DNA from: Halichondria panicea
Taxonomy: Eukaryota > Porifera > Demospongiae > Suberitida > Halichondriidae
Assembly (NCBI RefSeq): GCF_963675165.1
Contig: NC_087377.1
Location: forward strand, 3,812,978 to 3,876,977
DNA length: 64,000 nt
Direction of reading: 5' to 3'
Shown here: piece after piece, positions 1-64,000 of the stretch
Position numbering within the stretch: position 1 is the stretch's first letter
Layout: each line of letters begins with the position of its first letter
Notes under the pieces: generated by a model
Databases searched by the model: none
The model's input: the letters and a program-made list of their open reading frames with translations, nothing else
What the model was told of the DNA's origin: nothing
Position numbers and translations under genes: made by a program

Positions 1-540
1 TAAAATGGTTGTATTAAATATCATACCTGCAACGTCATTGAATACTGGTACTTCTCCACTGTTGTTCAACCCATATTTCAATGATGAATGGTCTCCTTCA
101 GCTTGTAGAAGCTTTTTGCTAGACATAGACATAATTAATAAACTTGGTAAAGATCGGTACATCTATAAAGTGCAGAACAGCCACAACATGCCATTAATAG
201 TCTAAAGGTCAAAGTAGATAATAACTTATTAAGAGACAAGATCCGTTAGTCTACTCACTTTCCTTCCTAGGCCCTAGCCCTGCCTCTGATCTAAAACAAA
301 CTAGACAAGAACGCCAGCTCAAGATCAAGAATAGGTAAAAAACTACTAGACTACAGTCTACTATACACTATACTAGCACTAGCTAGCTTTTTAGTATAGC
401 CTATATGTTAAACCATTCAATAACTATGTAGCTATGTACGTACATACAGCAGCTAGGAAAGAGTTGAATGATTGATCACATGTACACCTCCCAGCCCCTC
501 CCACACAAACCCCCCCCCCCCCACACACACACACAGAGCA
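1..540. other. Upstream non-coding stretch
   Basis: No gene is supported here. A 66-codon open frame near the left edge has no splice context or family resemblance. A poly-C/CA microsatellite at about 509-536 lies directly before the first gene and is probably in its promoter or 5' UTR. Confidence 0.5.
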
Positions 541-1927
541 ATGGCTAGTCCGGAGTATACCACAATGATAGAATGTACAGTGGAGCTCACAGAGGACTTT
601 GGGAACAATCTACAAGAGATAGCGAGCCTCCTCCACTCGAAACATCTCATCTCCCCCTCAGTCAAGGAACAAGCACTTCACTCGAACCACGAACTACCGA
701 CTATGAGAGCAAACAAACTGGTATCAGTATTGACAAGCAGAGTTCAGATACAGCCTGAGGCATTCGAGCAAATCATAGAACTCATGGATCCGAGATACTT
801 CAGTTTGTCTCTGGCCGCTCTTAAAAGACAGTACAAACAAAATAGTAAGTATTATTTAAGTGTTATTAAGTTTATAATAATACATAATTTATTATTATAT
901 AGTTTATTAAAGTGAAGTTTGATTACGAAACGAGATACAGAAGTTTTATAACACCGTGTAGTGTAGTGTATGTGCATTCCCTAACAAATGCTTGCAGTGT
1001 GTAAGAATACATACAGGCCCTCAGGGGGGTTGTGTATAAGTACATTGCAGTATGTATAGACTGGGGAGTTTCCCAGGAAGACTCCCTAAAACACGCTTGC
1101 AGTAAACAAACAATCTTGTACTTGTACAGTGTCCCGTGTACATGTGTAATGCTGAGTGTATAATTATGGTATGTTACTGTTACTGTTTTTTGAAATTGCA
1201 GCCATTGATCATGACTCATCTCTGTGTATTTTTCACAGGTGGTAAGGACCTAAAGCTGCCAACTGCACCAAGCAACCCCACCACCCCACAAAATGGCTAC
1301 CACCACCAAGCACCACCTGGAACTGCACCTGAAATGCATCCCCCCCACCACCCAACGTACCACAATCAGACTAATGCCTACGAAGTCGCTAATAATGCAA
1401 AACAAGTTCTCAAACGCACAGATTTTTATAACGACGTACCTGGAGGACAAGGCTCAAGTAACTTTTTAAATCCTCGTTTTGAAGACGGGACAACGTACCA
1501 GCACGACCAATTATCACATTACACGACCCCTGCAACCACACGTCCGACAGAGTACCACACCGCGAGGGAGACTAACACACCCTCAGGGGATACTACGAAT
1601 ACCGCCCCCACTCTCGACTCAGTACCAGATGCAGATGAACTATTGTGGCTCGAGGGGAACGGTATATCTGTGCGACTAATCGCTCGAGTGGCTTCCGAGT
1701 GGGAAGATGTTGCACTCAACCTCGGAATACAGCGATACGTATTGAGGGCTATAAAACGTGATTATACAAAGTGTGAAGATGCGTGTACGAACATGTTTCA
1801 GCGATGGCTATTGGGAGATGGGAAGGGACCTCGTACCTGGGGGCGGGTGTTGACGGCACTCGAGGGGATTAACGACAATGAAACGGCGTACTTGATTAGA
1901 CAAGTGCTCGGGGAACACTCTCACTGA
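541..1927 (+). CDS. Death-domain adaptor (CARD-like + Death domain), 2 exons
   Basis: Exons 541-844 and 1239-1927 join in phase 1 (donor A|GTAAGT, acceptor TTTTCACAG) to give 330 residues. The ATG at 541 is preferred to the in-frame ATG at 472, because the extra 23 codons only translate a CA/CCC microsatellite. Residues about 8-98 are helical with the leucine spacing of a death-fold, best described as CARD-like; this is tentative. Residues about 103-230 are a low-complexity P/T/H/N-rich linker. Residues about 232-328 form a convincing Death domain, with WEDVALNLG, MFQRWLLGDG, RTWGRVLTALEG and a terminal hydrophobic helix. Family knowledge: such proteins act as cytosolic adaptors in innate immune or apoptotic signalling through homotypic domain contacts. 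No caspase, TIR or kinase domain is present. It converges on the hydroxylase gene downstream. The partner proteins cannot be told from the sequence. Confidence 0.85.
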
Positions 1928-2709
1928 TGGATTGATGTCAACTGTCGACTGTTTTAGTGTCGTTTGTGCTCATTTTGTCCGATTTTGATGTACAGTGCTC
2001 GGTATAATTATAGTATTAATGGCCGATCATACACGCGTGCAGGGATATGTACCGGACTATAATAAGACATGCAAGCTCAATCCTAGACTTTATAATTATA
2101 GTCAAGAGTTATAGTCTATACCACATTTTAGGCTATAATAATTATAAATAATTATAATAAGATTGGGGATTGAATAATAGCTAGCCACCACACCAGTAAA
2201 AAACATCCCATAGATGATTAATTCTGCAGTTGCTATAATTATATGATTATGGTCAAATAAACACCACAAACGTGGTAACCACGGAGATTGTTTAGTTAGC
2301 ATGCAGTATCACCTGATAAGGATAATTATATCACCCCATGCATGCACAGTATATACCTGTCGATCTCCAGAGGAACACATGCACACATGCACACATGCAC
2401 ACATGCACGACGTACCATTGTTGCCGTACGGTATGGTGCATGTGTTATAGTTTTATAAATTGTGACACAAGGCATTTCAGCAACAGCAGATCGAGTCTGA
2501 GACTATTATAATCTCGTTACGACAAGCCATGACGTAATGACCGTGAGTTTCTCTATAATAATTATTAATATAATATTATGAGTGAAGTATCAACAATGAG
2601 TATAGAGCTAGTGCAGCTATTATATCATTTTTTAAAAAGCAGTGAAGATTTACATTTCTAGCTCATTGTCAGCTATACAATAATTATGTCATAGTCTAAG
2701 GCAACTTGT
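1928..2709. other. Intergenic gap between convergent genes
   Basis: AT-rich, with many TATAATTATA runs. A short tandem repeat of ACACATGC-type units lies at about 2378-2406. No coding exon is seen. Both flanking genes end into this gap, so it should hold two 3' UTRs, but I could not place clear polyadenylation signals. Confidence 0.5.
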
Positions 2710-5700
2710 TCACTTCTTTTCTCGCCCCTTCCCCCAGAAGACGTCTTCCCCGTATTCTCTGTTAGATTGTCTCAGAGTCCCGTGGATCCTGTCAAACAGA
2801 GTAGAGTTGAATCCAAAGTTCACGTGAAAGTATCTGCAGAGAGAGGTTGAGGTAAGATATAGAGTGGTATGAGGTATGGTTAATAATAAATGTACATGTA
2901 GTGATCTAATTAAAAGAGGATATAGGTAGACCACTTTTCAATGGGTAGACCAACAGTGACTGTTATAAAGAGGTGGCCTGCTAACACAGGTCTAAACACA
3001 TAATTTTTATGTTATAATTATAATTATGAAGAGAAGTTTACACAAACGTACTTGTGGTGGTCGTCATGGAACATTGTATCGGGTTGCCATGGGAACCAAG
3101 ACGTCATTTTGATACCCGAGTGGTCCATCATTCCAAAGTAGTAGACATACACCAGTACAGACACGTACGGTAGACCATGGACTGCATGTGTGCATGTGTG
3201 TGTGTGTGTGTGTGTGTGGTGTGGGTGTGTAGTGTGGGTGTGTGGTGTGGGTGTGCGCATTTGTCATTAGCTACTATTAAATGCCATACATTCACGGCCT
3301 GTGCAGCATAATAATAATTTGCTCAATGTTGTGAAGGTGTAGGAAGCAATTTCTCAATGGGGGGGGGGGGCTCTAGTTTTTTAGATGGAAAAAGAGTAAG
3401 GCTATCTACATAGTGCAGCTTAGATAGTCATATCTACTTAATAACCTAGAAATAATGATGAGAGGGCTCCAGCCCCTGGAGCCTACCCCCCTTCCTACGC
3501 CACTGCAAGCTTAACAAATGGAACGAGACAGTAACACACTAACTTGGGAAACAATAGCTATACATGTACCACACAATAGAGCTTTTAAATTATTAGCAGT
3601 GTAACAGCTATTAATAGCATAATTATACATTGTACTTGCTCAGTGCTGTACAAGCTATATAGCTATTCAAACAATATTTTGATTTTTTGGAATGAAATGA
3701 GACAGCTATAGTAACTGACTTGGGAACAGGAAGAGTGGAGAGAGGATGAGGCTGTCATAGAATACCAGTTCAAATGGGCTCAGGGCAACCACGGAGTAGG
3801 CCGTGGGAGAGTGGTACCTGTGAAGTGTGCATGTGGGTATAGGGGGTGGGAGTGTGGGTGTGTGTGTGGGGGGGAGGTGTGTGTGTGTGTGTGTGGGTGG
3901 GGATAGCTAGGTCAATCGTTATTATGACAGAGAAGGGACACTACAAACAATGAAGCTATACTTACAAGGCATCATACATTATTTTAGCCAGCTAATAATA
4001 ATAATGCAAAGGCTCAGCTATTAATCGGTGCCTCAACATGTGTACTGTACTATATACACCTAGTATAACAGCACCAGTCCACATGCACAAATTAAAGAGC
4101 TTAACCGATATAACAGAGAGATCAACGGACTTGATCATTCGATCACAATGCAATACAGTACAAATGCACCAAAAGCATTATGTGTGCACTGCATGATTAC
4201 CTGTGATGTTGTTTGTGGCAGTTTCTATAAAACCAGGGCGTGTGCAGTAGAGCGTGTGAGTAGAAGGCCATGGCCTCAATCCACAGGAATATGATAACAA
4301 AGGACGAGAAGAAGTAGAGGTAGCCATATTCACTAATATCGAAATAGACAGTCGAGTAGTTTCCTACAAAATTAATTATGAGTGCATCGGTAATAATGAC
4401 AACACAACATTGGCTAAGATGACTAAATTGTAGTGTATTATTTGTAAGATTATTTATTTGTTCATTTGTAAGACTTACTGTATGGAATATAAATTATGTA
4501 GTTTGCATACCGCTCTATAAGAGGTAAGTGCAAAACACTTCCAGGAATTGTAGCAGATAATGTAGGAACTGAAAGATCGACACTGATAATTTCTAAGTCA
4601 CACAATCATCGTTAAAATAGTTTCTTATATCCAATAATTATATGTTCGATGTGCCCCTATACACACATTACTATAGTAAAGCTCTCACCATTGACCACCC
4701 AGCATGTTATAAAACCAGATATCGTGCCCGCTATCGTCATGTTGGTTGTCCCGACAACTATCTCGTGAATCTCATTGGACCGTGTGAGGAACCTGTGTGG
4801 CTGGCATTTCCACTCCTCGGGACTGTCTCTCTTCAAGGTGTAGAAATAGAGCTGAAAAAATCCGCACACCGCCTGCATAAGAAAGAATCATTGTCTCTCT
4901 AATTAATTTTACTCTCACTTGTAATGCTACTCTAATTGGTGTATAGCATATCACTAGAATATTTTGCTGGTGCATGAAAGAAAGAGCTAAAAAATCAGCA
5001 GACACGTTACGATATAACTATTGCAGTTTGGCAAGGATTTTACCGACTAATTTACGTTTTGCGATTTTATTGTTGCGAAGTGATCAACCCTCGCAAAGTT
5101 CGCATGTGTTTGATGCTTGCCTAGTAATAATTATGTGGCCCCCATGCACACTGTACACAGTGTAGCTACCGTAAAAATGTCTTATTAAGGCGCCACTCTA
5201 ATCTTAGCGCCAACTTGAACAATCTAATTTCCGTGGTTCTAATTGGCGCCAAATGAAGCCATCAAAGCTATTTATCCTGCAATGTCAACGTGGCAGCCAC
5301 TCTACATGCATGAGGCGCTAGGTTTTAGTTTCTCTGTTCTATTGTGAAAGAAAATCAAATTAATTGTTTATGGCGCCTTTATTACACTTTTTACGATAAT
5401 TATTGCTTGACTTATGTTTTCTCTGATGAGGTTTGCATTTCAAACATTAACAGTTGTATAGTAGTTGCATGGACTGGTAGTGTACTGTAAAGCAGTATTA
5501 TAATTTATAGTGTAACCTGTCTCTATTGTGGTGTCCCTATAAGCAGGTCACCCTCTGTAATACAGCCAGGTTAATGGCCTCAAAGTCTCCATAGCATGTG
5601 TTTGGACCTGTGTTAGCAGACCACCCTCTATATAATACAGCCAGGTTAATGGCCTCAAAGTATCATAGCATGTGGTAATTTGGACCTGTGTTAGCAGGTC

Positions 5701-7299
5701 ACCTCTTTATTACAGCCTATTGTTGTTGCTAGAGACCCTAAACATATATAGGTGTATGCTTCTTTAATTATTCATAGAGTGGACGTGACAAGAATAATTA
5801 ATGATTAAAACATACTCATTGTGCATGTGACATTGAATATTGCACCTAAACTGGTTGAGCTGATATTCATAGCTGGAATGATACAAGTAAACACAGTAAT
5901 TGCCTATTGTGGTTAAGAGTATGTATAGCGTATAACCATACAAAAAGGGGTGACCTTTCTGTGTACAAACGCTAGTTTATTTTGTTCTTTACTGCATGGT
6001 TGTACAATCATGTGCATGTCATATAGAGGGTGGCCACAATAATTATTATATAGACAGTTTTCACTTCCAGGCTATAATACAGAACTCTGCAATACTAAAC
6101 TTGCAAATAAATTAATATCTGCAAATAATTACCTGATACATGATTTGTGAAGAGGTGACAGCAATTCCAACAAAAAACAGCAGGTCCTTCATGTTATAAC
6201 TATCGGGCAGTTGCAGATAGTCAGGCAGTAGTGGGTCATACTTCCCTATCCTGAGGGACGTTGCTGTCATGGTAACTGACTCGTTAGCAGTGTCGTTGGC
6301 GTTGTCTAGGGGTGATTGGTCAATGGTGGGGTCCACTGTTGTTAAGTAGCTCTTGTATAGAAATATAGCCACCAGAGCCAAATCTCCTGTACAGAGTGTG
6401 TGTGTGTGAGGGGGAGTACAGTTCGTATAGGGTGGTTAGTGAAAATTAATGATAAAAACTGCAATTTACAACTTTGGTAGGTGTGTAAATCAACTCTCTC
6501 TTAATTTGCTCCAGGTGCAGCAGAGGGATAGAGTCAATACTCTGATAGATGCATAGGCCAGCTACAAGAACCACAAGCGCCCATCATGCATTACAAAGAA
6601 CTGTTATGCAGTATTGATGGACTGATTAGCGTACTAAATGGAGAGTGGAATTTTTTTCTTAAGGTAAACATCAATTGTAACACAGATAACACACTTAGCT
6701 AACATGCACACTCTCAGCAAGACAAAGAAACATATCTACAGAAATAATGGAGAGTGAATTTTGCTGTCCAAGACAAACAACAACTCTATCACACTCTCAG
6801 CTACACCAACTCCAAAGAGAGAGACATGTTCACACACGTTCCTCACATGCACCGTACCTCTCAGGGAACAGGCCATGATGACGGCTGCAGCAGTGAGGGA
6901 GATGACAGCCACATGACGAAGGTAATCCTGGAAATGCTTGAACACTCGACTAACCAGTGACGATGATTTGACTGTAACGTGTAAGGCAAGGAAATAGACA
7001 AGTGCAAATCTAACTATGACAGGCTGAGGATTCAGACTTACTACATTGTATATAGACATTGTAGCTAGTCTTAAGTATTTACTATATAGTCTTGTGTCAA
7101 TGCATAATTTCTGTCCTCTATAGACAGCTAAAGATCTAGATCTACCTTGTTTTGGTAAACTTCCAGATGCCAGCTTGTGGTCAGCCTCCTTTGACTTTGT
7201 TTCACCACACAGGCCCTTCTCTTTGCCACTCACTCTCCTGCTGGCTTTGGAGGTCTCCAACTCAATCAAGCCTACGACCTTGCTGCTTCTTAGCATCAT
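2710..7299 (-). CDS. Fatty acid hydroxylase / sterol desaturase family enzyme, 8 exons
   Basis: Minus-strand exons, in transcript order: 7299-7146, 6971-6858, 6386-6133, 4851-4689 (or 4872-4689), 4363-4201, 3817-3720, 3181-3052, 2833-2710. Every junction has GT-AG and matching phase. The product is 399 residues, or 406 with the alternative exon-4 acceptor. The start is ATG 7299, just after a possible acceptor, so a 5' UTR intron is possible. The family's di-iron histidine motifs are all present: SHALLHTPWFYRNCHKQHHR (exon 5), the MMDHSG motif (exon 7) and HDDHHKYFHVNFG across exons 7-8. EEWKCQPHRFLT in exon 4 is also typical. Several hydrophobic segments fit an ER-membrane enzyme. By family it hydroxylates or desaturates a sterol or lipid, like lathosterol oxidase or methylsterol monooxygenase; the substrate is not determinable. 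The N-terminal 50 residues are basic, Ser/Lys-rich and unrecognised. Confidence 0.9.
2960..3050. repeat. Copy of a GAGGTGGCCTGCTAACAC repeat (intron)
   Basis: The motif around 2968-2990 recurs in inverted form at about 5690-5717, 39945-39975 and 59940-59970. This marks a small dispersed repeat family. Boundaries are approximate. Confidence 0.4.
3187..3257. repeat. GT-rich microsatellite in intron
   Basis: (TG)n followed by GTGTGGTG-type units lies directly upstream (minus strand) of hydroxylase exon 7. The histidine/threonine-rich open frames across it are artefacts of the repeat. Confidence 0.7.
5169..5396. mobile_element. MITE with GGCGCCA inverted termini
   Basis: About 228 bp inside hydroxylase intron 3. 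The left end CGTAAAAATGTCTTATTAAG and the right end, read on the minus strand (CGTAAAAAGTGTAATAAAGG), match in about 80% of positions. Both then continue into GCGCCA. No coding capacity, so it is non-autonomous. Confidence 0.6.
5541..5718. repeat. Short tandem repeat array, units about 75 bp
   Basis: Two full units and one partial, each carrying AATACAGCCAGGTTAATGGC followed by GGACCTGTGTTAGCAG. Related single copies occur at about 39880-39980 and 59935-59970. Confidence 0.65.
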
Positions 7300-7515
7300 A
7301 TCTGCACCGTGTGGGTATATATAGCTTGTAGACTCACACCAAGGCACGTCCACAGTATAGATCTAGTCTAGAATTTTTATTTTTATTTGCATGAAGTGGA
7401 AGTTCCACACCCACACAATCATTTGAACATAATTATGGATTTCACAATAATAACAGTCACACAATAATGAAGGCACATTATATATAGTTCTAGTCTACTG
7501 GACATATTAATTTGT

Positions 7516-10500
7516 CTACTGTCCATTACAAGTGTTCACATGTTTCCTATACTTCTGAATCTCCCCCACTCTAAAGTTACGCCTACATAGAGGACAGATT
7601 AGGTTCGGGTCAAACGGAGCATCGGGTGCCATCGATTCCAACTCATCCCCTTCATGGATAAGAAACTTGGCAGCGTCTTTGATGTCTTGGTCTATGCCTT
7701 GAAGCAAAGTGTGTTCATTCGCTACTTGTTTGGGCCGTTGTGTCTTTGGTTTAGAGTTTTTTCGTGGTCGGGGTATTGGTTGAAATTTTAAAGCTGGTTG
7801 ACCTGTAAGGGTTGACTGACCCCTTCCAGTGAGTGGAGGGATTTCTTGATGAGAATTCTTTAGCTCTTGACCACTTTCAGGTTGACCACTTTCAGGTTGG
7901 CTCTCCCTCTGCAGTAAAGTGAAAATAAGTGTAGTGGAGGCCATACAAATATACTCAAATGACACTAAGGTGACAGCCAATTAATACAGACAGCATGTTA
8001 CTGAGACTATACACTGCATGGACAATGAATGAATTAACAATCAATACATGCATGACAGGGTGTCATACAGGATTTTGAAGTAGATGGGGAAATAAGAATT
8101 TAAGTAACCAAAACATTTTGCTAAAAAAAAGGTCAACTATTATTTCAATACACTGTTATATAAAATTGCCAGCTATGGACAAATTTTAGGGGGGAGGAAT
8201 TGGAGCTAGAGGGGGATATCCCCCTTTCCCCCTGTATATGACACTCTGTATGAGAACACTCACCATATAAACAGGAGAGACTGGTTGTCGGTGTTGCGGG
8301 GACTCCAGTCGACTGTTGATGGACTGATGTGGTAGCACTGGGATCTATATATACAGTAATCACAGACATAACGCTCGCATTAGCTTGCTCAATCTGTATA
8401 ACCAACAACATAGATGTTAACACGCCGAGGCAATCAACAATGTGCAATATGTAACTACATCGATTCTACTGTGATGCACTAGCATGTAATAGGGGGTGTG
8501 GTCAAACATTTTGACGCGTGCCCAAACATTTAATCCTAGATGAAACCCTGCATACATACGTACATTGAACTGTTGAACGTTATGAAGTAAGACTGACATC
8601 CGAAATGCAAAATGTCCCATACATTGATTAATGGGGCAAACAACAATAATACCTTGTCAATGCTGAAAAGAGGAATTGCTATCGAGTGCTGTGCGAGTGT
8701 TCCCTTCAGCTTCTCAATGGCTTGGTAGCAGGTCTGTACAGGAATAAGAAAATTACGATCACAGCATGCAGTGGTAGACTAATGTACATGCATGTAGTAC
8801 ATGTGCATGTACACGTATGTATCTAAGGTAAAACTCCTCGACACAAATTTACACAAGAAACGTACGTTGCATTTGTCCATTAGCTCACTGCATTTTGATT
8901 CGGCTGCTAGTAGTTTTTGTTCCACCTCTATTCGTCTGTCAACCTCGATCATCACAGCCTTGGGAATTTCCCCACCGTATCTAAGTTCCTGTAGTTCTCT
9001 TTCAAACGCTTCAACTCGTCTTTGAGATTGGATTAAATCCGTACTAGCAGCAAGCTTATCGCTCTCTGCAGTTGCTTTGGCTTGCTCAATCTATGTAACC
9101 AAAAACACATGTGTATTGCTCTAAAATCATGGCTCAAAAATATGAAATCAGTTTGTGTACAACGTTCATTTAACACTGTTACAGTAGAACCTCGATCCAA
9201 ACACCTTGGTGTGCAGGCCGGATAACTGCATGAATATGCCGGATAATCGAATAGATAAACCACGCCTTCATCCACCAACTTTATTGATAAACAGCAGTGC
9301 CACATGGTTGTCTGTGCATGCGCAGAAGATAAGCATGCCTGTCTCCATAGTAATAGCTACAACGCGCGCATGTGCATTTAAGGGATACGCCATTTTCTGA
9401 ATTATTCATTAAAAAGAAAATTGCCAAGCCGGATAATCGAGGTTCTACTATAATACTGTTGTTAAACGTTGATACATGTACAGCGTACTTATAATACCCT
9501 TGATTGCATATGAAGCACACATACATGTAAATAATGCACACCTACATGCAGTGTTAGAAATAATTTTTATTGACTGTATATGGTCAAATGTCATTCCTGG
9601 TCATACTGACCGGACACATGCAGGAATGCATGGTCATTCTAATTAAACGTCCAGTCAATTATGACCGCGATAGCAGTGAGAAATTTCTAACACTGACATG
9701 TACAGTGTATAGATGATTACTGTTACATGCAGTAGTAAATTTACCTGATACTGATTGTCCTCTTCCATGGTTTTAATGAGCTCAAGGCGTCGCTGCAGCT
9801 CCTGCTGTGTCTTCAATAGTTTAGTATTGGCCTCCTCCACTTTGGCTTTGAAACTGTCCGTCTGTTTCTTGTACTGCTTCACTTGAGCCGTCTTTGCCAT
9901 GACCTCATCGTGAAGCTTTGCTGAGTCAGCGAGGGACACTTCCAGCCTCTGGCGAGCATCTTGTAGTTTGGCTATCACAGCTTGTTTTTCTCGTTTCTCT
10001 GTCTCAGCTTCTGCCATATATTTTCTGAGTTGATCAGACAGAGCATCGTTTGTACCAAAAGTTTGTTCTCGAGCAGCACGTTCTTCTTCAAAGTCTTGTT
10101 GGTACTGAAATGCCTGCATTTACAGTTGAGCCTCGGTTATCCGAACACCTTTGTCCCCGGGCCCATTTGGATAAGTGAAATATTCGGATAATCAAAACAT
10201 GCCAGCTGGCTTCTTTTTGCCAGCCACGTGGGCAATTTCCTACTGCGCATGCTCAGATTGCACTATGCTCTAGCATTCGGATAATCGAGGATTCGGATAA
10301 CCGGGATTCGGATAACCGAGGCTCAACTGTAGTAGAAATGTTAGTAGAAATTGCCTAGACTTAGCAGTAGTACAACGATTATAAGGCTGGTTTCTATAAA
10401 CTCTGACGGACTTGTAATTATAATTTAATGACAACCATACATTTATATTTACATTGAGTGCCCTCCCCCCTCACAGTATGAAGGTACTATATGTACATGT

Positions 10501-13500
10501 ACCTCCCCGGATGCATTTGTCTTTTAAAGAAAACTATAAGACATCTAAAATTGTGGGAAACACAAAATGTATACACCCACTTGGATCACATTGTGTGAAG
10601 ATCAATTCTTCAGTATCCAATTAGATTCACTAAAACTACATGACTGCATTCGACTGCATTTGAAACCAGGGGTCTCAATTGTATTCCCCAAGGGCCAGGG
10701 CACAGCCTAGTCGGGCGCCGCCGCCCTCTACCGTTGCCCGGAAGGAGGTCGGGAATCAAGCCTATATATCCACAGTTTTGTTTTGTTGGTGGAATTCCAC
10801 CAGATTGCAGTATATCAAGTGGATTGATCACACCCACTCAACTTTACCACGTGTGATTTTTCACACATGGGATTGACTGAGAGGCGTGACCAACACCCAC
10901 CGTTATTCGCTAGCACCCACACATAATGAATGATTTCATGATACTATTGCGTAACAGGCCAGAACAAAACTGTGGATAGGCTTGATTCCCGACCTCGGCA
11001 CCTGACTAGGCACAGCCGAGGGAATAGAGGTTAGTACAAACAATACACACAGCAGATGTCCACCACATACAGATACATGATGCACTATGAACACCTACAT
11101 ATATATAGAAGCTGTTAATCTAACCCATTTACAACTGAGTACCAGTATTAGTAAACACTCTTTGATCCCTGCTGTGCATTTTCACTGTGCATGTTTTGTG
11201 TGCTTGTGCGTGCTTGCACTTGATAAACATAAAACTGCCCTCACACCCTTGATATTCAGGGTACAAACATGTACATAATTATAATTTATGTGTTGCTTTA
11301 CAAAATAGGCATGTGCACAGTTCCTTTAAAAAATTAATTACTGTACAAGTCATGTGCTATAGCTATAGAGCACTGAAGTGCTACCCTCGGCTGTTGATAT
11401 GAATAAATCTATAAAAATCAGCGAAGTGTTCAGAATATTAATAAAGATGCAATTCTACTTTTAGTAGCCAAAACATCATATCCGGCTGTACATTGAAAAC
11501 CTAGTTCTGGGCAGCCATCACTGGCCAGTATACGGGATATAGCGAGTGGCTGTACTTCAGGGTGAGTTTTGTGCAGTAAACATCTAGCTAGCAATCGTGT
11601 AGCAAACTAAATGGCCGGTATATCGAGGTGGTCGTACTTCAGAGGGCTGGAATAGCGAGAGTCTATTGTATACCCGTGGCCGCCCACGCACGCCTCGGGT
11701 AATTATGCACAAGCAAATAAATAAAGGACTTACTTTCTCCAACTGTCCTTTGTAGCTGTGTTTAGAAGCACGCAACTCGACACTTTGTAGAGCCAAAACA
11801 TCACGTTCTTCATTGGAATCTCTCAATCTTCTCTTCAGTGATAGATTCGCTTTACCAAGCTCAGTGATTCTGTTGTTGAGTCTCTCCACTCTTTTCTCAT
11901 GTTCTTTAAGTTCAATCTGTGGAGCAATTGACATAATTATACATTTCTAATTAGCAAGAATGTACATTTACGGGGGAACATACAGAGTGCATGTACATGC
12001 AGTATAATGATTATTATGTTACAACATAATTATAACATGGTCTGTAGATCGAGTACAATGCATGCATGCATGTACATGAGAGGTCAATACACAATGTAAC
12101 AACAAGACTTCAATTATTAATGGACTCATCAATAACGAACTCATCATACTTTAAACAGATTCACTTCAGCCGTGAGTAGCTGTATCTCTTGTGGATCTTC
12201 TTCTGCTCCCATTTGAACAGTTGACTTATCTTTAAGAGATGATACAATACTTTGGGACCTTGCAAGGTCTCTCTATAGGGATCCAGTGATAAAACAACGA
12301 TGATCAAATGCTAACTGCCATTGAATTAGCCAATATTTTTACAGACACATGCATGAGTATTATACATGTATACTATAATAAGTCAGGAGCTACAGCATGG
12401 CATAAACAATATACATGCATGCATGTATACCTTCACAGAATTATGGTTTGTTTGCTCAGCCTCAAACTCCAGCTTTAGAAGATTCAAGTCATCTTCAACC
12501 CCTGTCTTCTCTTTCTGAAAATCAGCAATGGTATATAAAACACACATTAATTAGTGTATACATAATTATGTTATAGTTATAACACGGGCACGAGGGATGT
12601 ATGGAATATATTGCACTGAAGCACGAGGGTGTAAGCCCCGAGGGCTGAGTGCAATATATTCCATACATCCCGAGTGCACGTGTTATAACTAATTTATATC
12701 CTGAGGGCATAGCAACATAACACTGGCTTAGTAACACAATATGAACAGCACAAAAAAATGACAAAGACAACTCTAGACACAGCTCCATCTCTTCTCTCTT
12801 CTAGACGCCAGTATATGCAGCGTATAAGATTGGCATGACCGACGAATGGCTTGATACAAAATTGTTGGAGTTCCAACGCTGAAACCACTGCAAAACAGCC
12901 CCACCCCACTACTGCTGCAAAGAAACAGCCGCACCCTACTTACTACTGCTGTGAAGAAACAGCCCCACCCCACTACTCAGTGTAACTGCTGCTTGAACAG
13001 CCCTCCACTATCCTCGGCATCACAATCAAGCCAAAGAAGCTCGCCTCTACACTGCTGCAAAACAGCTCAAGCCCCCAGCAAAAAGAGCCGCTTCTAGTGC
13101 TATGGTGAAGCAGAATTGACATGCATCATGAATTAAGTCGAGGACTAGGTCTAGGAACACAGAATCTTCCACAAAATGAGCCTTGGACAATTTTAAAACC
13201 TGCATGGTTGCAAAGAAGAAACTCCAGCAGTGTTGAACATGCATTCCTGCATGGCTGGACTTACTTTGATACTTGTTATTTCTCATGATACAATTTAATT
13301 GTCTGTCTAATGCCAGAGGGGCGTTTTGTGGTTAGTGCATTATTAGTGCATTGACTTTCAGCAGTGCATTATGCTGCATAATTATTGCACTTGGCAACAA
13401 TAACGTAGCAAGGGGATATAAATATATATATAGTTACAGTGCAATGTACCCTGAGGTCTCTAAGCTCTTCATTGCACATGACTATCGCCTGATGGAGCTC

Positions 13501-14752
13501 TCTAATTTTTCTTGCAACTTCTGACATGTCCCTGACTACTCGAAGTTCCTCCTGAGTCAGAAAATAGAATATAATAGTGGGTATTATGTGGAAATTTTCT
13601 TAAATATTAGCGTATATAGTGGGTAACATAAAACCTCAAGCATAGGAATGAGGTGCAAGTTCAGCAGCAAGATTGTGACAGTATAAGTATCGTTTATCTC
13701 TTCAATTGTCTCCAGCCTAGATTTTCTTTGAAGATAGCTTCGAGTAAAACCGGGGCAACACGGATGGTATTTGAGGTCAATTCCGTTGCCAATCCTTTAT
13801 CTATTACGGTGGGCAGCCTTCTCCAAAAAATCATGTGGCTATATACGCCTCGAGGCATGCATAAATATAAAACGCGCTTACATTTTGCAGAGCGGTCTCT
13901 AAAACAAATCGTTATTACCGGAAATTTATACACAAACAGATTTGTTTTTGTGGTCTAGCTCATACGAAACTACACGTATTATTACAGTCCTGTATGTCGT
14001 GAATACAGCAAAAATTAAGGACCTTAAAAAATAATTATCATGTGTACCTGAGCTGCCGCAAGCTCCTTCTTGAGTTGTACCACAACAGTGTTCTGTATTT
14101 TACTGTGTTCTTGTAACTGCTGTCGCTGAGACGCCACTTGTTGGAACGTTTGTAACTGAATACTAAGGGACTGAATTTCTTTATCCTTTGTTCTGAGAGC
14201 CGCTTTCATTTCTGCAATGGATGTGGACTCCTCATCTTCATCAGCATCATCGACACTAGAAGTAGGGGGAAGGCTAACTCTGGAGCAGTTGCTACATCGT
14301 GGTGCTTTCAACTGGCAATCTTTCTCGTGGACTTTATCTGTTAGCTCACTCATTTTTCTGTCAAATCGATGTTTCATCTGATCCTTTTCTGTTCGATTTT
14401 CTTGTTTCAAATCGGCAATTTCTGTAACCTTTTCAAGGTATTTGTCTCTAATATGTTGCAGTATTTTGGCACCATCACCTTCATCACCAGCTTGAATACC
14501 GTCGGCAGAGGGTGGAGCTTGCTCATTAGTAATTTTAATGACTTCTTGGAGGTCCTTAATTGATGCAGATATTTTGTTTAGCCTCTGAGTGAGGTCCTCC
14601 ACCTGGGCTTGAAGGTTTATGGCCTCTCTTTGAAGATATTCCGCTTCTTGGCGATGAGTTAGAGCATCTTTTTCAGCTTTTCTAGTCAGCTCCTCCAGCT
14701 CAACACGAAGTTTCTCAGCATCTGTCCTGTTGTCCTTTTGATCAACTAGCTC
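7516..14752 (-). CDS. NEMO/optineurin-like coiled coil with UBAN motif and C2HC zinc finger (10 exons)
   Basis: Exons in transcript order: 14752-14048, 13551-13450, 12514-12431, 12272-12150, 11916-11734, 10113-9745, 9090-8866, 8733-8653, 8344-8264, 7908-7516. All are phase 0 with GT-AG borders, giving 781 residues up to the stop. Residues 1-600 are mostly Glu/Lys/Gln/Leu-rich coiled coil. Residues 406-416 read DFEEERAAREQ, matching the DFxxERxxRE signature of the UBAN ubiquitin-binding coil of NEMO, optineurin and ABIN proteins. The C-terminus has C756, C759, H774 and C778 (CX2C-X14-HX3C), like the zinc finger that ends NEMO and optineurin. By family it would bind linear or Lys63 polyubiquitin in NF-kB or autophagy signalling. 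No ATG fits its first exon. The upstream kinase exon A ends in phase 0 and can splice straight onto it, giving a kinase-UBAN fusion. Confidence 0.85.
8056..8248. mobile_element. MITE, CAGGGTGTCATAC termini
   Basis: The left end CAGGGTGTCATACAG mirrors the right end GTATATGACACTCTG, about 193 bp apart. It lies in an intron, 16 bp from coding exon 8264-8344. A second family member is at 14976-15153. Confidence 0.6.
9182..9450. mobile_element. pogo/Tigger-like MITE
   Basis: Ends CAGTAGAACCTCGAT and, on the other strand, TAGTAGAACCTCGATTATCC, flanked by TA on both sides (9180-9181, 9451-9452). The terminal sequence and TA target fit pogo/Tigger-type elements. The interior is non-coding. Confidence 0.7.
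9549..9695. mobile_element. MITE with CAGTGTTAGAAAT termini
   Basis: 147 bp with ends CAGTGTTAGAAATAATTTTT and CAGTGTTAGAAATTTCTCAC (minus strand). The CAGTG start is hAT-like, but no clean 8-bp target duplication was found; only ACATG is shared. Confidence 0.6.
10123..10329. mobile_element. pogo/Tigger-like MITE beside the UBAN exon
   Basis: Ends CAGTTGAGCCTCGGTTATCC in both orientations with TA duplicated outside (10121-10122, 10330-10331). It ends only a few bases before the 3' splice site of exon 10113-9745, so it now supplies that intron's branch-point region. Confidence 0.75.
10580..11275. repeat. Dispersed repeat R2, copy 1
   Basis: TTCAGTATCCAATTAGATTC, a CCCATTTACAACTGAGTA motif and a segment rich in GTGCTTGCACTTG recur in copies 2 (24776-25290) and 3 (34262-34560). 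This copy is split by an insertion that holds an internal inverted repeat around GATTCCCGACCT. It lies within an intron. Confidence 0.55.
12567..13425. repeat. Long dispersed repeat R1, copy 1 (about 860 bp)
   Basis: Closely similar, in the same orientation, to 46628-47497, from TTATGTTATAGTTATAACAC through a TGCAATATATTCCATAC palindrome and AAACAGCCCCACCCCAC blocks to GGATATAAAT. The open frames across it are fragmentary, so it is probably non-autonomous. This copy lies in an intron of the UBAN gene. Confidence 0.75.
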
Positions 14753-14975
14753 CTGTAAGAATGGTAATATACATGGTTTACATACACGTACAGTAATATC
14801 TAGAATGTTCTTTCACAGAAAAACCATTTGTAAATGCGATCTAACTTTTGTGCACTCTGGCAAGAATCATGATGCCATAAAAGTACTGGTATATAGGTGC
14901 GTGCAATGAGAAGTTATCAAAACTTGCAAAACCGCATAGCTTTGATGCTCGCTAAAAATTCTAGTACTCAATACA

Positions 14976-15153
14976 CAGGGTGTCATACGGGGGGAGAAAG
15001 GAGGGATACCCCCCCCCCCTTTCAAGTACTATAGTTGTATGACTGAGTGTCCATAGCTGAGTATTTAAATAACAGTTTACCTTTTTTTAGCAACATTTTC
15101 TGGTTACTTCTCTCATTTCCCCCCTCTACTTCAAAATCCTGTACGACACCCTG
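14976..15153. mobile_element. MITE, CAGGGTGTCATAC termini (second copy)
   Basis: CAGGGTGTCATACGG at the left mirrors CTGTACGACACCCTG at the right, about 178 bp. Same family as 8056-8248. Confidence 0.6.
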
Positions 15154-15355
15154 ATATAGTACACATGTACACCAATAAGCATACTCCTTTAACAACGAGT
15201 GGTGCATGCAAGCTGCCAGCTAGTGCTAAAGCTTCTCGCCATGTTTTGCAAAGAGACTTTACATGGTTGACAATGAACCCCCACAGTAAGGGTTTCATTT
15301 AGTGGGGGGAAGGGGGCAGGAGTGAACTTTCCCCCTCCCAAAATATTAATAATGA

Positions 15356-15445
15356 CATCATTACATTAGTATAAATACTAATGTAATGATGCACATGTGC
15401 AATATGTAGACTCGCAAGCCGTCACTGTTGTACGGCAAACAGTAG
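15356..15445. repeat. AT palindrome plus half of a hairpin element
   Basis: 15356-15391 is a near-perfect palindrome with 17-bp arms (CATCATTACATTAGTAT). From 15407 the sequence TAGACTCGCAAGCCGTCACT matches one arm of the hairpin element at 21760-21812, but the second arm is degraded. Confidence 0.6.
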
Positions 15446-16881
15446 ACTGCATGGTCAACTCCAACGTTTGCCACAATAATTATTTGTGGCCATTTAAATT
15501 ACTAGACCGCATGCGGTTACCACAATAATCATTGATAGTGACGTAGCACTAGAAAACTCATCTAAGTATCACCATAGCTAGATCGAAGAAGGAAAGGGAT
15601 TAGAAACATATCACATGATGCTCTATCAATTGTACGTGTGATGTCATAACATGATTTTAGAGGCTAGTTGCGCTTGTTGAGCTACTGGAAACTCGCCCAC
15701 TGTCTGAAGCATTGAGTTTTATGGGAAATTTGGGTATATTCAACACCCCTGGGGTTATGCTGAGCCATACCAAACTACCTATACAGACTCTTAGCTACTG
15801 AGTTATACAAGGAGTTTTCTCTTGGATTTCAGCTATATTGTAAGTTTTGTTCCTACATCATCACCCCTGGTTTGTGTAATAGGTTGTATTTAGTATGAGG
15901 AGAAAGCCTATATGGTGCATGTATAGAATGGGAATAGCTACTTTGTAGATTTTTCCTAGGTACTTTGGCAAACATAAGTAAAAACGGAACAGCATGTTTC
16001 CGTTCCTCTTACCTTATCCAGCGATGAGCAATAGGCACTATAGTTTTACAGTATCATGCGTTATTACCAGTAGAATGGGAATAGAACATTTACATTTTTT
16101 TTATGAAGGCTCAATCACTTGTTTTAGTATAATACAATTGTGGTTTATACATAATTATTGTGGCATTTGTTATACCCATATAAGTACTGTATTACAGTGA
16201 AGAGAGTATACTCTTGATACAGTCCATTGCTAGTAAATACTATCAGCAGTTCAAACACAGGACATGGGGAACCTAAAGAGGGAGTATGAAATGCTATAGA
16301 CAAAGATAGAAGTAGTGTCCTTTCAAGTCAAGACCAATGAGAAACAAATGTTCTGTAGAGGAGTAGATCTATAGATAGGAATTTACCAGCATGCACGTGC
16401 TAAGTAAGCATTGTTCAATGTCACAATGACGGATTGTTGTATAATTATAGTGATCATGATTGGTGTCTTCTTTTATGGTGTGTTTATTGTTTATCATAGC
16501 TCTAGAAGACTCCCAGAAGCTTTCAGGGAGTCTGGACCATCTTTCTGGCAGTCAACTTTTTCTAATACAAACTTGATAGAACTATCCGTTGCCGCTTCTT
16601 GTATAGATTGTGTTATTACCTTTGTTTGTTCTTAGAAGTTTTCATGTGAACCAGGTTAAATTATGGTGTTATTAGGTTATGGCATTTCCTATCACATGCC
16701 GCAGTTATACAATAGGATTTCTACTGCGTTTCCAATCCTTTTATCTATGGTATCACGTGTAGTAGACTGACGTCACAAAACCACAGCCACTTAGAATCTT
16801 ATCTGATATGCTGACTATGCAACACAAGATCCTACATGAATAGCTCATAATGTGTCACGCGTACCCAACATACGAACTTAC
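15446..16881. other. Putative long intron, no coding exon seen
   Basis: Lies between kinase exon A and the first coiled-coil exon. AT-rich, with short open frames of no recognisable family. The stretch 16715-16760 resembles the end of the 7-bp-TSD MITE family (TTTCCAATCCTTTTATCTAT). Confidence 0.45.
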
Positions 16882-17790
16882 CTCTTCGAGGATGGATGCA
16901 ACATCCCCTGGGGACTTTGGGTGCTTTGTACTGAGCTGATTGAGAGTCTTGTTCAGGTCAGCTGTTGAGGGTCGAAGCTTCGGCTCATCTTGCAGACAGT
17001 TGATAGCAAGTTCGTAGAGAGGGTGACTTTTCTTCATTTGTTCTTCAAGGACATACTTTCTCTCAGCAATCTCCATTTTACCAGGCTCCACTTTGCGAAA
17101 ATTGGTGACTCGAAAAATTTTTGGCCAACTTTGAATCGAGGTGTGGAGTACAAGATGTCCAAATGAGAAAATGTCCATACTTGTATTATACTGAGGATCC
17201 TTGATTTTGGTTTCTGGAGCCATGTAGGATAAATTTCCAGGGGCCATTGTTTGCTTGATAATATGCGGGTCAGTGAGAAACTTCGATACTCCCAAATCAG
17301 CAATTTTGGCTCGACAATCTTCAGTCAGGAGAATATTCGGTGCTGTCAGATCACGATGTATGAGAGGTGGAGTTTGATTGTGGAGGTACAGTAGACCGTA
17401 AGAAATGTCAAGCAAAGTAGATACCTTGATTGATATCGGGATGTTTTTACGTTTTTCAACGAATGTAGCAAGATCACTCTTCAATCGCTCCATAACAAGC
17501 ATCAGATCGCTCTTGGATTTTCCATAACACACCCCCACAAAATGTACGATATTGGGGTGGGACAACTTGCTCAAAAGGACACACTCATTGTAAAATTTCC
17601 CCTGTATACATTTTCGATCATCAGCAGATACTTCTTTGTTGGTCAGGATTCGGTGTAGCTTCTTAGCCATGCAAGGCAAGCCAGCAACACTCACTTTGAA
17701 GACAAATCCATAAGCTCCAGAGTCAAGATCATCCACATCTTTATCTCCTTCTTCAAGACCTTGAACATCTTGCAGCAAGTGCGCTTTTAG
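16882..17790 (-). CDS. TKL-type protein kinase exon A
   Basis: 909 nt, 303 codons. The donor GAG|GTAAGT is strong. The acceptor at CTCAAG is weak, so the 5' boundary is uncertain. Numbering from that boundary: glycine loop SGAYGFVF (24-31), ATP lysine K43 in CMAKK, then HPNIVHFVGV, HRDLTAPNILL, ADLG in place of DFG, YMAPE and a complete C-lobe. DLG is common in TKL kinases, so activity is plausible. It is nearly identical to copy C but lacks the roughly 25 bp that hold copy C's ATG. An in-frame stop lies at about 17886-17888, and no ATG is available between. A must therefore be an internal exon or a promoterless copy. Its phase-0 donor matches the phase-0 acceptor at 14752, giving kinase plus UBAN coil plus zinc finger. 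Confidence 0.8.
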
Positions 17791-17957
17791 CTTGAGATAA
17801 TTACAAGCCCCTCCCCTTTTTTGAGGAAGTGGATTTTGCTTAGCCTCGATCCCAAGTCCTTTGGAGCGGCCTGAGATCGAAGCTTCCTATTAGCTAGCAC
17901 AAGGTGCCACAACAAAGTGAGCCACCCCACAAATCAGCTTGAGGGCTTTTCAGATGG

Positions 17958-18310
17958 TATACAGATCTACAATAATTTTATTCTAGGTCTTGAATTATTA
18001 TCTTGCAGCAAGTACGCTTTCAGCTCGTCCAACTTTTCAGCCGTGTTTGCAAAAAAGCTAAGATGACAACAACCTCCCCTCTCAACAACCTTTATTTTAC
18101 TATAATAAAACCAAGACCTCCCAAAATGATTACAGTACACAAAATCAAAGGCACACATGTATAATATGTAAACACGAACAGTGTTCGATCTGCAAAAAGG
18201 TAGAGGTTATATCTACTACATGTATACAGATCTATAATTACATGATCATTATAATACTTTGTCATGGATTGGAAGTGGAATGGGTGGAGCCGTGGGTTTC
18301 TGGAGAATAA
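17958..18310. repeat. Left arm of an inverted duplication
   Basis: Matches, in reverse, 21839-21996 joined to 23315-23605. Examples are GGATTGGAAGTGGAATGGGT at 18266 against its reverse complement near 21884-21903, and GCCTTTGATTTTGTG against 23359-23373. The two arms bracket kinase exons B and C. Confidence 0.8.
18000..18044 (-). pseudogene. Fragment of kinase N-terminus (ATG changed to ACG)
   Basis: Fifteen codons, TAEKLDELKAYLLQD, correspond to the first residues MAEKLDELKAHLLQD of kinase C. The start codon is ACG, and homology stops where the kinase sequence should continue. Confidence 0.75.
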
Positions 18311-18370
18311 GAATTAAAAAATTGTATAATTATGTCGTGCAAATGTATAATGTATATATAATTATATATA

Positions 18371-18765
18371 TACCGTATATGCTTGATCAGGCCGCGGCTA
18401 CTAAATGTTTCATTTTGCTGGAAGAGGAGGCTACAATTCAAGAGGGGCCACTGTTCAAGAGCGGCGTTTATTAGCTCCAGATAATTTAGTTTGTCATCAA
18501 AAGTTGTTTTCACCTGCATAAACTTGAACTCTGCCATGAGAAAGTCTTTGTGAAGCACTAACAAGCTGCTACTCATAGCTACGTACATGTAGCTAGCTGC
18601 TAGTAATAATTTTTTTGGCTGCCACGTGTAGAAATGCTAGAGTCAAAGTTCACTGAGGCTACTATTTGAGAGCGGCTACTAAATGTTTCATTTTGCTAGC
18701 AAGGGAGGCTACTATTTGAGTGCGGCCTTTATACAAGAGCGGCCTCTGATCGAGCATATACGGTA
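18371..18765. mobile_element. MITE with TACCGTATATGCT termini
   Basis: About 395 bp. Left end TACCGTATATGCTTGATCAG mirrors the right end (TACCGTATATGCTCGATCAG on the minus strand). The interior carries repeated GAGCGGC(C/T)..CTACT motifs. It lies between kinase exons A and B. Confidence 0.75.
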
Positions 18766-18864
18766 TACATAGCTATATACGAACTCTTCACAATAAACAC
18801 AAAATTCTGTCGAAGTCTGATATGCTATAGTAGATCAATTTTAAAATTGTAACTACAAACTCAC

Positions 18865-19773
18865 TGAGTTCCTTTGCATTTCAATAGTATCCACGAATGG
18901 CTTCGGGAACTGCTTTGCAAACTGAATCAGAGTTGAGTTGAGCTCTTGAGATAATGGTCGTCTTTGAGGCTCGTCTTGAAGACAACGGCAGATTAGTTGT
19001 CTCATTAGATCTTCTGGAGATAGTTTGCCAATCCATTTCATTCGCTTTTGTATCTGAACTTCCTTCCGTTGAATACCAGTGGCTGTCACTAGATTCTCAT
19101 AGTGCATAAATTGTGGATACTCTTGTAGAAGAACATAAAGAATTAGTACACCAAAAGAGAAGACGTCCAAAGCATAGCCATATTTCGGATTCTCAGTCAG
19201 TGCCTCAGGGGGCATATATCCGAGTGCGCCGGGACCCCTTATCTGTTTAGAGGTAGGGTGGGCATCAATGATTTGTGAAACAGCAAGGTCAGCAATTTTA
19301 GCATGGAAGCTAGTAGTGAGGAGAGTGGTGTGAGCTGCCAGATCACAGTGAACAATACCCCGAGAATGAAGGTGTAGCATGCCTTGGGAGATGTCCAGAA
19401 GAATCGATACTTTTAACCACATTTCAATATTTTTATATTGCTCCAGGCAGATCTCGAGATTCATGTACAGACGCTCTATAACTAGTGTGAGCTCTCTCCC
19501 GTAATCTCTCTGTGGCCCATAGTGCACACCCATAAACTGGACAATGTTGGGGTGACGCATTCGACTCAGTAACACACACTCAGAATAGAACTTCTGGTAG
19601 AAAGCTCGTCTGTCTTCTTTATTCTCTATCAAGTTGACATGAGATTGCTTAGCAATGCAATTCATCCCATTCAAATGGATGTGGTAGAGAGATCCGTACG
19701 ACCCAGCGCCATGTTGCTCACCGAGCTCAGGGAGATGTGGTAGGATGTAGGGAGTCAGCTCATCAGAGCTTGT
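18865..19773 (-). CDS. Predicted TKL pseudokinase exon B
   Basis: 909 nt, phase 0 at both ends (acceptor TTTCACATACAG, donor TCA|GTGAGT), 303 codons with no ATG at its start. The glycine loop GAGSYGSLY and ATP lysine (CIAKQ) are intact. The catalytic loop reads HCDLAAHTTLL, so the HRD arginine is Cys and the metal-binding Asn is Thr. The DFG motif reads DLA, losing its glycine, and APE is PPE. The fold looks complete: HPNIVQFMGV, DVFSFGVLILYVL and a C-lobe ending with RRPLSQELN. It differs strongly from A and C and so is an older relative. Loss of the Asn and the DFG glycine points to a catalytically dead, possibly scaffolding, domain. Phase symmetry lets it sit as a cassette between C and A in one transcript, or splice directly to the UBAN coil. 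Confidence 0.8.
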
Positions 19774-20341
19774 CTGTATGTGAAATAAGGAAACTGCACA
19801 GTCAGTATAATATATTTGAAAAGACTATAGGCATGTATAATAATTATATGTATACGTATGTATATATGATGTCCAACCAGATTGGTGTATGTGTCAGGAT
19901 AAAGGTCAAATTGACATAATCTCGGTCCCGTACGTGTTCATGAATACATGCAGTTAATTAGCTAAAACTATGTTGATTAGTGTAACTGTATGTATTTTAC
20001 AAAATAATTGCAATGGGAAAGTTGCTATAATTGGTGGGGGGAAACACCAAAAAGCGCAGAAACAAGAAATCCGGCGAGAGCATAACTCCAATTTCTAGAA
20101 TCTTTTCCTCCTTGTACAAGGATCATCATGAAATTTTGCAACCATGCACTTTCCAAACAACTATACAATTAACTTGGACCATGGGCATTTTTCTCAGATT
20201 TGCGATTGGTTTCACGAGGCACATGACCTCTCAAACCCAGGCAAATGCTGTTACTATCAGTTCAACACTCTAATATCTACTCAACCTATACCATAAAAGG
20301 TGCATGTGAGTGTCACGCGTATACCCAACATATGAACTTAC

Positions 20342-21615
20342 CTCTTCGAGGATGGATGCAACATCCCCTGGGGACTTTGGGTGCTTCGTACTGAGCTGAT
20401 TGAGAGTCTTGTTCAGGTAAGCTGTTGAGGGTCGAAGCTTCGGCTCATCTTGCAGACAGTTGATCGCAAGTTGGTAGAGAGGGTGACTCTTAGTCATTTG
20501 TTCTTCAAGGACATCTTTTCTCTCAGCAATCTCCATTTTACCAGGCTCCACTTTACGAAAATTGGTGACTCGAAACGTTTCTGGCCAACTTTGAATCGAG
20601 GTGTGGAGTACAAGATGACCAAATGAGAAAATGTCCATACTTGTATTATACTGAGGATTCTTGATTTTGGTTTCCGGAGCCATGTAGGATAAATTTCCAG
20701 GGGCCATTGTTTGCTTGATAATATGAGGGTCAGTGAGAAACTTCGATACTCCCAAATCAGCAATTTTGGCTCGACAATCTTCAGTCAGGAGAATATTCGG
20801 TGCTGTCAGATCACGATGTATAAGAGGTGGAGTTTGATTGTGGAGGTACAGTAGACCGTAAGAAATGTCGAGCAAAATGGATACCTTGATTGATATCGGG
20901 ATGTTTTTACGTTTCTCAACGAACGTAGCAAGATCACTTTTCAATCGCTCCATAACAAGCATCAGATCACTCTTGGATTTTCCATAACACACACCCACAA
21001 AATGTACGATATTGGTTTCCGGAGCCATGTAGGATAAATTTCCAGGGGCCATTGTTTGCTTGATAATATGAGGGTCAGTGAGAAACTTCGATACTCCCAA
21101 ATCAGCAATTTTGGCTCGACAATCTTCAGTCAGGAGAATATTCGGTGCTGTCAGATCACGATGTATAAGAGGTGGAGTTTGATTGTGGAGGTACAGTAGA
21201 CCGTAAGAAATGTCGAGCAAAATGGATACCTTGATTGATATCGGGATGTTTTTACGTTTCTCAACGAACTAGCAAGATCACTTTTCAATCGCTCCATAAC
21301 AAGCATCAGATCACTCTTGGATTTTCCATAACACACACCCACAAAATGTACGATATTGGGGTGGGACAACTTGCTCAAAAGGACACACTCATCGTAAAAT
21401 TTCCCCTGTATACATTTTCGATCATCAGCAGATACTTCTTTGTTGGTCAGGATTCGGTGTAGCTTCTTAGCCATGCAAGGCAAGCCAGCAACGCTTACTT
21501 TGAAGACAAATCCATATGCTCCAGAGTCAAGATCATCCACATCTTTATCTCCTTCTTCAAGACCTTGAACATCTTGCAGCAAGTGCGCTTTTAGCTCGTC
21601 CAACTTTTCAGCCAT
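20342..21615 (-). CDS. TKL-type kinase exon C with start codon; broken by tandem duplication and frameshift
   Basis: The ATG at 21615 begins MAEKLDELKAHLLQDVQG, preceded by a possible acceptor (TTGTTTGCAG). The glycine loop, CMAKK lysine, HRDLTAPN, ADLG and C-lobe follow as in A, and the phase-0 donor GAG|GTAAGT is at 20342. Two lesions interrupt it. A 345-bp segment, from NIVHFVGV through YMAPE, is repeated in tandem (20671-21015 and 21016-21359). The upstream copy also lacks one base near 21269-21270, which shifts the frame after KSDLA. Without the extra unit the kinase would match A almost exactly. Either this is a recent pseudogenising event, a haplotype or assembly error, or a true exon needing reassembly. 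Being the only copy with an ATG, it is the best candidate first exon for a C-B-A-UBAN gene. Confidence 0.75.
20671..21359. repeat. 345-bp near-perfect tandem duplication
   Basis: Units 20671-21015 and 21016-21359 are essentially identical apart from one deleted base in the second. The unit length is divisible by three. It lies inside kinase exon C and is absent from kinase A. Confidence 0.9.
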
Positions 21616-21759
21616 GTTTCTGCAAACAATTACAAGCCCCTCCCCTTTTTGGATTATGCTTTGCCTCGATTCCAAGTCCTTTGGAGCGGCCTGGGATCGA
21701 AGCTTCCTATTAGAAGGCCAAGGAGCCACAAAAAGTGAGCCACCCCAGGCCCACAAATC

Positions 21760-21812
21760 TAGACTCGCAAGCCGTCACTGTTGCAGGCGAACAGTGACGG
21801 CTTGCGAGTCTA
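21760..21812. mobile_element. 53-bp hairpin element with 8-bp target duplication
   Basis: Perfect 23-bp arms (TAGACTCGCAAGCCGTCACT plus GTT) around a 7-nt loop, flanked by CACAAATC on both sides (21752-21759, 21813-21820). The equivalent site upstream of kinase A has a single CACAAATC, so this is a demonstrated insertion. Confidence 0.85.
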
Positions 21813-21838
21813 CACAAATCAGCTTGAGGGCTTTTCAG

Positions 21839-21996
21839 CAAGTTGTCCCACATACGTTATTCTCCAGAAACCCACGGCTCCACCCATTCCACTTCCAATC
21901 CACGACAAGGTATAATAATATTATAATGATCATGCAATTATAGATCTGCATGTATACTTGTAGTAGATATAACCTTTACCTTTTTGCAGATTGAAC
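21839..21996. repeat. Right arm of inverted duplication, first part
   Basis: Reverse match to about 18183-18310. The arm is interrupted by the element at 21997-23314 and resumes at 23315. Confidence 0.8.
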
Positions 21997-22978
21997 CATA
22001 GATTAAGGAGGGAGAGGGATTGGAAAAACGCAATAGAACCGGATGAAACCATCCGTGTTACGGTTGACGTCATGTATATGATCAGGCCTCGAAACCAGGC
22101 CACCAGGCTTGAATCGAGGCTATACCAAAGGTGGCTGGCTATGAGTAGCAAAAAGACAGAAGACAGGGCTGATGAGCAGCAAATGTGATCGTTCCTGCAT
22201 ACATGCTGTAGGGGAGAGCTTGTAGCATCAGCCAGATTGAGCAAAACTCTCCCCTGGATCTCACCTAAGACACTATAGGCTCTATAAAGACAAAATTGTA
22301 TATTATTATGCCTGTTGGCCATTTGGAAATATCAACTGTCTATTGGCCATTATTATTGTGATATTTATGACATTTTTGTGAAATATAAACTGAAATGAAG
22401 CTTGTATGGAAAAGTTACAAAAACAAAAAAAAATACGAAAAAACTTTCTTGTTCTTTTATGACTTTTTAACTTATATATAAGGATCCCATAATCTTTCTG
22501 AAGTTATTTCTTTCTTGTATTTGCCTGATGATGTTGGAATTTGGGTCTTCAAGGCATATCTGCATACACAAACGGTCGACATGTTCAACGTTTACCTACT
22601 AAATTGAGCAAGGTGTAACTTCTCACAAGAATGCATTCAGGTCATAGAAATAAGCCATTACGATGAACCTATTCCTATGCTTGGCCTATAACTAAAAATT
22701 GTGAAATTATAACCTCTTCACCTCTGCATAGAGGTACAAATAAACACATAAATTAATTAGCGTAGTTGATAGATCTACTTGAAATCAGCAACACATGTTT
22801 TTAAATCAACACCATTGTGGCTCATTACAATCACTAATGGAAACACTATATACTTTTTCTAGGTTAAAGATTATTTAAACTCTGGTTCTAGGGAGAAAAA
22901 GCATATAAAAACTCACAAAAGTGTTGTAGGGTCGTCTTGAAGCTCAAACTTGGACAAATTCACAACTAATGTGACCAA

Positions 22979-23015
<37 letters not shown>

Positions 23016-23314
23016 TTTCAGTAGTGCTGAACAAAAATGAATAAAGAACTGAGTATACTAGTAAGGAATAGAGCACACTGCCAGTCTTTGACTTCTTAAA
23101 AGTCTAGCTAAATGATGAACACTAGAGATTTATAGGCTGGGTACTTAGAAGCTGGAGAAGAGGAGTTTTAGCATGGTTTTAGTTGCTGCTGGAGGTTAAC
23201 GCCCACTGCCTATTGCACTCTGAACCGTAACACGGATGGTTTCAAGAGGCAACGTTGGAGTCATTGTCGCACGTGATCCCGTTTCCAATCTATTAACTAT
23301 GTACTCAATCTATG
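21997..23314. mobile_element. 1318-bp MITE-like element with ATTGAAC target duplication
   Basis: Ends CATAGATTAAGG and CTCAATCTATG, flanked by ATTGAAC at 21990-21996 and 23315-23321. Removing it rejoins the right arm to match the uninterrupted left arm. Same family as 29764-30295, 32356-33043 and 35938-36460. It contains a (TTA)n microsatellite at about 22979-23011 and no recognisable transposase. Confidence 0.8.
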
Positions 23315-23605
23315 ATTGAACACTGTTTGTGTTTACCGGTACATGTACATGCATGTGTGCCTTTGATATTGAGAGGGAGAGGATTTACTGTAATCAATTT
23401 TGTGAGGTCTCGGTTTTATTATAGTAAAATAATTGCTATTGGCCATCCATTGGTGTTCTGGTATCCATTGAATTTCCTCAAAAGAGGGGGTTGTAGTCAT
23501 CTTAGCTTGTTTGCAAACACGGCTGAAAAGTTGGACGAGCTGAAAGCGTACTTGCTGCAAGATGTTCAAAGCCTCGAAGAAAATTATTGTAGATCTACCT
23601 GAAAG
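23315..23605. repeat. Right arm of inverted duplication, second part
   Basis: Reverse match to about 17958-18183, including AGATCTACAATAATTTT and GGTTTTATTATAGTAAAATAA. It carries a second copy of the kinase N-terminal fragment. Confidence 0.8.
23519..23583 (+). pseudogene. Second fragment of kinase N-terminus
   Basis: TAEKLDELKAYLLQDVQSLEE, again with ACG in place of ATG, on the strand opposite to the kinases. It runs into unrelated sequence and a stop soon after. Confidence 0.75.
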
Positions 23606-23636
23606 CACATGTGATGTCACGTGATTATTGTGATAC

Positions 23637-23915
23637 AGCAACTGAACTGCAGAAGCGAAGAACTGTAAAAATGAACTGCAGAACTGAAAAACTGAACTGC
23701 AGAAGCAAACTGCAAAAGTGAACTGCAAAGTGAACTACAAAGTGAACTGAAAAGTGAACTGCAAAGTGAACTGAAAAGTGAACTGAAAAGTGAACTGCAA
23801 AGTGAACTGCAAAGTGAACTGAAAAGTGAACTGCAAAGTGAACTGAAAAGTGAACTGCAAAGTGAACTGAAAAGTGAACTGCAAAGTGAACTGCAGAAGC
23901 GTAGTTGAACTGCGA
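23637..23915. repeat. 12-bp minisatellite (AAGTGAACTGMA)n
   Basis: About 20 imperfect units alternating AAGTGAACTGCA and AAGTGAACTGAA. It creates spurious HFAVHFSV-type open frames on the minus strand. Confidence 0.9.
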
Positions 23916-24171
23916 AATGAACCGCAAATGAAAAATGGAGTAGGTGTGTACCTCAGGGCCACCGTAGGAAAGGGATAAGCAGCTTACATCTGTAGTTGAC
24001 AGGAGTTGTTGGGTGTCATCATTATGAATCTCATTATATAATTATGAAAACAATGTTTTTGTGATGTCATCCTTATGAAACCATTAAATACTTGTGGTAT
24101 GTATTTCCTGTCTTGTCTTGCAAAGTTGGGGGTCTTAGGGCAGACTGAAGGGATAATACAATTATTCACAG

Positions 24172-24660
24172 CATAATTTATCAGGGCCTAGTTATAATTT
24201 AGGTCATGCAGGGATTGATTTTGAATCAGAATGGTCCCCCCTTTTTTTTTTACCCCTCGTCCTGCATGGCCTTGTGGTTTAATCTCCTGTATAGTAGATC
24301 TATAGACATTTTAGTGCTGTTCACTGACTGATACAGCTTAATTAGCCTTAGGCCTATTTTCATCAATGGATATTAGGTCTACCACACAGAGTGAGTGGGA
24401 TTATGTTGTGTATAATTATGTATATGGTGTACTGTATTGCGTTGTATCCTTTGCTATAGCTTGTAGTTCTCATGTTGGTAATTTAATTTGTCTTGGGTGT
24501 TTCTCCCTTACATGTGGATTGTTCTGGGGCGTTACTATAGTCTACATGCAGTTATTGGCAAGAGCGTGAAGAAACCAGTTAATTGGCATCAAGATGAGGT
24601 GAACTATTGGTAAAAGTTACTCGGCGCCTATCAGATTGTTTGCGGAGTCAGTAGAGCTAG
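24172..24660 (+). repeat. Relic of a receptor-gene 3' flank
   Basis: Strongly similar to 62221-62710, the region 3' of the second receptor gene, and in part to 43130-43350, 3' of the first. Shared landmarks are CATGGCCTTGTGGTTTAATC, CACACAGAGTG and TCTGGGGCGTTACT. It lies upstream of the first receptor gene, so it probably trailed a receptor copy now lost or outside the window. Confidence 0.65.
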
Positions 24661-24775
24661 CTTACTTAGGTGCACTATAAGCTAGTTGATGGACTTGCAG
24701 TACCTATAGCTTGCAATTGCGTACATTGTTCTTATAATTGTTTCACATGTCTAGCATGTATGTATACAGTTGTAC

Positions 24776-25290
24776 CATGGCATGGATATCAAGGGTGTAT
24801 TGGATTTGTACTACCAGGGAATACATACACAGAACTGCACCAGCAAACAATATACACAAGCAGATGTCCACCAGTGGCTTGTACTAAACTATGAACACCT
24901 ATTGATTAGAAGCTGTTTATCCAACCCATTTACAACTGAGTAGTAGTAAACACTCCTTGGATCTGTGCTGTGCATATATGCACTTGTAGTACAAGTGCGA
25001 GTGTCAAGTGCAAGCACACGCACACAAAACATACACAAGTACAACTTGTATACTTGTGTACGTTTGTGCATGTGCGTGTGAAGTTGTACTTGACGTGTAC
25101 GTTTTGTATGCGTGTGCTTGCACTTGACAAACCACATTTACAACTTCAGACACGGTTTCGAATGCGGTGTAGTTTTAGTGAATCTGATTGGATACTAAAG
25201 AATTGATTTTCACAATGTGATTCGAGTGGTTTTTCATTTTTGTGCTTTCCACAATTTTTGTCAAGGTAGTGTTCCTTTAAAAGAGAGGGT
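24776..25290. repeat. Dispersed repeat R2, copy 2
   Basis: Contains CCAACCCATTTACAACTGAG, an inverted pair around AGTGCAAGCACACGCACAC, and TTTAGTGAATCTGATTGGAT. Matches copies at 10580-11275 and 34262-34560. Confidence 0.6.
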
Positions 25291-25421
25291 CCTTAAAGGG
25301 TGGAGGGAGGGCTTCAGACTGATCACAACCATGTACCCTATAGGGTGCATCAAGTTGAACATGGGATTTGTACCCTGTCATGGAGTGTCCTGAGAGTTTC
25401 AATGGATATATCCTTAGTGTC

Positions 25422-25564
25422 CAGAGGAGGTACGACAGGCGCGGTGCAGCTCAGGCAATTAGCCATTGATTGAGCAATAATTATTCGCCCACGTCGTATG
25501 TTTTTGCTGAGAGTAATCAGTGGCTAATTGCTTGAGCTGCACCGCGCCTGTCGTACCTCCTCTG
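25422..25564. mobile_element. MITE, CAGAGGAGGTACGAC termini, copy 1
   Basis: 143 bp with about 30-bp perfect inverted ends (CAGAGGAGGTACGACAGGCG...). Second copy at 28057-28210. Confidence 0.8.
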
Positions 25565-27191
25565 CTAGTCATTTGGGAAGGAAGCCATTAAGATCAAAGA
25601 GTTCATAAAATTCCGATAAAGCAGTCTGTATAAGACAGGAAGTGCTACAAAGTTGCCTCATACATGAATAATATTAATGAGAACAGTTTTCTGATAAAGT
25701 TGAAATATGTAATAAGAAGACAGTTTAACGTGCGATAAACACTTTAAATTTATGAATTTGGGTCAAACTAGCATAAATGATTGCGGAAAGTTTGTTTTTG
25801 AGCAAGCTGTTCACTATCGACGTAGCAAGCTAAAAATTGGTTGAACAATTAAAAACGATCTAAATAACAACATATTCAAGGTAAATGCCATACAAATGAA
25901 TGGTGTTTGCAAAGCAGTTACACAAACTTTGACATAAACACAAAACTTGGTAATAGCTAGCATAGAACACATCATGAATGATTTCAAGCCTAGATTGCTG
26001 CAAAGCATGCACATGCATCAGATGCACTAGTTGATATACTTTAGGCAGTCACTGGTTCCTTTCACATCTGGAGATATATGCAACCACACCCAATTTTAGC
26101 CCCATATGTCGTATGGCTTCTTAGTACGAGCCCTTGAAAATTCACAAAAATTTAGAAATTTCGGTGACCCATGGCATAGCACCACGCACTTTAGAGCATA
26201 ACTTCTGCCATGACAGTATACCATGCACTGTATACTCCTTACGATATCGTAAGAATGTATCCTTACGATATCGCCTTTCAGGTGACGTACTTAAAGGGGG
26301 TGGGCACTCTTAAAAGGGTCAAAGGTCATTATCGTAACTTTTAATTAATAAAAGTGACGTCTTAATTTTTTGCTTTTTTTTACCAAACTAGTCTTTCCCC
26401 GCCTAAGTTTGTGATGGGATCTTCATGGGATCAGAAGATATGGACTTTGCAACACAAGTTGGTGCAGTTATTGACATGCCTGTGGGCCATTCCATACGAA
26501 TTCAACATTACCTAAACAGGTGACTTCTCAGAATTGTAGAGTACCGTGAGGCAAAAACACAATAAGAATTTAATTGTATGGCTTCTGAGGTATGGCCACC
26601 TGAGTAACAGCAGTCCAAGCAGTGGACATCATGAGCAACCATGACTTGTAAACCTGTGTGTAAGTGAAGAAAACATTTCCCAGGAAAAGAGCGTCTGCCG
26701 ATACAACCTCATAGACAAGTTTCTGCAGATCCTGATTGAACATTTATTTAGTGCCTTTAGTCACTTTGTGCCTTCATACAATATTGTTTGTGTATATATA
26801 ATTGTGAATGTTTTTGTAAACAATCGCTAATTAGTTGGGGGTGGTCTGTTGCTAGGTAACAATGATGGTGTCAAGATACCCCCGGGGTCTGGGCTACCTG
26901 TATAGGAAATAGTTACGAGTGATTCAATATATGGTTCATGAGATACCATTTTTAAAGAAAAATGTGTATTTATTATGTTAAAGCTGCATGGAAAGGGTGT
27001 GGTATATGTATTTCCTGCAAATACTGAAAACTTGGGGGTATTATATCTAGTTGGGCGGAGTCCAACCAATTGCAACCAACTAGGGTCTTAGGGCAGATAT
27101 TGGATATATTATAGATTCTATATATCCTGTGATGTAGTACAAACTGAGTCAACAAATTATTCTAGGTAGTGAGGAGTTAACAATCTATGTG
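25565..27191. other. Upstream region of the first receptor gene
   Basis: No coding exon seen. The last roughly 100 bp (CTATATATCCTGTGATGTAGTACAAAC to the ATG) are conserved upstream of the third receptor copy (63007-63092), so this is likely the promoter/5' UTR. A short stretch at 25573-25610 also recurs near 62911-62950. A palindromic TTACGATATCG(TAA) motif lies at about 26240-26275. Confidence 0.5.
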
Positions 27192-30100
27192 ATGTACAAG
27201 CTTATTGCATGTGTAGTGATTCTGTCTGCACTGATACAAGAGTCAGTACAAGATGGCAACTGTCCAGTCTGTGGAGCACCCACTGCTGAGGCTTCAATTA
27301 CAAACACCTTTGCCGGCAGCTTCAGTAACACCAGACGGAGAAGACAAGCCGCTATAAATCCAGAGCCTGGTATGTGCATGAGGTCTATTTCACTACATAT
27401 ATATATACACGTGTTTTCGGTGTCAGAGAATTGTGCTTGTGATGTTATCATACGTACTTATAGTGTCATGTTCATATTATAGAGAATCAGAAGATTCATC
27501 ATTTTATTCACTTAGGTATACATGCATGTGAGTATACGTACATTGACTACTAGTACTATAGTGAAACCAGGAGCCCATAAATAACAGAAGGAGCGGCTGA
27601 CTACGGGATCACGTTTCGTAAGTGGTTATGACCGCATTTCCATATACTGTATAGCGGGTGTATTTCGAGGGCATAAGGTTTTCGCGGATTAAGCATGTAC
27701 CGCGAACATTTATAACCGCGAATTTAATATTGCATGCATGCATGCATGCTGCAAAAAGGCTGCTAATCCACGAAAATTAAATCTGCGAAAACCTTTCTAA
27801 AGGCATTTCTTTGAAAATGTATACCCTCAAAATATACCCGCTATACGGTATGCAGAGTCACTAAGTGGTTGAATCCCTACACGTGTTATACGCAATACAT
27901 GACTGCGGTTTGCAAGCACTTAGTCGCTTCCATAAAAGGAAGTGTGGTTTCACCAGCAATACAAAATATGATTCTCGAGCCCCTCCTTCTCTTATTTATG
28001 GGCTCCTGGTGAACCAGTGGAAATATCTTAGCAAGTTTGTGCTTTGTTCTATAGATCAGAGGAAGTCCGACAGGTGCGGTGCAGCTCAAGTAATTAGCCT
28101 TTGATTACTCTCAGCAAAATCATACGACGTGGGTCGGGCGTGGGCGGATAATTATTGCTCAATCAATGGCTAATTGCTTGAGCTGCACCGCGCCTGTCGT
28201 ACCTCCTCTGGTTCTATAGATATAGTGATAACTGTCACACGTTATTTCAGGGGGCAATTAATTGATGTGCGACGTGCTACAGTCATTGTTTTTTAGTAGC
28301 CTTAATTAAATCAATTTAAACTTGAGATCTTTTCTACAGATTCCAATGCTCCTACAACACGAGGTAATGAGTTTGCCCTTGCATTTATGAGACATGCTGT
28401 TGAACAAGCTGAAATAACGCTGTATATTACGACTGAACAAAATGTGTCTAATTTCACTATTGAAACGAAGTTTTCAGGTCTAATAGGATTCAACGAGACA
28501 TCATCTGACAGTGGATTGTACTCTCATACTGGCACAGCTCAGAGGGGAGAGTTTACTTTCATTCAATTGCAAGCTATTGATGGACTGCCAGGCCTATCAG
28601 TACAGAGTGACGGTAATAATACTGCAAGTGATAGACAAAAGGGACTGATCTTAACTGCAGATAATCCAAAGCATGAGCTCACAGTATATGCTCTATACAG
28701 CAGTGATGGTATTAGCAGTGATTTTGGTTCCTCCACTGATACCTTCATGGCTATTAACTGTGTTAATTTTCCAACGGCGAGAAATTATCAGTATTTCATA
28801 TTCACAGTATATATTAATGGTGGTGGTGGTAGTAGCCAGTTTCTCATGACACCCTGTCAAGATAATACAACTATTCGTGTTAGACCATCACAACCATACA
28901 CTCATCCCTCCTGGGTAAATTCAAGCGTGCAGCGTACAACTCCGGGTACCTTGTCTGAGGAAGAAGCAATCTATGGACGACGTTTCAATCGCTTTGATAC
29001 TCTCTTGTTTAGCAATGATGGTGATTTAACCGGGACCATAATTACATCTGACAAGCCATTGTCTGTTTTCAGTGGCTACAGCGACTTTTCGTTTTTTCTC
29101 GTGGAGCAAATTCCACCACACCCAACATACGGCAATTTATTCTTTCTCTCATCAATTTTTAACAGAGTGATATTTCAAATAGGCTCTGTCAGTGATGAAG
29201 CCTCCATACAAGTCAACTGTCCATGTAGGCCAAACTCTGTGAGTAATAGTAGATTGCGCATATCCCTCACAGGTTCTGGGAGATTTTTTACTGCTGTTAT
29301 GAATCAAGGCCAATACGTTGAATGTTCGTTATTTAGCAATCCAACAACAGCTTGCAGTATCCAGTCGATACGTCCAGTTACGGTTATGAGTTACCAATTG
29401 ATTAACTCTTTCTCGATGGTGTATATACCACCTGTTGATTCTTATCTGACTCAGTATAGTCTCACAAGTCTGGGTGATTCTTCTGTATCCCTGAGCTACT
29501 CTCTCCAGGATCTAAACTTTCCGGGATTACTAGTCAATGGAAGTATATTCCCACCGTCCGATGGTTTCACTACCATCGACTGTAGGTCGGACTGTTCTAA
29601 GTCAATAGTGTGTGGGCGGGGAGCTACTGGTCGCTTAGGCCGCCAAGGAACCTTTGATATACAATTTTCTGGTGATGTACCATTCTGGGGGTTTGCAGGT
29701 TCTGCTGGAGAATTTACTTACTCTCTACCATTTGAGATGAGACCAATAGGATGTAAGTTCAAACATAGATAGAGTAGAAGAGGGATTGGAAACGGAAGTA
29801 CCCTCGAAGTACCATCCGTGTATCTCCGCGGTTTTAATCGAGGCTTACTTTTTAACACGAGGGCTAAACATGAATAATTCATGAGAATTGTTTTTGCTCT
29901 CTGTAAGAAGTCCACGAGCAGTTCTGCTGCTAAACATCAATTTTCTCTAATACTTGAGGCCATTTGGGACACAGGACACTATTTAGTTACAAAGCCTTAG
30001 CTATATCAAAGGTACTATAGGAACACAAGCATGAAAAAGCGCTGTGTACCTCTAGCTACTTCACGACAATCGAGATTATATTTTCTTTGTTTCCAATTGA

Positions 30101-33100
30101 TACCTACTATCAGGAGGCATGTGATTCAGTAATGGGGGTAGCTCTGAGATGTATGCTTTGGACACAATAAGTTTCCCGGGCTTTTGCGGGAGTTATGAGG
30201 AGATACACGGATGGTCCAGAGCCACTATGTAGACTTCATTGTAAAACATCACGTGAATCACTTCCGTTTCCAATCCCTCTTCTACTCTATCTATGGTTCA
30301 AATAAGGTCCATTGTTATTAATATTTACTTCACTTCTTTCCTCCAGTGGCCTGGATTGAAGCTCAAGACATTGTTGTTGTGGAAACAGTGGGTCTAGTAG
30401 ATGTGGAGTTCATGATAACAAGAGGTGATCGTTCGATAATAACAAGAGCTTTTGTTGTCACTAGAAGTTTGTCTGCAACAGAAGGTGAGATGAGTGCTAT
30501 ATATGAACTTGTTCTTATAGGGCAATCACTGTTTTTAATTATTGCCCAATACGCACTGGATGACATTGGATGACATAATGCCCGAGGGCCGCAGGCCCCA
30601 ATGGCATTATGTTGCTCCAGTGCAATATATGACATGTTGCACGAGGGCGCCTGCAATAACTAACTTGTTGCCCAATGACGTCAAACTCTTATAATTGGTC
30701 AATTTTTCCCTTATAAATTGTAATAAAAGATGTGTTTTGAGTTAATGAATTCATTAGTTTTGCTGAATTTCATAGTAAGGTTTTCTTCCTTCTCTTTGTC
30801 TGGTAAATTTACCACAGGAACCGTAAGTGTCTCACTAGTGTTTCACTATGATTATACAGTTTGGGTGGGAGGGGGCACTTCACTGAAAGGTCACATTTTT
30901 GTATGCCATATACAGAACTGACCACAGTACAATATGCCATATATTGGCACTGCTATTCCTTTAATCTCAGAGGTCAAAAGGCAACAAGTATTAGTTATTG
31001 CCCAGCACGAGTGCAACATGCCATATATTGCTCCAGTGCAATATATGGCATGTTGCACGAGGGCGCCTGCAATAACTAACTTGTTGCCCAATGACGTCAA
31101 ATTCTTCTGATTGGTCAAGTTTTTTCCCTATATATTGTAATAAATGACATGTGTTTTTAGTGTATATATATAGTAAATTCTTATTTGTTGAATTCCATAG
31201 TAAATTCTTAAGTTTTGTTCCCACAACTAATGGAAAAGGTAGTAGCCTATAAAACGGACCAAATGAGTTATTGGGTGCAGGGGCGTAGGCAGGGGGGGCT
31301 CATGGTGCTCAAGCACCCCCTTTCTATCTGAGATTGTACACAAAGTGTACCTGATTGTCTAGCTGAGCACCCCCTTCTCTTACAGATCTAGCTAGTAGGC
31401 AAGCAAAACGAACTGGTCTTTAAACTGTTAGCTATTCTGGCTTAGATCTATAGACTAGTTCTCTTTCGTAGCAAAATAGACTTCTCTATGCAAATAGAAG
31501 ATTGGGCCACGCCCAACTATTAATTATTACGTCATTAATAAGAGGTGTGGCTTCCGTTCAACTAAATTTCGGCGCTGTGCGGCTCAAAATCGGGCACTTC
31601 GCGCCCTCTTTCGTCATAGTAGCACCCCCTTCCTCAAAATCCTGGCTACGCCCCTGGGGTGGGATGGTGGGGCATAAGTCTACTGTATCTACACCCAGTG
31701 CAAGTGCATACAATCCCAGTGCATTGTGCCATATAATGCAGTGCAATATATGGTTGCTATGGTAGTGATGCAACATGCCATATACAGAGCACTGGATTGC
31801 TTTGATCTGCCCACTCACTGGGTAACAATGATAAATAAATTATGTGTTCACTCTGTTTCTTTAGTCTCCTTTAGTGCCTAACTAACACATAATTATTATA
31901 CCACACTTACATCACCACTAATTGATCTCATTGGTCAACAGCTGTAGGATATATATAGAATATTAGCATACAGCCCTAGGCATGCACAGTTTTCAAGTTG
32001 TTTTTTTAGTTTTTTTGTTCAAGAAAGTAAGCAAAGAAAAAAGAGCCATGCTTGATGGTACTAAGACTCAAAGCGACGGCAGAAACATGGAAGCTGCTCT
32101 CCAGCAAGATGGCTAAGCTTCCATGGGTCCATGGGCCTGGTTTAGATACATTTTATCCAAGAAAAGCTTGCAACTCTAGTAAAGGACGTCGAATGGTCAA
32201 CGCTTGGACCAAGGAATCTCTTCAGCATTTGTAGGAGTCGACGTGTTGCTCAACTAGCTCTTTGGCAGCTGAAAAATCCGGCATACAATCTGCATCGTGG
32301 ATTGAATTGTTGCTATGGGAGGTCCTTTTATAGTGCTGCGGTCACGTGGTATAAGCAGAGATTGAAGAGAGAGGGATATGAAACTTGATGACGTGTACAT
32401 ACAATCCGTGTTGCCCAAAATGGGCGTGGCACGTTGTCTTTACTGCAAAAAATCATGTAAAATACTTTGTGGGACTGTATCTCTGGACTTGCTGCTACAT
32501 ATAGAACAAAGTTGATATTAAATGCAAGAGTGGACTGTTGGGAAGTGCAATAGCTCCTCAGCTAAAAGCCAAGAGACAGCTTGTTCGATCATTTCAACTT
32601 TTTTTACCTCTTGTACTTGTCCTGGAGCAAAATTTTGCAAAATTGTACACTAAAAATCGATTATACTTTCAGCATCAGAGCGACCTAGCCTTTGAGAAAG
32701 GCACCAGTTCATAGAATTAATACATAGCTAAAATAAAAACTCATCACTGAATCATCTTATGAAAAAACCAACTTGCTTTCTGCTACAGTCCCACAAGGCT
32801 AGTATAGCCAATAAACCAGGGAATCTGGCGTTTTGGATTTTATTTCCACCAAATATATTTTAAAAGCAATCTGTGGCTAGTCAATTATATTCTAATTTAA
32901 GTGAGTCATCCAGCTTCCCATGGGCCTGTTGTGTTTTATTTACAAATTAAACCGCATTTTTATAGCTAAATTTTTACTCTGTTTTACATTGAGCACATAA
33001 GTTCACGTTATCTAGTTTCATATCCCCTTTTCTTCAATCTCTGGTATAAATCAGATATACCAAACCTACTCGGAGGATATGCACCCTATATATCCTCCGC

Positions 33101-36100
33101 TACCATTGTTACATACCCCTCAGCTCCGCCTCAGAATAACCACGGTAGCGGAGGATATATGGGTGCATATCCTCCTCTTAGGTGTGTGGTATATCTTATA
33201 CTTATTTACTTTCAGGAGAGGACTACACTTCAACTGGTTTGCTCCGAGGTACAGGCAATAGTGCTAACTTAGAATGGAGACCTGGTAATTCACTTCCCAA
33301 TGATCGATTTATCGTACCTATAATTGATGATGACATTCCGGAACCAGTTGAAGTATTAGAGATTGTAGTTGAATGTGAAGATAAGGGAAACTGCTATTTA
33401 CCACAACAAACTTACACCATCACCATTATAGACGATCAAGGTACGTACAGCTGCATGTTATGCTTATATATATAGTAGATAAAGCGTGTCTATACAATCA
33501 TTGGCATGTATATGTGTCACAACGTCGTTTTGCGGCAAACCATGCATTACCAGAATGGGCTAAGTTAGCAGAAAATTTGACACTTTGCGATCTAGCAATC
33601 AGGCAAGGATCATGATCGATGTCCTACATGTACTGCATGGTTTTATTTTTGCGAGGCCATGCATGCGCATTAGCACTATGTCTTAATTGCTAGTTTGCAA
33701 GTATTTACGTTTTATGCTCGTAAAACAGCGTTGTAGTAAGTAGTGAAATTTGATCAGTCATGCATGTCCATTTCCTAGGCAACTGTAGGGAAGTAAGGTA
33801 TAATTATTAACACCCGGGCTAATAAAACTGAGACATATCTCGTTTATTGTAGCTATTTGCTCTGACCTGCCTGAAATTGGATTTGGTACCTTGGAAAATA
33901 GAGTCTTGGAAAATAGTATCTTGGAATATGATATGGAGGAAGATATGATTAGTGGCACTAGACCAAATGGAACTGTTGCAACGTACACTTGTGATGATGG
34001 ATTCAGGCTGGATGGAAATGCCACTCGGATATGTGACACTGGAAATTGGGCAGGCACGGTACCTGTGTGCATAGAAAGTAAGTCATGCATGAGTAATAAT
34101 TTGTACCATGATGTGCTCTGACACTAAGGAATATCCATTGAAACTCTCAGGATACTCCAGGGTACAAATCTCATGTACCCTAGGGTACATTGGCTGTGGT
34201 AAGCCTAAAGCCCACCCTCCATCCTTAAAGCCAGTCTTTTATAGAACACTACTGTGACACACTAGGATCACATTGTGAAGATCAATTCTTCAGTATCCAA
34301 TCAGATTCACTAAAACTACCGGACCACATTGGAACTGGGTTGTAAATGTGGTTTGTCAAGTGCAAGCACACCACACAAAGTGTGCACAGTGCATGCACGG
34401 CAGGGATCAAAGAGTGTTTACTACTACTCAGTTGTAAATGGGTTGGATAACAGCTTGTAATTGCTTCTAATCAATACGTGTTCATAGTACAAGCTACCTG
34501 TACCATGAATATCTGCGGGTGTATTGTTATAGTACAAATCCAATACACCCGCAGATATCCATGGTACAACTATTACATGTGTGTACGTGTATATATATGG
34601 TACTGAATATCAACATATGTATAGATAATAGTTATAGACTGAGTTCAAGGGATTATGAGACCCCGAGGGCCCGAGTCTGTAGCGCCCCCGAGCGCAGTGA
34701 GGGCGCTATATACTAAGGGCCTGAGGGCCTCATAATCCCATAGTGACCGTTGGACGAGGCCTATAACTGATTTAGAATAGTGCTAAGCTATGGCTAAGCA
34801 AGCTAAGCTATATTAACACAAAGAAGACTCTGCAACCAAGAGTTTCTACAAGCCTCAAGCAACGTTAAAGCTTTGCTCTGGCTAAGTCTACATAAAAAAA
34901 CTTCAGTGAAGGCCATTTCCGTCTGTTGAGAATCATGCATAGCAAAAACTGCTAATAGAAAGTTGCTATTCTACTTAACAATTAGCTCTGCACTAGAGCA
35001 CTAGCTATTGGTAGCTGCAAGAGTGAGATAAAGGCTGCAAAGCTGCACTGTTAACACAAAAAAATTAATTTTTAATGATGCACTGCATCATCGTTACTAT
35101 GACTTCAACATAAATTTCCATAGGCAAGTACATATAATGAACCTCTGTAGAAGACCTCTACTGAAGTCTCTAAGTGAAATAAGGGACCTCTCAGTAACCA
35201 ATCAGATTGCACCATTTGTGACAAGTATTTTCTAATAGCTCTGCCTATATAGTCAAACTGATCTGTATTAACTCTTTACTTTCATGTCAGGTTTAGGGCA
35301 CTCTCTCATTATATATACAATATATATCTCGGTGTGCATGCATGGTACGTATATTGTGTGTGCCATTTCCTGACAGATTCCCTATAGATTTTCTTCAAAT
35401 GTTCAATTTTACACTGAGGCATCAGCACCCACAGTGCTTTCATTGAGTCTGTTTTTGAAGTTATACTACTGCATGCATGTTGTATATATAATTATGTCAT
35501 AATTATACTGTGTTAGCCTCGATCCCAGGCCGCACTATCATCAGGGAAGTGGGCCTGGTATCGACATGCTTGCGCATGCGCTAACCATCTGCCAGTATAT
35601 ATCTGACGGCGACGGATAAAAACGTTTATGGTAAAAAACGATGACGTCACAACGAACGGAAGTGGATTGAAGAAAATTGATAAAAAGTTTGATTGAAGGT
35701 TTCTAACCCATCAGATATAGCATTCTTATAGCTACCATTATCCTCGGGGCCGTAGACAGCGGGGGGGGGAGGGGGGGGGCAAGATCTGCCAAAACTATTG
35801 ATCTGCACATGCCCAATGAGAGTGGGCAGGGCTATCTGATGCACATGCTGACTGCTGAGAATAAGTTATGACCTTTTTTTATGTAAATTCTGAGCTCCAC
35901 TGCACCTCTGGGAAGCAGGCACCTTCCTAGTTTAAGCATAGATTGAAGAGTTAGAGGGATAGGAAACGGAGTGGTGCACGTGATGATTTTACATTGAATC
36001 TGCAGTGGAGCCTCGAAAATTATCTGCGCTACGCCCTATGAACGAGGCTATTAACCACATTTTTGCCGGGTAACTCCCAAAGCTGTGTTTCCTCGAGACA

Positions 36101-39100
36101 TCATCTCTTTCAGCAACTTATAACACGCCTAGTCCATGAGCCACGTGTAGTACTTGCTAATGACTGACCACACCCAGTAAAAAGAGACTTTCCAATAAAG
36201 TTATAATTATGTTCCCAAGTCTGTTTTAGAGCTATATATTGGAACATGTAACGTGTAAGCGTGCTGGTTATGACTACTACAATAGGTATAGACTTTGAAA
36301 TATAAGTGAGTTGCACGGACTAAGCACAGTTACTTGTAGTTTATTATGCACTGAGTGTAGAAATAGATATTGTTGTGATGGCCTCGATTAAACCGCAGCG
36401 TAGCGCGGATGTTACTCGAGATACCAACCGTTTCCTATCCCTCTAACTCTTCAATCTATGGTTTAAGCTACCTTGTTTTAGTTGCTCTAAGTTGGTGCCA
36501 CAGCAAGTTGGAAGATGCCATACTCAAAGGATATGAAATAACAGTTGAACTTTTTTTAGTAAACATTTTCAGCTGGTATTTTGCCACCCCTGGCTGCAAA
36601 TTACTTAAGCTATCTATACGACCCTGATCCTGCTATGTTAACAAAAGACTCACAGCCTGCAACAGTGTGGATAACATAGCCTCGAGACCAGCCGTTCGTT
36701 ATCTGAAAGAACGCCTGGTCAAGTTCCAATGTAGAACTCGTTTAGCTGAGTCAGCGAGTGGTTAAGCTTGAGTAGTTGTGAACGGGATTGCGGTAACCGC
36801 AAACACAACAATACTATAGCCAGCTGCACGTTACTGTAAGCCGTAGTGTCATAATGATATTCACGGGCAAGTATGGTTGTTGCGGGCAATTACCTATCCG
36901 AGAAATTCTTGGACCAATTTGACGAGTTCTACCAGGCGTTCTTTCAGATAACGAACAGCTGGTCTCGAGGCTATGGATGACTATCGTCTGAATGGAGTGA
37001 AAGCTGTATGGTAACAGCCTATATGCATGGACAAGCCACATCCATTTACTACTAACCTTGGTGGAAGTTACAATCAGAAAGAAAATAGCTGTGCAACAAA
37101 CGTACATGCTCTGCTAGCTATATAGCTCTGTGTATGACTTTGTCTTTGTGTTTATTATTTCTGATAAAATTGCAGTATATAGCTATAATGGGAAATTTTA
37201 CTGAAAATGTCCAATAATTTTGCGCATGCGCAAGCAGTCAGTATCAGGCCTTCTTTTCTCTGTTGAAGGCCTGCGAAGGAGGCGTGTGTGCACAAATTGC
37301 TATTCTATTGACATTGTGATTTCCGAACAACCCTGATTATAATGTAATGCATTATTGCAGTCTTTTGCTCTGACCTTCTTCAAATTGACAATGGTACACT
37401 AAGTTTCAATGGCTTTCCCTTGAATGGCACTAAACCGAATGGTACTGTTGCAACGTACACTTGTGATGATGGATTCAACCTTGATGGAGATGCCACTAGG
37501 ATATGCTTCGATGAATATTGGACGGGTACTGAACCTGTATGCACAACAAGTAAGCCCTGCATGCTGCATGGGTATATATAATTATACCGTATATATAGCG
37601 GGTATATTTCGAGGGTATACATTTTCGAAAATGCCTTTAGAAAGGTTTTCGCGGATTTAATTTTTGTGGATTAGCAGCCTTTTTGCAGCATGCATGCATG
37701 CGATATTAAATTCGCGGTACATTGCTTAATCCGCGAAAACCACGAACATTTATACCCTCGAAATATACCCGCTTACATACGGTATAATTATATATAGCTA
37801 TAATTATAATACGTGTGTATGCATGGGTCGGTGTAGTCTAGTCTAGTTTTTGAGTGTCTCTCTACATTACCGCCCGCAGGTAATAGTTGACTTCTTTTGG
37901 CAAGGAAATTAGGTATATAAGCCGAAGGTATGTACGTATGTATGATAATTATGACGCCCACTTTAATTAATTGATGTGAATTTTGAATATCAAATTTATG
38001 TTTTACATTTCATTACCGGGTACGGTGTAGTCTATATATAGTCTATAATTTTTGAGTGTCAAAATTAATGTCATATTCATTTCATTATTAGGGTATATTC
38101 AACCTTTTTTTATTAACTATAGCTTCAACCAATATACATGTAGTACTGGAGATAATTTGCTGTCCTTGTGTATTTATGTGCACAAGTTTTGTAAGGTTGA
38201 GGCAATACAAAAAAGCAACATTTTTCAGTATTCATGCAGGGCCCAGGAATCCTTAAAACAACTGTGTCCCCCCCCAAGTGACTAATTAACCTGTGTTGGT
38301 TTTTAAGATGTTGGTTTAGCATAGACAGTGGTCAAACTTTCAATACTGACATATTCAGGCCCAGAAATCCTATATACTCAGCTTTAGTGTCCCCGGCCTG
38401 TCAGTCCTAATTATACTATAATATACCATGCAATGTTGACATACTAGTTATTTATCTGATCATTTCCCTCTGTGTTTAGACCTAACAATGTCGACTATCC
38501 AGCCAACCAATCAGGGAGGAGGTGTGTCTGACCCAGTGATTATCAGCATCATCGTTGTCGTGGTTGTGGCTGCTCTTGCTATACTGGCAATAATTTGCTG
38601 TCTCTGTTTTTTAAGGTTGAGACGAAACAAACAAGAGATACTAAGAGTGTCTACTATAAGGTGAGGCCTTTATGATGGCGAGCTATATACATGCAGTACT
38701 AAGAGGTAAAAGATGTGCCCCAACAGTGTCAATTGTGTTGTGTATAATTATTGTTGATTGGACTCCTTTTTTATAGAATGAGGAAGCTGTCTGATCGAAG
38801 TACTCTTAAGGGTATGTATCAGTATGCATGTACTATCAATAATTGTATCTCAATCTGCAGATTATCAAATGCGAGAGATCGTGAAGTATGTTCCAGAATC
38901 GATGAGAATTCCCAGCTCCAATCTGAAACTTCAAGATGCAGTCGGTCAAGGTGACTGACTATTGTACATGCATACAAAATTAGTATCTCTGGTAGTTTAA
39001 TTTGCATGGACTATAATTCCAGGAGCCTTTGGGATTGTGTACAAAGGTCTACTAATGGACTGGAACAACGTTGCCATGAGGGGTGTGGCTTTGAAGACTC

Positions 39101-42100
39101 TGAAAGGTATAATTATAGCTGATCTATTCATACATTATAAGATTTGCGTGTCATAGAGAATTCCAGAAAAATATTTTGCTTTATTTCTTGCTTAAACAGT
39201 GTATGTCAGTTTCCTAGATGATTAGACACTAGCTAGTTAATTGTCTATATACATAGGAATTACGTGGGAAAAGTGCCTCAGAGGATGTATACCTACAACT
39301 TACTTTCTGTTGTTGAGTAATTGTAGTGTAGCCAGGGGCAGAGTTTGCGCCGGCATGAGTACTAGCTAGTCAAATGAGTTAGACACAATTTAGCGGTGTT
39401 CATGTGATTTAGAATCTTTCAAGTACTTAATTGTAGTACCCTCACTACGCTAAAGCAGTGCCTTTGGGTTTCTAAATCCGATATAATTATATAGACACCT
39501 CCAAAACAGTGTGTACCCCCCTCTACCTCCCTAAGGTCTGTTCACTCTGAGTGATGTACAGAGCATGGTGAGTGAGATCACTAAGATGCAAGAGTTCCAC
39601 CACCCTCACGTCATGTCCCTGATTGGGGTGTGTCTCGATGCTGGATCCGGTGTTTCCATAGTGATGCCGTACATGACCAACGGGAGTCTATTAGACTACT
39701 TGAAGAAAGAGAGGTCTACCCTAGAGTTGGCAAAGGGAGAGGACTCTGAGAAGGTATATTTTGAACTCTATGGCATGAAATTTGTTTTTAGCATGCATGC
39801 TAAAAACAAATTTCATGCCAATCTTATTTGACTGGAAAATAGGGAGCAAGTGTTGCACAGTGAAACCTGTCTCAATACATGCAGCCATGCAGGTTAATAT
39901 ATGGCCCCTAAAGTCTTCATATCTAAAAAGCATGCATATGTTTGAACGTGTGTTAGCAGGCCACCTCTTTATTACAGCCACTGTATATATATATATATAT
40001 ATAGACAGGTTGCACATACCGCGCTAGGATACATCTTTTGACGTCTGGCCATGGTAGCTATAATACCTTCGAGGATCAATAACTTGCATTAGGAATGTCC
40101 AATTACAAACGTATATGAAGGGTGCATTTAAAGGATTTTAGGCCTATCAATTGAATTAGCGATTGCTCATTCAGATCCAAATTTTGGGGTTTCGTGAAAA
40201 CATTATGCACCGTTTGTAGGTGTTAGCTGTGAGGAAGCTACTGTTGAAGATATGTCATCAGATAGCTCTTGGAATGGCGTATCTTGCTCAGCACAAGTTC
40301 GTCCATCGAGACCTGGCTGCCAGGAACTGCATGTGAGGCACAGAATTGGTCTTACGTGCTGTACCCAGATGTGTGAATATCATCACGTATTAGCTAATGC
40401 GTGGTACACAAAATAAAGTTCACAGTATTTTAATTTCGTATCTTCTCTCCTGAACAAAAAAGCCAGCCTCGACCTGTCATCACATACATATTCAAGCAGT
40501 TATGATTTAGTTGTTCACTGATAATAATTTTATCCTTGTATATACGTTCAAGTAATTGCAACTTAAAGGATTGTTCTGTCCTCATATGTAGGTTGGATTC
40601 AAATGGTGACGTCAAAGTTGGTGATTTTGGTCTGGCCGAGGACACGTATGCGCAAGGATACTTCAGACAGGGTGAAGCTGAGGGAGTCAAACTGCCGTAC
40701 AAATGGTTGGCAATGGAGAGTCTAAATGATGCTATCTTCAACGAGAAGACAGATGTGGTAGGTTGCTAGTTGCCGAGTGGGAAGCGAGGCGAATAATATT
40801 GCTACCTGATTCTGGCCCACGTAGATATATAATATATATGTCTGTAACGGATGTGGGTTGGGCTCCCCCCGGGGGCGCTATAAGGCAAAAAAAAGCAAAC
40901 GATGCACTTGCCTATATGGGCGTGGCCACCTCGTACTGCAACTCTATGCAGTGCAACTTTCTCTGCATAGGCTAGCTGCATATCTCTATATAGCTGTCTG
41001 TGCATCAAACACAAGGGAGGGACAGAAGAGCCAGAGCTAGGCGACAGTAGGCAGATCAGCAGAGGTCAGCTCATAGAGGTATCACAAAGTAGATCTATAT
41101 ACTAAAACGGTGTCGATCATGCCTGACATGACGTTTTTAGTTCCTACTGTACAGAGAGAAAGTAAAAGTACAATGTATAATAATAATAATGATATTATCC
41201 TATGGATACTAGCACAGACGAGTGATAATCATCAGTATCCATAGGATAATGCATCTATTGCTTAGCAACCAAAATGCAGGTTGAATCTGCGCATGTGCGA
41301 CATGTGGTTGCTTTGTCAACCAGAAGGATGCGTAGCAACTACATTGAGTTTTCTCAGTTGAAGACGAGTTTAAGAGAAAGAAAACGGCTAAAAGACAAAG
41401 AAATAAGACTCTAGAACATCAGGAGAGCTTGCAGAAGGCTACTAAAAGATTTTGTAGAGAACAGACAAGAAAAATGTTGACAACCAGCAACCCGTTTTGA
41501 AAATTGTAGGTTAAACAGTGTGTGCTTGCTTTCTATCATGCTTGGACCGCAGTGTGACAACTGTTTTGAAGCAAAAACGACTTACAAGAGCCTGAACAGG
41601 CTTAAATGGTGGTGCAGTACACTTCTACATGTGCAATATTCCGCTCAAAGCACTCATTCTCAACACTGATGCCTGTTAGATGCATTGAATATGACTGCTA
41701 AACTGAACACTGACAACCTCCTGACCCTCAGCCTCACTGCAAAAAAGCAAAGAAGTTATACAGAGCATCAGAGAGCATCAGAAAAACATGAAAAGAGACT
41801 GATAAACATTGCATTGCATGACTATAATTATTAAGTGTGTAAATTATTGTTTTTCTTGATCTCTCTGCTGAAAAACGTTTCATTCCAATTAAGAATCACT
41901 TCCTAGTGTGCAATATAACAAGTGTGCAATAATACTTCCGGGTGTGCGATATGGAAAAATATCTGCACACTGAGTCGCTTCCTGTGCAATTTTAATGTAA
42001 AACGCTGATGTCAGCACTTATTAAAAAGCAATAATATGTTTTATAAGCTCACAACAAACGTGGATCTGATACTAGACCTAACACTACACATCACACTTCC

Positions 42101-43077
42101 ACAAGTTGACTGCATGTCTGATCCTACAGTTATTTTCTTCACTATTCATTTAGCTATTATTATCAAACATAAAACAAAATCAGAGCTTCCCGCGAGGCGC
42201 CTGCGTATGCATGTATGTATACGAATGCCCTAGTTAAATAGTTAACCCTATATAGGACTTAATTTTTGAGTTCTCGAAAATTTGTTTTGCTTGACATTAT
42301 ACTTATATAGCCTTGTTTATTGTCTCCCACATGCAGTGGTCGTATGGTGTGACTGTGTGGGAGGTCTTCAGTAGTGGCCGGACCCCCTACCCTGGAGTGA
42401 ATCCAATGTCCCTAGTGGCTCTACTCAGAGAGGGCAAGAGATTGGAACCTCCCCAGAATAGCACCTGCTCTACAGAGATGTGAGTATATACACTTAGATT
42501 GCAGGTGCAGCACTTATCAAGCTATTCATGTGCATGAATAGTTGAGTCATTGGCATAGCTGATTGTGTTACTACAGGGTCTCGCTGATGACCACATGTTG
42601 GTACGAGGACTGTGAAGAGAGGCCATCCTTCAATGAGCTAGCAGCCGAGTTGGAGAAAGTTCTGAGCACCATGGTGGGCTATGTGGAACTGAACATGGAG
42701 CTAGTTGCCATCACTGAAGATGAACACAGTACGTATTATGCCTAGCTCACTCTGAGATAGGAGACACTGTATTGAATGTATCATTTGTGGTATGATTTTG
42801 TGATCACATACTTTTATTTTATTTTTCTGCAGAGTATGATCACGTCCTCTCACTCGAAGAGCAGAGGAAACTTGCCGAGGCCACTACTGAGGAAGTTTCT
42901 ATAGAAACAAACGCTGCATACGAGTTAGAATCCGAAGACGTCCTCTCTCTCAAAGTGCAGAGGAAACTCGCTGAGGCCTATGAACTGCGTAATGGGAATC
43001 GAGAACTAAGGCCGGTCGACACCACCAGATATGCTAATGCACTGTGCAGGCAATCTTCACACGACACTTCCGTTTAG
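27192..43077 (+). CDS. Receptor tyrosine kinase 1: IgGFc-binding-like, Calx-beta, 2 CCP, TM, TK (16 exons)
   Basis: Exons: 27192-27369, 28340-29752, 30347-30484, 33216-33440, 33853-34077, 37361-37549, 38480-38660, 38777-38811, 38861-38950, 39023-39106, 39536-39753, 40220-40332, 40592-40757, 42337-42479, 42577-42728, 42833-43077. All are GT-AG and phase-consistent, giving 1264 aa. Residues 1-20 are a signal peptide, followed by a Cys pair and a furin-like TRRRRQ. Residues about 60-530 resemble the N-terminal domain of IgGFc-binding protein ([27 protein letters not shown]). Residues 531-652 are Calx-beta ([17 protein letters not shown]). Residues 652-727 and 727-790 are two CCP domains. The TM is about 809-834. 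Kinase motifs are GQGAFG (890-895), K916, E933, HRDLAARN (D1023), DFG (D1041) and activation-loop Y1049. The APE position reads AME. The Tyr-containing tail fits SH2 or PTB docking. It should act as a plasma-membrane receptor of unknown ligand. Intact throughout. Confidence 0.92.
27645..27850. mobile_element. MITE, TACCGTATAGCGGGTAT termini, copy 1
   Basis: In intron 1 of receptor 1. Ends TACTGTATAGCGGGTG and, on the minus strand, TACCGTATAGCGGGTATATT. Other copies are at 37584-37794 and, degenerate, at 58502-58691. Confidence 0.75.
28057..28210. mobile_element. MITE, CAGAGGAGGTACGAC termini, copy 2
   Basis: 154 bp, flanked by the 11-bp direct repeat GTTCTATAGAT (28046-28056, 28211-28221). 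Inserted in intron 1 of receptor 1. Confidence 0.8.
29764..30295. mobile_element. 532-bp MITE with 7-bp target duplication
   Basis: Ends CATAGATAGAGTAGAAGAGG and its mirror, flanked by GTTCAAA on each side. The same intron in receptor 2 (53469-53522) lacks the element, so the insertion followed the gene duplication. Confidence 0.85.
30541..31140. repeat. Cluster of hairpin repeats (GTTGCACGAGGGCGCCTGCA)
   Basis: Two adjacent copies of a segment containing GTTGCACGAGGGCGCCTGCA and TTGTTGCCCAATGACGTCAA, each with TGCAATATATG(G)CATG palindromes. A third copy lies in intron 1 of receptor 2 at about 50765-50880. Confidence 0.65.
31278..31656. mobile_element. hAT-like MITE, CAGGGGCGTAG termini
   Basis: 379 bp. 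Left end CAGGGGCGTAGGCAGG, right end (minus strand) CAGGGGCGTAGCCAGGATTT. The CAGGGGCGTAG end is typical of hAT-type non-autonomous elements. Confidence 0.7.
32356..33043. mobile_element. 688-bp MITE of the 7-bp target family
   Basis: Ends CAGAGATTGAAGAGAGAGGG and its mirror, flanked by GTATAA(G/A). It lies in the intron that splits the Calx-beta domain of receptor 1. Confidence 0.75.
33072..33178. repeat. Long hairpin GGAGGATATGCACCC...
   Basis: Arms of about 33 bp (GGAGGATATGCACCCTATAT, continuing to CCGCTACC) are inverted around a roughly 40-bp loop, 38 bp before the acceptor of exon 4. Confidence 0.75.
34262..34560. repeat. Dispersed repeat R2, copy 3, with terminal hairpin
   Basis: Shares TTCAGTATCCAATCAGATTC and GTCAAGTGCAAGCACAC with the other R2 copies. 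It ends in a hairpin (ATATCTGCGGGTGTATTG and mirror) at 34508-34558. Confidence 0.6.
34648..34740. repeat. Imperfect hairpin, GGGATTATGAGACCCCGAGG arms
   Basis: The left end GGGATTATGAG mirrors CTCATAATCCC at the right, with GAGGGC-rich inner palindromes. Intronic. Confidence 0.6.
35520..35740. repeat. Intronic repeat shared with receptor 2
   Basis: CAGGCCGCACTATCATCAGG through ACGATGACGTCA to TAGCATTCTTATAGCTACCA matches 56286-56505 in the same intron (between the CCP exons) of receptor 2. It was therefore present before the tandem duplication. Confidence 0.75.
35938..36460. mobile_element. 523-bp MITE of the 7-bp target family
   Basis: Ends CATAGATTGAAGAGTTAGAG and its mirror, flanked by perfect GTTTAAG repeats. 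Confidence 0.85.
36675..36975. mobile_element. MITE with about 45-bp inverted ends
   Basis: CATAGCCTCGAGACCAGCCG on the left mirrors the right end, and the arms continue through TTCGTTATCTGAAAGAACGC. About 301 bp. It sits at the place where receptor 2 has the 56504-56633 hairpin. Confidence 0.8.
37584..37794. mobile_element. MITE, TACCGTATAGCGGGTAT family, copy 2
   Basis: Ends ACCGTATATATAGCGGGTAT and its imperfect mirror. The interior TTTTCGCGGATTTAATTTTT is shared with copy 1. Confidence 0.75.
39771..39820. repeat. Perfect 50-bp palindrome
   Basis: Two 25-bp arms (TGGCATGAAATTTGTTTTTA then GCATG) with no spacer, 18 bp after the donor of exon 11 of receptor 1. Absent from the same intron of receptor 2. 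Confidence 0.9.
40758..42336. other. Expanded intron 13 of receptor 1
   Basis: 1579 nt against 163 nt in receptor 2, so about 1.4 kb was gained here. It includes a hairpin (ATTATCCTATGGATACT and mirror, about 41195-41253) and TGTGCAATAT-type repeats. No coding sequence. Confidence 0.7.
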
Positions 43078-43400
43078 CTAGAGCAAGAAAAATTGCTATT
43101 AAGACCATATTATTATAATTATATATATGCTCGTTCACTGATAACAGTTTAGCCTTATAGGCCTATATTATTTTCATCAATGGATATGTCTACCACACAG
43201 AGTGGTGGGATTATGTTGTGTATATCTACTGTATAATTATGTTGTACTGTATCCTTTGCTGGCTTGTAGTTTCATTTTGATACATTTGGGATTAGGGTGT
43301 TTCTCCCTTACACTTGATTGTTCTGGGGCGTTACTGTAGTCTACTTTAAAGCTGTGATTGTACAGCTGAAATTGGTAACTTATTCTATACAAGGGTGGCA
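43078..43400 (+). repeat. 3' flank of receptor 1, shared with other copies
   Basis: Matches parts of 62340-62610 and 24300-24550 (CACACAGAGTG, GTGTTTCTCCCTTACAC, TCTGGGGCGTTACTGTAGTC). Confidence 0.65.
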
Positions 43401-43418
43401 TTAACAAAGTAGGAGTAT

Positions 43419-43790
43419 CTATAAGGCATTGATACTTGATTGAAGAATAAAAAGATTATGAGAGTTTGATCTGAGGTTACCCTTGTTCTGTTTGAAATAG
43501 TCTTTAAAATGAATGCAGTCCAAACTATTGAATGTCTGATAAAAGTCCAAGTATGTCCTTCTGTTTACGAGTGATAGCCATCCAAGTTTGAGGCATGTTG
43601 TGTTGTATGATTCTGTCCAGCTTTTAGTCGAGCTATCCCAGCGAACACCACCCACCCACCTTGCAGCTCGCTTCTGTACCTTTTCTAGTTCTTGGATGTA
43701 TTTCTTTTGGTGGGGATTCCAGACTGGTGAGCAGTACTCCAAACGAAATTTAAAACGTGACGTCTTCAGAATTGCACAAAACTTGGTATA
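43419..43790 (-). pseudogene. LINE reverse-transcriptase C-terminal fragment
   Basis: The minus-strand frame reads MEYCSPVWNPHQKKYIQELE..VQKRAARWV. The (L/M)EYCSPVWNPH and KVQRRAARW motifs are those of non-LTR retrotransposon (CR1/jockey-like) ORF2 just after the reverse transcriptase core. Only about 110 residues remain, so it is a dead-on-arrival fragment. Confidence 0.85.
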
Positions 43791-43916
43791 ATATTATGTG
43801 TGAGAAATGGTATGATAACATCTCAGAAAACATTTTGGGTTTGTAAACAATAATTATGGCTTCTGAGATTGAGTTAATTAAAAAATGCAGAAATTCTCCA
43901 CTTTTAGAAACTGGCT

Positions 43917-45480
43917 GCTGTTAGTTAAATTGTAACTTTCTAACCATTAACATTCAAGACTAAGAATGTATAATTATCATCTTGTTGCCTAAGAAATTCA
44001 GCATCATTTGGTATGTTGTATGGCTTCACTTGATACATTTTAGGTATTGTATCTAATTAGTATCCTTTGAACTCTGACTTCTCAAAAAGCGCTGTTTTTT
44101 CCCTGTAATTTTTTGTGTATCATGTTCCTCATACCATTCTCTTGAAGTGTGACAAGTTTGGTTCTGGGATTACAATGGGATCATGAGATATGTTGTGGGA
44201 TGTAGTGTGATTTGGGCAATATTTGCATGTGGTTACAGAGAATAAACAGTCCTTCTTTGTTGTGTAATGTACCTAAAACATGTGAGCCAACTTTCCTGAA
44301 CTTATGTTATCACAAGGAAGAATTCGAACTTTCGGCCGAGTGACATTTTCAGCCGAGGAACTGTAACACGACTGATAGCTAAAACAAGATTACAGCAACC
44401 ATACGAACAGCAAAATAATACTGACACCACGCCAGCTATTTGATTGAGCGGCGACAAGCATATCAGCCATTTGAGTACTGGCACTACAGAAGACTATGAG
44501 AGAGAGAGTAACATCATCTTGAACAATAATTTTTTGTTTTCTCAAACGATTCCAGACACATGCAAACTACACACATTATATTATTTGCTAACTACTGATA
44601 CAGTATAGTACTGCAGTCAGAAGGTGGACATAATCTCAGTAGAAACTGAAATGCCACCAAAGAATATTTTGTGATTGGTTTGCAAAAAAATGGTGGTTAG
44701 CTAGGGTGTTTTCCAAGTAAAACCACACAACTCACTAGTTTGTATACAATTTCTCTACCCTCACAGGCCATGGATGCAGCTCCAGAAATAGATAAATTTA
44801 TACGTTGCCTACATGATTTTATTTTTTTAAACGATTGATCATCAAATCAGAACAGGCCGAATTTATCCAAAAAGGAGATTAAAGCTGCATCAGAAATACT
44901 GACCAAACATTTGGCCTAGGCTTGTTAATGTTTTTAAATGTTAATGCTAATGTTTTATACTGCTCAACTTTTATGAAATTACCATTGCTACAACTATAAA
45001 ACGTGCTTGAACATAGGTAATGTCGCTCATCAACTTAAAACCTACGATATATTGCTAATTGCAATATTGCCACAACAAAGGACCTCACACACAGCTTACT
45101 TACTAAGGAAAAGTGCACAGTAACAATTGGGAATGCAGAAATGTTTTGCAAAAAATAATGTTTAAGGACTGTTTATTTTCAAATATTGCCCACATCACAC
45201 CTCATCCCACAACATATCTCATAATCCCATTGGAATCCCAGAATCAAACTTGTCACACTTCAAGAGAATGGTATAAGGAACATGATACTCAAAAAAGTGC
45301 AGAAAAAAATAGCATTTTTTGAGAAGCCAGACTTCAAAGAACACTAGCAATACCCAAACTTTATCGAGTGAAGCCACACAACATGCCAAATGATGCGAAA
45401 TTTCTTAAGCAACAAGATGATATACAATCTTAGTCTTGATGGTTAGAAAGTTACAGTTTAATTAAACTTCCAAAAACACT
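43917..45480. mobile_element. Foldback element with about 350-bp inverted arms
   Basis: 43917-44265 and 45150-45480 are imperfect inverted copies. Examples are GTAACTTTCTAACCATTAA against TGATGGTTAGAAAGTTACAG and GTGTGACAAGTTTGGTTCTG against its reverse at 45246-45265. No transposase seen between. Confidence 0.7.
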
Positions 45481-46049
45481 TCTAGCTCTGTGTTCTTGGT
45501 CTTATATGATGCTTCTTACCATTCTGGAGGGCGGGTGGAAGCGTTTTTTTCTTTCCAGGCCAACAAACTCTCACAAAATAATAATATGTAGACTAACTCC
45601 ACTTAAAATGGCGGCCAGAGCCAAGGAAAACAGCCTCTTGTGAGCTTTCAGTAGCCTTTTTTCGAAATATCTCTTCGACCCGCCCTGCATATAGTGAAGC
45701 TACAGTAGACTGTACCTAAGCTTTATAGTAAAAATGTCTATTCGAGCCATGAAATGACTACTGCATGCGTTTCAGCTGGACTTCCAGCTCATTCTAGCTG
45801 GAAAAGATCACTAGATCTAGCTCATGAATAATTAATGAGCAAACGGTTGACCGGCATTGCTGCCATTTCCTGGTAATTTTTGTGGTTTCCCCCTGGCCAT
45901 GTCCTTGGACTTGACACTGTACATGTACTATAACAGTCATTTGGCAAGAATAATTATAATACCGTATAGCTTTTGAGGGGCTTAATTTTCGCTGATTTCG
46001 TGGGTTAACAATCCCACACGAAAGCACTCCAGTGTATATCCCTAGTTAA

Positions 46050-46560
46050 GTTGAATAATGCTTGTGCTTGTACATGTTTACCAATAATGAATTGTGAACT
46101 GATTGCCTGTCAGTGGAAGTCACAAGATATGCACGCCAGGCCTTATTCCAAGCGAAGCGAGGTTATGCTTGGGTCCTATTCAGTATTGAGATTTTCCGTG
46201 GCGGTGGTGGTGGTGCATGGTGTAGCTGGGCTTGGTCCGGCACCCGTTCCCTAACGGGTGCTGGGTGACACGCTTATGTAGGATTTGTGTACTGCTGTCT
46301 TATGCAATAGTGCTCCGTAAACATCATGAATAAAATTATAAACCGCATGTCCGGTTATGAATATCAATATTTGAGTCATGAATATCGTTATCTCAGAAAT
46401 ACTGAATCTGATTGGGCTGCACTACTCAGTGCAGCAGTACAAATCCTATGTAAGCGTGTCCCCCGACCTCCCATCAGGGACGGTCGAGCCACGCTCAACT
46501 AGTGGTGGTGGTGGTGGTTGACGTCGAGGCAAAAGGAGCTCTACCTAGACTTCTGGTGAA
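46050..46560. repeat. Repeat with CACC/GGTGG microsatellite, inverted copy at 54200-54420
   Basis: AGCGAAGCGAGGTTATG and the GGCGGTGGTGGTGG tract reappear on the other strand in receptor 2 intron 3 (CATAACCTCGCTTCGCT near 54350). Non-coding. Confidence 0.5.
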
Positions 46561-46627
46561 CAAGCCTCGATTCCAGGCCACACTGAAGATGGTATCAACA
46601 TGTAGTTATGCATGTACCTCATATGCA

Positions 46628-47497
46628 TTATGTTATAGTTATAACACGGGCACAAGGGATGTATGGAATATATTGCACTGAAGCACGAGGGCGCCAGCCC
46701 CGAGGGCTGAGTGCAATATATGCCATGCAGCCCGAGTGCACGTGTTATAACTAGTTTATATCCCGAGGGCATAGCAACATAACACTGTCCTAGTAACACA
46801 ATATAAACAGCATAAAAAAAGACAGAGACAACTCTAGACACAGCTCCATCTCTTCTCTCTTCTAGACGCCAGTATCTGCAGCGTATAAGATTGGCATGAC
46901 CGACGAATGGCTTGACACAAAATTGTTGGAGTTTTAATTAACTGAAATCTGCAAAACAGCCCCACCCCACTTCTGGTGCTGCAAAACAGCCCCGCCCCAC
47001 TTACTGCTGCAAAGAAACAGCCCCACCCCACTACTCAGTGAATACTAGCTGCTGGTCTACGCTCGGCCTCATAACCAAGCCAAGAAAGCTCGCTTCTACA
47101 CTGCTGCAAAACAGCTCATGCCCCCAGCAAAAAGAGCCACTTCTTATGAGTGCTACGGTGAAGCAGAATTGACATGCATCACGATGTCGAGGACTAGGTC
47201 GATCTAGGAACACAGAATCTTCCACAAAATAAATCTTAGACAATTTTAAAACCTGCACGGTTGCAAGAAGAAACTCCAGCAGTGCTGAACATTCATTCCT
47301 GCATGGCTGGACATACTTTGATACTTGTTATTTCTCATGTGTATTAATTTAATTTTAATTTAATTGTCTGTCTAATTGCCAGAGGGGCGTTTTGCGGTCA
47401 GTGCAATATGACTTTGCGGTCAGTGCAATATGACTTTCAGCAGTGCAATATGCTTCATATTGCACTTGGCAACAACGTAGCAACGGGATATAAATAC
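46628..47497. repeat. Long dispersed repeat R1, copy 2
   Basis: Same orientation and order as 12567-13425, including the TATAACACGGGCAC start and the CAGCCCCACCCCACT blocks. Confidence 0.75.
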
Positions 47498-47620
47498 GAA
47501 TATGACACTGTAATAGTTAATGTACCATGCACTAGTTAAGTTAAGGTATTTATGACAAGGATATGGTGGAAGCAAAGCCCACTAGTTCAACAATGCTAAT
47601 GCACTTGCATGACCTCATTC

Positions 47621-48873
47621 CTGGAATCATAGATACTGTACACTCCGTGGATGTGAAACGTACGTAGTATACGGGTAGATTACGGAGTATTCGTGTTCAC
47701 TCACTGCAACGGCACCCAGCTGCAGAAATGGACACTTTTAGTGTTGTTTTTCTTCCACAGCTGCGCACTTGTGGCTTCAGTTGAGGAGAAGGTCTGCTGT
47801 ACTCGTAGGTGGGAGGTAAGTCTATCATAGAGCATGTATATTGAGCCTGCATTATTAGTGGATAGCCTTTTGGAGCTCATTTTTGTCTGTAACTTACTAA
47901 GTGACAAGTTTGTGGTTAGGCGATCTTTGGTTGGGTTTATGGTTGGAACATTTCACTTTGCTTTCCTGTTAGTCTATGAAGTGAAGTACTGGGAGAATGT
48001 GTTCAGCACTTAAAGAAATGTATAAGGCTAGCAGCAAACTGAATGATAGGTCAAAATTAGGTGTTCAACAGTACCTATCTTGTGGTTAGGCGATCTTGCC
48101 AACAAAAAGCTCCATCACTTAAATGATGTGGTCATTCAATAATATAGATGTCCTTATACCAGGAGAATCTATTTTGACCCTCAGTAAATGTTTTGTTATT
48201 TCAGGAAAGCGTGTCTTTTTGTGGTGAACATGTTTACTCATACAAATGTACTGTATGATGATAATGCATACATGATCGTACAGCGGCCGGAGTAAATTAT
48301 TATGTGCATTCTAACATACTTTTTTAATTTAGGTAATGCTCTATCACCAAAGGAAGCGGAAAGGAGCATAATTATTCCCTGATGCAAGACTAACAAACAA
48401 GTGTACGAGCACAAGTAGCGATAAGACGAAGAAGAATCCTCCTTCAACTTTAAATCAGTTTTAGTTGTCCATTTAGTTGTCTATTACTAAGTCTATCTCT
48501 GTGCATGGCCTGCCTATATATATTCTGTGTGCATACATGCTGTGCTATATACAATGTCATCACAAAAATTAAGTCAGCAGAGTACATGTAGCTAGATCTA
48601 GATTTGTCAGGTTCCAATATGATTTCTGCATTTCCACTTTCATTCATGAACATCTCTCTTGGCTCTCCCTGCGCAGAGAATCAGTTAGCACTGGAAGAAC
48701 TTGGACTGGGAGCTTCAGTTATCCGATCACTCACACGTAGTTACTGTATCCATGCAGTAGATTCCGTATAGAATTCCGGATACTCCGTCCGTGTCATCCG
48801 TTGCAATGAGTGTTTCAGGACTTTTGGTAGTGGGCGGAAGTGTTTCACATCCACGGAGTGTACAGTATCTATG
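47621..48873. mobile_element. Non-autonomous element, about 1.25 kb, with about 32-bp inverted ends
   Basis: ATACTGTACACTCCGTGGAT (GTGAAAC following) near 47634 mirrors the sequence at 48842-48873. The interior is AT-rich without a recognisable transposase. Confidence 0.7.
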
Positions 48874-49130
48874 CTGGAATAGACCCTATACAGTGGCGTT
48901 CTGGGAATATTAGTAGGAGGGTGCTAAGGTCGCTCGACAGCGCGAAAATTTTTGGAATACGCCCACGCACAGGAAGCCACGTCCACCATGGAAGCCACGC
49001 CTGCATTAGTGTTACTGCGCATGACAACACGCCTTGATTTAGGACAAAGACAATCAATCTTCAAGCAGATCTACCATCTCCATCCTTCTTGGATGACGCC
49101 TACAAAACTCATCTATAGCTACATCAATAT

Positions 49131-49700
49131 TTACAGGTATGTCAGGTGTATGTGTAGAAGTGATAGTCCAGTTAGTCGTTCTGTTGTCATAGATGATCGC
49201 ACTGCCGTCTTAATTCTTTTTAGACCACTGAAAGACCTCTCTGCTGAGCAGCTAGTGACAGGCAGAGTGCACAATATACTAACCAAGGCTCTGATATTGG
49301 GGAACATGGTCGTGGCGTGCTTGAGAGTAACAGTAGGACTTCGTGGAAGGCTACTATCTCCATGGTCCTTACAGTATTGCTCCCACTTCATCTGCCAGCA
49401 GTGTAGCTCACTCTCGATACAGGTTGGTGATGGGAGATCATCCTTGTACAGGTCAACTAGTTGGCTGACTTTGGAGCTGTAATCTTCTGCCGAGAGGCCC
49501 ACCATAATTGATGGAACTATGGAGAGACCTTGTAGAGCTGTTTTCTGATGGGCGCTGAAGCGAGATTTCATCTCTGTGAGCAGATGGTCGAGTACCAGGA
49601 TCGATATCGAACGACAGTAGAACTGTGATGGAGTATCAGCAGGAACATTGCTTCGATGGATTTGTCGACCACATCTCCTCGGTTCTCATCAAAGCTCTTA
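49131..49700 (-). pseudogene. hAT-family transposase remnant (C-terminal dimerisation region)
   Basis: The frame reads ...RCGRQIHRSNVPADTPSQFY..LDHLLTEMKSRFSAHQKTAL, then MFPNIRALVSILCTLPVTSC and SAERSFSGLKRIKTAVRSSM, the signature of the hAT C-terminal dimerisation domain (ZMYM/52-kDa-repressor-like group). Upstream the frame meets stops (about 49680-49700) and no N-terminal zinc finger or catalytic core is found. It is a truncated copy. The plus-strand open frame over it is a shadow. Confidence 0.85.
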
Positions 49701-50241
49701 CCAAGGCTCTCGTCGAGGCTAGTGCAATCACCAAGAACATCATTCTGTATCGAAACCATATTATAGACGATTAGTTTAATTATTTAGGGATTCTTATTAT
49801 AATTATTGTAAAGTATTTTTACCCGGTAGAGTGTGATCAGATTTGTCCTCTGATGGTGGTTGGTTCACTGTCTTGAAATACTTTAATGATTTTGCAGTAT
49901 AGAATCATATATCATACTGCCCATGTCCAGGAAACTTATTTGACCTTATGCATACTTGAAGGTGTGGTCTCCAATCATCGTGTATAAAAGCTCTTGCTTC
50001 TGCTAGCTTAGCTTCAGTTTAGCTCGCTCTGCTAGTACTGCTCAGCTCCCAGGTAACCAGTAAGTTAAAGTAATTAATGTCCAGCTTAGGGGGGTGCTTG
50101 AGCACCCTGAACCCCTAGCTGGATACGCCACTGCAGTATACTCTAGCACTCCTGTTTATAGCAGTATAGCCACAATACAGTCAGTAACTTATCCTACAAT
50201 TATAATCTAGGCTGAGGAGGAGTTGATAATCTATAGCTGTG
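49701..50241. other. Upstream region of receptor 2
   Basis: No coding exon seen. The last roughly 35 bp before the ATG (GAGGAGTTGATAATCTATAG) match the leader of the other two receptor copies. A degraded end of a CAGGGGCGTAG-type element lies near 50085-50135. Confidence 0.5.
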
Positions 50242-53200
50242 ATGTACAAGCTTATTGCATGTGCCCTGATTGTGTCTGCACTGATACAAGAGTCAATACA
50301 AGATGGCAACTGTCTAGCCTGTGGAGCACCCACTGCTGAAGCTTCAATTACAAGCACATTTGCCGGCAGCAGCTTCAGTAAAACCAGACGGAGAAGACAA
50401 GTTGCTATAAACTCAGAGCAGCCTGGTATGTGCATTCTATAAGTACATGCAATGCATTTGTTTTCGGTTTCAGAGAATTGTGCTTGTGATACTTCGCATT
50501 ATAATTATATACCTATATAGTGTCATATTCGTATATAATGCATGTGAGGTACATGCATGACTACTTGTTGATATAGTGCTAGTGAAACAGTGGTAGTCTT
50601 TAGTCTTTAGTTGCTTCTAAGGTCACGGTATTGCAATGCAAGTTTTTTTGTGCTTTGTTCTCGATATAATAAGTAGTTCTGATGTTAACTGTCACCCACA
50701 AAGGGGCAATTAATTGAAGTGATAATGTGCTGCATGATGTTCCTCACGTATTACGCATTAGTTATACTGCCCAGCACGAGTGCAACATGCCATATATTGC
50801 ATGTTGCGTGAGGGCGCCTGCAATAACTAAATTGTTGCCCAATGACGTCAAACTCTTCTGATTGGTCAAGTTTTTCTCTAATAAAAGACATTTGTTGCCT
50901 TTTGACTTCTGAGATCAAAGGAATAGCAGTGCCAATAATGGCATATTGCACTGTGGTCAGTCTGTAATATGCATGGCATTCAGAAAATTGACCTTTCAGT
51001 GAAGTCTCCCACCTAAACTGTCAAATCATTGCTTTTATAGTGCACACTGAATGAGACACTTATGGTTCCTGTGGTATACCAGACAGCATATAAAATTATG
51101 CATGGTTTCGATGCAGTTACTATTTACAGAACAAAAACGACCAAATGTCTTTGTATCTACGCTATGATTCTATGCAGATTTCTATATGCAGAAAATGGTT
51201 TCCAAGGCAGTTATTACATGGCAATTCGTGCCACAAGCTGTTTATTGGCCCAGTAGTAGACTGTGGTCAAGCACCTTTAGCCATGTAAGAACTATTACGT
51301 GTTTTGAGTAAATTTTAGTGGATTCATGAATTCCATAGTAAATTCTTAGGTTTTGTTCCCACAACTAATTAATGAGTATTGGGTGGGAGGGTGGCGTATA
51401 AGTCCCAAAAGTAGCTACTGTATTTACACACAGTGCAAGTGCATATAATCCCAGTGCATTATGCAGTGCAATATATGGTTGCTATGGTAGTGATACAACA
51501 TGCTATATACTTGCTTCGATCTGCCCACTCACTAGGCAACAAATGCAGTTAGCATAGTAGCCTTAGCCTGTTGTATATAATTATAGGTCAAAAAAGATAC
51601 AACACTTGAAAAAGGGCAAATTTAGACAATGTTCATGGACCAACTAATGTTTATATAGGGACCAACTATATAATTGCCCTCAGGTTATATCTATACGTTG
51701 TTCCCATTATGTGGTCAATAATGTGTCTAATTACTGTGGAGGTGAAACACTTCCAAGAAATGTGTACAATTAACCTATAATAGGTTCAACAGTATATGGT
51801 ACATGTCAAGGCCGTAGCAAGCGGTCAGGCTGGTCAGGTTTTGGCCTGATCACTTTTTATAGCCGAATGGTCGTCATTTGAAGACCTTTTTTATGTAAAT
51901 TGCACCGCTGTATGCGAAAGTTCTAAGACAAAAAAACTGGTTGATCTTTAAGTGTAAGTTGGCCTGCATGCATGACCGAATTAAACTTGTTTACTACTCC
52001 CTGCATGTCATGTAGTAATTGATATCTCTATTTTCTACAGATTCCAATGCTCCTACAACACGAGGCAATGAATTTGCTCTTGCATTTATTGCTTTTGAAG
52101 GAGCTGAAATTACGCTACATATTATGACCCAACAAAATGTGTCTAATTTCACTATTGAAACAAAGTTTTCTGGCCTACTTGGATTCAACGAGACATCACC
52201 TGATAGTGGATTGTACTCTCGTACTGGCACAGCTCGGAGGGGAGAGTTTACTGTCATTCAATTGCAAGCTATTGATGGACTGCCAGGCCTATCAGTAGAG
52301 AGTGACGGTAATAATACTGCAAGTGATAGACAAAAGGGACTGATCTTAACTGCAGATAATCCAAAGCATGAGCTCACAGTATATGCTCTAATCAGCAGTG
52401 ATGGTATTAGCAGACATTTTGGTTTCTCCACTGATACCTTCATGGCTATTAACTGTGTTAATTTTCCAACGGCGAGAAATTATCAGTATTTTATATTCTC
52501 ATTATATATTAATGGTGGTGGTGGTGGTAGTAGCCAGTTTCTCATGACACCCTGTCAAGATAATACAACTATTCGTGTTAGACCATCTCAACCATACACT
52601 CATCCCTCCTGGGTAAATTCAAGCGTGCAGCGTACAACTCCGGGTACCTTGTCTGAGGAAGAAGCAATCTATGAACGACGTTTCGATCGCTTTGATACTC
52701 TCTTGTTTAGCAATGATGGTGATTTAACCGGGACCATAATTACATCTGACAAGCCATTGTCTGTTTTCAGTGGCTACAGCGACTTTTCGTTTTTTCTCGT
52801 GGAGCAAATTCCACCACACCCAACATACGGCAATTTATTCTTTCTCTCAGCAATTAACTCATTGTTACTTCGAATAGGCTCTGTCAGTGATGAAGTCTCT
52901 ATACAAGTCAACTGCCCATGTGAGCTAGGTGACTCTGTGAGTAATAATAGATTGCCCCTTTCAGGTTCTGGGAGATTTTTCACTGCTGTCATAAACCGAG
53001 GTCAATATATCGAATGTTCTTGTTTGTACTTAGGAGACACAATATTTTGCAGCGTCCAGTCGTCACGTTCGGTTACAGTTATGAATTACCAACTGGAAAG
53101 AATATTCTCGATGGTATATATACCACCTGTTGATTCTTATCTGACTCGGTACAGTCTCACAAGTCTGAGTAATATTCCTGTGTCCTTGAGCTACACTCTC

Positions 53201-56200
53201 CAGGATCTAGATCTAAACTCTCCAGGATTACTTGTCAATGGAAATGTATTCCGACAGTCTGATGGTGTCACTACCATCGATTGTAGGTCAGACTGTTTTG
53301 AGTCATTAGTTTGTGGGCGGGGAGCTACTGGAGTAGTCTTAGGCAAAGGAACCTTTGATATACAATTTTCTGGTGATGTACCATTCTGGGGGTTTGCATA
53401 CGGTTTTGATTATTATACTACTAGAGGATTTATTAACCCTCTCCCATTTGAGATGAGACCAATAGGATGTAAGTTCAATACTATAAATGTCTATTGTAAT
53501 TTACTTCACTTCTTTCCTCCAGTGGCCTGGATTGAAGCTCAAGACATTGTTGTTGTGGAAACAGTGGGTCGAGTGGATATGGAGTTCATGATAACAAGAG
53601 GTGATCGTTCGGTAATAACAAGAGCTTTTGTTGTCACTAAAAGTTTGTCTGCAACAGAAGGTGAGATGAGTGTCTATATGTATAATTATACAAACTTATT
53701 ATGCCTCGAGGCGTAGCCGCACGAGGGATACGGTAAAGCTGATTATGTGTGTCTGTGTGTCTGTGTGTCTGTTCCAGCTGTAACTGCTCAACGGTTGCAA
53801 TGCGACGAAAACTAAAATAGGCTTCTAGCCACGTTCTCTTGGATTTTGATTTGTGGATTAGCAAACTAAAGCTTCTTTCTCGAGTTATGGCTAGTTTGAC
53901 TCACATTGAAGGCTGTTGCAGTCTTTTCAGAATCTTTCATCCATTTGCACAAACTTTCTATTCAACATAGTTATGGGTACACACCCTTTATTAACTAGGG
54001 ATACACTGGAGTGCAAACCTTGCTACGTATGCTTGTCTATGGCCATGATCTGGACCTAATAATTGTCAGATAAGAAAGCTAGGTGTATGTGCATTCAATC
54101 TGGTAAAGACGTCATAATGGTCGACACACAAGAAAGCTAGATTTAAGTTCGACCGTCCAGGGTCCGGTTTAGCCACTCTTGGCTGTTGCTGAGGTCTAAG
54201 ACTGTGAGCCGACGTCCCTCAGCATCTACCAAGACTCTACGCCAAGTATCGAAGCCTACATGTTCACCAGAAGTCCATCAGGTAGAGGTCCTTTTGCCTC
54301 GACGTCAACCACCACCACCGCCACAGAAAATCTTGATAAGACCCGAACATAACCTCGCTTCGCTCGGAATCATTTCTCTGGATGTAATACACATGCGCGC
54401 TCATCCCACATGTTAGAATCATGATCCAGTGGCAACTTACTTCTTTTTTTTGAGGTCCTGGTATACATGTACCGGTAAGCCACATATAGAATAGATAACA
54501 ATAGATGAATGTACACAAGTCTGGTAACAATAGATACATATGCATGCATGTACACAAGTCTTTTTTCTGCCTGTTTAGATATACTACTGTCTGTGCTATA
54601 CTGCTGTCTGCATGTGCTTCTATGCCTTTGACAAAGGTTTGCTCCCACTGTTTGGCTACAGGCCATTTAAATAACATGCAATTGCTTCAGTATCGTTGAA
54701 GATTATTCACCAAGCCATCAGATAGGCTTCTGCCATTCAGCTCCTCTCTTCAATTCTGTCAATAATTGCAACTGATCAATCACTGCTTTAAAATGACAAT
54801 GTGTTCACTCTGTTTCTTTAGTCTCCATAATTATTATTTTTGTTAGTGCCTAAACACATAAATTATTATTTACTTGCAGGAGAGGACTACAAGTCAACTG
54901 ATTTGCTCCGAGGTACAGACAACAGTGCTATCTTAGAATGGAGACCTGGTAATTCAGTTCCAAATGTTCGATTTATCGTACCTATAATTGATGATGACAT
55001 TCCGGAACCAGTTGAAGTATTAGAAATTGTAGTTGAATGTGAAGATAATGGAAACTGCTATCTACCACGACGATCTTACACCATCACCATTATAGACGAT
55101 CAAGGTACAGACAGCTGTCACGCTTATAGTAGGTATAGTGTGCCTACAATCAATAGCATGTAATATCGTTTAGCGGCAAACCATGCATTACCGGAATGGG
55201 CTAAGTTAGCAGAAAATTTGACACTTTGTGATCTAGTTTTTGCAATCAGGTAAGGATCATGCATGATGTCATACATGTACTGGTATTATTTTTGCAAGGC
55301 CACGCATTAGAACTATATCTTCCTATAGTTTGCAAGTATTACGTTTTATGCTCATAAAACAACATTGTATACGTATAGTAAGTAATCAAATTTGGTCAGT
55401 TATGCATATCCGTTTCCTAGGCAACTGTAGGGAAGTATATATAAGGTAACACCCGGGCCCGAACTTCTAATATTAAAACTAAGACATATTTCGTCATTAT
55501 TGTAGCTTTTTGCTCTGACCTGCGTGAAATTGGAAGTGGTACCTTGGAATACAATATGGAAGAAGATGTGTTTAATGGCACTAGACCGAATGGAACTGCT
55601 GCAACGTACACTTGTGATGATGGATTCAGACTGGATGGAAATGCCACTAGGACATGTGACACTGGAAATTGGACAGGCACGGTACCTGTGTGCATAGAAA
55701 GTAAGTCATGCATGAGTATAGTACATGTTTGTATGTATGTATGGTACTGTTTAGCGTTCAGAATAGCGTATTACTAGAATATTTTGCGGGTAAAAACCTT
55801 TGCGAATGAGCCAAATTAGCAAAAAATTTGACCCTTTGCGATCTAACTATTGCATTCTGGTAAGAATCGTGTGTATTTACTAGTAGGTTTTGCGGATTTT
55901 ATTGATGCGAATGGATCAACCCTCGCAAAATTCTGATACTTGCAAAACATTCTAGTAATACGGTATCAGGTACAAACATTATTGGGTATATATATAGCTT
56001 AGCCTCGATTCCAGGCCGATTAAAATACAGCCTGGTACCTATTACATGGTGTTAGTGCGCATGCGTTAGTTTATTTCCAGAATCTGGGGAATCCCCTTTT
56101 TTCTTTTTCTCATCTATATTCTATCAGCTTAGCGCATTGTTCCAGAAGGCTTTCACACTAGTCTGAAGCCAGAAGAAGCTCAGATCTACCTCTATGACGG

Positions 56201-59200
56201 TTGTATGGTCAGGATGTCTTACCTTGGATCTGTACAGGCTATGGGAAGTGTGCATGGTGCCTCAAACTGCTACTTGCGAAGACAACCAGGCCGCACTATC
56301 ATCAGGGAAGTGGACCTGGTATCGACTGCTTGCACATGCACTAACAATCCGCCGGTATATATCTGGCGGCTACGGATTAAAACGTTTTATGGTCAAAAAC
56401 AATGACGTCAGAGTCACAGCGAACGGAAGTTGATTGAAGGAAGTATAGAAAGTTTGATTAAAGGTTTCTAACCTATCTGATAGCATTCTTATAGCTACCA
56501 TTGCTTGTCCATACAGGCTATTGCCATGCACACAGCCACACAGCTTTCACAGCCTGCAACAGTGTGGATGACTCCAGCCATCCACACTGTTGCAGGCTGT
56601 GAAAGCTGTGTGGCAATAGCCTGTATGGACAAGCCACGCCCATTTACTACTACCGTTACTTAACGTAACAATCAGAAAGAAAATAGCTGTGCAACAAACA
56701 TACAGCTCTGCTAGCTATAGCTCTGTGTACGACTTTAATATGACATTCTATTATAGTATTTATTCAGGATGCAGTATATAGCTAGCTATAATGGGAAATT
56801 TTACGGGAATATACATGTATACAATAATTTTGCGCATGCGCAAGCAGTCAGTAGCAGGCCGCCTTCTTTTCTCTGTTGAAGGCCTGCAAACTAGGCTAAT
56901 ACTGTGTGTGCACAAATTGCTATTCTGTTGACATAGTGTGATAATCATTTCCGAACAACCCTGATTATAATGTAATGCATTATTGCAGTCTTTTGCTCTC
57001 ACCTGCTTCAAATTGACAACGGTACACTAAGTTTCAATGGCTTTCCCATGAATGGCACTAAACCGAATGGAACTGTTGCAACGTACACTTGTGATGATGG
57101 ATTCAACCTGTCAGGAGATGCCACTAGGATATGCTTCGATGGATATTGGACGGGTACCGAACCTGTGTGCACAACAAGTAAGCCCTGGGTATATAAATGT
57201 ATGCGTGTGTATGGTATACAGTGTAGTAGACTTTTTGAGTCTTCCCTTTCCCCTTACCAATTATATAACTACAGTACTGCATGGTGATAATTTGCTGTCC
57301 TTATGTGCACATAATTATTAAAAAGAGTGCCGTATAGAAAATGTAGAACACTGCTTAATTTACCCGTCTCTTTTTCAGAGGATCCTATATACTCTACAGA
57401 ATTCTGTTGACATAGTATTTACCTGATCATTTCCCTCTGTGCATGTTTAGACCCAACAATGTCGACTATCCAGCCAACCAATCAAGGAGGAGGTGTGTCT
57501 GACCCAGTGATTATCAGCATCGTTGTTGTTGTGGTTGTGGCTGCTCTTGCTATACTGGCAATAATTTGCTGTCTCTGTTTTTTAAGGTTGAGACGAAACA
57601 AACAAAAGATACTAAGAATGTCTACTATAAGGTGAGGCCTTTATGATGGCGAGCTATATACAGTACTATAATAGGTAAAAGATGTGCCCCAGCAGTGTTT
57701 GCAGTATTTGAAACTATAGCTAGCTACCAAGACAATCTTGTTGTGTATTGTTGATTGGATTTAATCTCTCTCATTATAGAATGAGGAGGCTGTCTGATCG
57801 AAGTAGTACTCTTAAGGGTATGTATCAGTATGTACTGTAACAGGAGCAGATGAGGGGATGGAGCGTCTTACTATAAATTATTATGCATAGTATTGCGGAT
57901 CCACTATCATCTGCCACACTCCTTATAATGTGCTATGTGCTGTACATGTGTGATTTAATATCATGAGCAGCACTTAGCAATTTGTATATGGCATGATTTG
58001 TATACATATAGGTAGACGATACAGAATCCGCGTAGTAAGACACTCCATCTGCTTCTGTATAATAAATTATGCTCAATCTGCATGCAGATTATCAAATGCG
58101 AGAAATCGTAAAGTATGTTCCAGAATCAATGAGAATTCCCAGCTCTAATCTGAAACTGCAAGATGCAGTCGGTCAAGGTAACTATTTGTAGATTAAAAAA
58201 ATTGGTTCTCTTGATCGAACTTATTCCAGGAGCCTTTGGGATTGTATACAAAGGACTACTAATGGACTGGAACAACGTTGCCATAAGGGGTGTGGCTTTG
58301 AAGACTCTGAAAGGTATAATTATATAGCTGATCTATTTATGCATGCGTCTGTCAAAAAAAGATTTGAGACTTCCAGAAAATATTTTTGTTCTTTCTTTAT
58401 TTCTTATTTCTTGCTTAAAATTAATAGTTGTCAGTTTGCTGTAGTATTACACACTAGTTGATACATGGGAACTATACATGGGAAAGGTTCCTCAGAGGAT
58501 ATACCGTGTAGCAGTTATATAATTATTTCAAGGGTATAAAATTTCACGGAATGACCGTTAGAAAAGATTTGCAGATTTAATTTTTGCAGCATGCGATATT
58601 AAATTCGTGGGTATAATTGTTTGCGGTATATTCTAAATCAGCGAAAACCGCGAACATTTACAGCCTCGAAATATAACTGCTATATACAGTACCAAGGGTG
58701 TATGAAGAGAAGAGGGCATGCAGCTACAATCTATCGTATTATAAATGGGCGGGGGGTTATGTTAAAGAATGTATTGCAGTGCACTTTATACTCTGACTAG
58801 CCTTTATTCCCTAGTGGGCGGTTGGCTAAATCATGGCTAAATATAGCATATCCTGCTGACTCATCAATAATACGACACATACACAGTATACATTGTTAGT
58901 TGCATGCCCTCTTCTCTTCATACGCCCTTGACAGTACTATATGTAGCATAGTATACTGATAACTTACTTCCCATGTCTAGTGATTGAATTGTAGCCAGGG
59001 CAGGGTTTACCCATGAGCACCATAGTATCAAATGAGTTAAACACTATTTTGTCGGTGTTTATGTGACTTAGAATCTTTCAAGCACTTGTATATAGTGTCC
59101 TCACTATACACTCGGGATACTAAAGCAGTGCCTTTGGGCTTCTAAATTAGACACTTTCAAACAGTGTCTATACCCCCTCCACCTCCCTCCAGGTTTGTTT

Positions 59201-61715
59201 ACTCAGAGTGACGTACAGAGCATGGTGAGTGAGATCACTAAGATGCAAGAGTTCCACCACCCTCACGTCATGCCCCTGATTGGGGTGTGTCTCGACGCTG
59301 GACCCGGTGTTTCCATGGTGATGCCGTATATGGCCAACGGGAGTCTACTAGACTACTTGAAGAAAGAAAGATCTGCGCTAGAATTGGCAGAGGGAGAGGA
59401 TTCTGAGAAGGTATTTTGAACTCTATATCACATCATAATTATTTTGACTGTACTGTGAAGCCTAGCTGTCTCCTGTCTATTATGGCTACAGCATACAGTG
59501 AAACATGTCTATTGTGCATGGTAATTCTGTACAGTTTGTTGTGATCACCCTATGTTACTGTAAGCAGGATATAATTATAATACAGCCCTATAGGCCCCAA
59601 AATCTCAATAATAGCATGACTGTGTTTGGACATGTTTGGACGTTAGAATGGAAACCACTCTCTTCACTACGCTCTGGGGACTGGCAAGCTGCCGTGTTGA
59701 GAGTTGCCCCGTTGTAGAACAAACCACAAAATGCGTAATGTGTGGGTAATAGTGCTTCAGCCTCAAGAACAGATGATGTACTTATACTCAAGGATAATGT
59801 TTTGTGCAGCAGTGCACAGTGACGTTTGCATTCTTGTGGGAGCGTACGTGGCATTCTTCACACACTAGGACAACTCTCAACACGGCAGCTTGCCCGTCCC
59901 CAGATCGCATGTGAAGGGAGTGGTTTCCAGTCTATTTGGACGTGTGTTAGCTGACCACCTCTTTTTACAGCATGTTAGTCTATCAAAGATGACAGCTATA
60001 TATAGATAATTATGCTGGGATACACCTTTTGTGTTTCTACTGAAAATTGTGATTGGGGTGTGTCTTCTTTGAGCATCGATAACTTGAGTTTGGAATGTCC
60101 AATTATACAAAAGCATTTTACAGCTTTTAAAAGTCCTAGGGTGTGTTTAAATTATCGGTTGCTTTTTCGTATCCAAATCTTTTGTTTTCGGTTCTTGCTA
60201 CAAATTGTAGGTGTTAGCTGTGAGGAAGCTGCTGTTGAAAATTTGTCATCAGATAGCTCTTGGAATGGCGTATCTTGCTCAGCACAAGTTTGTCCATCGA
60301 GACCTGGCTGCCAGGAACTGCATGTGAGGCACTGAATTGATTTGAATTGATTGCTGCATGCACGAGTGCACACAGTAACGTGAAGCATAATGTTTTCAGG
60401 TCAGCAAATGTTCATGAAATATTAATTCTCGTAGGTTGGATTCAAATGGCGACGTCAAAGTTGGTGATTTTGGTCTGGCCGAGGACACGTATGCGCAAGG
60501 ATACTTTAGACAGAGTGAAGCTGAGGGAGTCAAACTGCCGTACAAATGGATGGCAATGGAGAGTCTAAATGATGCTATCTTCAACGAGAAGACAGATGTA
60601 GTATGTTAATTACTATAACAATCAGTGCATGTGTAATGCGTGCACTATACTCCAGTTAGGTATGAATTGATGGTCATGCATATTTCAGCTTTGTTCTCTC
60701 GAAGCTTGATGTGTTATTTTACGACTATAATTATATAGAGCCATGTGAAATTTGTTAATGCAGTGGTCGTATGGTGTGACTGTATGGGAGGTCTTCAGTA
60801 GTGGCCGGACCCCCTACCCTGGAGTGGACCCAATGTCCCTAGTGGCTCTACTCAGAGACGGCAAGAGATTGGAACCTCCCCAGAATATTGCCTGCTCTAC
60901 AGAGATGTTAGTGTATACACATTGAGTAACGAGTGCATGCATGAGACGATTCTGTATGAAAACATGTCACTTCACAACTTTTAGCATTTATATAGTTGAC
61001 TACAGGGTCTCGCTGATGACTAGCTGTTGGTACGAGGATTCTGAAGAGAGGCCATCCTTCGATGAGCTAGCAACCGAGTTGGAGAAAGTTCTGAGCATCA
61101 TGGTGGGCTACGTGGAACTGAACATGGAGCTAGTCGCCATCACTGAGGATGAACATGGTAAGCACAGTGATATAGTTCACTCTGAGTTAGGAGACACTGT
61201 TTTGTAGTTTAAAACGCATTTTGGAATCATTATGTTTAAAAAAAAATTCAAGCAGAAACTGTTTGTGCGTTAGTATACATGCATGCAGTACAGCTAATGG
61301 AGTGTCTGCTGATTGAGAGTATAAATTATTAGCATGTATAATTATGATTGTGGTTTTAGTAGTGATATTTTGACAGTTGAGAGTGAATGTGCTCTATTCT
61401 GCAGAGGTTGATCACGTTCTCTTGCTTAAAGAGCAGACGAAACTTGCCGAGACCGCTACTGAAGAGGTTGCCATAGAAACAAACACTGCATACGGGTTAA
61501 AAACCGAAGACCAGTTACAAGCTAAACAAGTTCCCACGGAGACCAATCTCGCTTATGGGATAAGACGTGAACAAGAGTTACAGAAAAATCCAGCCGAACA
61601 AGTTACTGACTCAGCTCACCATTTAAACAGTGACCCACAACTTCCAGAGCACGACCCTGAAGGTTACAGTGACTATCGAGACACCACTGGATATGCTAAA
61701 ATACTGCACAGATGA
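50242..61715 (+). CDS. Receptor tyrosine kinase 2, tandem paralogue of receptor 1 (16 exons)
   Basis: Exons: 50242-50425, 52041-53468, 53523-53660, 54880-55104, 55506-55700, 56989-57177, 57451-57631, 57780-57817, 58088-58177, 58230-58313, 59193-59410, 60211-60323, 60435-60600, 60764-60906, 61006-61157, 61405-61715. Every intron has the same phase as in receptor 1. The product is 1284 aa. Domains match: signal peptide, TRRRRQ, IgGFc-binding-like (about 63-537), Calx-beta (538-659), CCP 659-724 and 724-787, TM about 806-831, kinase with GQGAFG, K914, HRD D1021, DFG D1039 and KWMAMES. The first CCP lacks a 10-residue insertion seen in receptor 1. The C-terminal tail differs most. It is longer and holds two repeats of ETNxAYG plus [13 protein letters not shown], giving extra candidate phosphotyrosine sites. 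The donor of exon 14 is GTTAGT. No frame defects seen, so probably a working plasma-membrane receptor. Confidence 0.92.
50765..50880. repeat. Hairpin repeat, third copy (see 30541-31140)
   Basis: GCCCAGCACGAGTGCAACAT and GAGGGCGCCTGCAATAACTA shared with the cluster in receptor 1. Confidence 0.6.
56286..56505. repeat. Intronic repeat shared with receptor 1
   Basis: Counterpart of 35520-35740, in the same intron. Confidence 0.75.
56504..56633. repeat. Long hairpin in intron between CCP exons
   Basis: CTTGTCCATACAGGCTATTG through CATCCACACTGTTGCAGGCT form about 55-bp arms around an 8-nt loop. The left arm has a 12-nt insertion. Folded RNA or DNA would be very stable. Confidence 0.85.
58502..58691. 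mobile_element. Degenerate MITE, TACCGTATAGCGGGTAT family, copy 3
   Basis: Shares GATTTAATTTTTGCAGCATG and AACCGCGAACATTTA with copies 1 and 2. Its ends are eroded. Confidence 0.6.
59646..59932. mobile_element. MITE with about 60-bp inverted ends
   Basis: GGAAACCACTCTCTTCACTA...GCAAGCTGCCGTGTTGAGAG at the left mirrors 59871-59932. It lies in intron 11 of receptor 2 and is absent from receptor 1. Confidence 0.8.
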
Positions 61716-63092
61716 TCTTCGTATGAAACTTTTGTTTAATAGTTAGTATCTGTAGGAAGAAATTTTATGTACTTTAATAATGACTCTGTATATAAATTTA
61801 TTAGCGAAACTTTGCAAAAGCAGCCGACCCTTTTACTGCATGCATGCATGCGCTCTTGGCCTATACCTTGTGGGCTATACATGGTGTATTATCATTATGC
61901 ACCATGTATGATGGAGTATAATTATAATAATATTTACGTTTTTGTGCATGTAACCTGTTAGATTAGGCCCTAATAACTTATTCTCATTATAATTATTCTT
62001 CTTGAAAAATGTGCTATTAAAAGATTACCCAAAAATAAGAAACGTAGACATAAACCAGCACACAACTGACACAAGACACATGATTCTCAGTGTTATGTTG
62101 CTGACTTGAACTGATCTGTAATATCCACATTTGCCATGAGAACCTCTCTATAGTATGCAAAACTTAATGTAATGATCTTTACCAAAAATGAACACTGTGT
62201 TGCTAAGATGGTTATTCCCAGCATAATTTATCAGGGCTTTTTAGATCCAGTGAATGATTTTGAATTGGAATGGTTGGGGCCACGGCCACCGTTCATTACT
62301 CTCATCTTGCAGTGCATGGCCTTGTGGTTTAATCTCCTGTATAGTAGATCTATAGACATTTTAGTGCTCGTTCACTGACTGATACAGCTTAATTAGCCTT
62401 ACGTCTATTTTGGATATGTCTATACCACACAGAGTGAGTGGGATGATTTTGTGTGTATAATATACTGTATGCTGTGCTGTATTGCATTGTATATCCATTG
62501 CTATAGCTTATTCTAGTTCTCATTTGGGATTAGGGTGTTTCTCCCTTATACACTGATGTGATTGTTCTGGGGCGTTACTGTAGTCTACATGCAGTTATTG
62601 GCAAGAGCGTGAACAAACAATATAGTTAATTGGCATCAAGATGAGGTGAACTATTGGTAAAAGTTACTCGGCGCATCTCCGACTATCAGATTGTTTGCAG
62701 AGTCCGCAGTAGAGCTAGCTTACTCAGTTAGGTGCACTATAATCTAGTTTTAAAGTTGAATAATGCTTGAACTTGCATGTATACCTATAGCTTGTGTACA
62801 TTGTTCTTATGAATGTCAATAGATACTTGAATTGTGTCACAAGATTTGTATGTCTAGCATGTAGACTCTATATAATGAATTATTATAGCTTCCACAATAA
62901 TTAAGGGATAGTCATTTGGGGTAAGAAGCCATTAAGATCAAAGAGGTCACTTGAAGTTCCTAGAAATGATGAAGTTCACCAAAACAACATCAGTATTAGG
63001 CAAGCTATATAGATTCTATATCATCTGATGTAGTACAAACTTACTATAGGCAGTGAGGAGTTGACAATCTATATTATAGTTATATAGCTGTG
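61716..63092. other. Intergenic region between receptor 2 and receptor 3
   Basis: No coding exon seen. 62221-62710 is the 3'-flank repeat also seen at 24172-24660 and 43078-43400. From about 63007 the sequence matches the leader region upstream of receptor 1. Confidence 0.6.
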
Positions 63093-64000
63093 ATGTACAA
63101 GCTTATTGCATGTGTTGTGATTCTGTCTGCACTGTCACAAGAGTCAGTACAAGATGGCAACTGTCCTGACTGTCCTGACTGTCCAGTCTGTGGAGCACCC
63201 ACTGCTGAGGCTTCAATTACAAGCACCTTTGCCGGCAGCAGTAAAACAGCAACATCCTTGAGCAGCTGTAGCAGTCTACACAGACACACAGACATGCAGA
63301 CAGACACACAAACACGCTATATACCGACTACCTCATTAGCGATTCCATTGTAAATAACACTGTAATGAAACTGAACATTTTTGTAGCATTTTGCTCTGAC
63401 CTGCTTGATGACACTATCAATGGTGGTTTGTGGGAGTACAATACGGATCAGTTAAATAATCGCACTCGATCGAATGGAACTGTTGCAAAGTACATTTGTA
63501 ACGTTGGTTTGAGCCCATTAGGTGGCATTCTGACATGTGACACGGTCAATGGACGGGGTATAATCCAGTGTGCTCAATAAGTAAGTCCTGAGTATGTATA
63601 CACGAACGGTGACTGTGTAGTCTATTTTAGATGCAGATATTCAACATAATTATTGTCGGGTAGTAGCCTGATCATGATACATGGGGACCGACATGCACTG
63701 TATTAAATACCTTCCCTACAAAGGGCAATGTTTTCACGAAGTATAATAACGTAGTACGGGTTTAGGCACTCTTTTAATACAATGTCTCCAAATGATAGGT
63801 TTTCAGAAATTCCCACTATAATGTGATGTGCCTTCTCCGTAGTTACGTGAACATTTCTCCCATGTTTAGGCCTGGCATCGACAATCGCCATCTACACTCC
63901 GGCTGCTCTTGTTCTATTGATGATAATGGTCAGTCCCTGTATATGTGCTTGTATATGTTATGCAAGGATGAGACGCTACAAAAAAAAGAGGTCAAGAGTA
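63093..64000 (+). pseudogene. Receptor copy 3, truncated and lacking IgGFc/Calx-beta exons; runs off the window
   Basis: Exon 1 (63093-63240) encodes the same signal peptide, with the CPVC motif expanded to CPDCPDCPVC. It can leave by a weak donor (A|GTAAAA, phase 1), losing the RRRR site. The next recognisable exon (63387) is a CCP domain: FCSDLL, NGTVAKYICN, ILTCDTVNG. It ends CAQ followed by an in-frame TAA (63578-63580) directly before GTAAGT, and its phase no longer fits the next exon. A transmembrane exon follows from 63870 (LALVLLMIMV-like hydrophobic stretch, then RMRRYKKKR). The large IgGFc-binding and Calx-beta exons are absent. As read, the product would be a small secreted CCP protein of about 114 residues. 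The kinase part, if any, lies beyond the window. Pseudogene is the simplest reading; a short secreted product is the alternative. Confidence 0.65.

Follow-up and report, generated by a model that had tools for sequence, protein, structure and literature searches.

A candidate exon-shuffled gene of the sponge Halichondria panicea and apparent paralogous fusions of a TKL kinase and a UBAN coiled coil

Introduction

In known animals, to our knowledge, polyubiquitin is read by one protein (NEMO, optineurin) while the kinase activity resides in another (IKK, TBK1), and the mechanism by which chain binding turns the kinase on is still debated. A natural single chain carrying both reader and kinase would let chain-to-kinase switching be studied in one purified protein. 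The locus analyzed here raises the question of whether such a chain is encoded in a sponge. It lies in a 64,000-nucleotide stretch of the H. panicea genome (NC_087377.1, positions 3,812,978 to 3,876,977), hereafter the window, in which positions are counted from the first letter. A preliminary description of this DNA proposed that a TKL kinase exon is spliced to a NEMO/optineurin-like coiled coil with a zinc finger, giving a polypeptide of about 1080 residues. Among the papers listed by our literature searches, in a library without most subscription journals, no UBAN-kinase fusion appeared.

Results and Discussion

The coiled-coil exons and their UBAN motif

The coiled-coil part runs from 14752 down to a stop codon at 7516, 2.1 kb beyond the kinase exon (KA). 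The paralogue closest to it in the coiled coil, R4b, serves as reference in the list.

14048..14752, minus strand: E1, 235 aa of coiled coil that do not open with an ATG, four paralogous places
13450..13551, minus strand: E2, coiled coil
12431..12514, minus strand: E3, coiled coil
12150..12272, minus strand: E4, coiled coil
11734..11916, minus strand: E5, coiled coil ahead of the UBAN, in-frame 47 aa shorter than R4b
9745..10104, minus strand: E6, UBAN motif then coil, in-frame 169 aa shorter than R4b
8866..9090, minus strand: E7, coiled coil
8653..8733, minus strand: E8
8264..8344, minus strand: E9, corrected exon, 81 nt, phase 0, IPVLPHQSINSRLESPQHRQPVSPVYM, indicated by a paralogue
7516..7908, minus strand: E10, linker and C-x2-C-x14-H-x3-C finger, stop at 7516

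The ten phase-0 exons of the preliminary description are all multiples of three once the ninth, originally drawn as 8393-8264 (130 nt) and breaking the frame, is replaced by the E9 given above; frame and splice sites are then intact in 10/10 exons. The first exon indeed does not start with an ATG: E1 begins directly after TTCTTACAG, and its first Met is residue 126. Relative to R4b the gene has suffered three large losses (in E5, E6 and E10), all in frame. Comparison of E1-E8 with a paralogue gives, across 610 codons, a dN/dS of 0.47 (Fisher p 9e-5, dS 0.138), which points to evolution of these exons under constraint, although this ratio, like that for the kinase exons below, reflects the past of both copies and not just the time since any join.

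The motif DFEEERAAREQ, reported earlier in the coiled coil, is located in E6 within YQQDFEEERAARE (about 10104-10066). We built a profile from 13 UBAN exons of the H. panicea genome, including that of the window, and of the 29 PDB matches that it gives at E up to 1, the best 20 all belong to NEMO, ABIN or optineurin chains (E 7.8e-10 to 1.4e-6; 7.5e-9 to 7.2e-8 for optineurin and ABIN1/ABIN2), which bears out the UBAN identity. Residues Y, D, F, E, R and R are invariant across the 13 aligned rows, an alignment of 13 of the 19 exons read. The six omitted include R1, in which N replaces the second R, and R2b, R3, R4a and 3138388, which have lost the last E. The NEMO disease residues D311, E315 and R319 (numbering from PMC11854354) have their counterparts kept at the same positions in the window UBAN. 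Matches to the Pfam CC2-LZ profile are weaker: the coiled coil alone gives 2.5e-4, under the curated cut-off, the score for the window is 21.9 bits against the required 35.3, and the joined window product likewise stays below the cut-off. Genome-wide there are 38 matches, none of which (0/38) reaches the cut-off; 29 of the 38 start at profile position 46 or later, which is the UBAN part, and 28 of those 29 are on a single contig, C1. Searches of 14 control genomes at E up to 10 gave matches in two, below the cut-off.

The C-terminal finger

The terminal CX2C-X14-HX3C finger is present in E10, and its description as NEMO-like is unsupported. A finger profile retrieved no NEMO or optineurin chains up to E 10, which leaves it with no sequence match to the NEMO finger, and Pfam returned zf-C2HC_2 alone, at 0.24. 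We examined a single-sequence structural model (mean pLDDT 70, about 90 within the finger) by fold comparison. The first ten Foldseek rows are UBZ fingers of NDP52 and TAX1BP1, with a weak best E of 0.92; the best VIA row is NDP52 (Z 3.6, rmsd 1.1 over 33 residues), followed by ordinary C2H2 fingers (Z 2.4 and 2.3). NEMO and optineurin fingers are absent from these fold lists, an absence that does not by itself exclude them. On the profile search and the fold lists a NEMO-type finger is rejected as a demonstrated identity, and the model weakly suggests that the window finger is closer to UBZ than to the finger of NEMO. Unlike the UBZ fingers of NDP52 and TAX1BP1, it has Cys as fourth ligand.

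The kinase exon and its neighbors

Three kinase exons are found upstream of the coiled coil.

16882..17790, minus strand: KA, TKL kinase domain exon with catalytic Lys (AKK), HRD and DLG, no start codon
18865..19824, minus strand: K2, degenerate kinase of C-terminal type (HCD, DLA), with a possible final exon around 18310-18262
20342..21629, minus strand: K3, sister copy of KA, ATG present, frameshift and internal duplication

The KA reading frame is open over 17886-16882 and ends, as had been noted, in a phase-0 donor at its C-terminal end (GAG|GTAAGT at 16882). The kinase matches Pfam PF07714 at 9e-37. Its best solved relative is TNNI3K (1.9e-25), a TKL kinase with ankyrin repeats and no UBAN; the six PDB matches with E no higher than 1e-20 are to TNNI3K, TYK2, CTR1 and roco4, with neither IKK nor TBK1 among them. 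KA, K3 and the exons of two loci elsewhere, G2 and G3, form a single clade (100/100), the duplication that separates KA from K3 is local, and the dN/dS of this pair is 0.20 (dS 0.123), to be read with the same limit as above.

The preliminary description overlooked that in KA as assembled the start codon has been replaced, while K3 retains its ATG. The earliest in-frame Met of KA is residue 73 of the open reading frame; with no start codon ahead of the glycine loop, such as G2 has, the translated N-lobe would be incomplete. Scanning 20400-17800 for an upstream ATG exon with a GTRAG donor returned K2 frames only. We also considered a K2-KA double kinase produced by splicing and rejected it: the phase-0 donor of K2 is common to its sister genes, which suggest a short last exon, and that exon has a match in the window at the place listed. 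We therefore take K2 to end before KA, as a matter of judgement rather than proof given the unsettled frame of this possible last exon.

A hybrid intron between the kinase and the coiled coil

The intron that would connect KA to E1 is composed of segments of different origin.

14753..16881, minus strand: hybrid KA-E1 intron
16881-16852, minus strand: part like the sister copy K3
16851-16837, minus strand: filler
16836-16743 and about 15570-15406, minus strand: two halves of a MITE-like repeat, separated by a 1.17-kb insertion
15406-15168 and 14858-14753, minus strand: parts like the Xb-E1 intron of R4b

R4b has first exons of its own, Xa and Xb, and in the window KA occupies their place. Likeness to K3 extends to 16852, R4b-like sequence starts at 16836, and the full segment 15571-15168 is matched by R4b only (40 of 278 candidates scored). 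The Xb donors at R2, R3 and R4b read GAT|GTAAGT and are in phase 0. A 94% match of 16836-16750 to the paralogue intron, taken as a uniquely shared intron, was rejected, as it belongs to the repeat; a genome search in which 40 of 155 candidates were scored gave at least 39 copies of it. What carries the argument is the shared repeat site together with 15406-15168 and 14858-14753. Because the intron combines the start of the KA intron with a paralogue's Xb-E1 intron, joined inside the MITE-like repeat, a recent exon shuffle is indicated. The join, as read from this hybrid, is supported but not proven. Since it lies within introns of the same phase, KA should splice to E1 as its upstream coding exon, and we consider this splicing likely.

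A different arrangement would be a separate coiled-coil, UBAN and finger gene that starts in a new, short exon lying between KA and E1, with KA spliced elsewhere or polyadenylated in the intron. The paralogues do possess separate first exons, and an AATAAA at 16488 could end KA alone. However, a scan of 16881-14753 for coding exons that start with ATG and end in a GTRAG donor gave none, neither Xa nor Xb has a match anywhere in the window, and the first Met of E1 comes far inside the coil, so that we regard this arrangement as unlikely. A misassembly, in which the real E1 gene would carry Xa and Xb while the real KA would continue into downstream exons of its own, is conceivable with the junction in a repeat of at least 39 copies. 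It is, in our estimate, very improbable: the 131 Mb genome is assembled in 39 contigs and reads therefore probably spanned short repeats, the assembly has just three copies of Xa (with R2, R3 and R4b) and one weak match (after R1), and KA and K3 are a local duplication.

The same locus could also be a decaying array, in which KA is a start-less pseudo-exon, the coiled coil is 5'-truncated, and functional fusions exist only elsewhere, at G2 and S2. The kinase side does look decaying, K3 being frameshifted and K2 degenerate with HCD and DLA; the internal duplication of K3, the replaced start codon, the unmatched Xa and Xb and the three losses relative to R4b add to this picture. On the other hand, the coiled-coil exons all retain their frame and splice sites, the losses are in frame, and dN/dS is below 1 both for E1-E8 and for KA compared with K3, though recording the past of both copies. 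We would give decay somewhat less than even odds.

Our preferred reading, to which we assign a probability of about 0.66, is that the window holds a recent chimera in which KA was joined to a coiled-coil/UBAN/finger gene of R4b type, the architecture being real elsewhere in the genome. A G2-type kinase-first gene would have lost its 3' part, an R4b-type gene would have lost Xa and Xb, and both would have been joined inside same-phase introns with the breakpoint within the repeat. The window copy is a young, reshuffled and probably damaged member of a kinase-UBAN family, and it provides an example, readable base by base, of how exon shuffling makes a new domain order. The fusion proposed earlier thus stands in kind, through G2, S2 and the hybrid intron, whereas an intact product of about 1080 residues from this copy is doubtful because KA lacks a start codon; for the same reason the KA-E1 splice is expected and a normal kinase is not. 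KA would have to be translated either from an upstream exon that has escaped notice or from a start beyond the glycine loop.

Apparent kinase-UBAN relatives elsewhere in the genome

Judging from gene structure, some genes of this genome appear to combine a TKL kinase and a UBAN coiled coil in a single protein. The exon model of G2 (C1, 5.18 Mb) has six exons with GT-AG borders and fitting frames (the fourth donor, GTTAAT, is weak), and reads from ATG to stop over 865 aa in the order kinase-coil-UBAN-coil-finger within one reading frame; the model protein matches Pkinase at 8.9e-34 and CC2-LZ at 0.0029, under the Pfam cut-off. The G2 kinase exon ends at 5183337, and its UBAN exon starts at 5182001. 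In the exon model of S2 a UBAN exon, three short exons and a kinase exon follow one another within 1.8 kb, all in phase 0, in the reverse order of G2, the UBAN exon ending at 3226631 and the kinase exon starting at 3227059; CC2-LZ gave no match to the joined S2 protein at E up to 0.1. With the complete G2 frame and S2, both exon models, the kinase-UBAN architecture is independent of the window copy.

Other loci vary in composition. R1 has coil and kinase in one open reading frame with a degenerate UBAN motif. G3, by the order of its reading frames, has a kinase (interrupted by an intron) before a coil and no clear UBAN, and G1 has kinase, coil and finger with no UBAN motif noticed. The UBAN and kinase of R2a, R2b, R3, R4a (whose kinase has one stop) and S3 are placed by order only. 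Three UBAN-finger genes in tandem at C1 4.996-5.009 Mb have no nearby kinase match and share the layout of optineurin and ABIN.

Comparison with known systems and a possible mechanism

NEMO (IKK-gamma) resembles the window gene in its long coiled coil, its UBAN with DFxxERxxRE, its C-terminal finger and the profile match; unlike it, NEMO lacks a kinase domain and uses its N-terminus to bind IKK, whereas the window kinase would be in the same chain. Likewise, PMC11854354 describes TBK1 as a separate protein bound by optineurin, unlike the window gene. From the observed domains, their order and their phases we infer a possible one-component counterpart of NEMO with IKK or optineurin with TBK1. 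The coiled coil would dimerize, the UBAN would bind linear or K63 polyubiquitin, and the finger may supply a second ubiquitin contact; chain binding would then bring the attached TKL kinases together to phosphorylate each other and their targets. Such a protein also suggests that the H. panicea lineage connected ubiquitin sensing with kinases by a route of its own, and in many copies.

Sensors fused to kinase domains are described in PMC12716839 as choanoflagellate GPCR-TKL/K and choanoflagellate and sponge GPCR-TK. These are kinase-sensor fusions like the window gene; unlike it, they are membrane receptors and not ubiquitin readers.

More tentatively, and with less than an even chance in our view, the loci could constitute a clustered family of one-component kinases that are activated by ubiquitin and turn over fast, with about 29 UBAN exons on one contig and swappable outputs. 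Output modules (N-terminal kinase, C-terminal kinase, finger only) would be swapped by exon shuffling via phase-0 introns, and such a family, if true, would parallel, in an animal, the receptor clusters that diversify rapidly. The window would then capture one such exchange at a stage when its breakpoint can still be read.

A kinase-UBAN-finger order in the genome

The domain order of TKL kinase, UBAN and finger can be read in the Halichondria panicea genome at a locus outside the window, G2. The loci on which the comparison draws are as follows.

C1 (NC_087377.1):5184245-5178505, minus strand: G2, six exons from ATG to stop, 865 amino acids, all introns GT-AG with consistent phases
C1:3226221-3227997, plus strand: S2, a UBAN exon and a kinase exon with three short exons between them (14-21 codons each), all phase 0
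C1:5156747-5168858: R4b, the nearest relative of the window coiled-coil gene (E1 85% identical by tblastn)
Window 17886-16882, minus strand: kinase ORF KA, ending in CTCGAAGAG at a phase-0 donor GTAAGT, as the preliminary description had it
Window 14752 to the stop at 7516, minus strand: ten coiled-coil, UBAN and finger exons (E1-E10) downstream of KA

In the G2 model the kinase is followed by a coil, the UBAN (AQMYRDDFQSERKDRE), a further coil, a Pro-rich linker and a C2HC finger, which is the order originally proposed for the window; the fourth donor (GTTAAT) is weak. The S2 model covers an internal part of the gene, from the UBAN exon to the kinase exon. The locus R1 has both coil and kinase within one 464-residue open frame; an in-frame intron between them is probable, and since the frame is open with or without it, the two are joined either way. 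At G1 the kinase exon continues into a coil with the same kind of finger about 1 kb downstream, and no UBAN motif was seen there on inspection. A 12-row kinase tree unites KA, its sister copy K3 in the window, G2 and G3 in one clade (100/100), with the kinase first in G2 and, by ORF order, in G3. The C-terminal kinases fall outside this clade and G1 is a long branch; a split of all N-terminal from all C-terminal kinases is unsupported in this tree (51/0).

KA matches PF07714 at 9e-37 in a profile search. Among the six distinct PDB sequences found at E up to 1e-20 its best relative is the TKL kinase TNNI3K (1.9e-25), and IKK and TBK1 are absent from these six. KA keeps its catalytic Lys and HRD, with DLG in place of DFG.

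The preliminary description knew of no animal protein with this order. No UBAN-kinase fusion was found in the literature searched either, and as far as our searches went the kinase-UBAN-finger order is undescribed. Other kinds of fused kinases are known in sponges and choanoflagellates, according to one account (PMC12716839).

The UBAN motif and the finger

We read 19 UBAN exons (that of the window, DFEEERAARE, and 18 from the genome), of which 13 were aligned and six left out. Y, D, F, E, R and R are invariant over the aligned exons, and the last E is present in at least 90%. The rows left out include R1 (DFEDERAANE), R2b (..RVQ), R3 and R4a (..RAQ) and 3138388 (..RAS); the motif is therefore imperfect in some copies. 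The 20 best PDB matches of the 13-exon profile, which includes the window exon, are NEMO, ABIN1, ABIN2 and optineurin (7.8e-10 to 1.4e-6), with the next match at 0.0065, which bears out the UBAN identity suggested for the window coil. Against Pfam CC2-LZ the window scores 2.5e-4 and G2 0.0029, neither reaching the cut-off. According to PMC11854354, linear and K63 chains are bound by a dimeric NEMO UBAN, which is damaged by mutations at D311, E315 and R319; the counterpart residues are retained in the window and G2. Chain binding would gather the attached kinases.

The NEMO-like identity proposed for the zinc finger is not supported: the finger profile matched neither NEMO nor optineurin up to E 10. 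For a single-sequence model of the window finger (mean pLDDT 70, about 90 over the finger), the first ten Foldseek rows are NDP52 and TAX1BP1 UBZ fingers (none reaching E 0.001; the best is 0.92). VIA gave Z 3.6 for NDP52 (rmsd 1.1, 33 residues) and Z 2.4 and 2.3 for ordinary C2H2 fingers. A second ubiquitin contact would be a fair guess for the finger.

Distribution of UBAN exons

At E values up to 10, CC2-LZ has 38 matches in the 131-Mb genome, all of them below the cut-off. Of these, 29 start in the UBAN part of the profile (position 46 onward), with 28 lying on C1, and E exceeds 0.05 in four of the 29. The same search also gives matches below cut-off in 2 of 14 control genomes. The C1 UBAN-part matches are concentrated at 3.13-3.23 and 4.86-5.18 Mb. 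At C1:4.86-5.19 Mb and 3.13-3.23 Mb, exons for UBAN, finger and TKL kinase are densely clustered.

We tabulated the neighbors of 29 C1 UBAN exons (the 28 matches plus one other) against 24 finger matches and the C1 kinase matches, from a set of 134 (130 of 748 candidates scored, unscored kinases being missing from the table). Within 12 kb on the same strand, 16 of the UBAN exons are followed first by a finger, seven by a kinase and six by neither. With the scored kinases, three UBAN exons (those of the window, G2 and 4927865) lie between an upstream kinase, no more than 6 kb away on the plus strand or 8 kb on the minus strand, and a downstream finger. At 4927865, the upstream kinase frame runs to a stop and is probably part of the preceding gene. 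The tabulated arrangements are feature orders, not gene models. Numerous TKL kinases with about 47-51% identity to KA form clusters on C10 and C17, where C10:4219775 is the sole UBAN-part match in the CC2-LZ search.

Origin of the window gene

The window copy (window, C1:3812978-3876977) is a readable exon shuffle. R4b starts with two exons of its own, Xa (MLKKKNSSQQ...) and Xb (394 aa), the latter with a phase-0 donor, GTAAGT after GAT, ahead of E1. Genome-wide, Xa is matched well at three places and weakly at a fourth, none of them inside the window. KA and K3 are similar over 17929 to 16852, and from 16836 onward, past 15 nt of filler, the KA-E1 intron matches the Xb-E1 intron of R4b (at 5159739). 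This intron begins K3-like and continues R4b-like; the kinase exon, together with the start of its own intron, thus took the place of Xa-Xb upstream of E1, in an exchange between introns of equal phase.

The R4b-like stretch at 16836 is part of an inverted-end repeat with at least 39 genome copies (40 of 155 candidates scored). In R4b the repeat occupies the equivalent site, left end included (5159683 on); the window copy is without its left end and is interrupted by an inverted-end insertion of 1.17 kb (window 16743-15570, minus strand, in the MITE-like repeat; ends CCATAG..., flanks GATAC). The stretch 15571-15168 is matched whole by R4b only (40 of 278 candidates scored), and the R4b likeness of 14858-14600 runs on into E1. 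Synonymous distances are 0.138 for window versus R4b and 0.123 for KA versus K3, so the two duplications are similar in age. Fragments resembling the KA/K3 5' region at 18056-18000 (minus strand, with ACG at the position of the K3 ATG) and 23314-23596 (plus strand) represent repeated local duplication.

Condition of the window gene

The phase-0 reading of the ten exons fits the frame, all lengths being multiples of three, but only after correction of exon 9, which as first drawn (130 nt) was frame-breaking and which paralogue comparison places at 8344-8264. The predicted joined length of some 1080 residues agrees with ours (KA domain 303 aa plus 778 aa, about 1081). dN/dS is 0.47 for E1-E8 against R4b (p 9e-5) and 0.20 for KA against K3 (p 2e-7), where the first piece takes in a few K3 codons beyond the frameshift, which raises dN. 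Three large losses relative to R4b (E5, E6, E10) are each in frame.

KA is without the ATG-bearing segment kept in K3, and its first in-frame Met is ORF residue 73, downstream of the glycine loop. K3 is frameshifted, and K2, another kinase copy, has the motifs HCD and DLA. A scan for exons that start with ATG and end at a GTRAG donor found none between KA and E1, and the only ones in 20400-17800, upstream of KA, are in K2 frames; an AATAAA lies at 16488, between KA and E1. The kinase half of the window copy is probably not fully translated any more. Of the single kinase-UBAN product envisaged for the window, the order stands at G2, but the window copy itself probably no longer yields it in full.

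Other features in the window

472-1927, plus strand: gene with a Death domain (PF00531 at 5.5e-6 over a portion of the 1106-1927 ORF), a possible signaling neighbor of the UBAN gene
28306-29772 and 52019-53716, plus strand: a pair of large, similar exons, each encoding an IgGFc-binding domain (PF17517, 1e-21 and 2.7e-21)
49131-49685, minus strand: ORF presumably resembling a hAT transposase C-terminus (motif SAERSFSGLKRIK)
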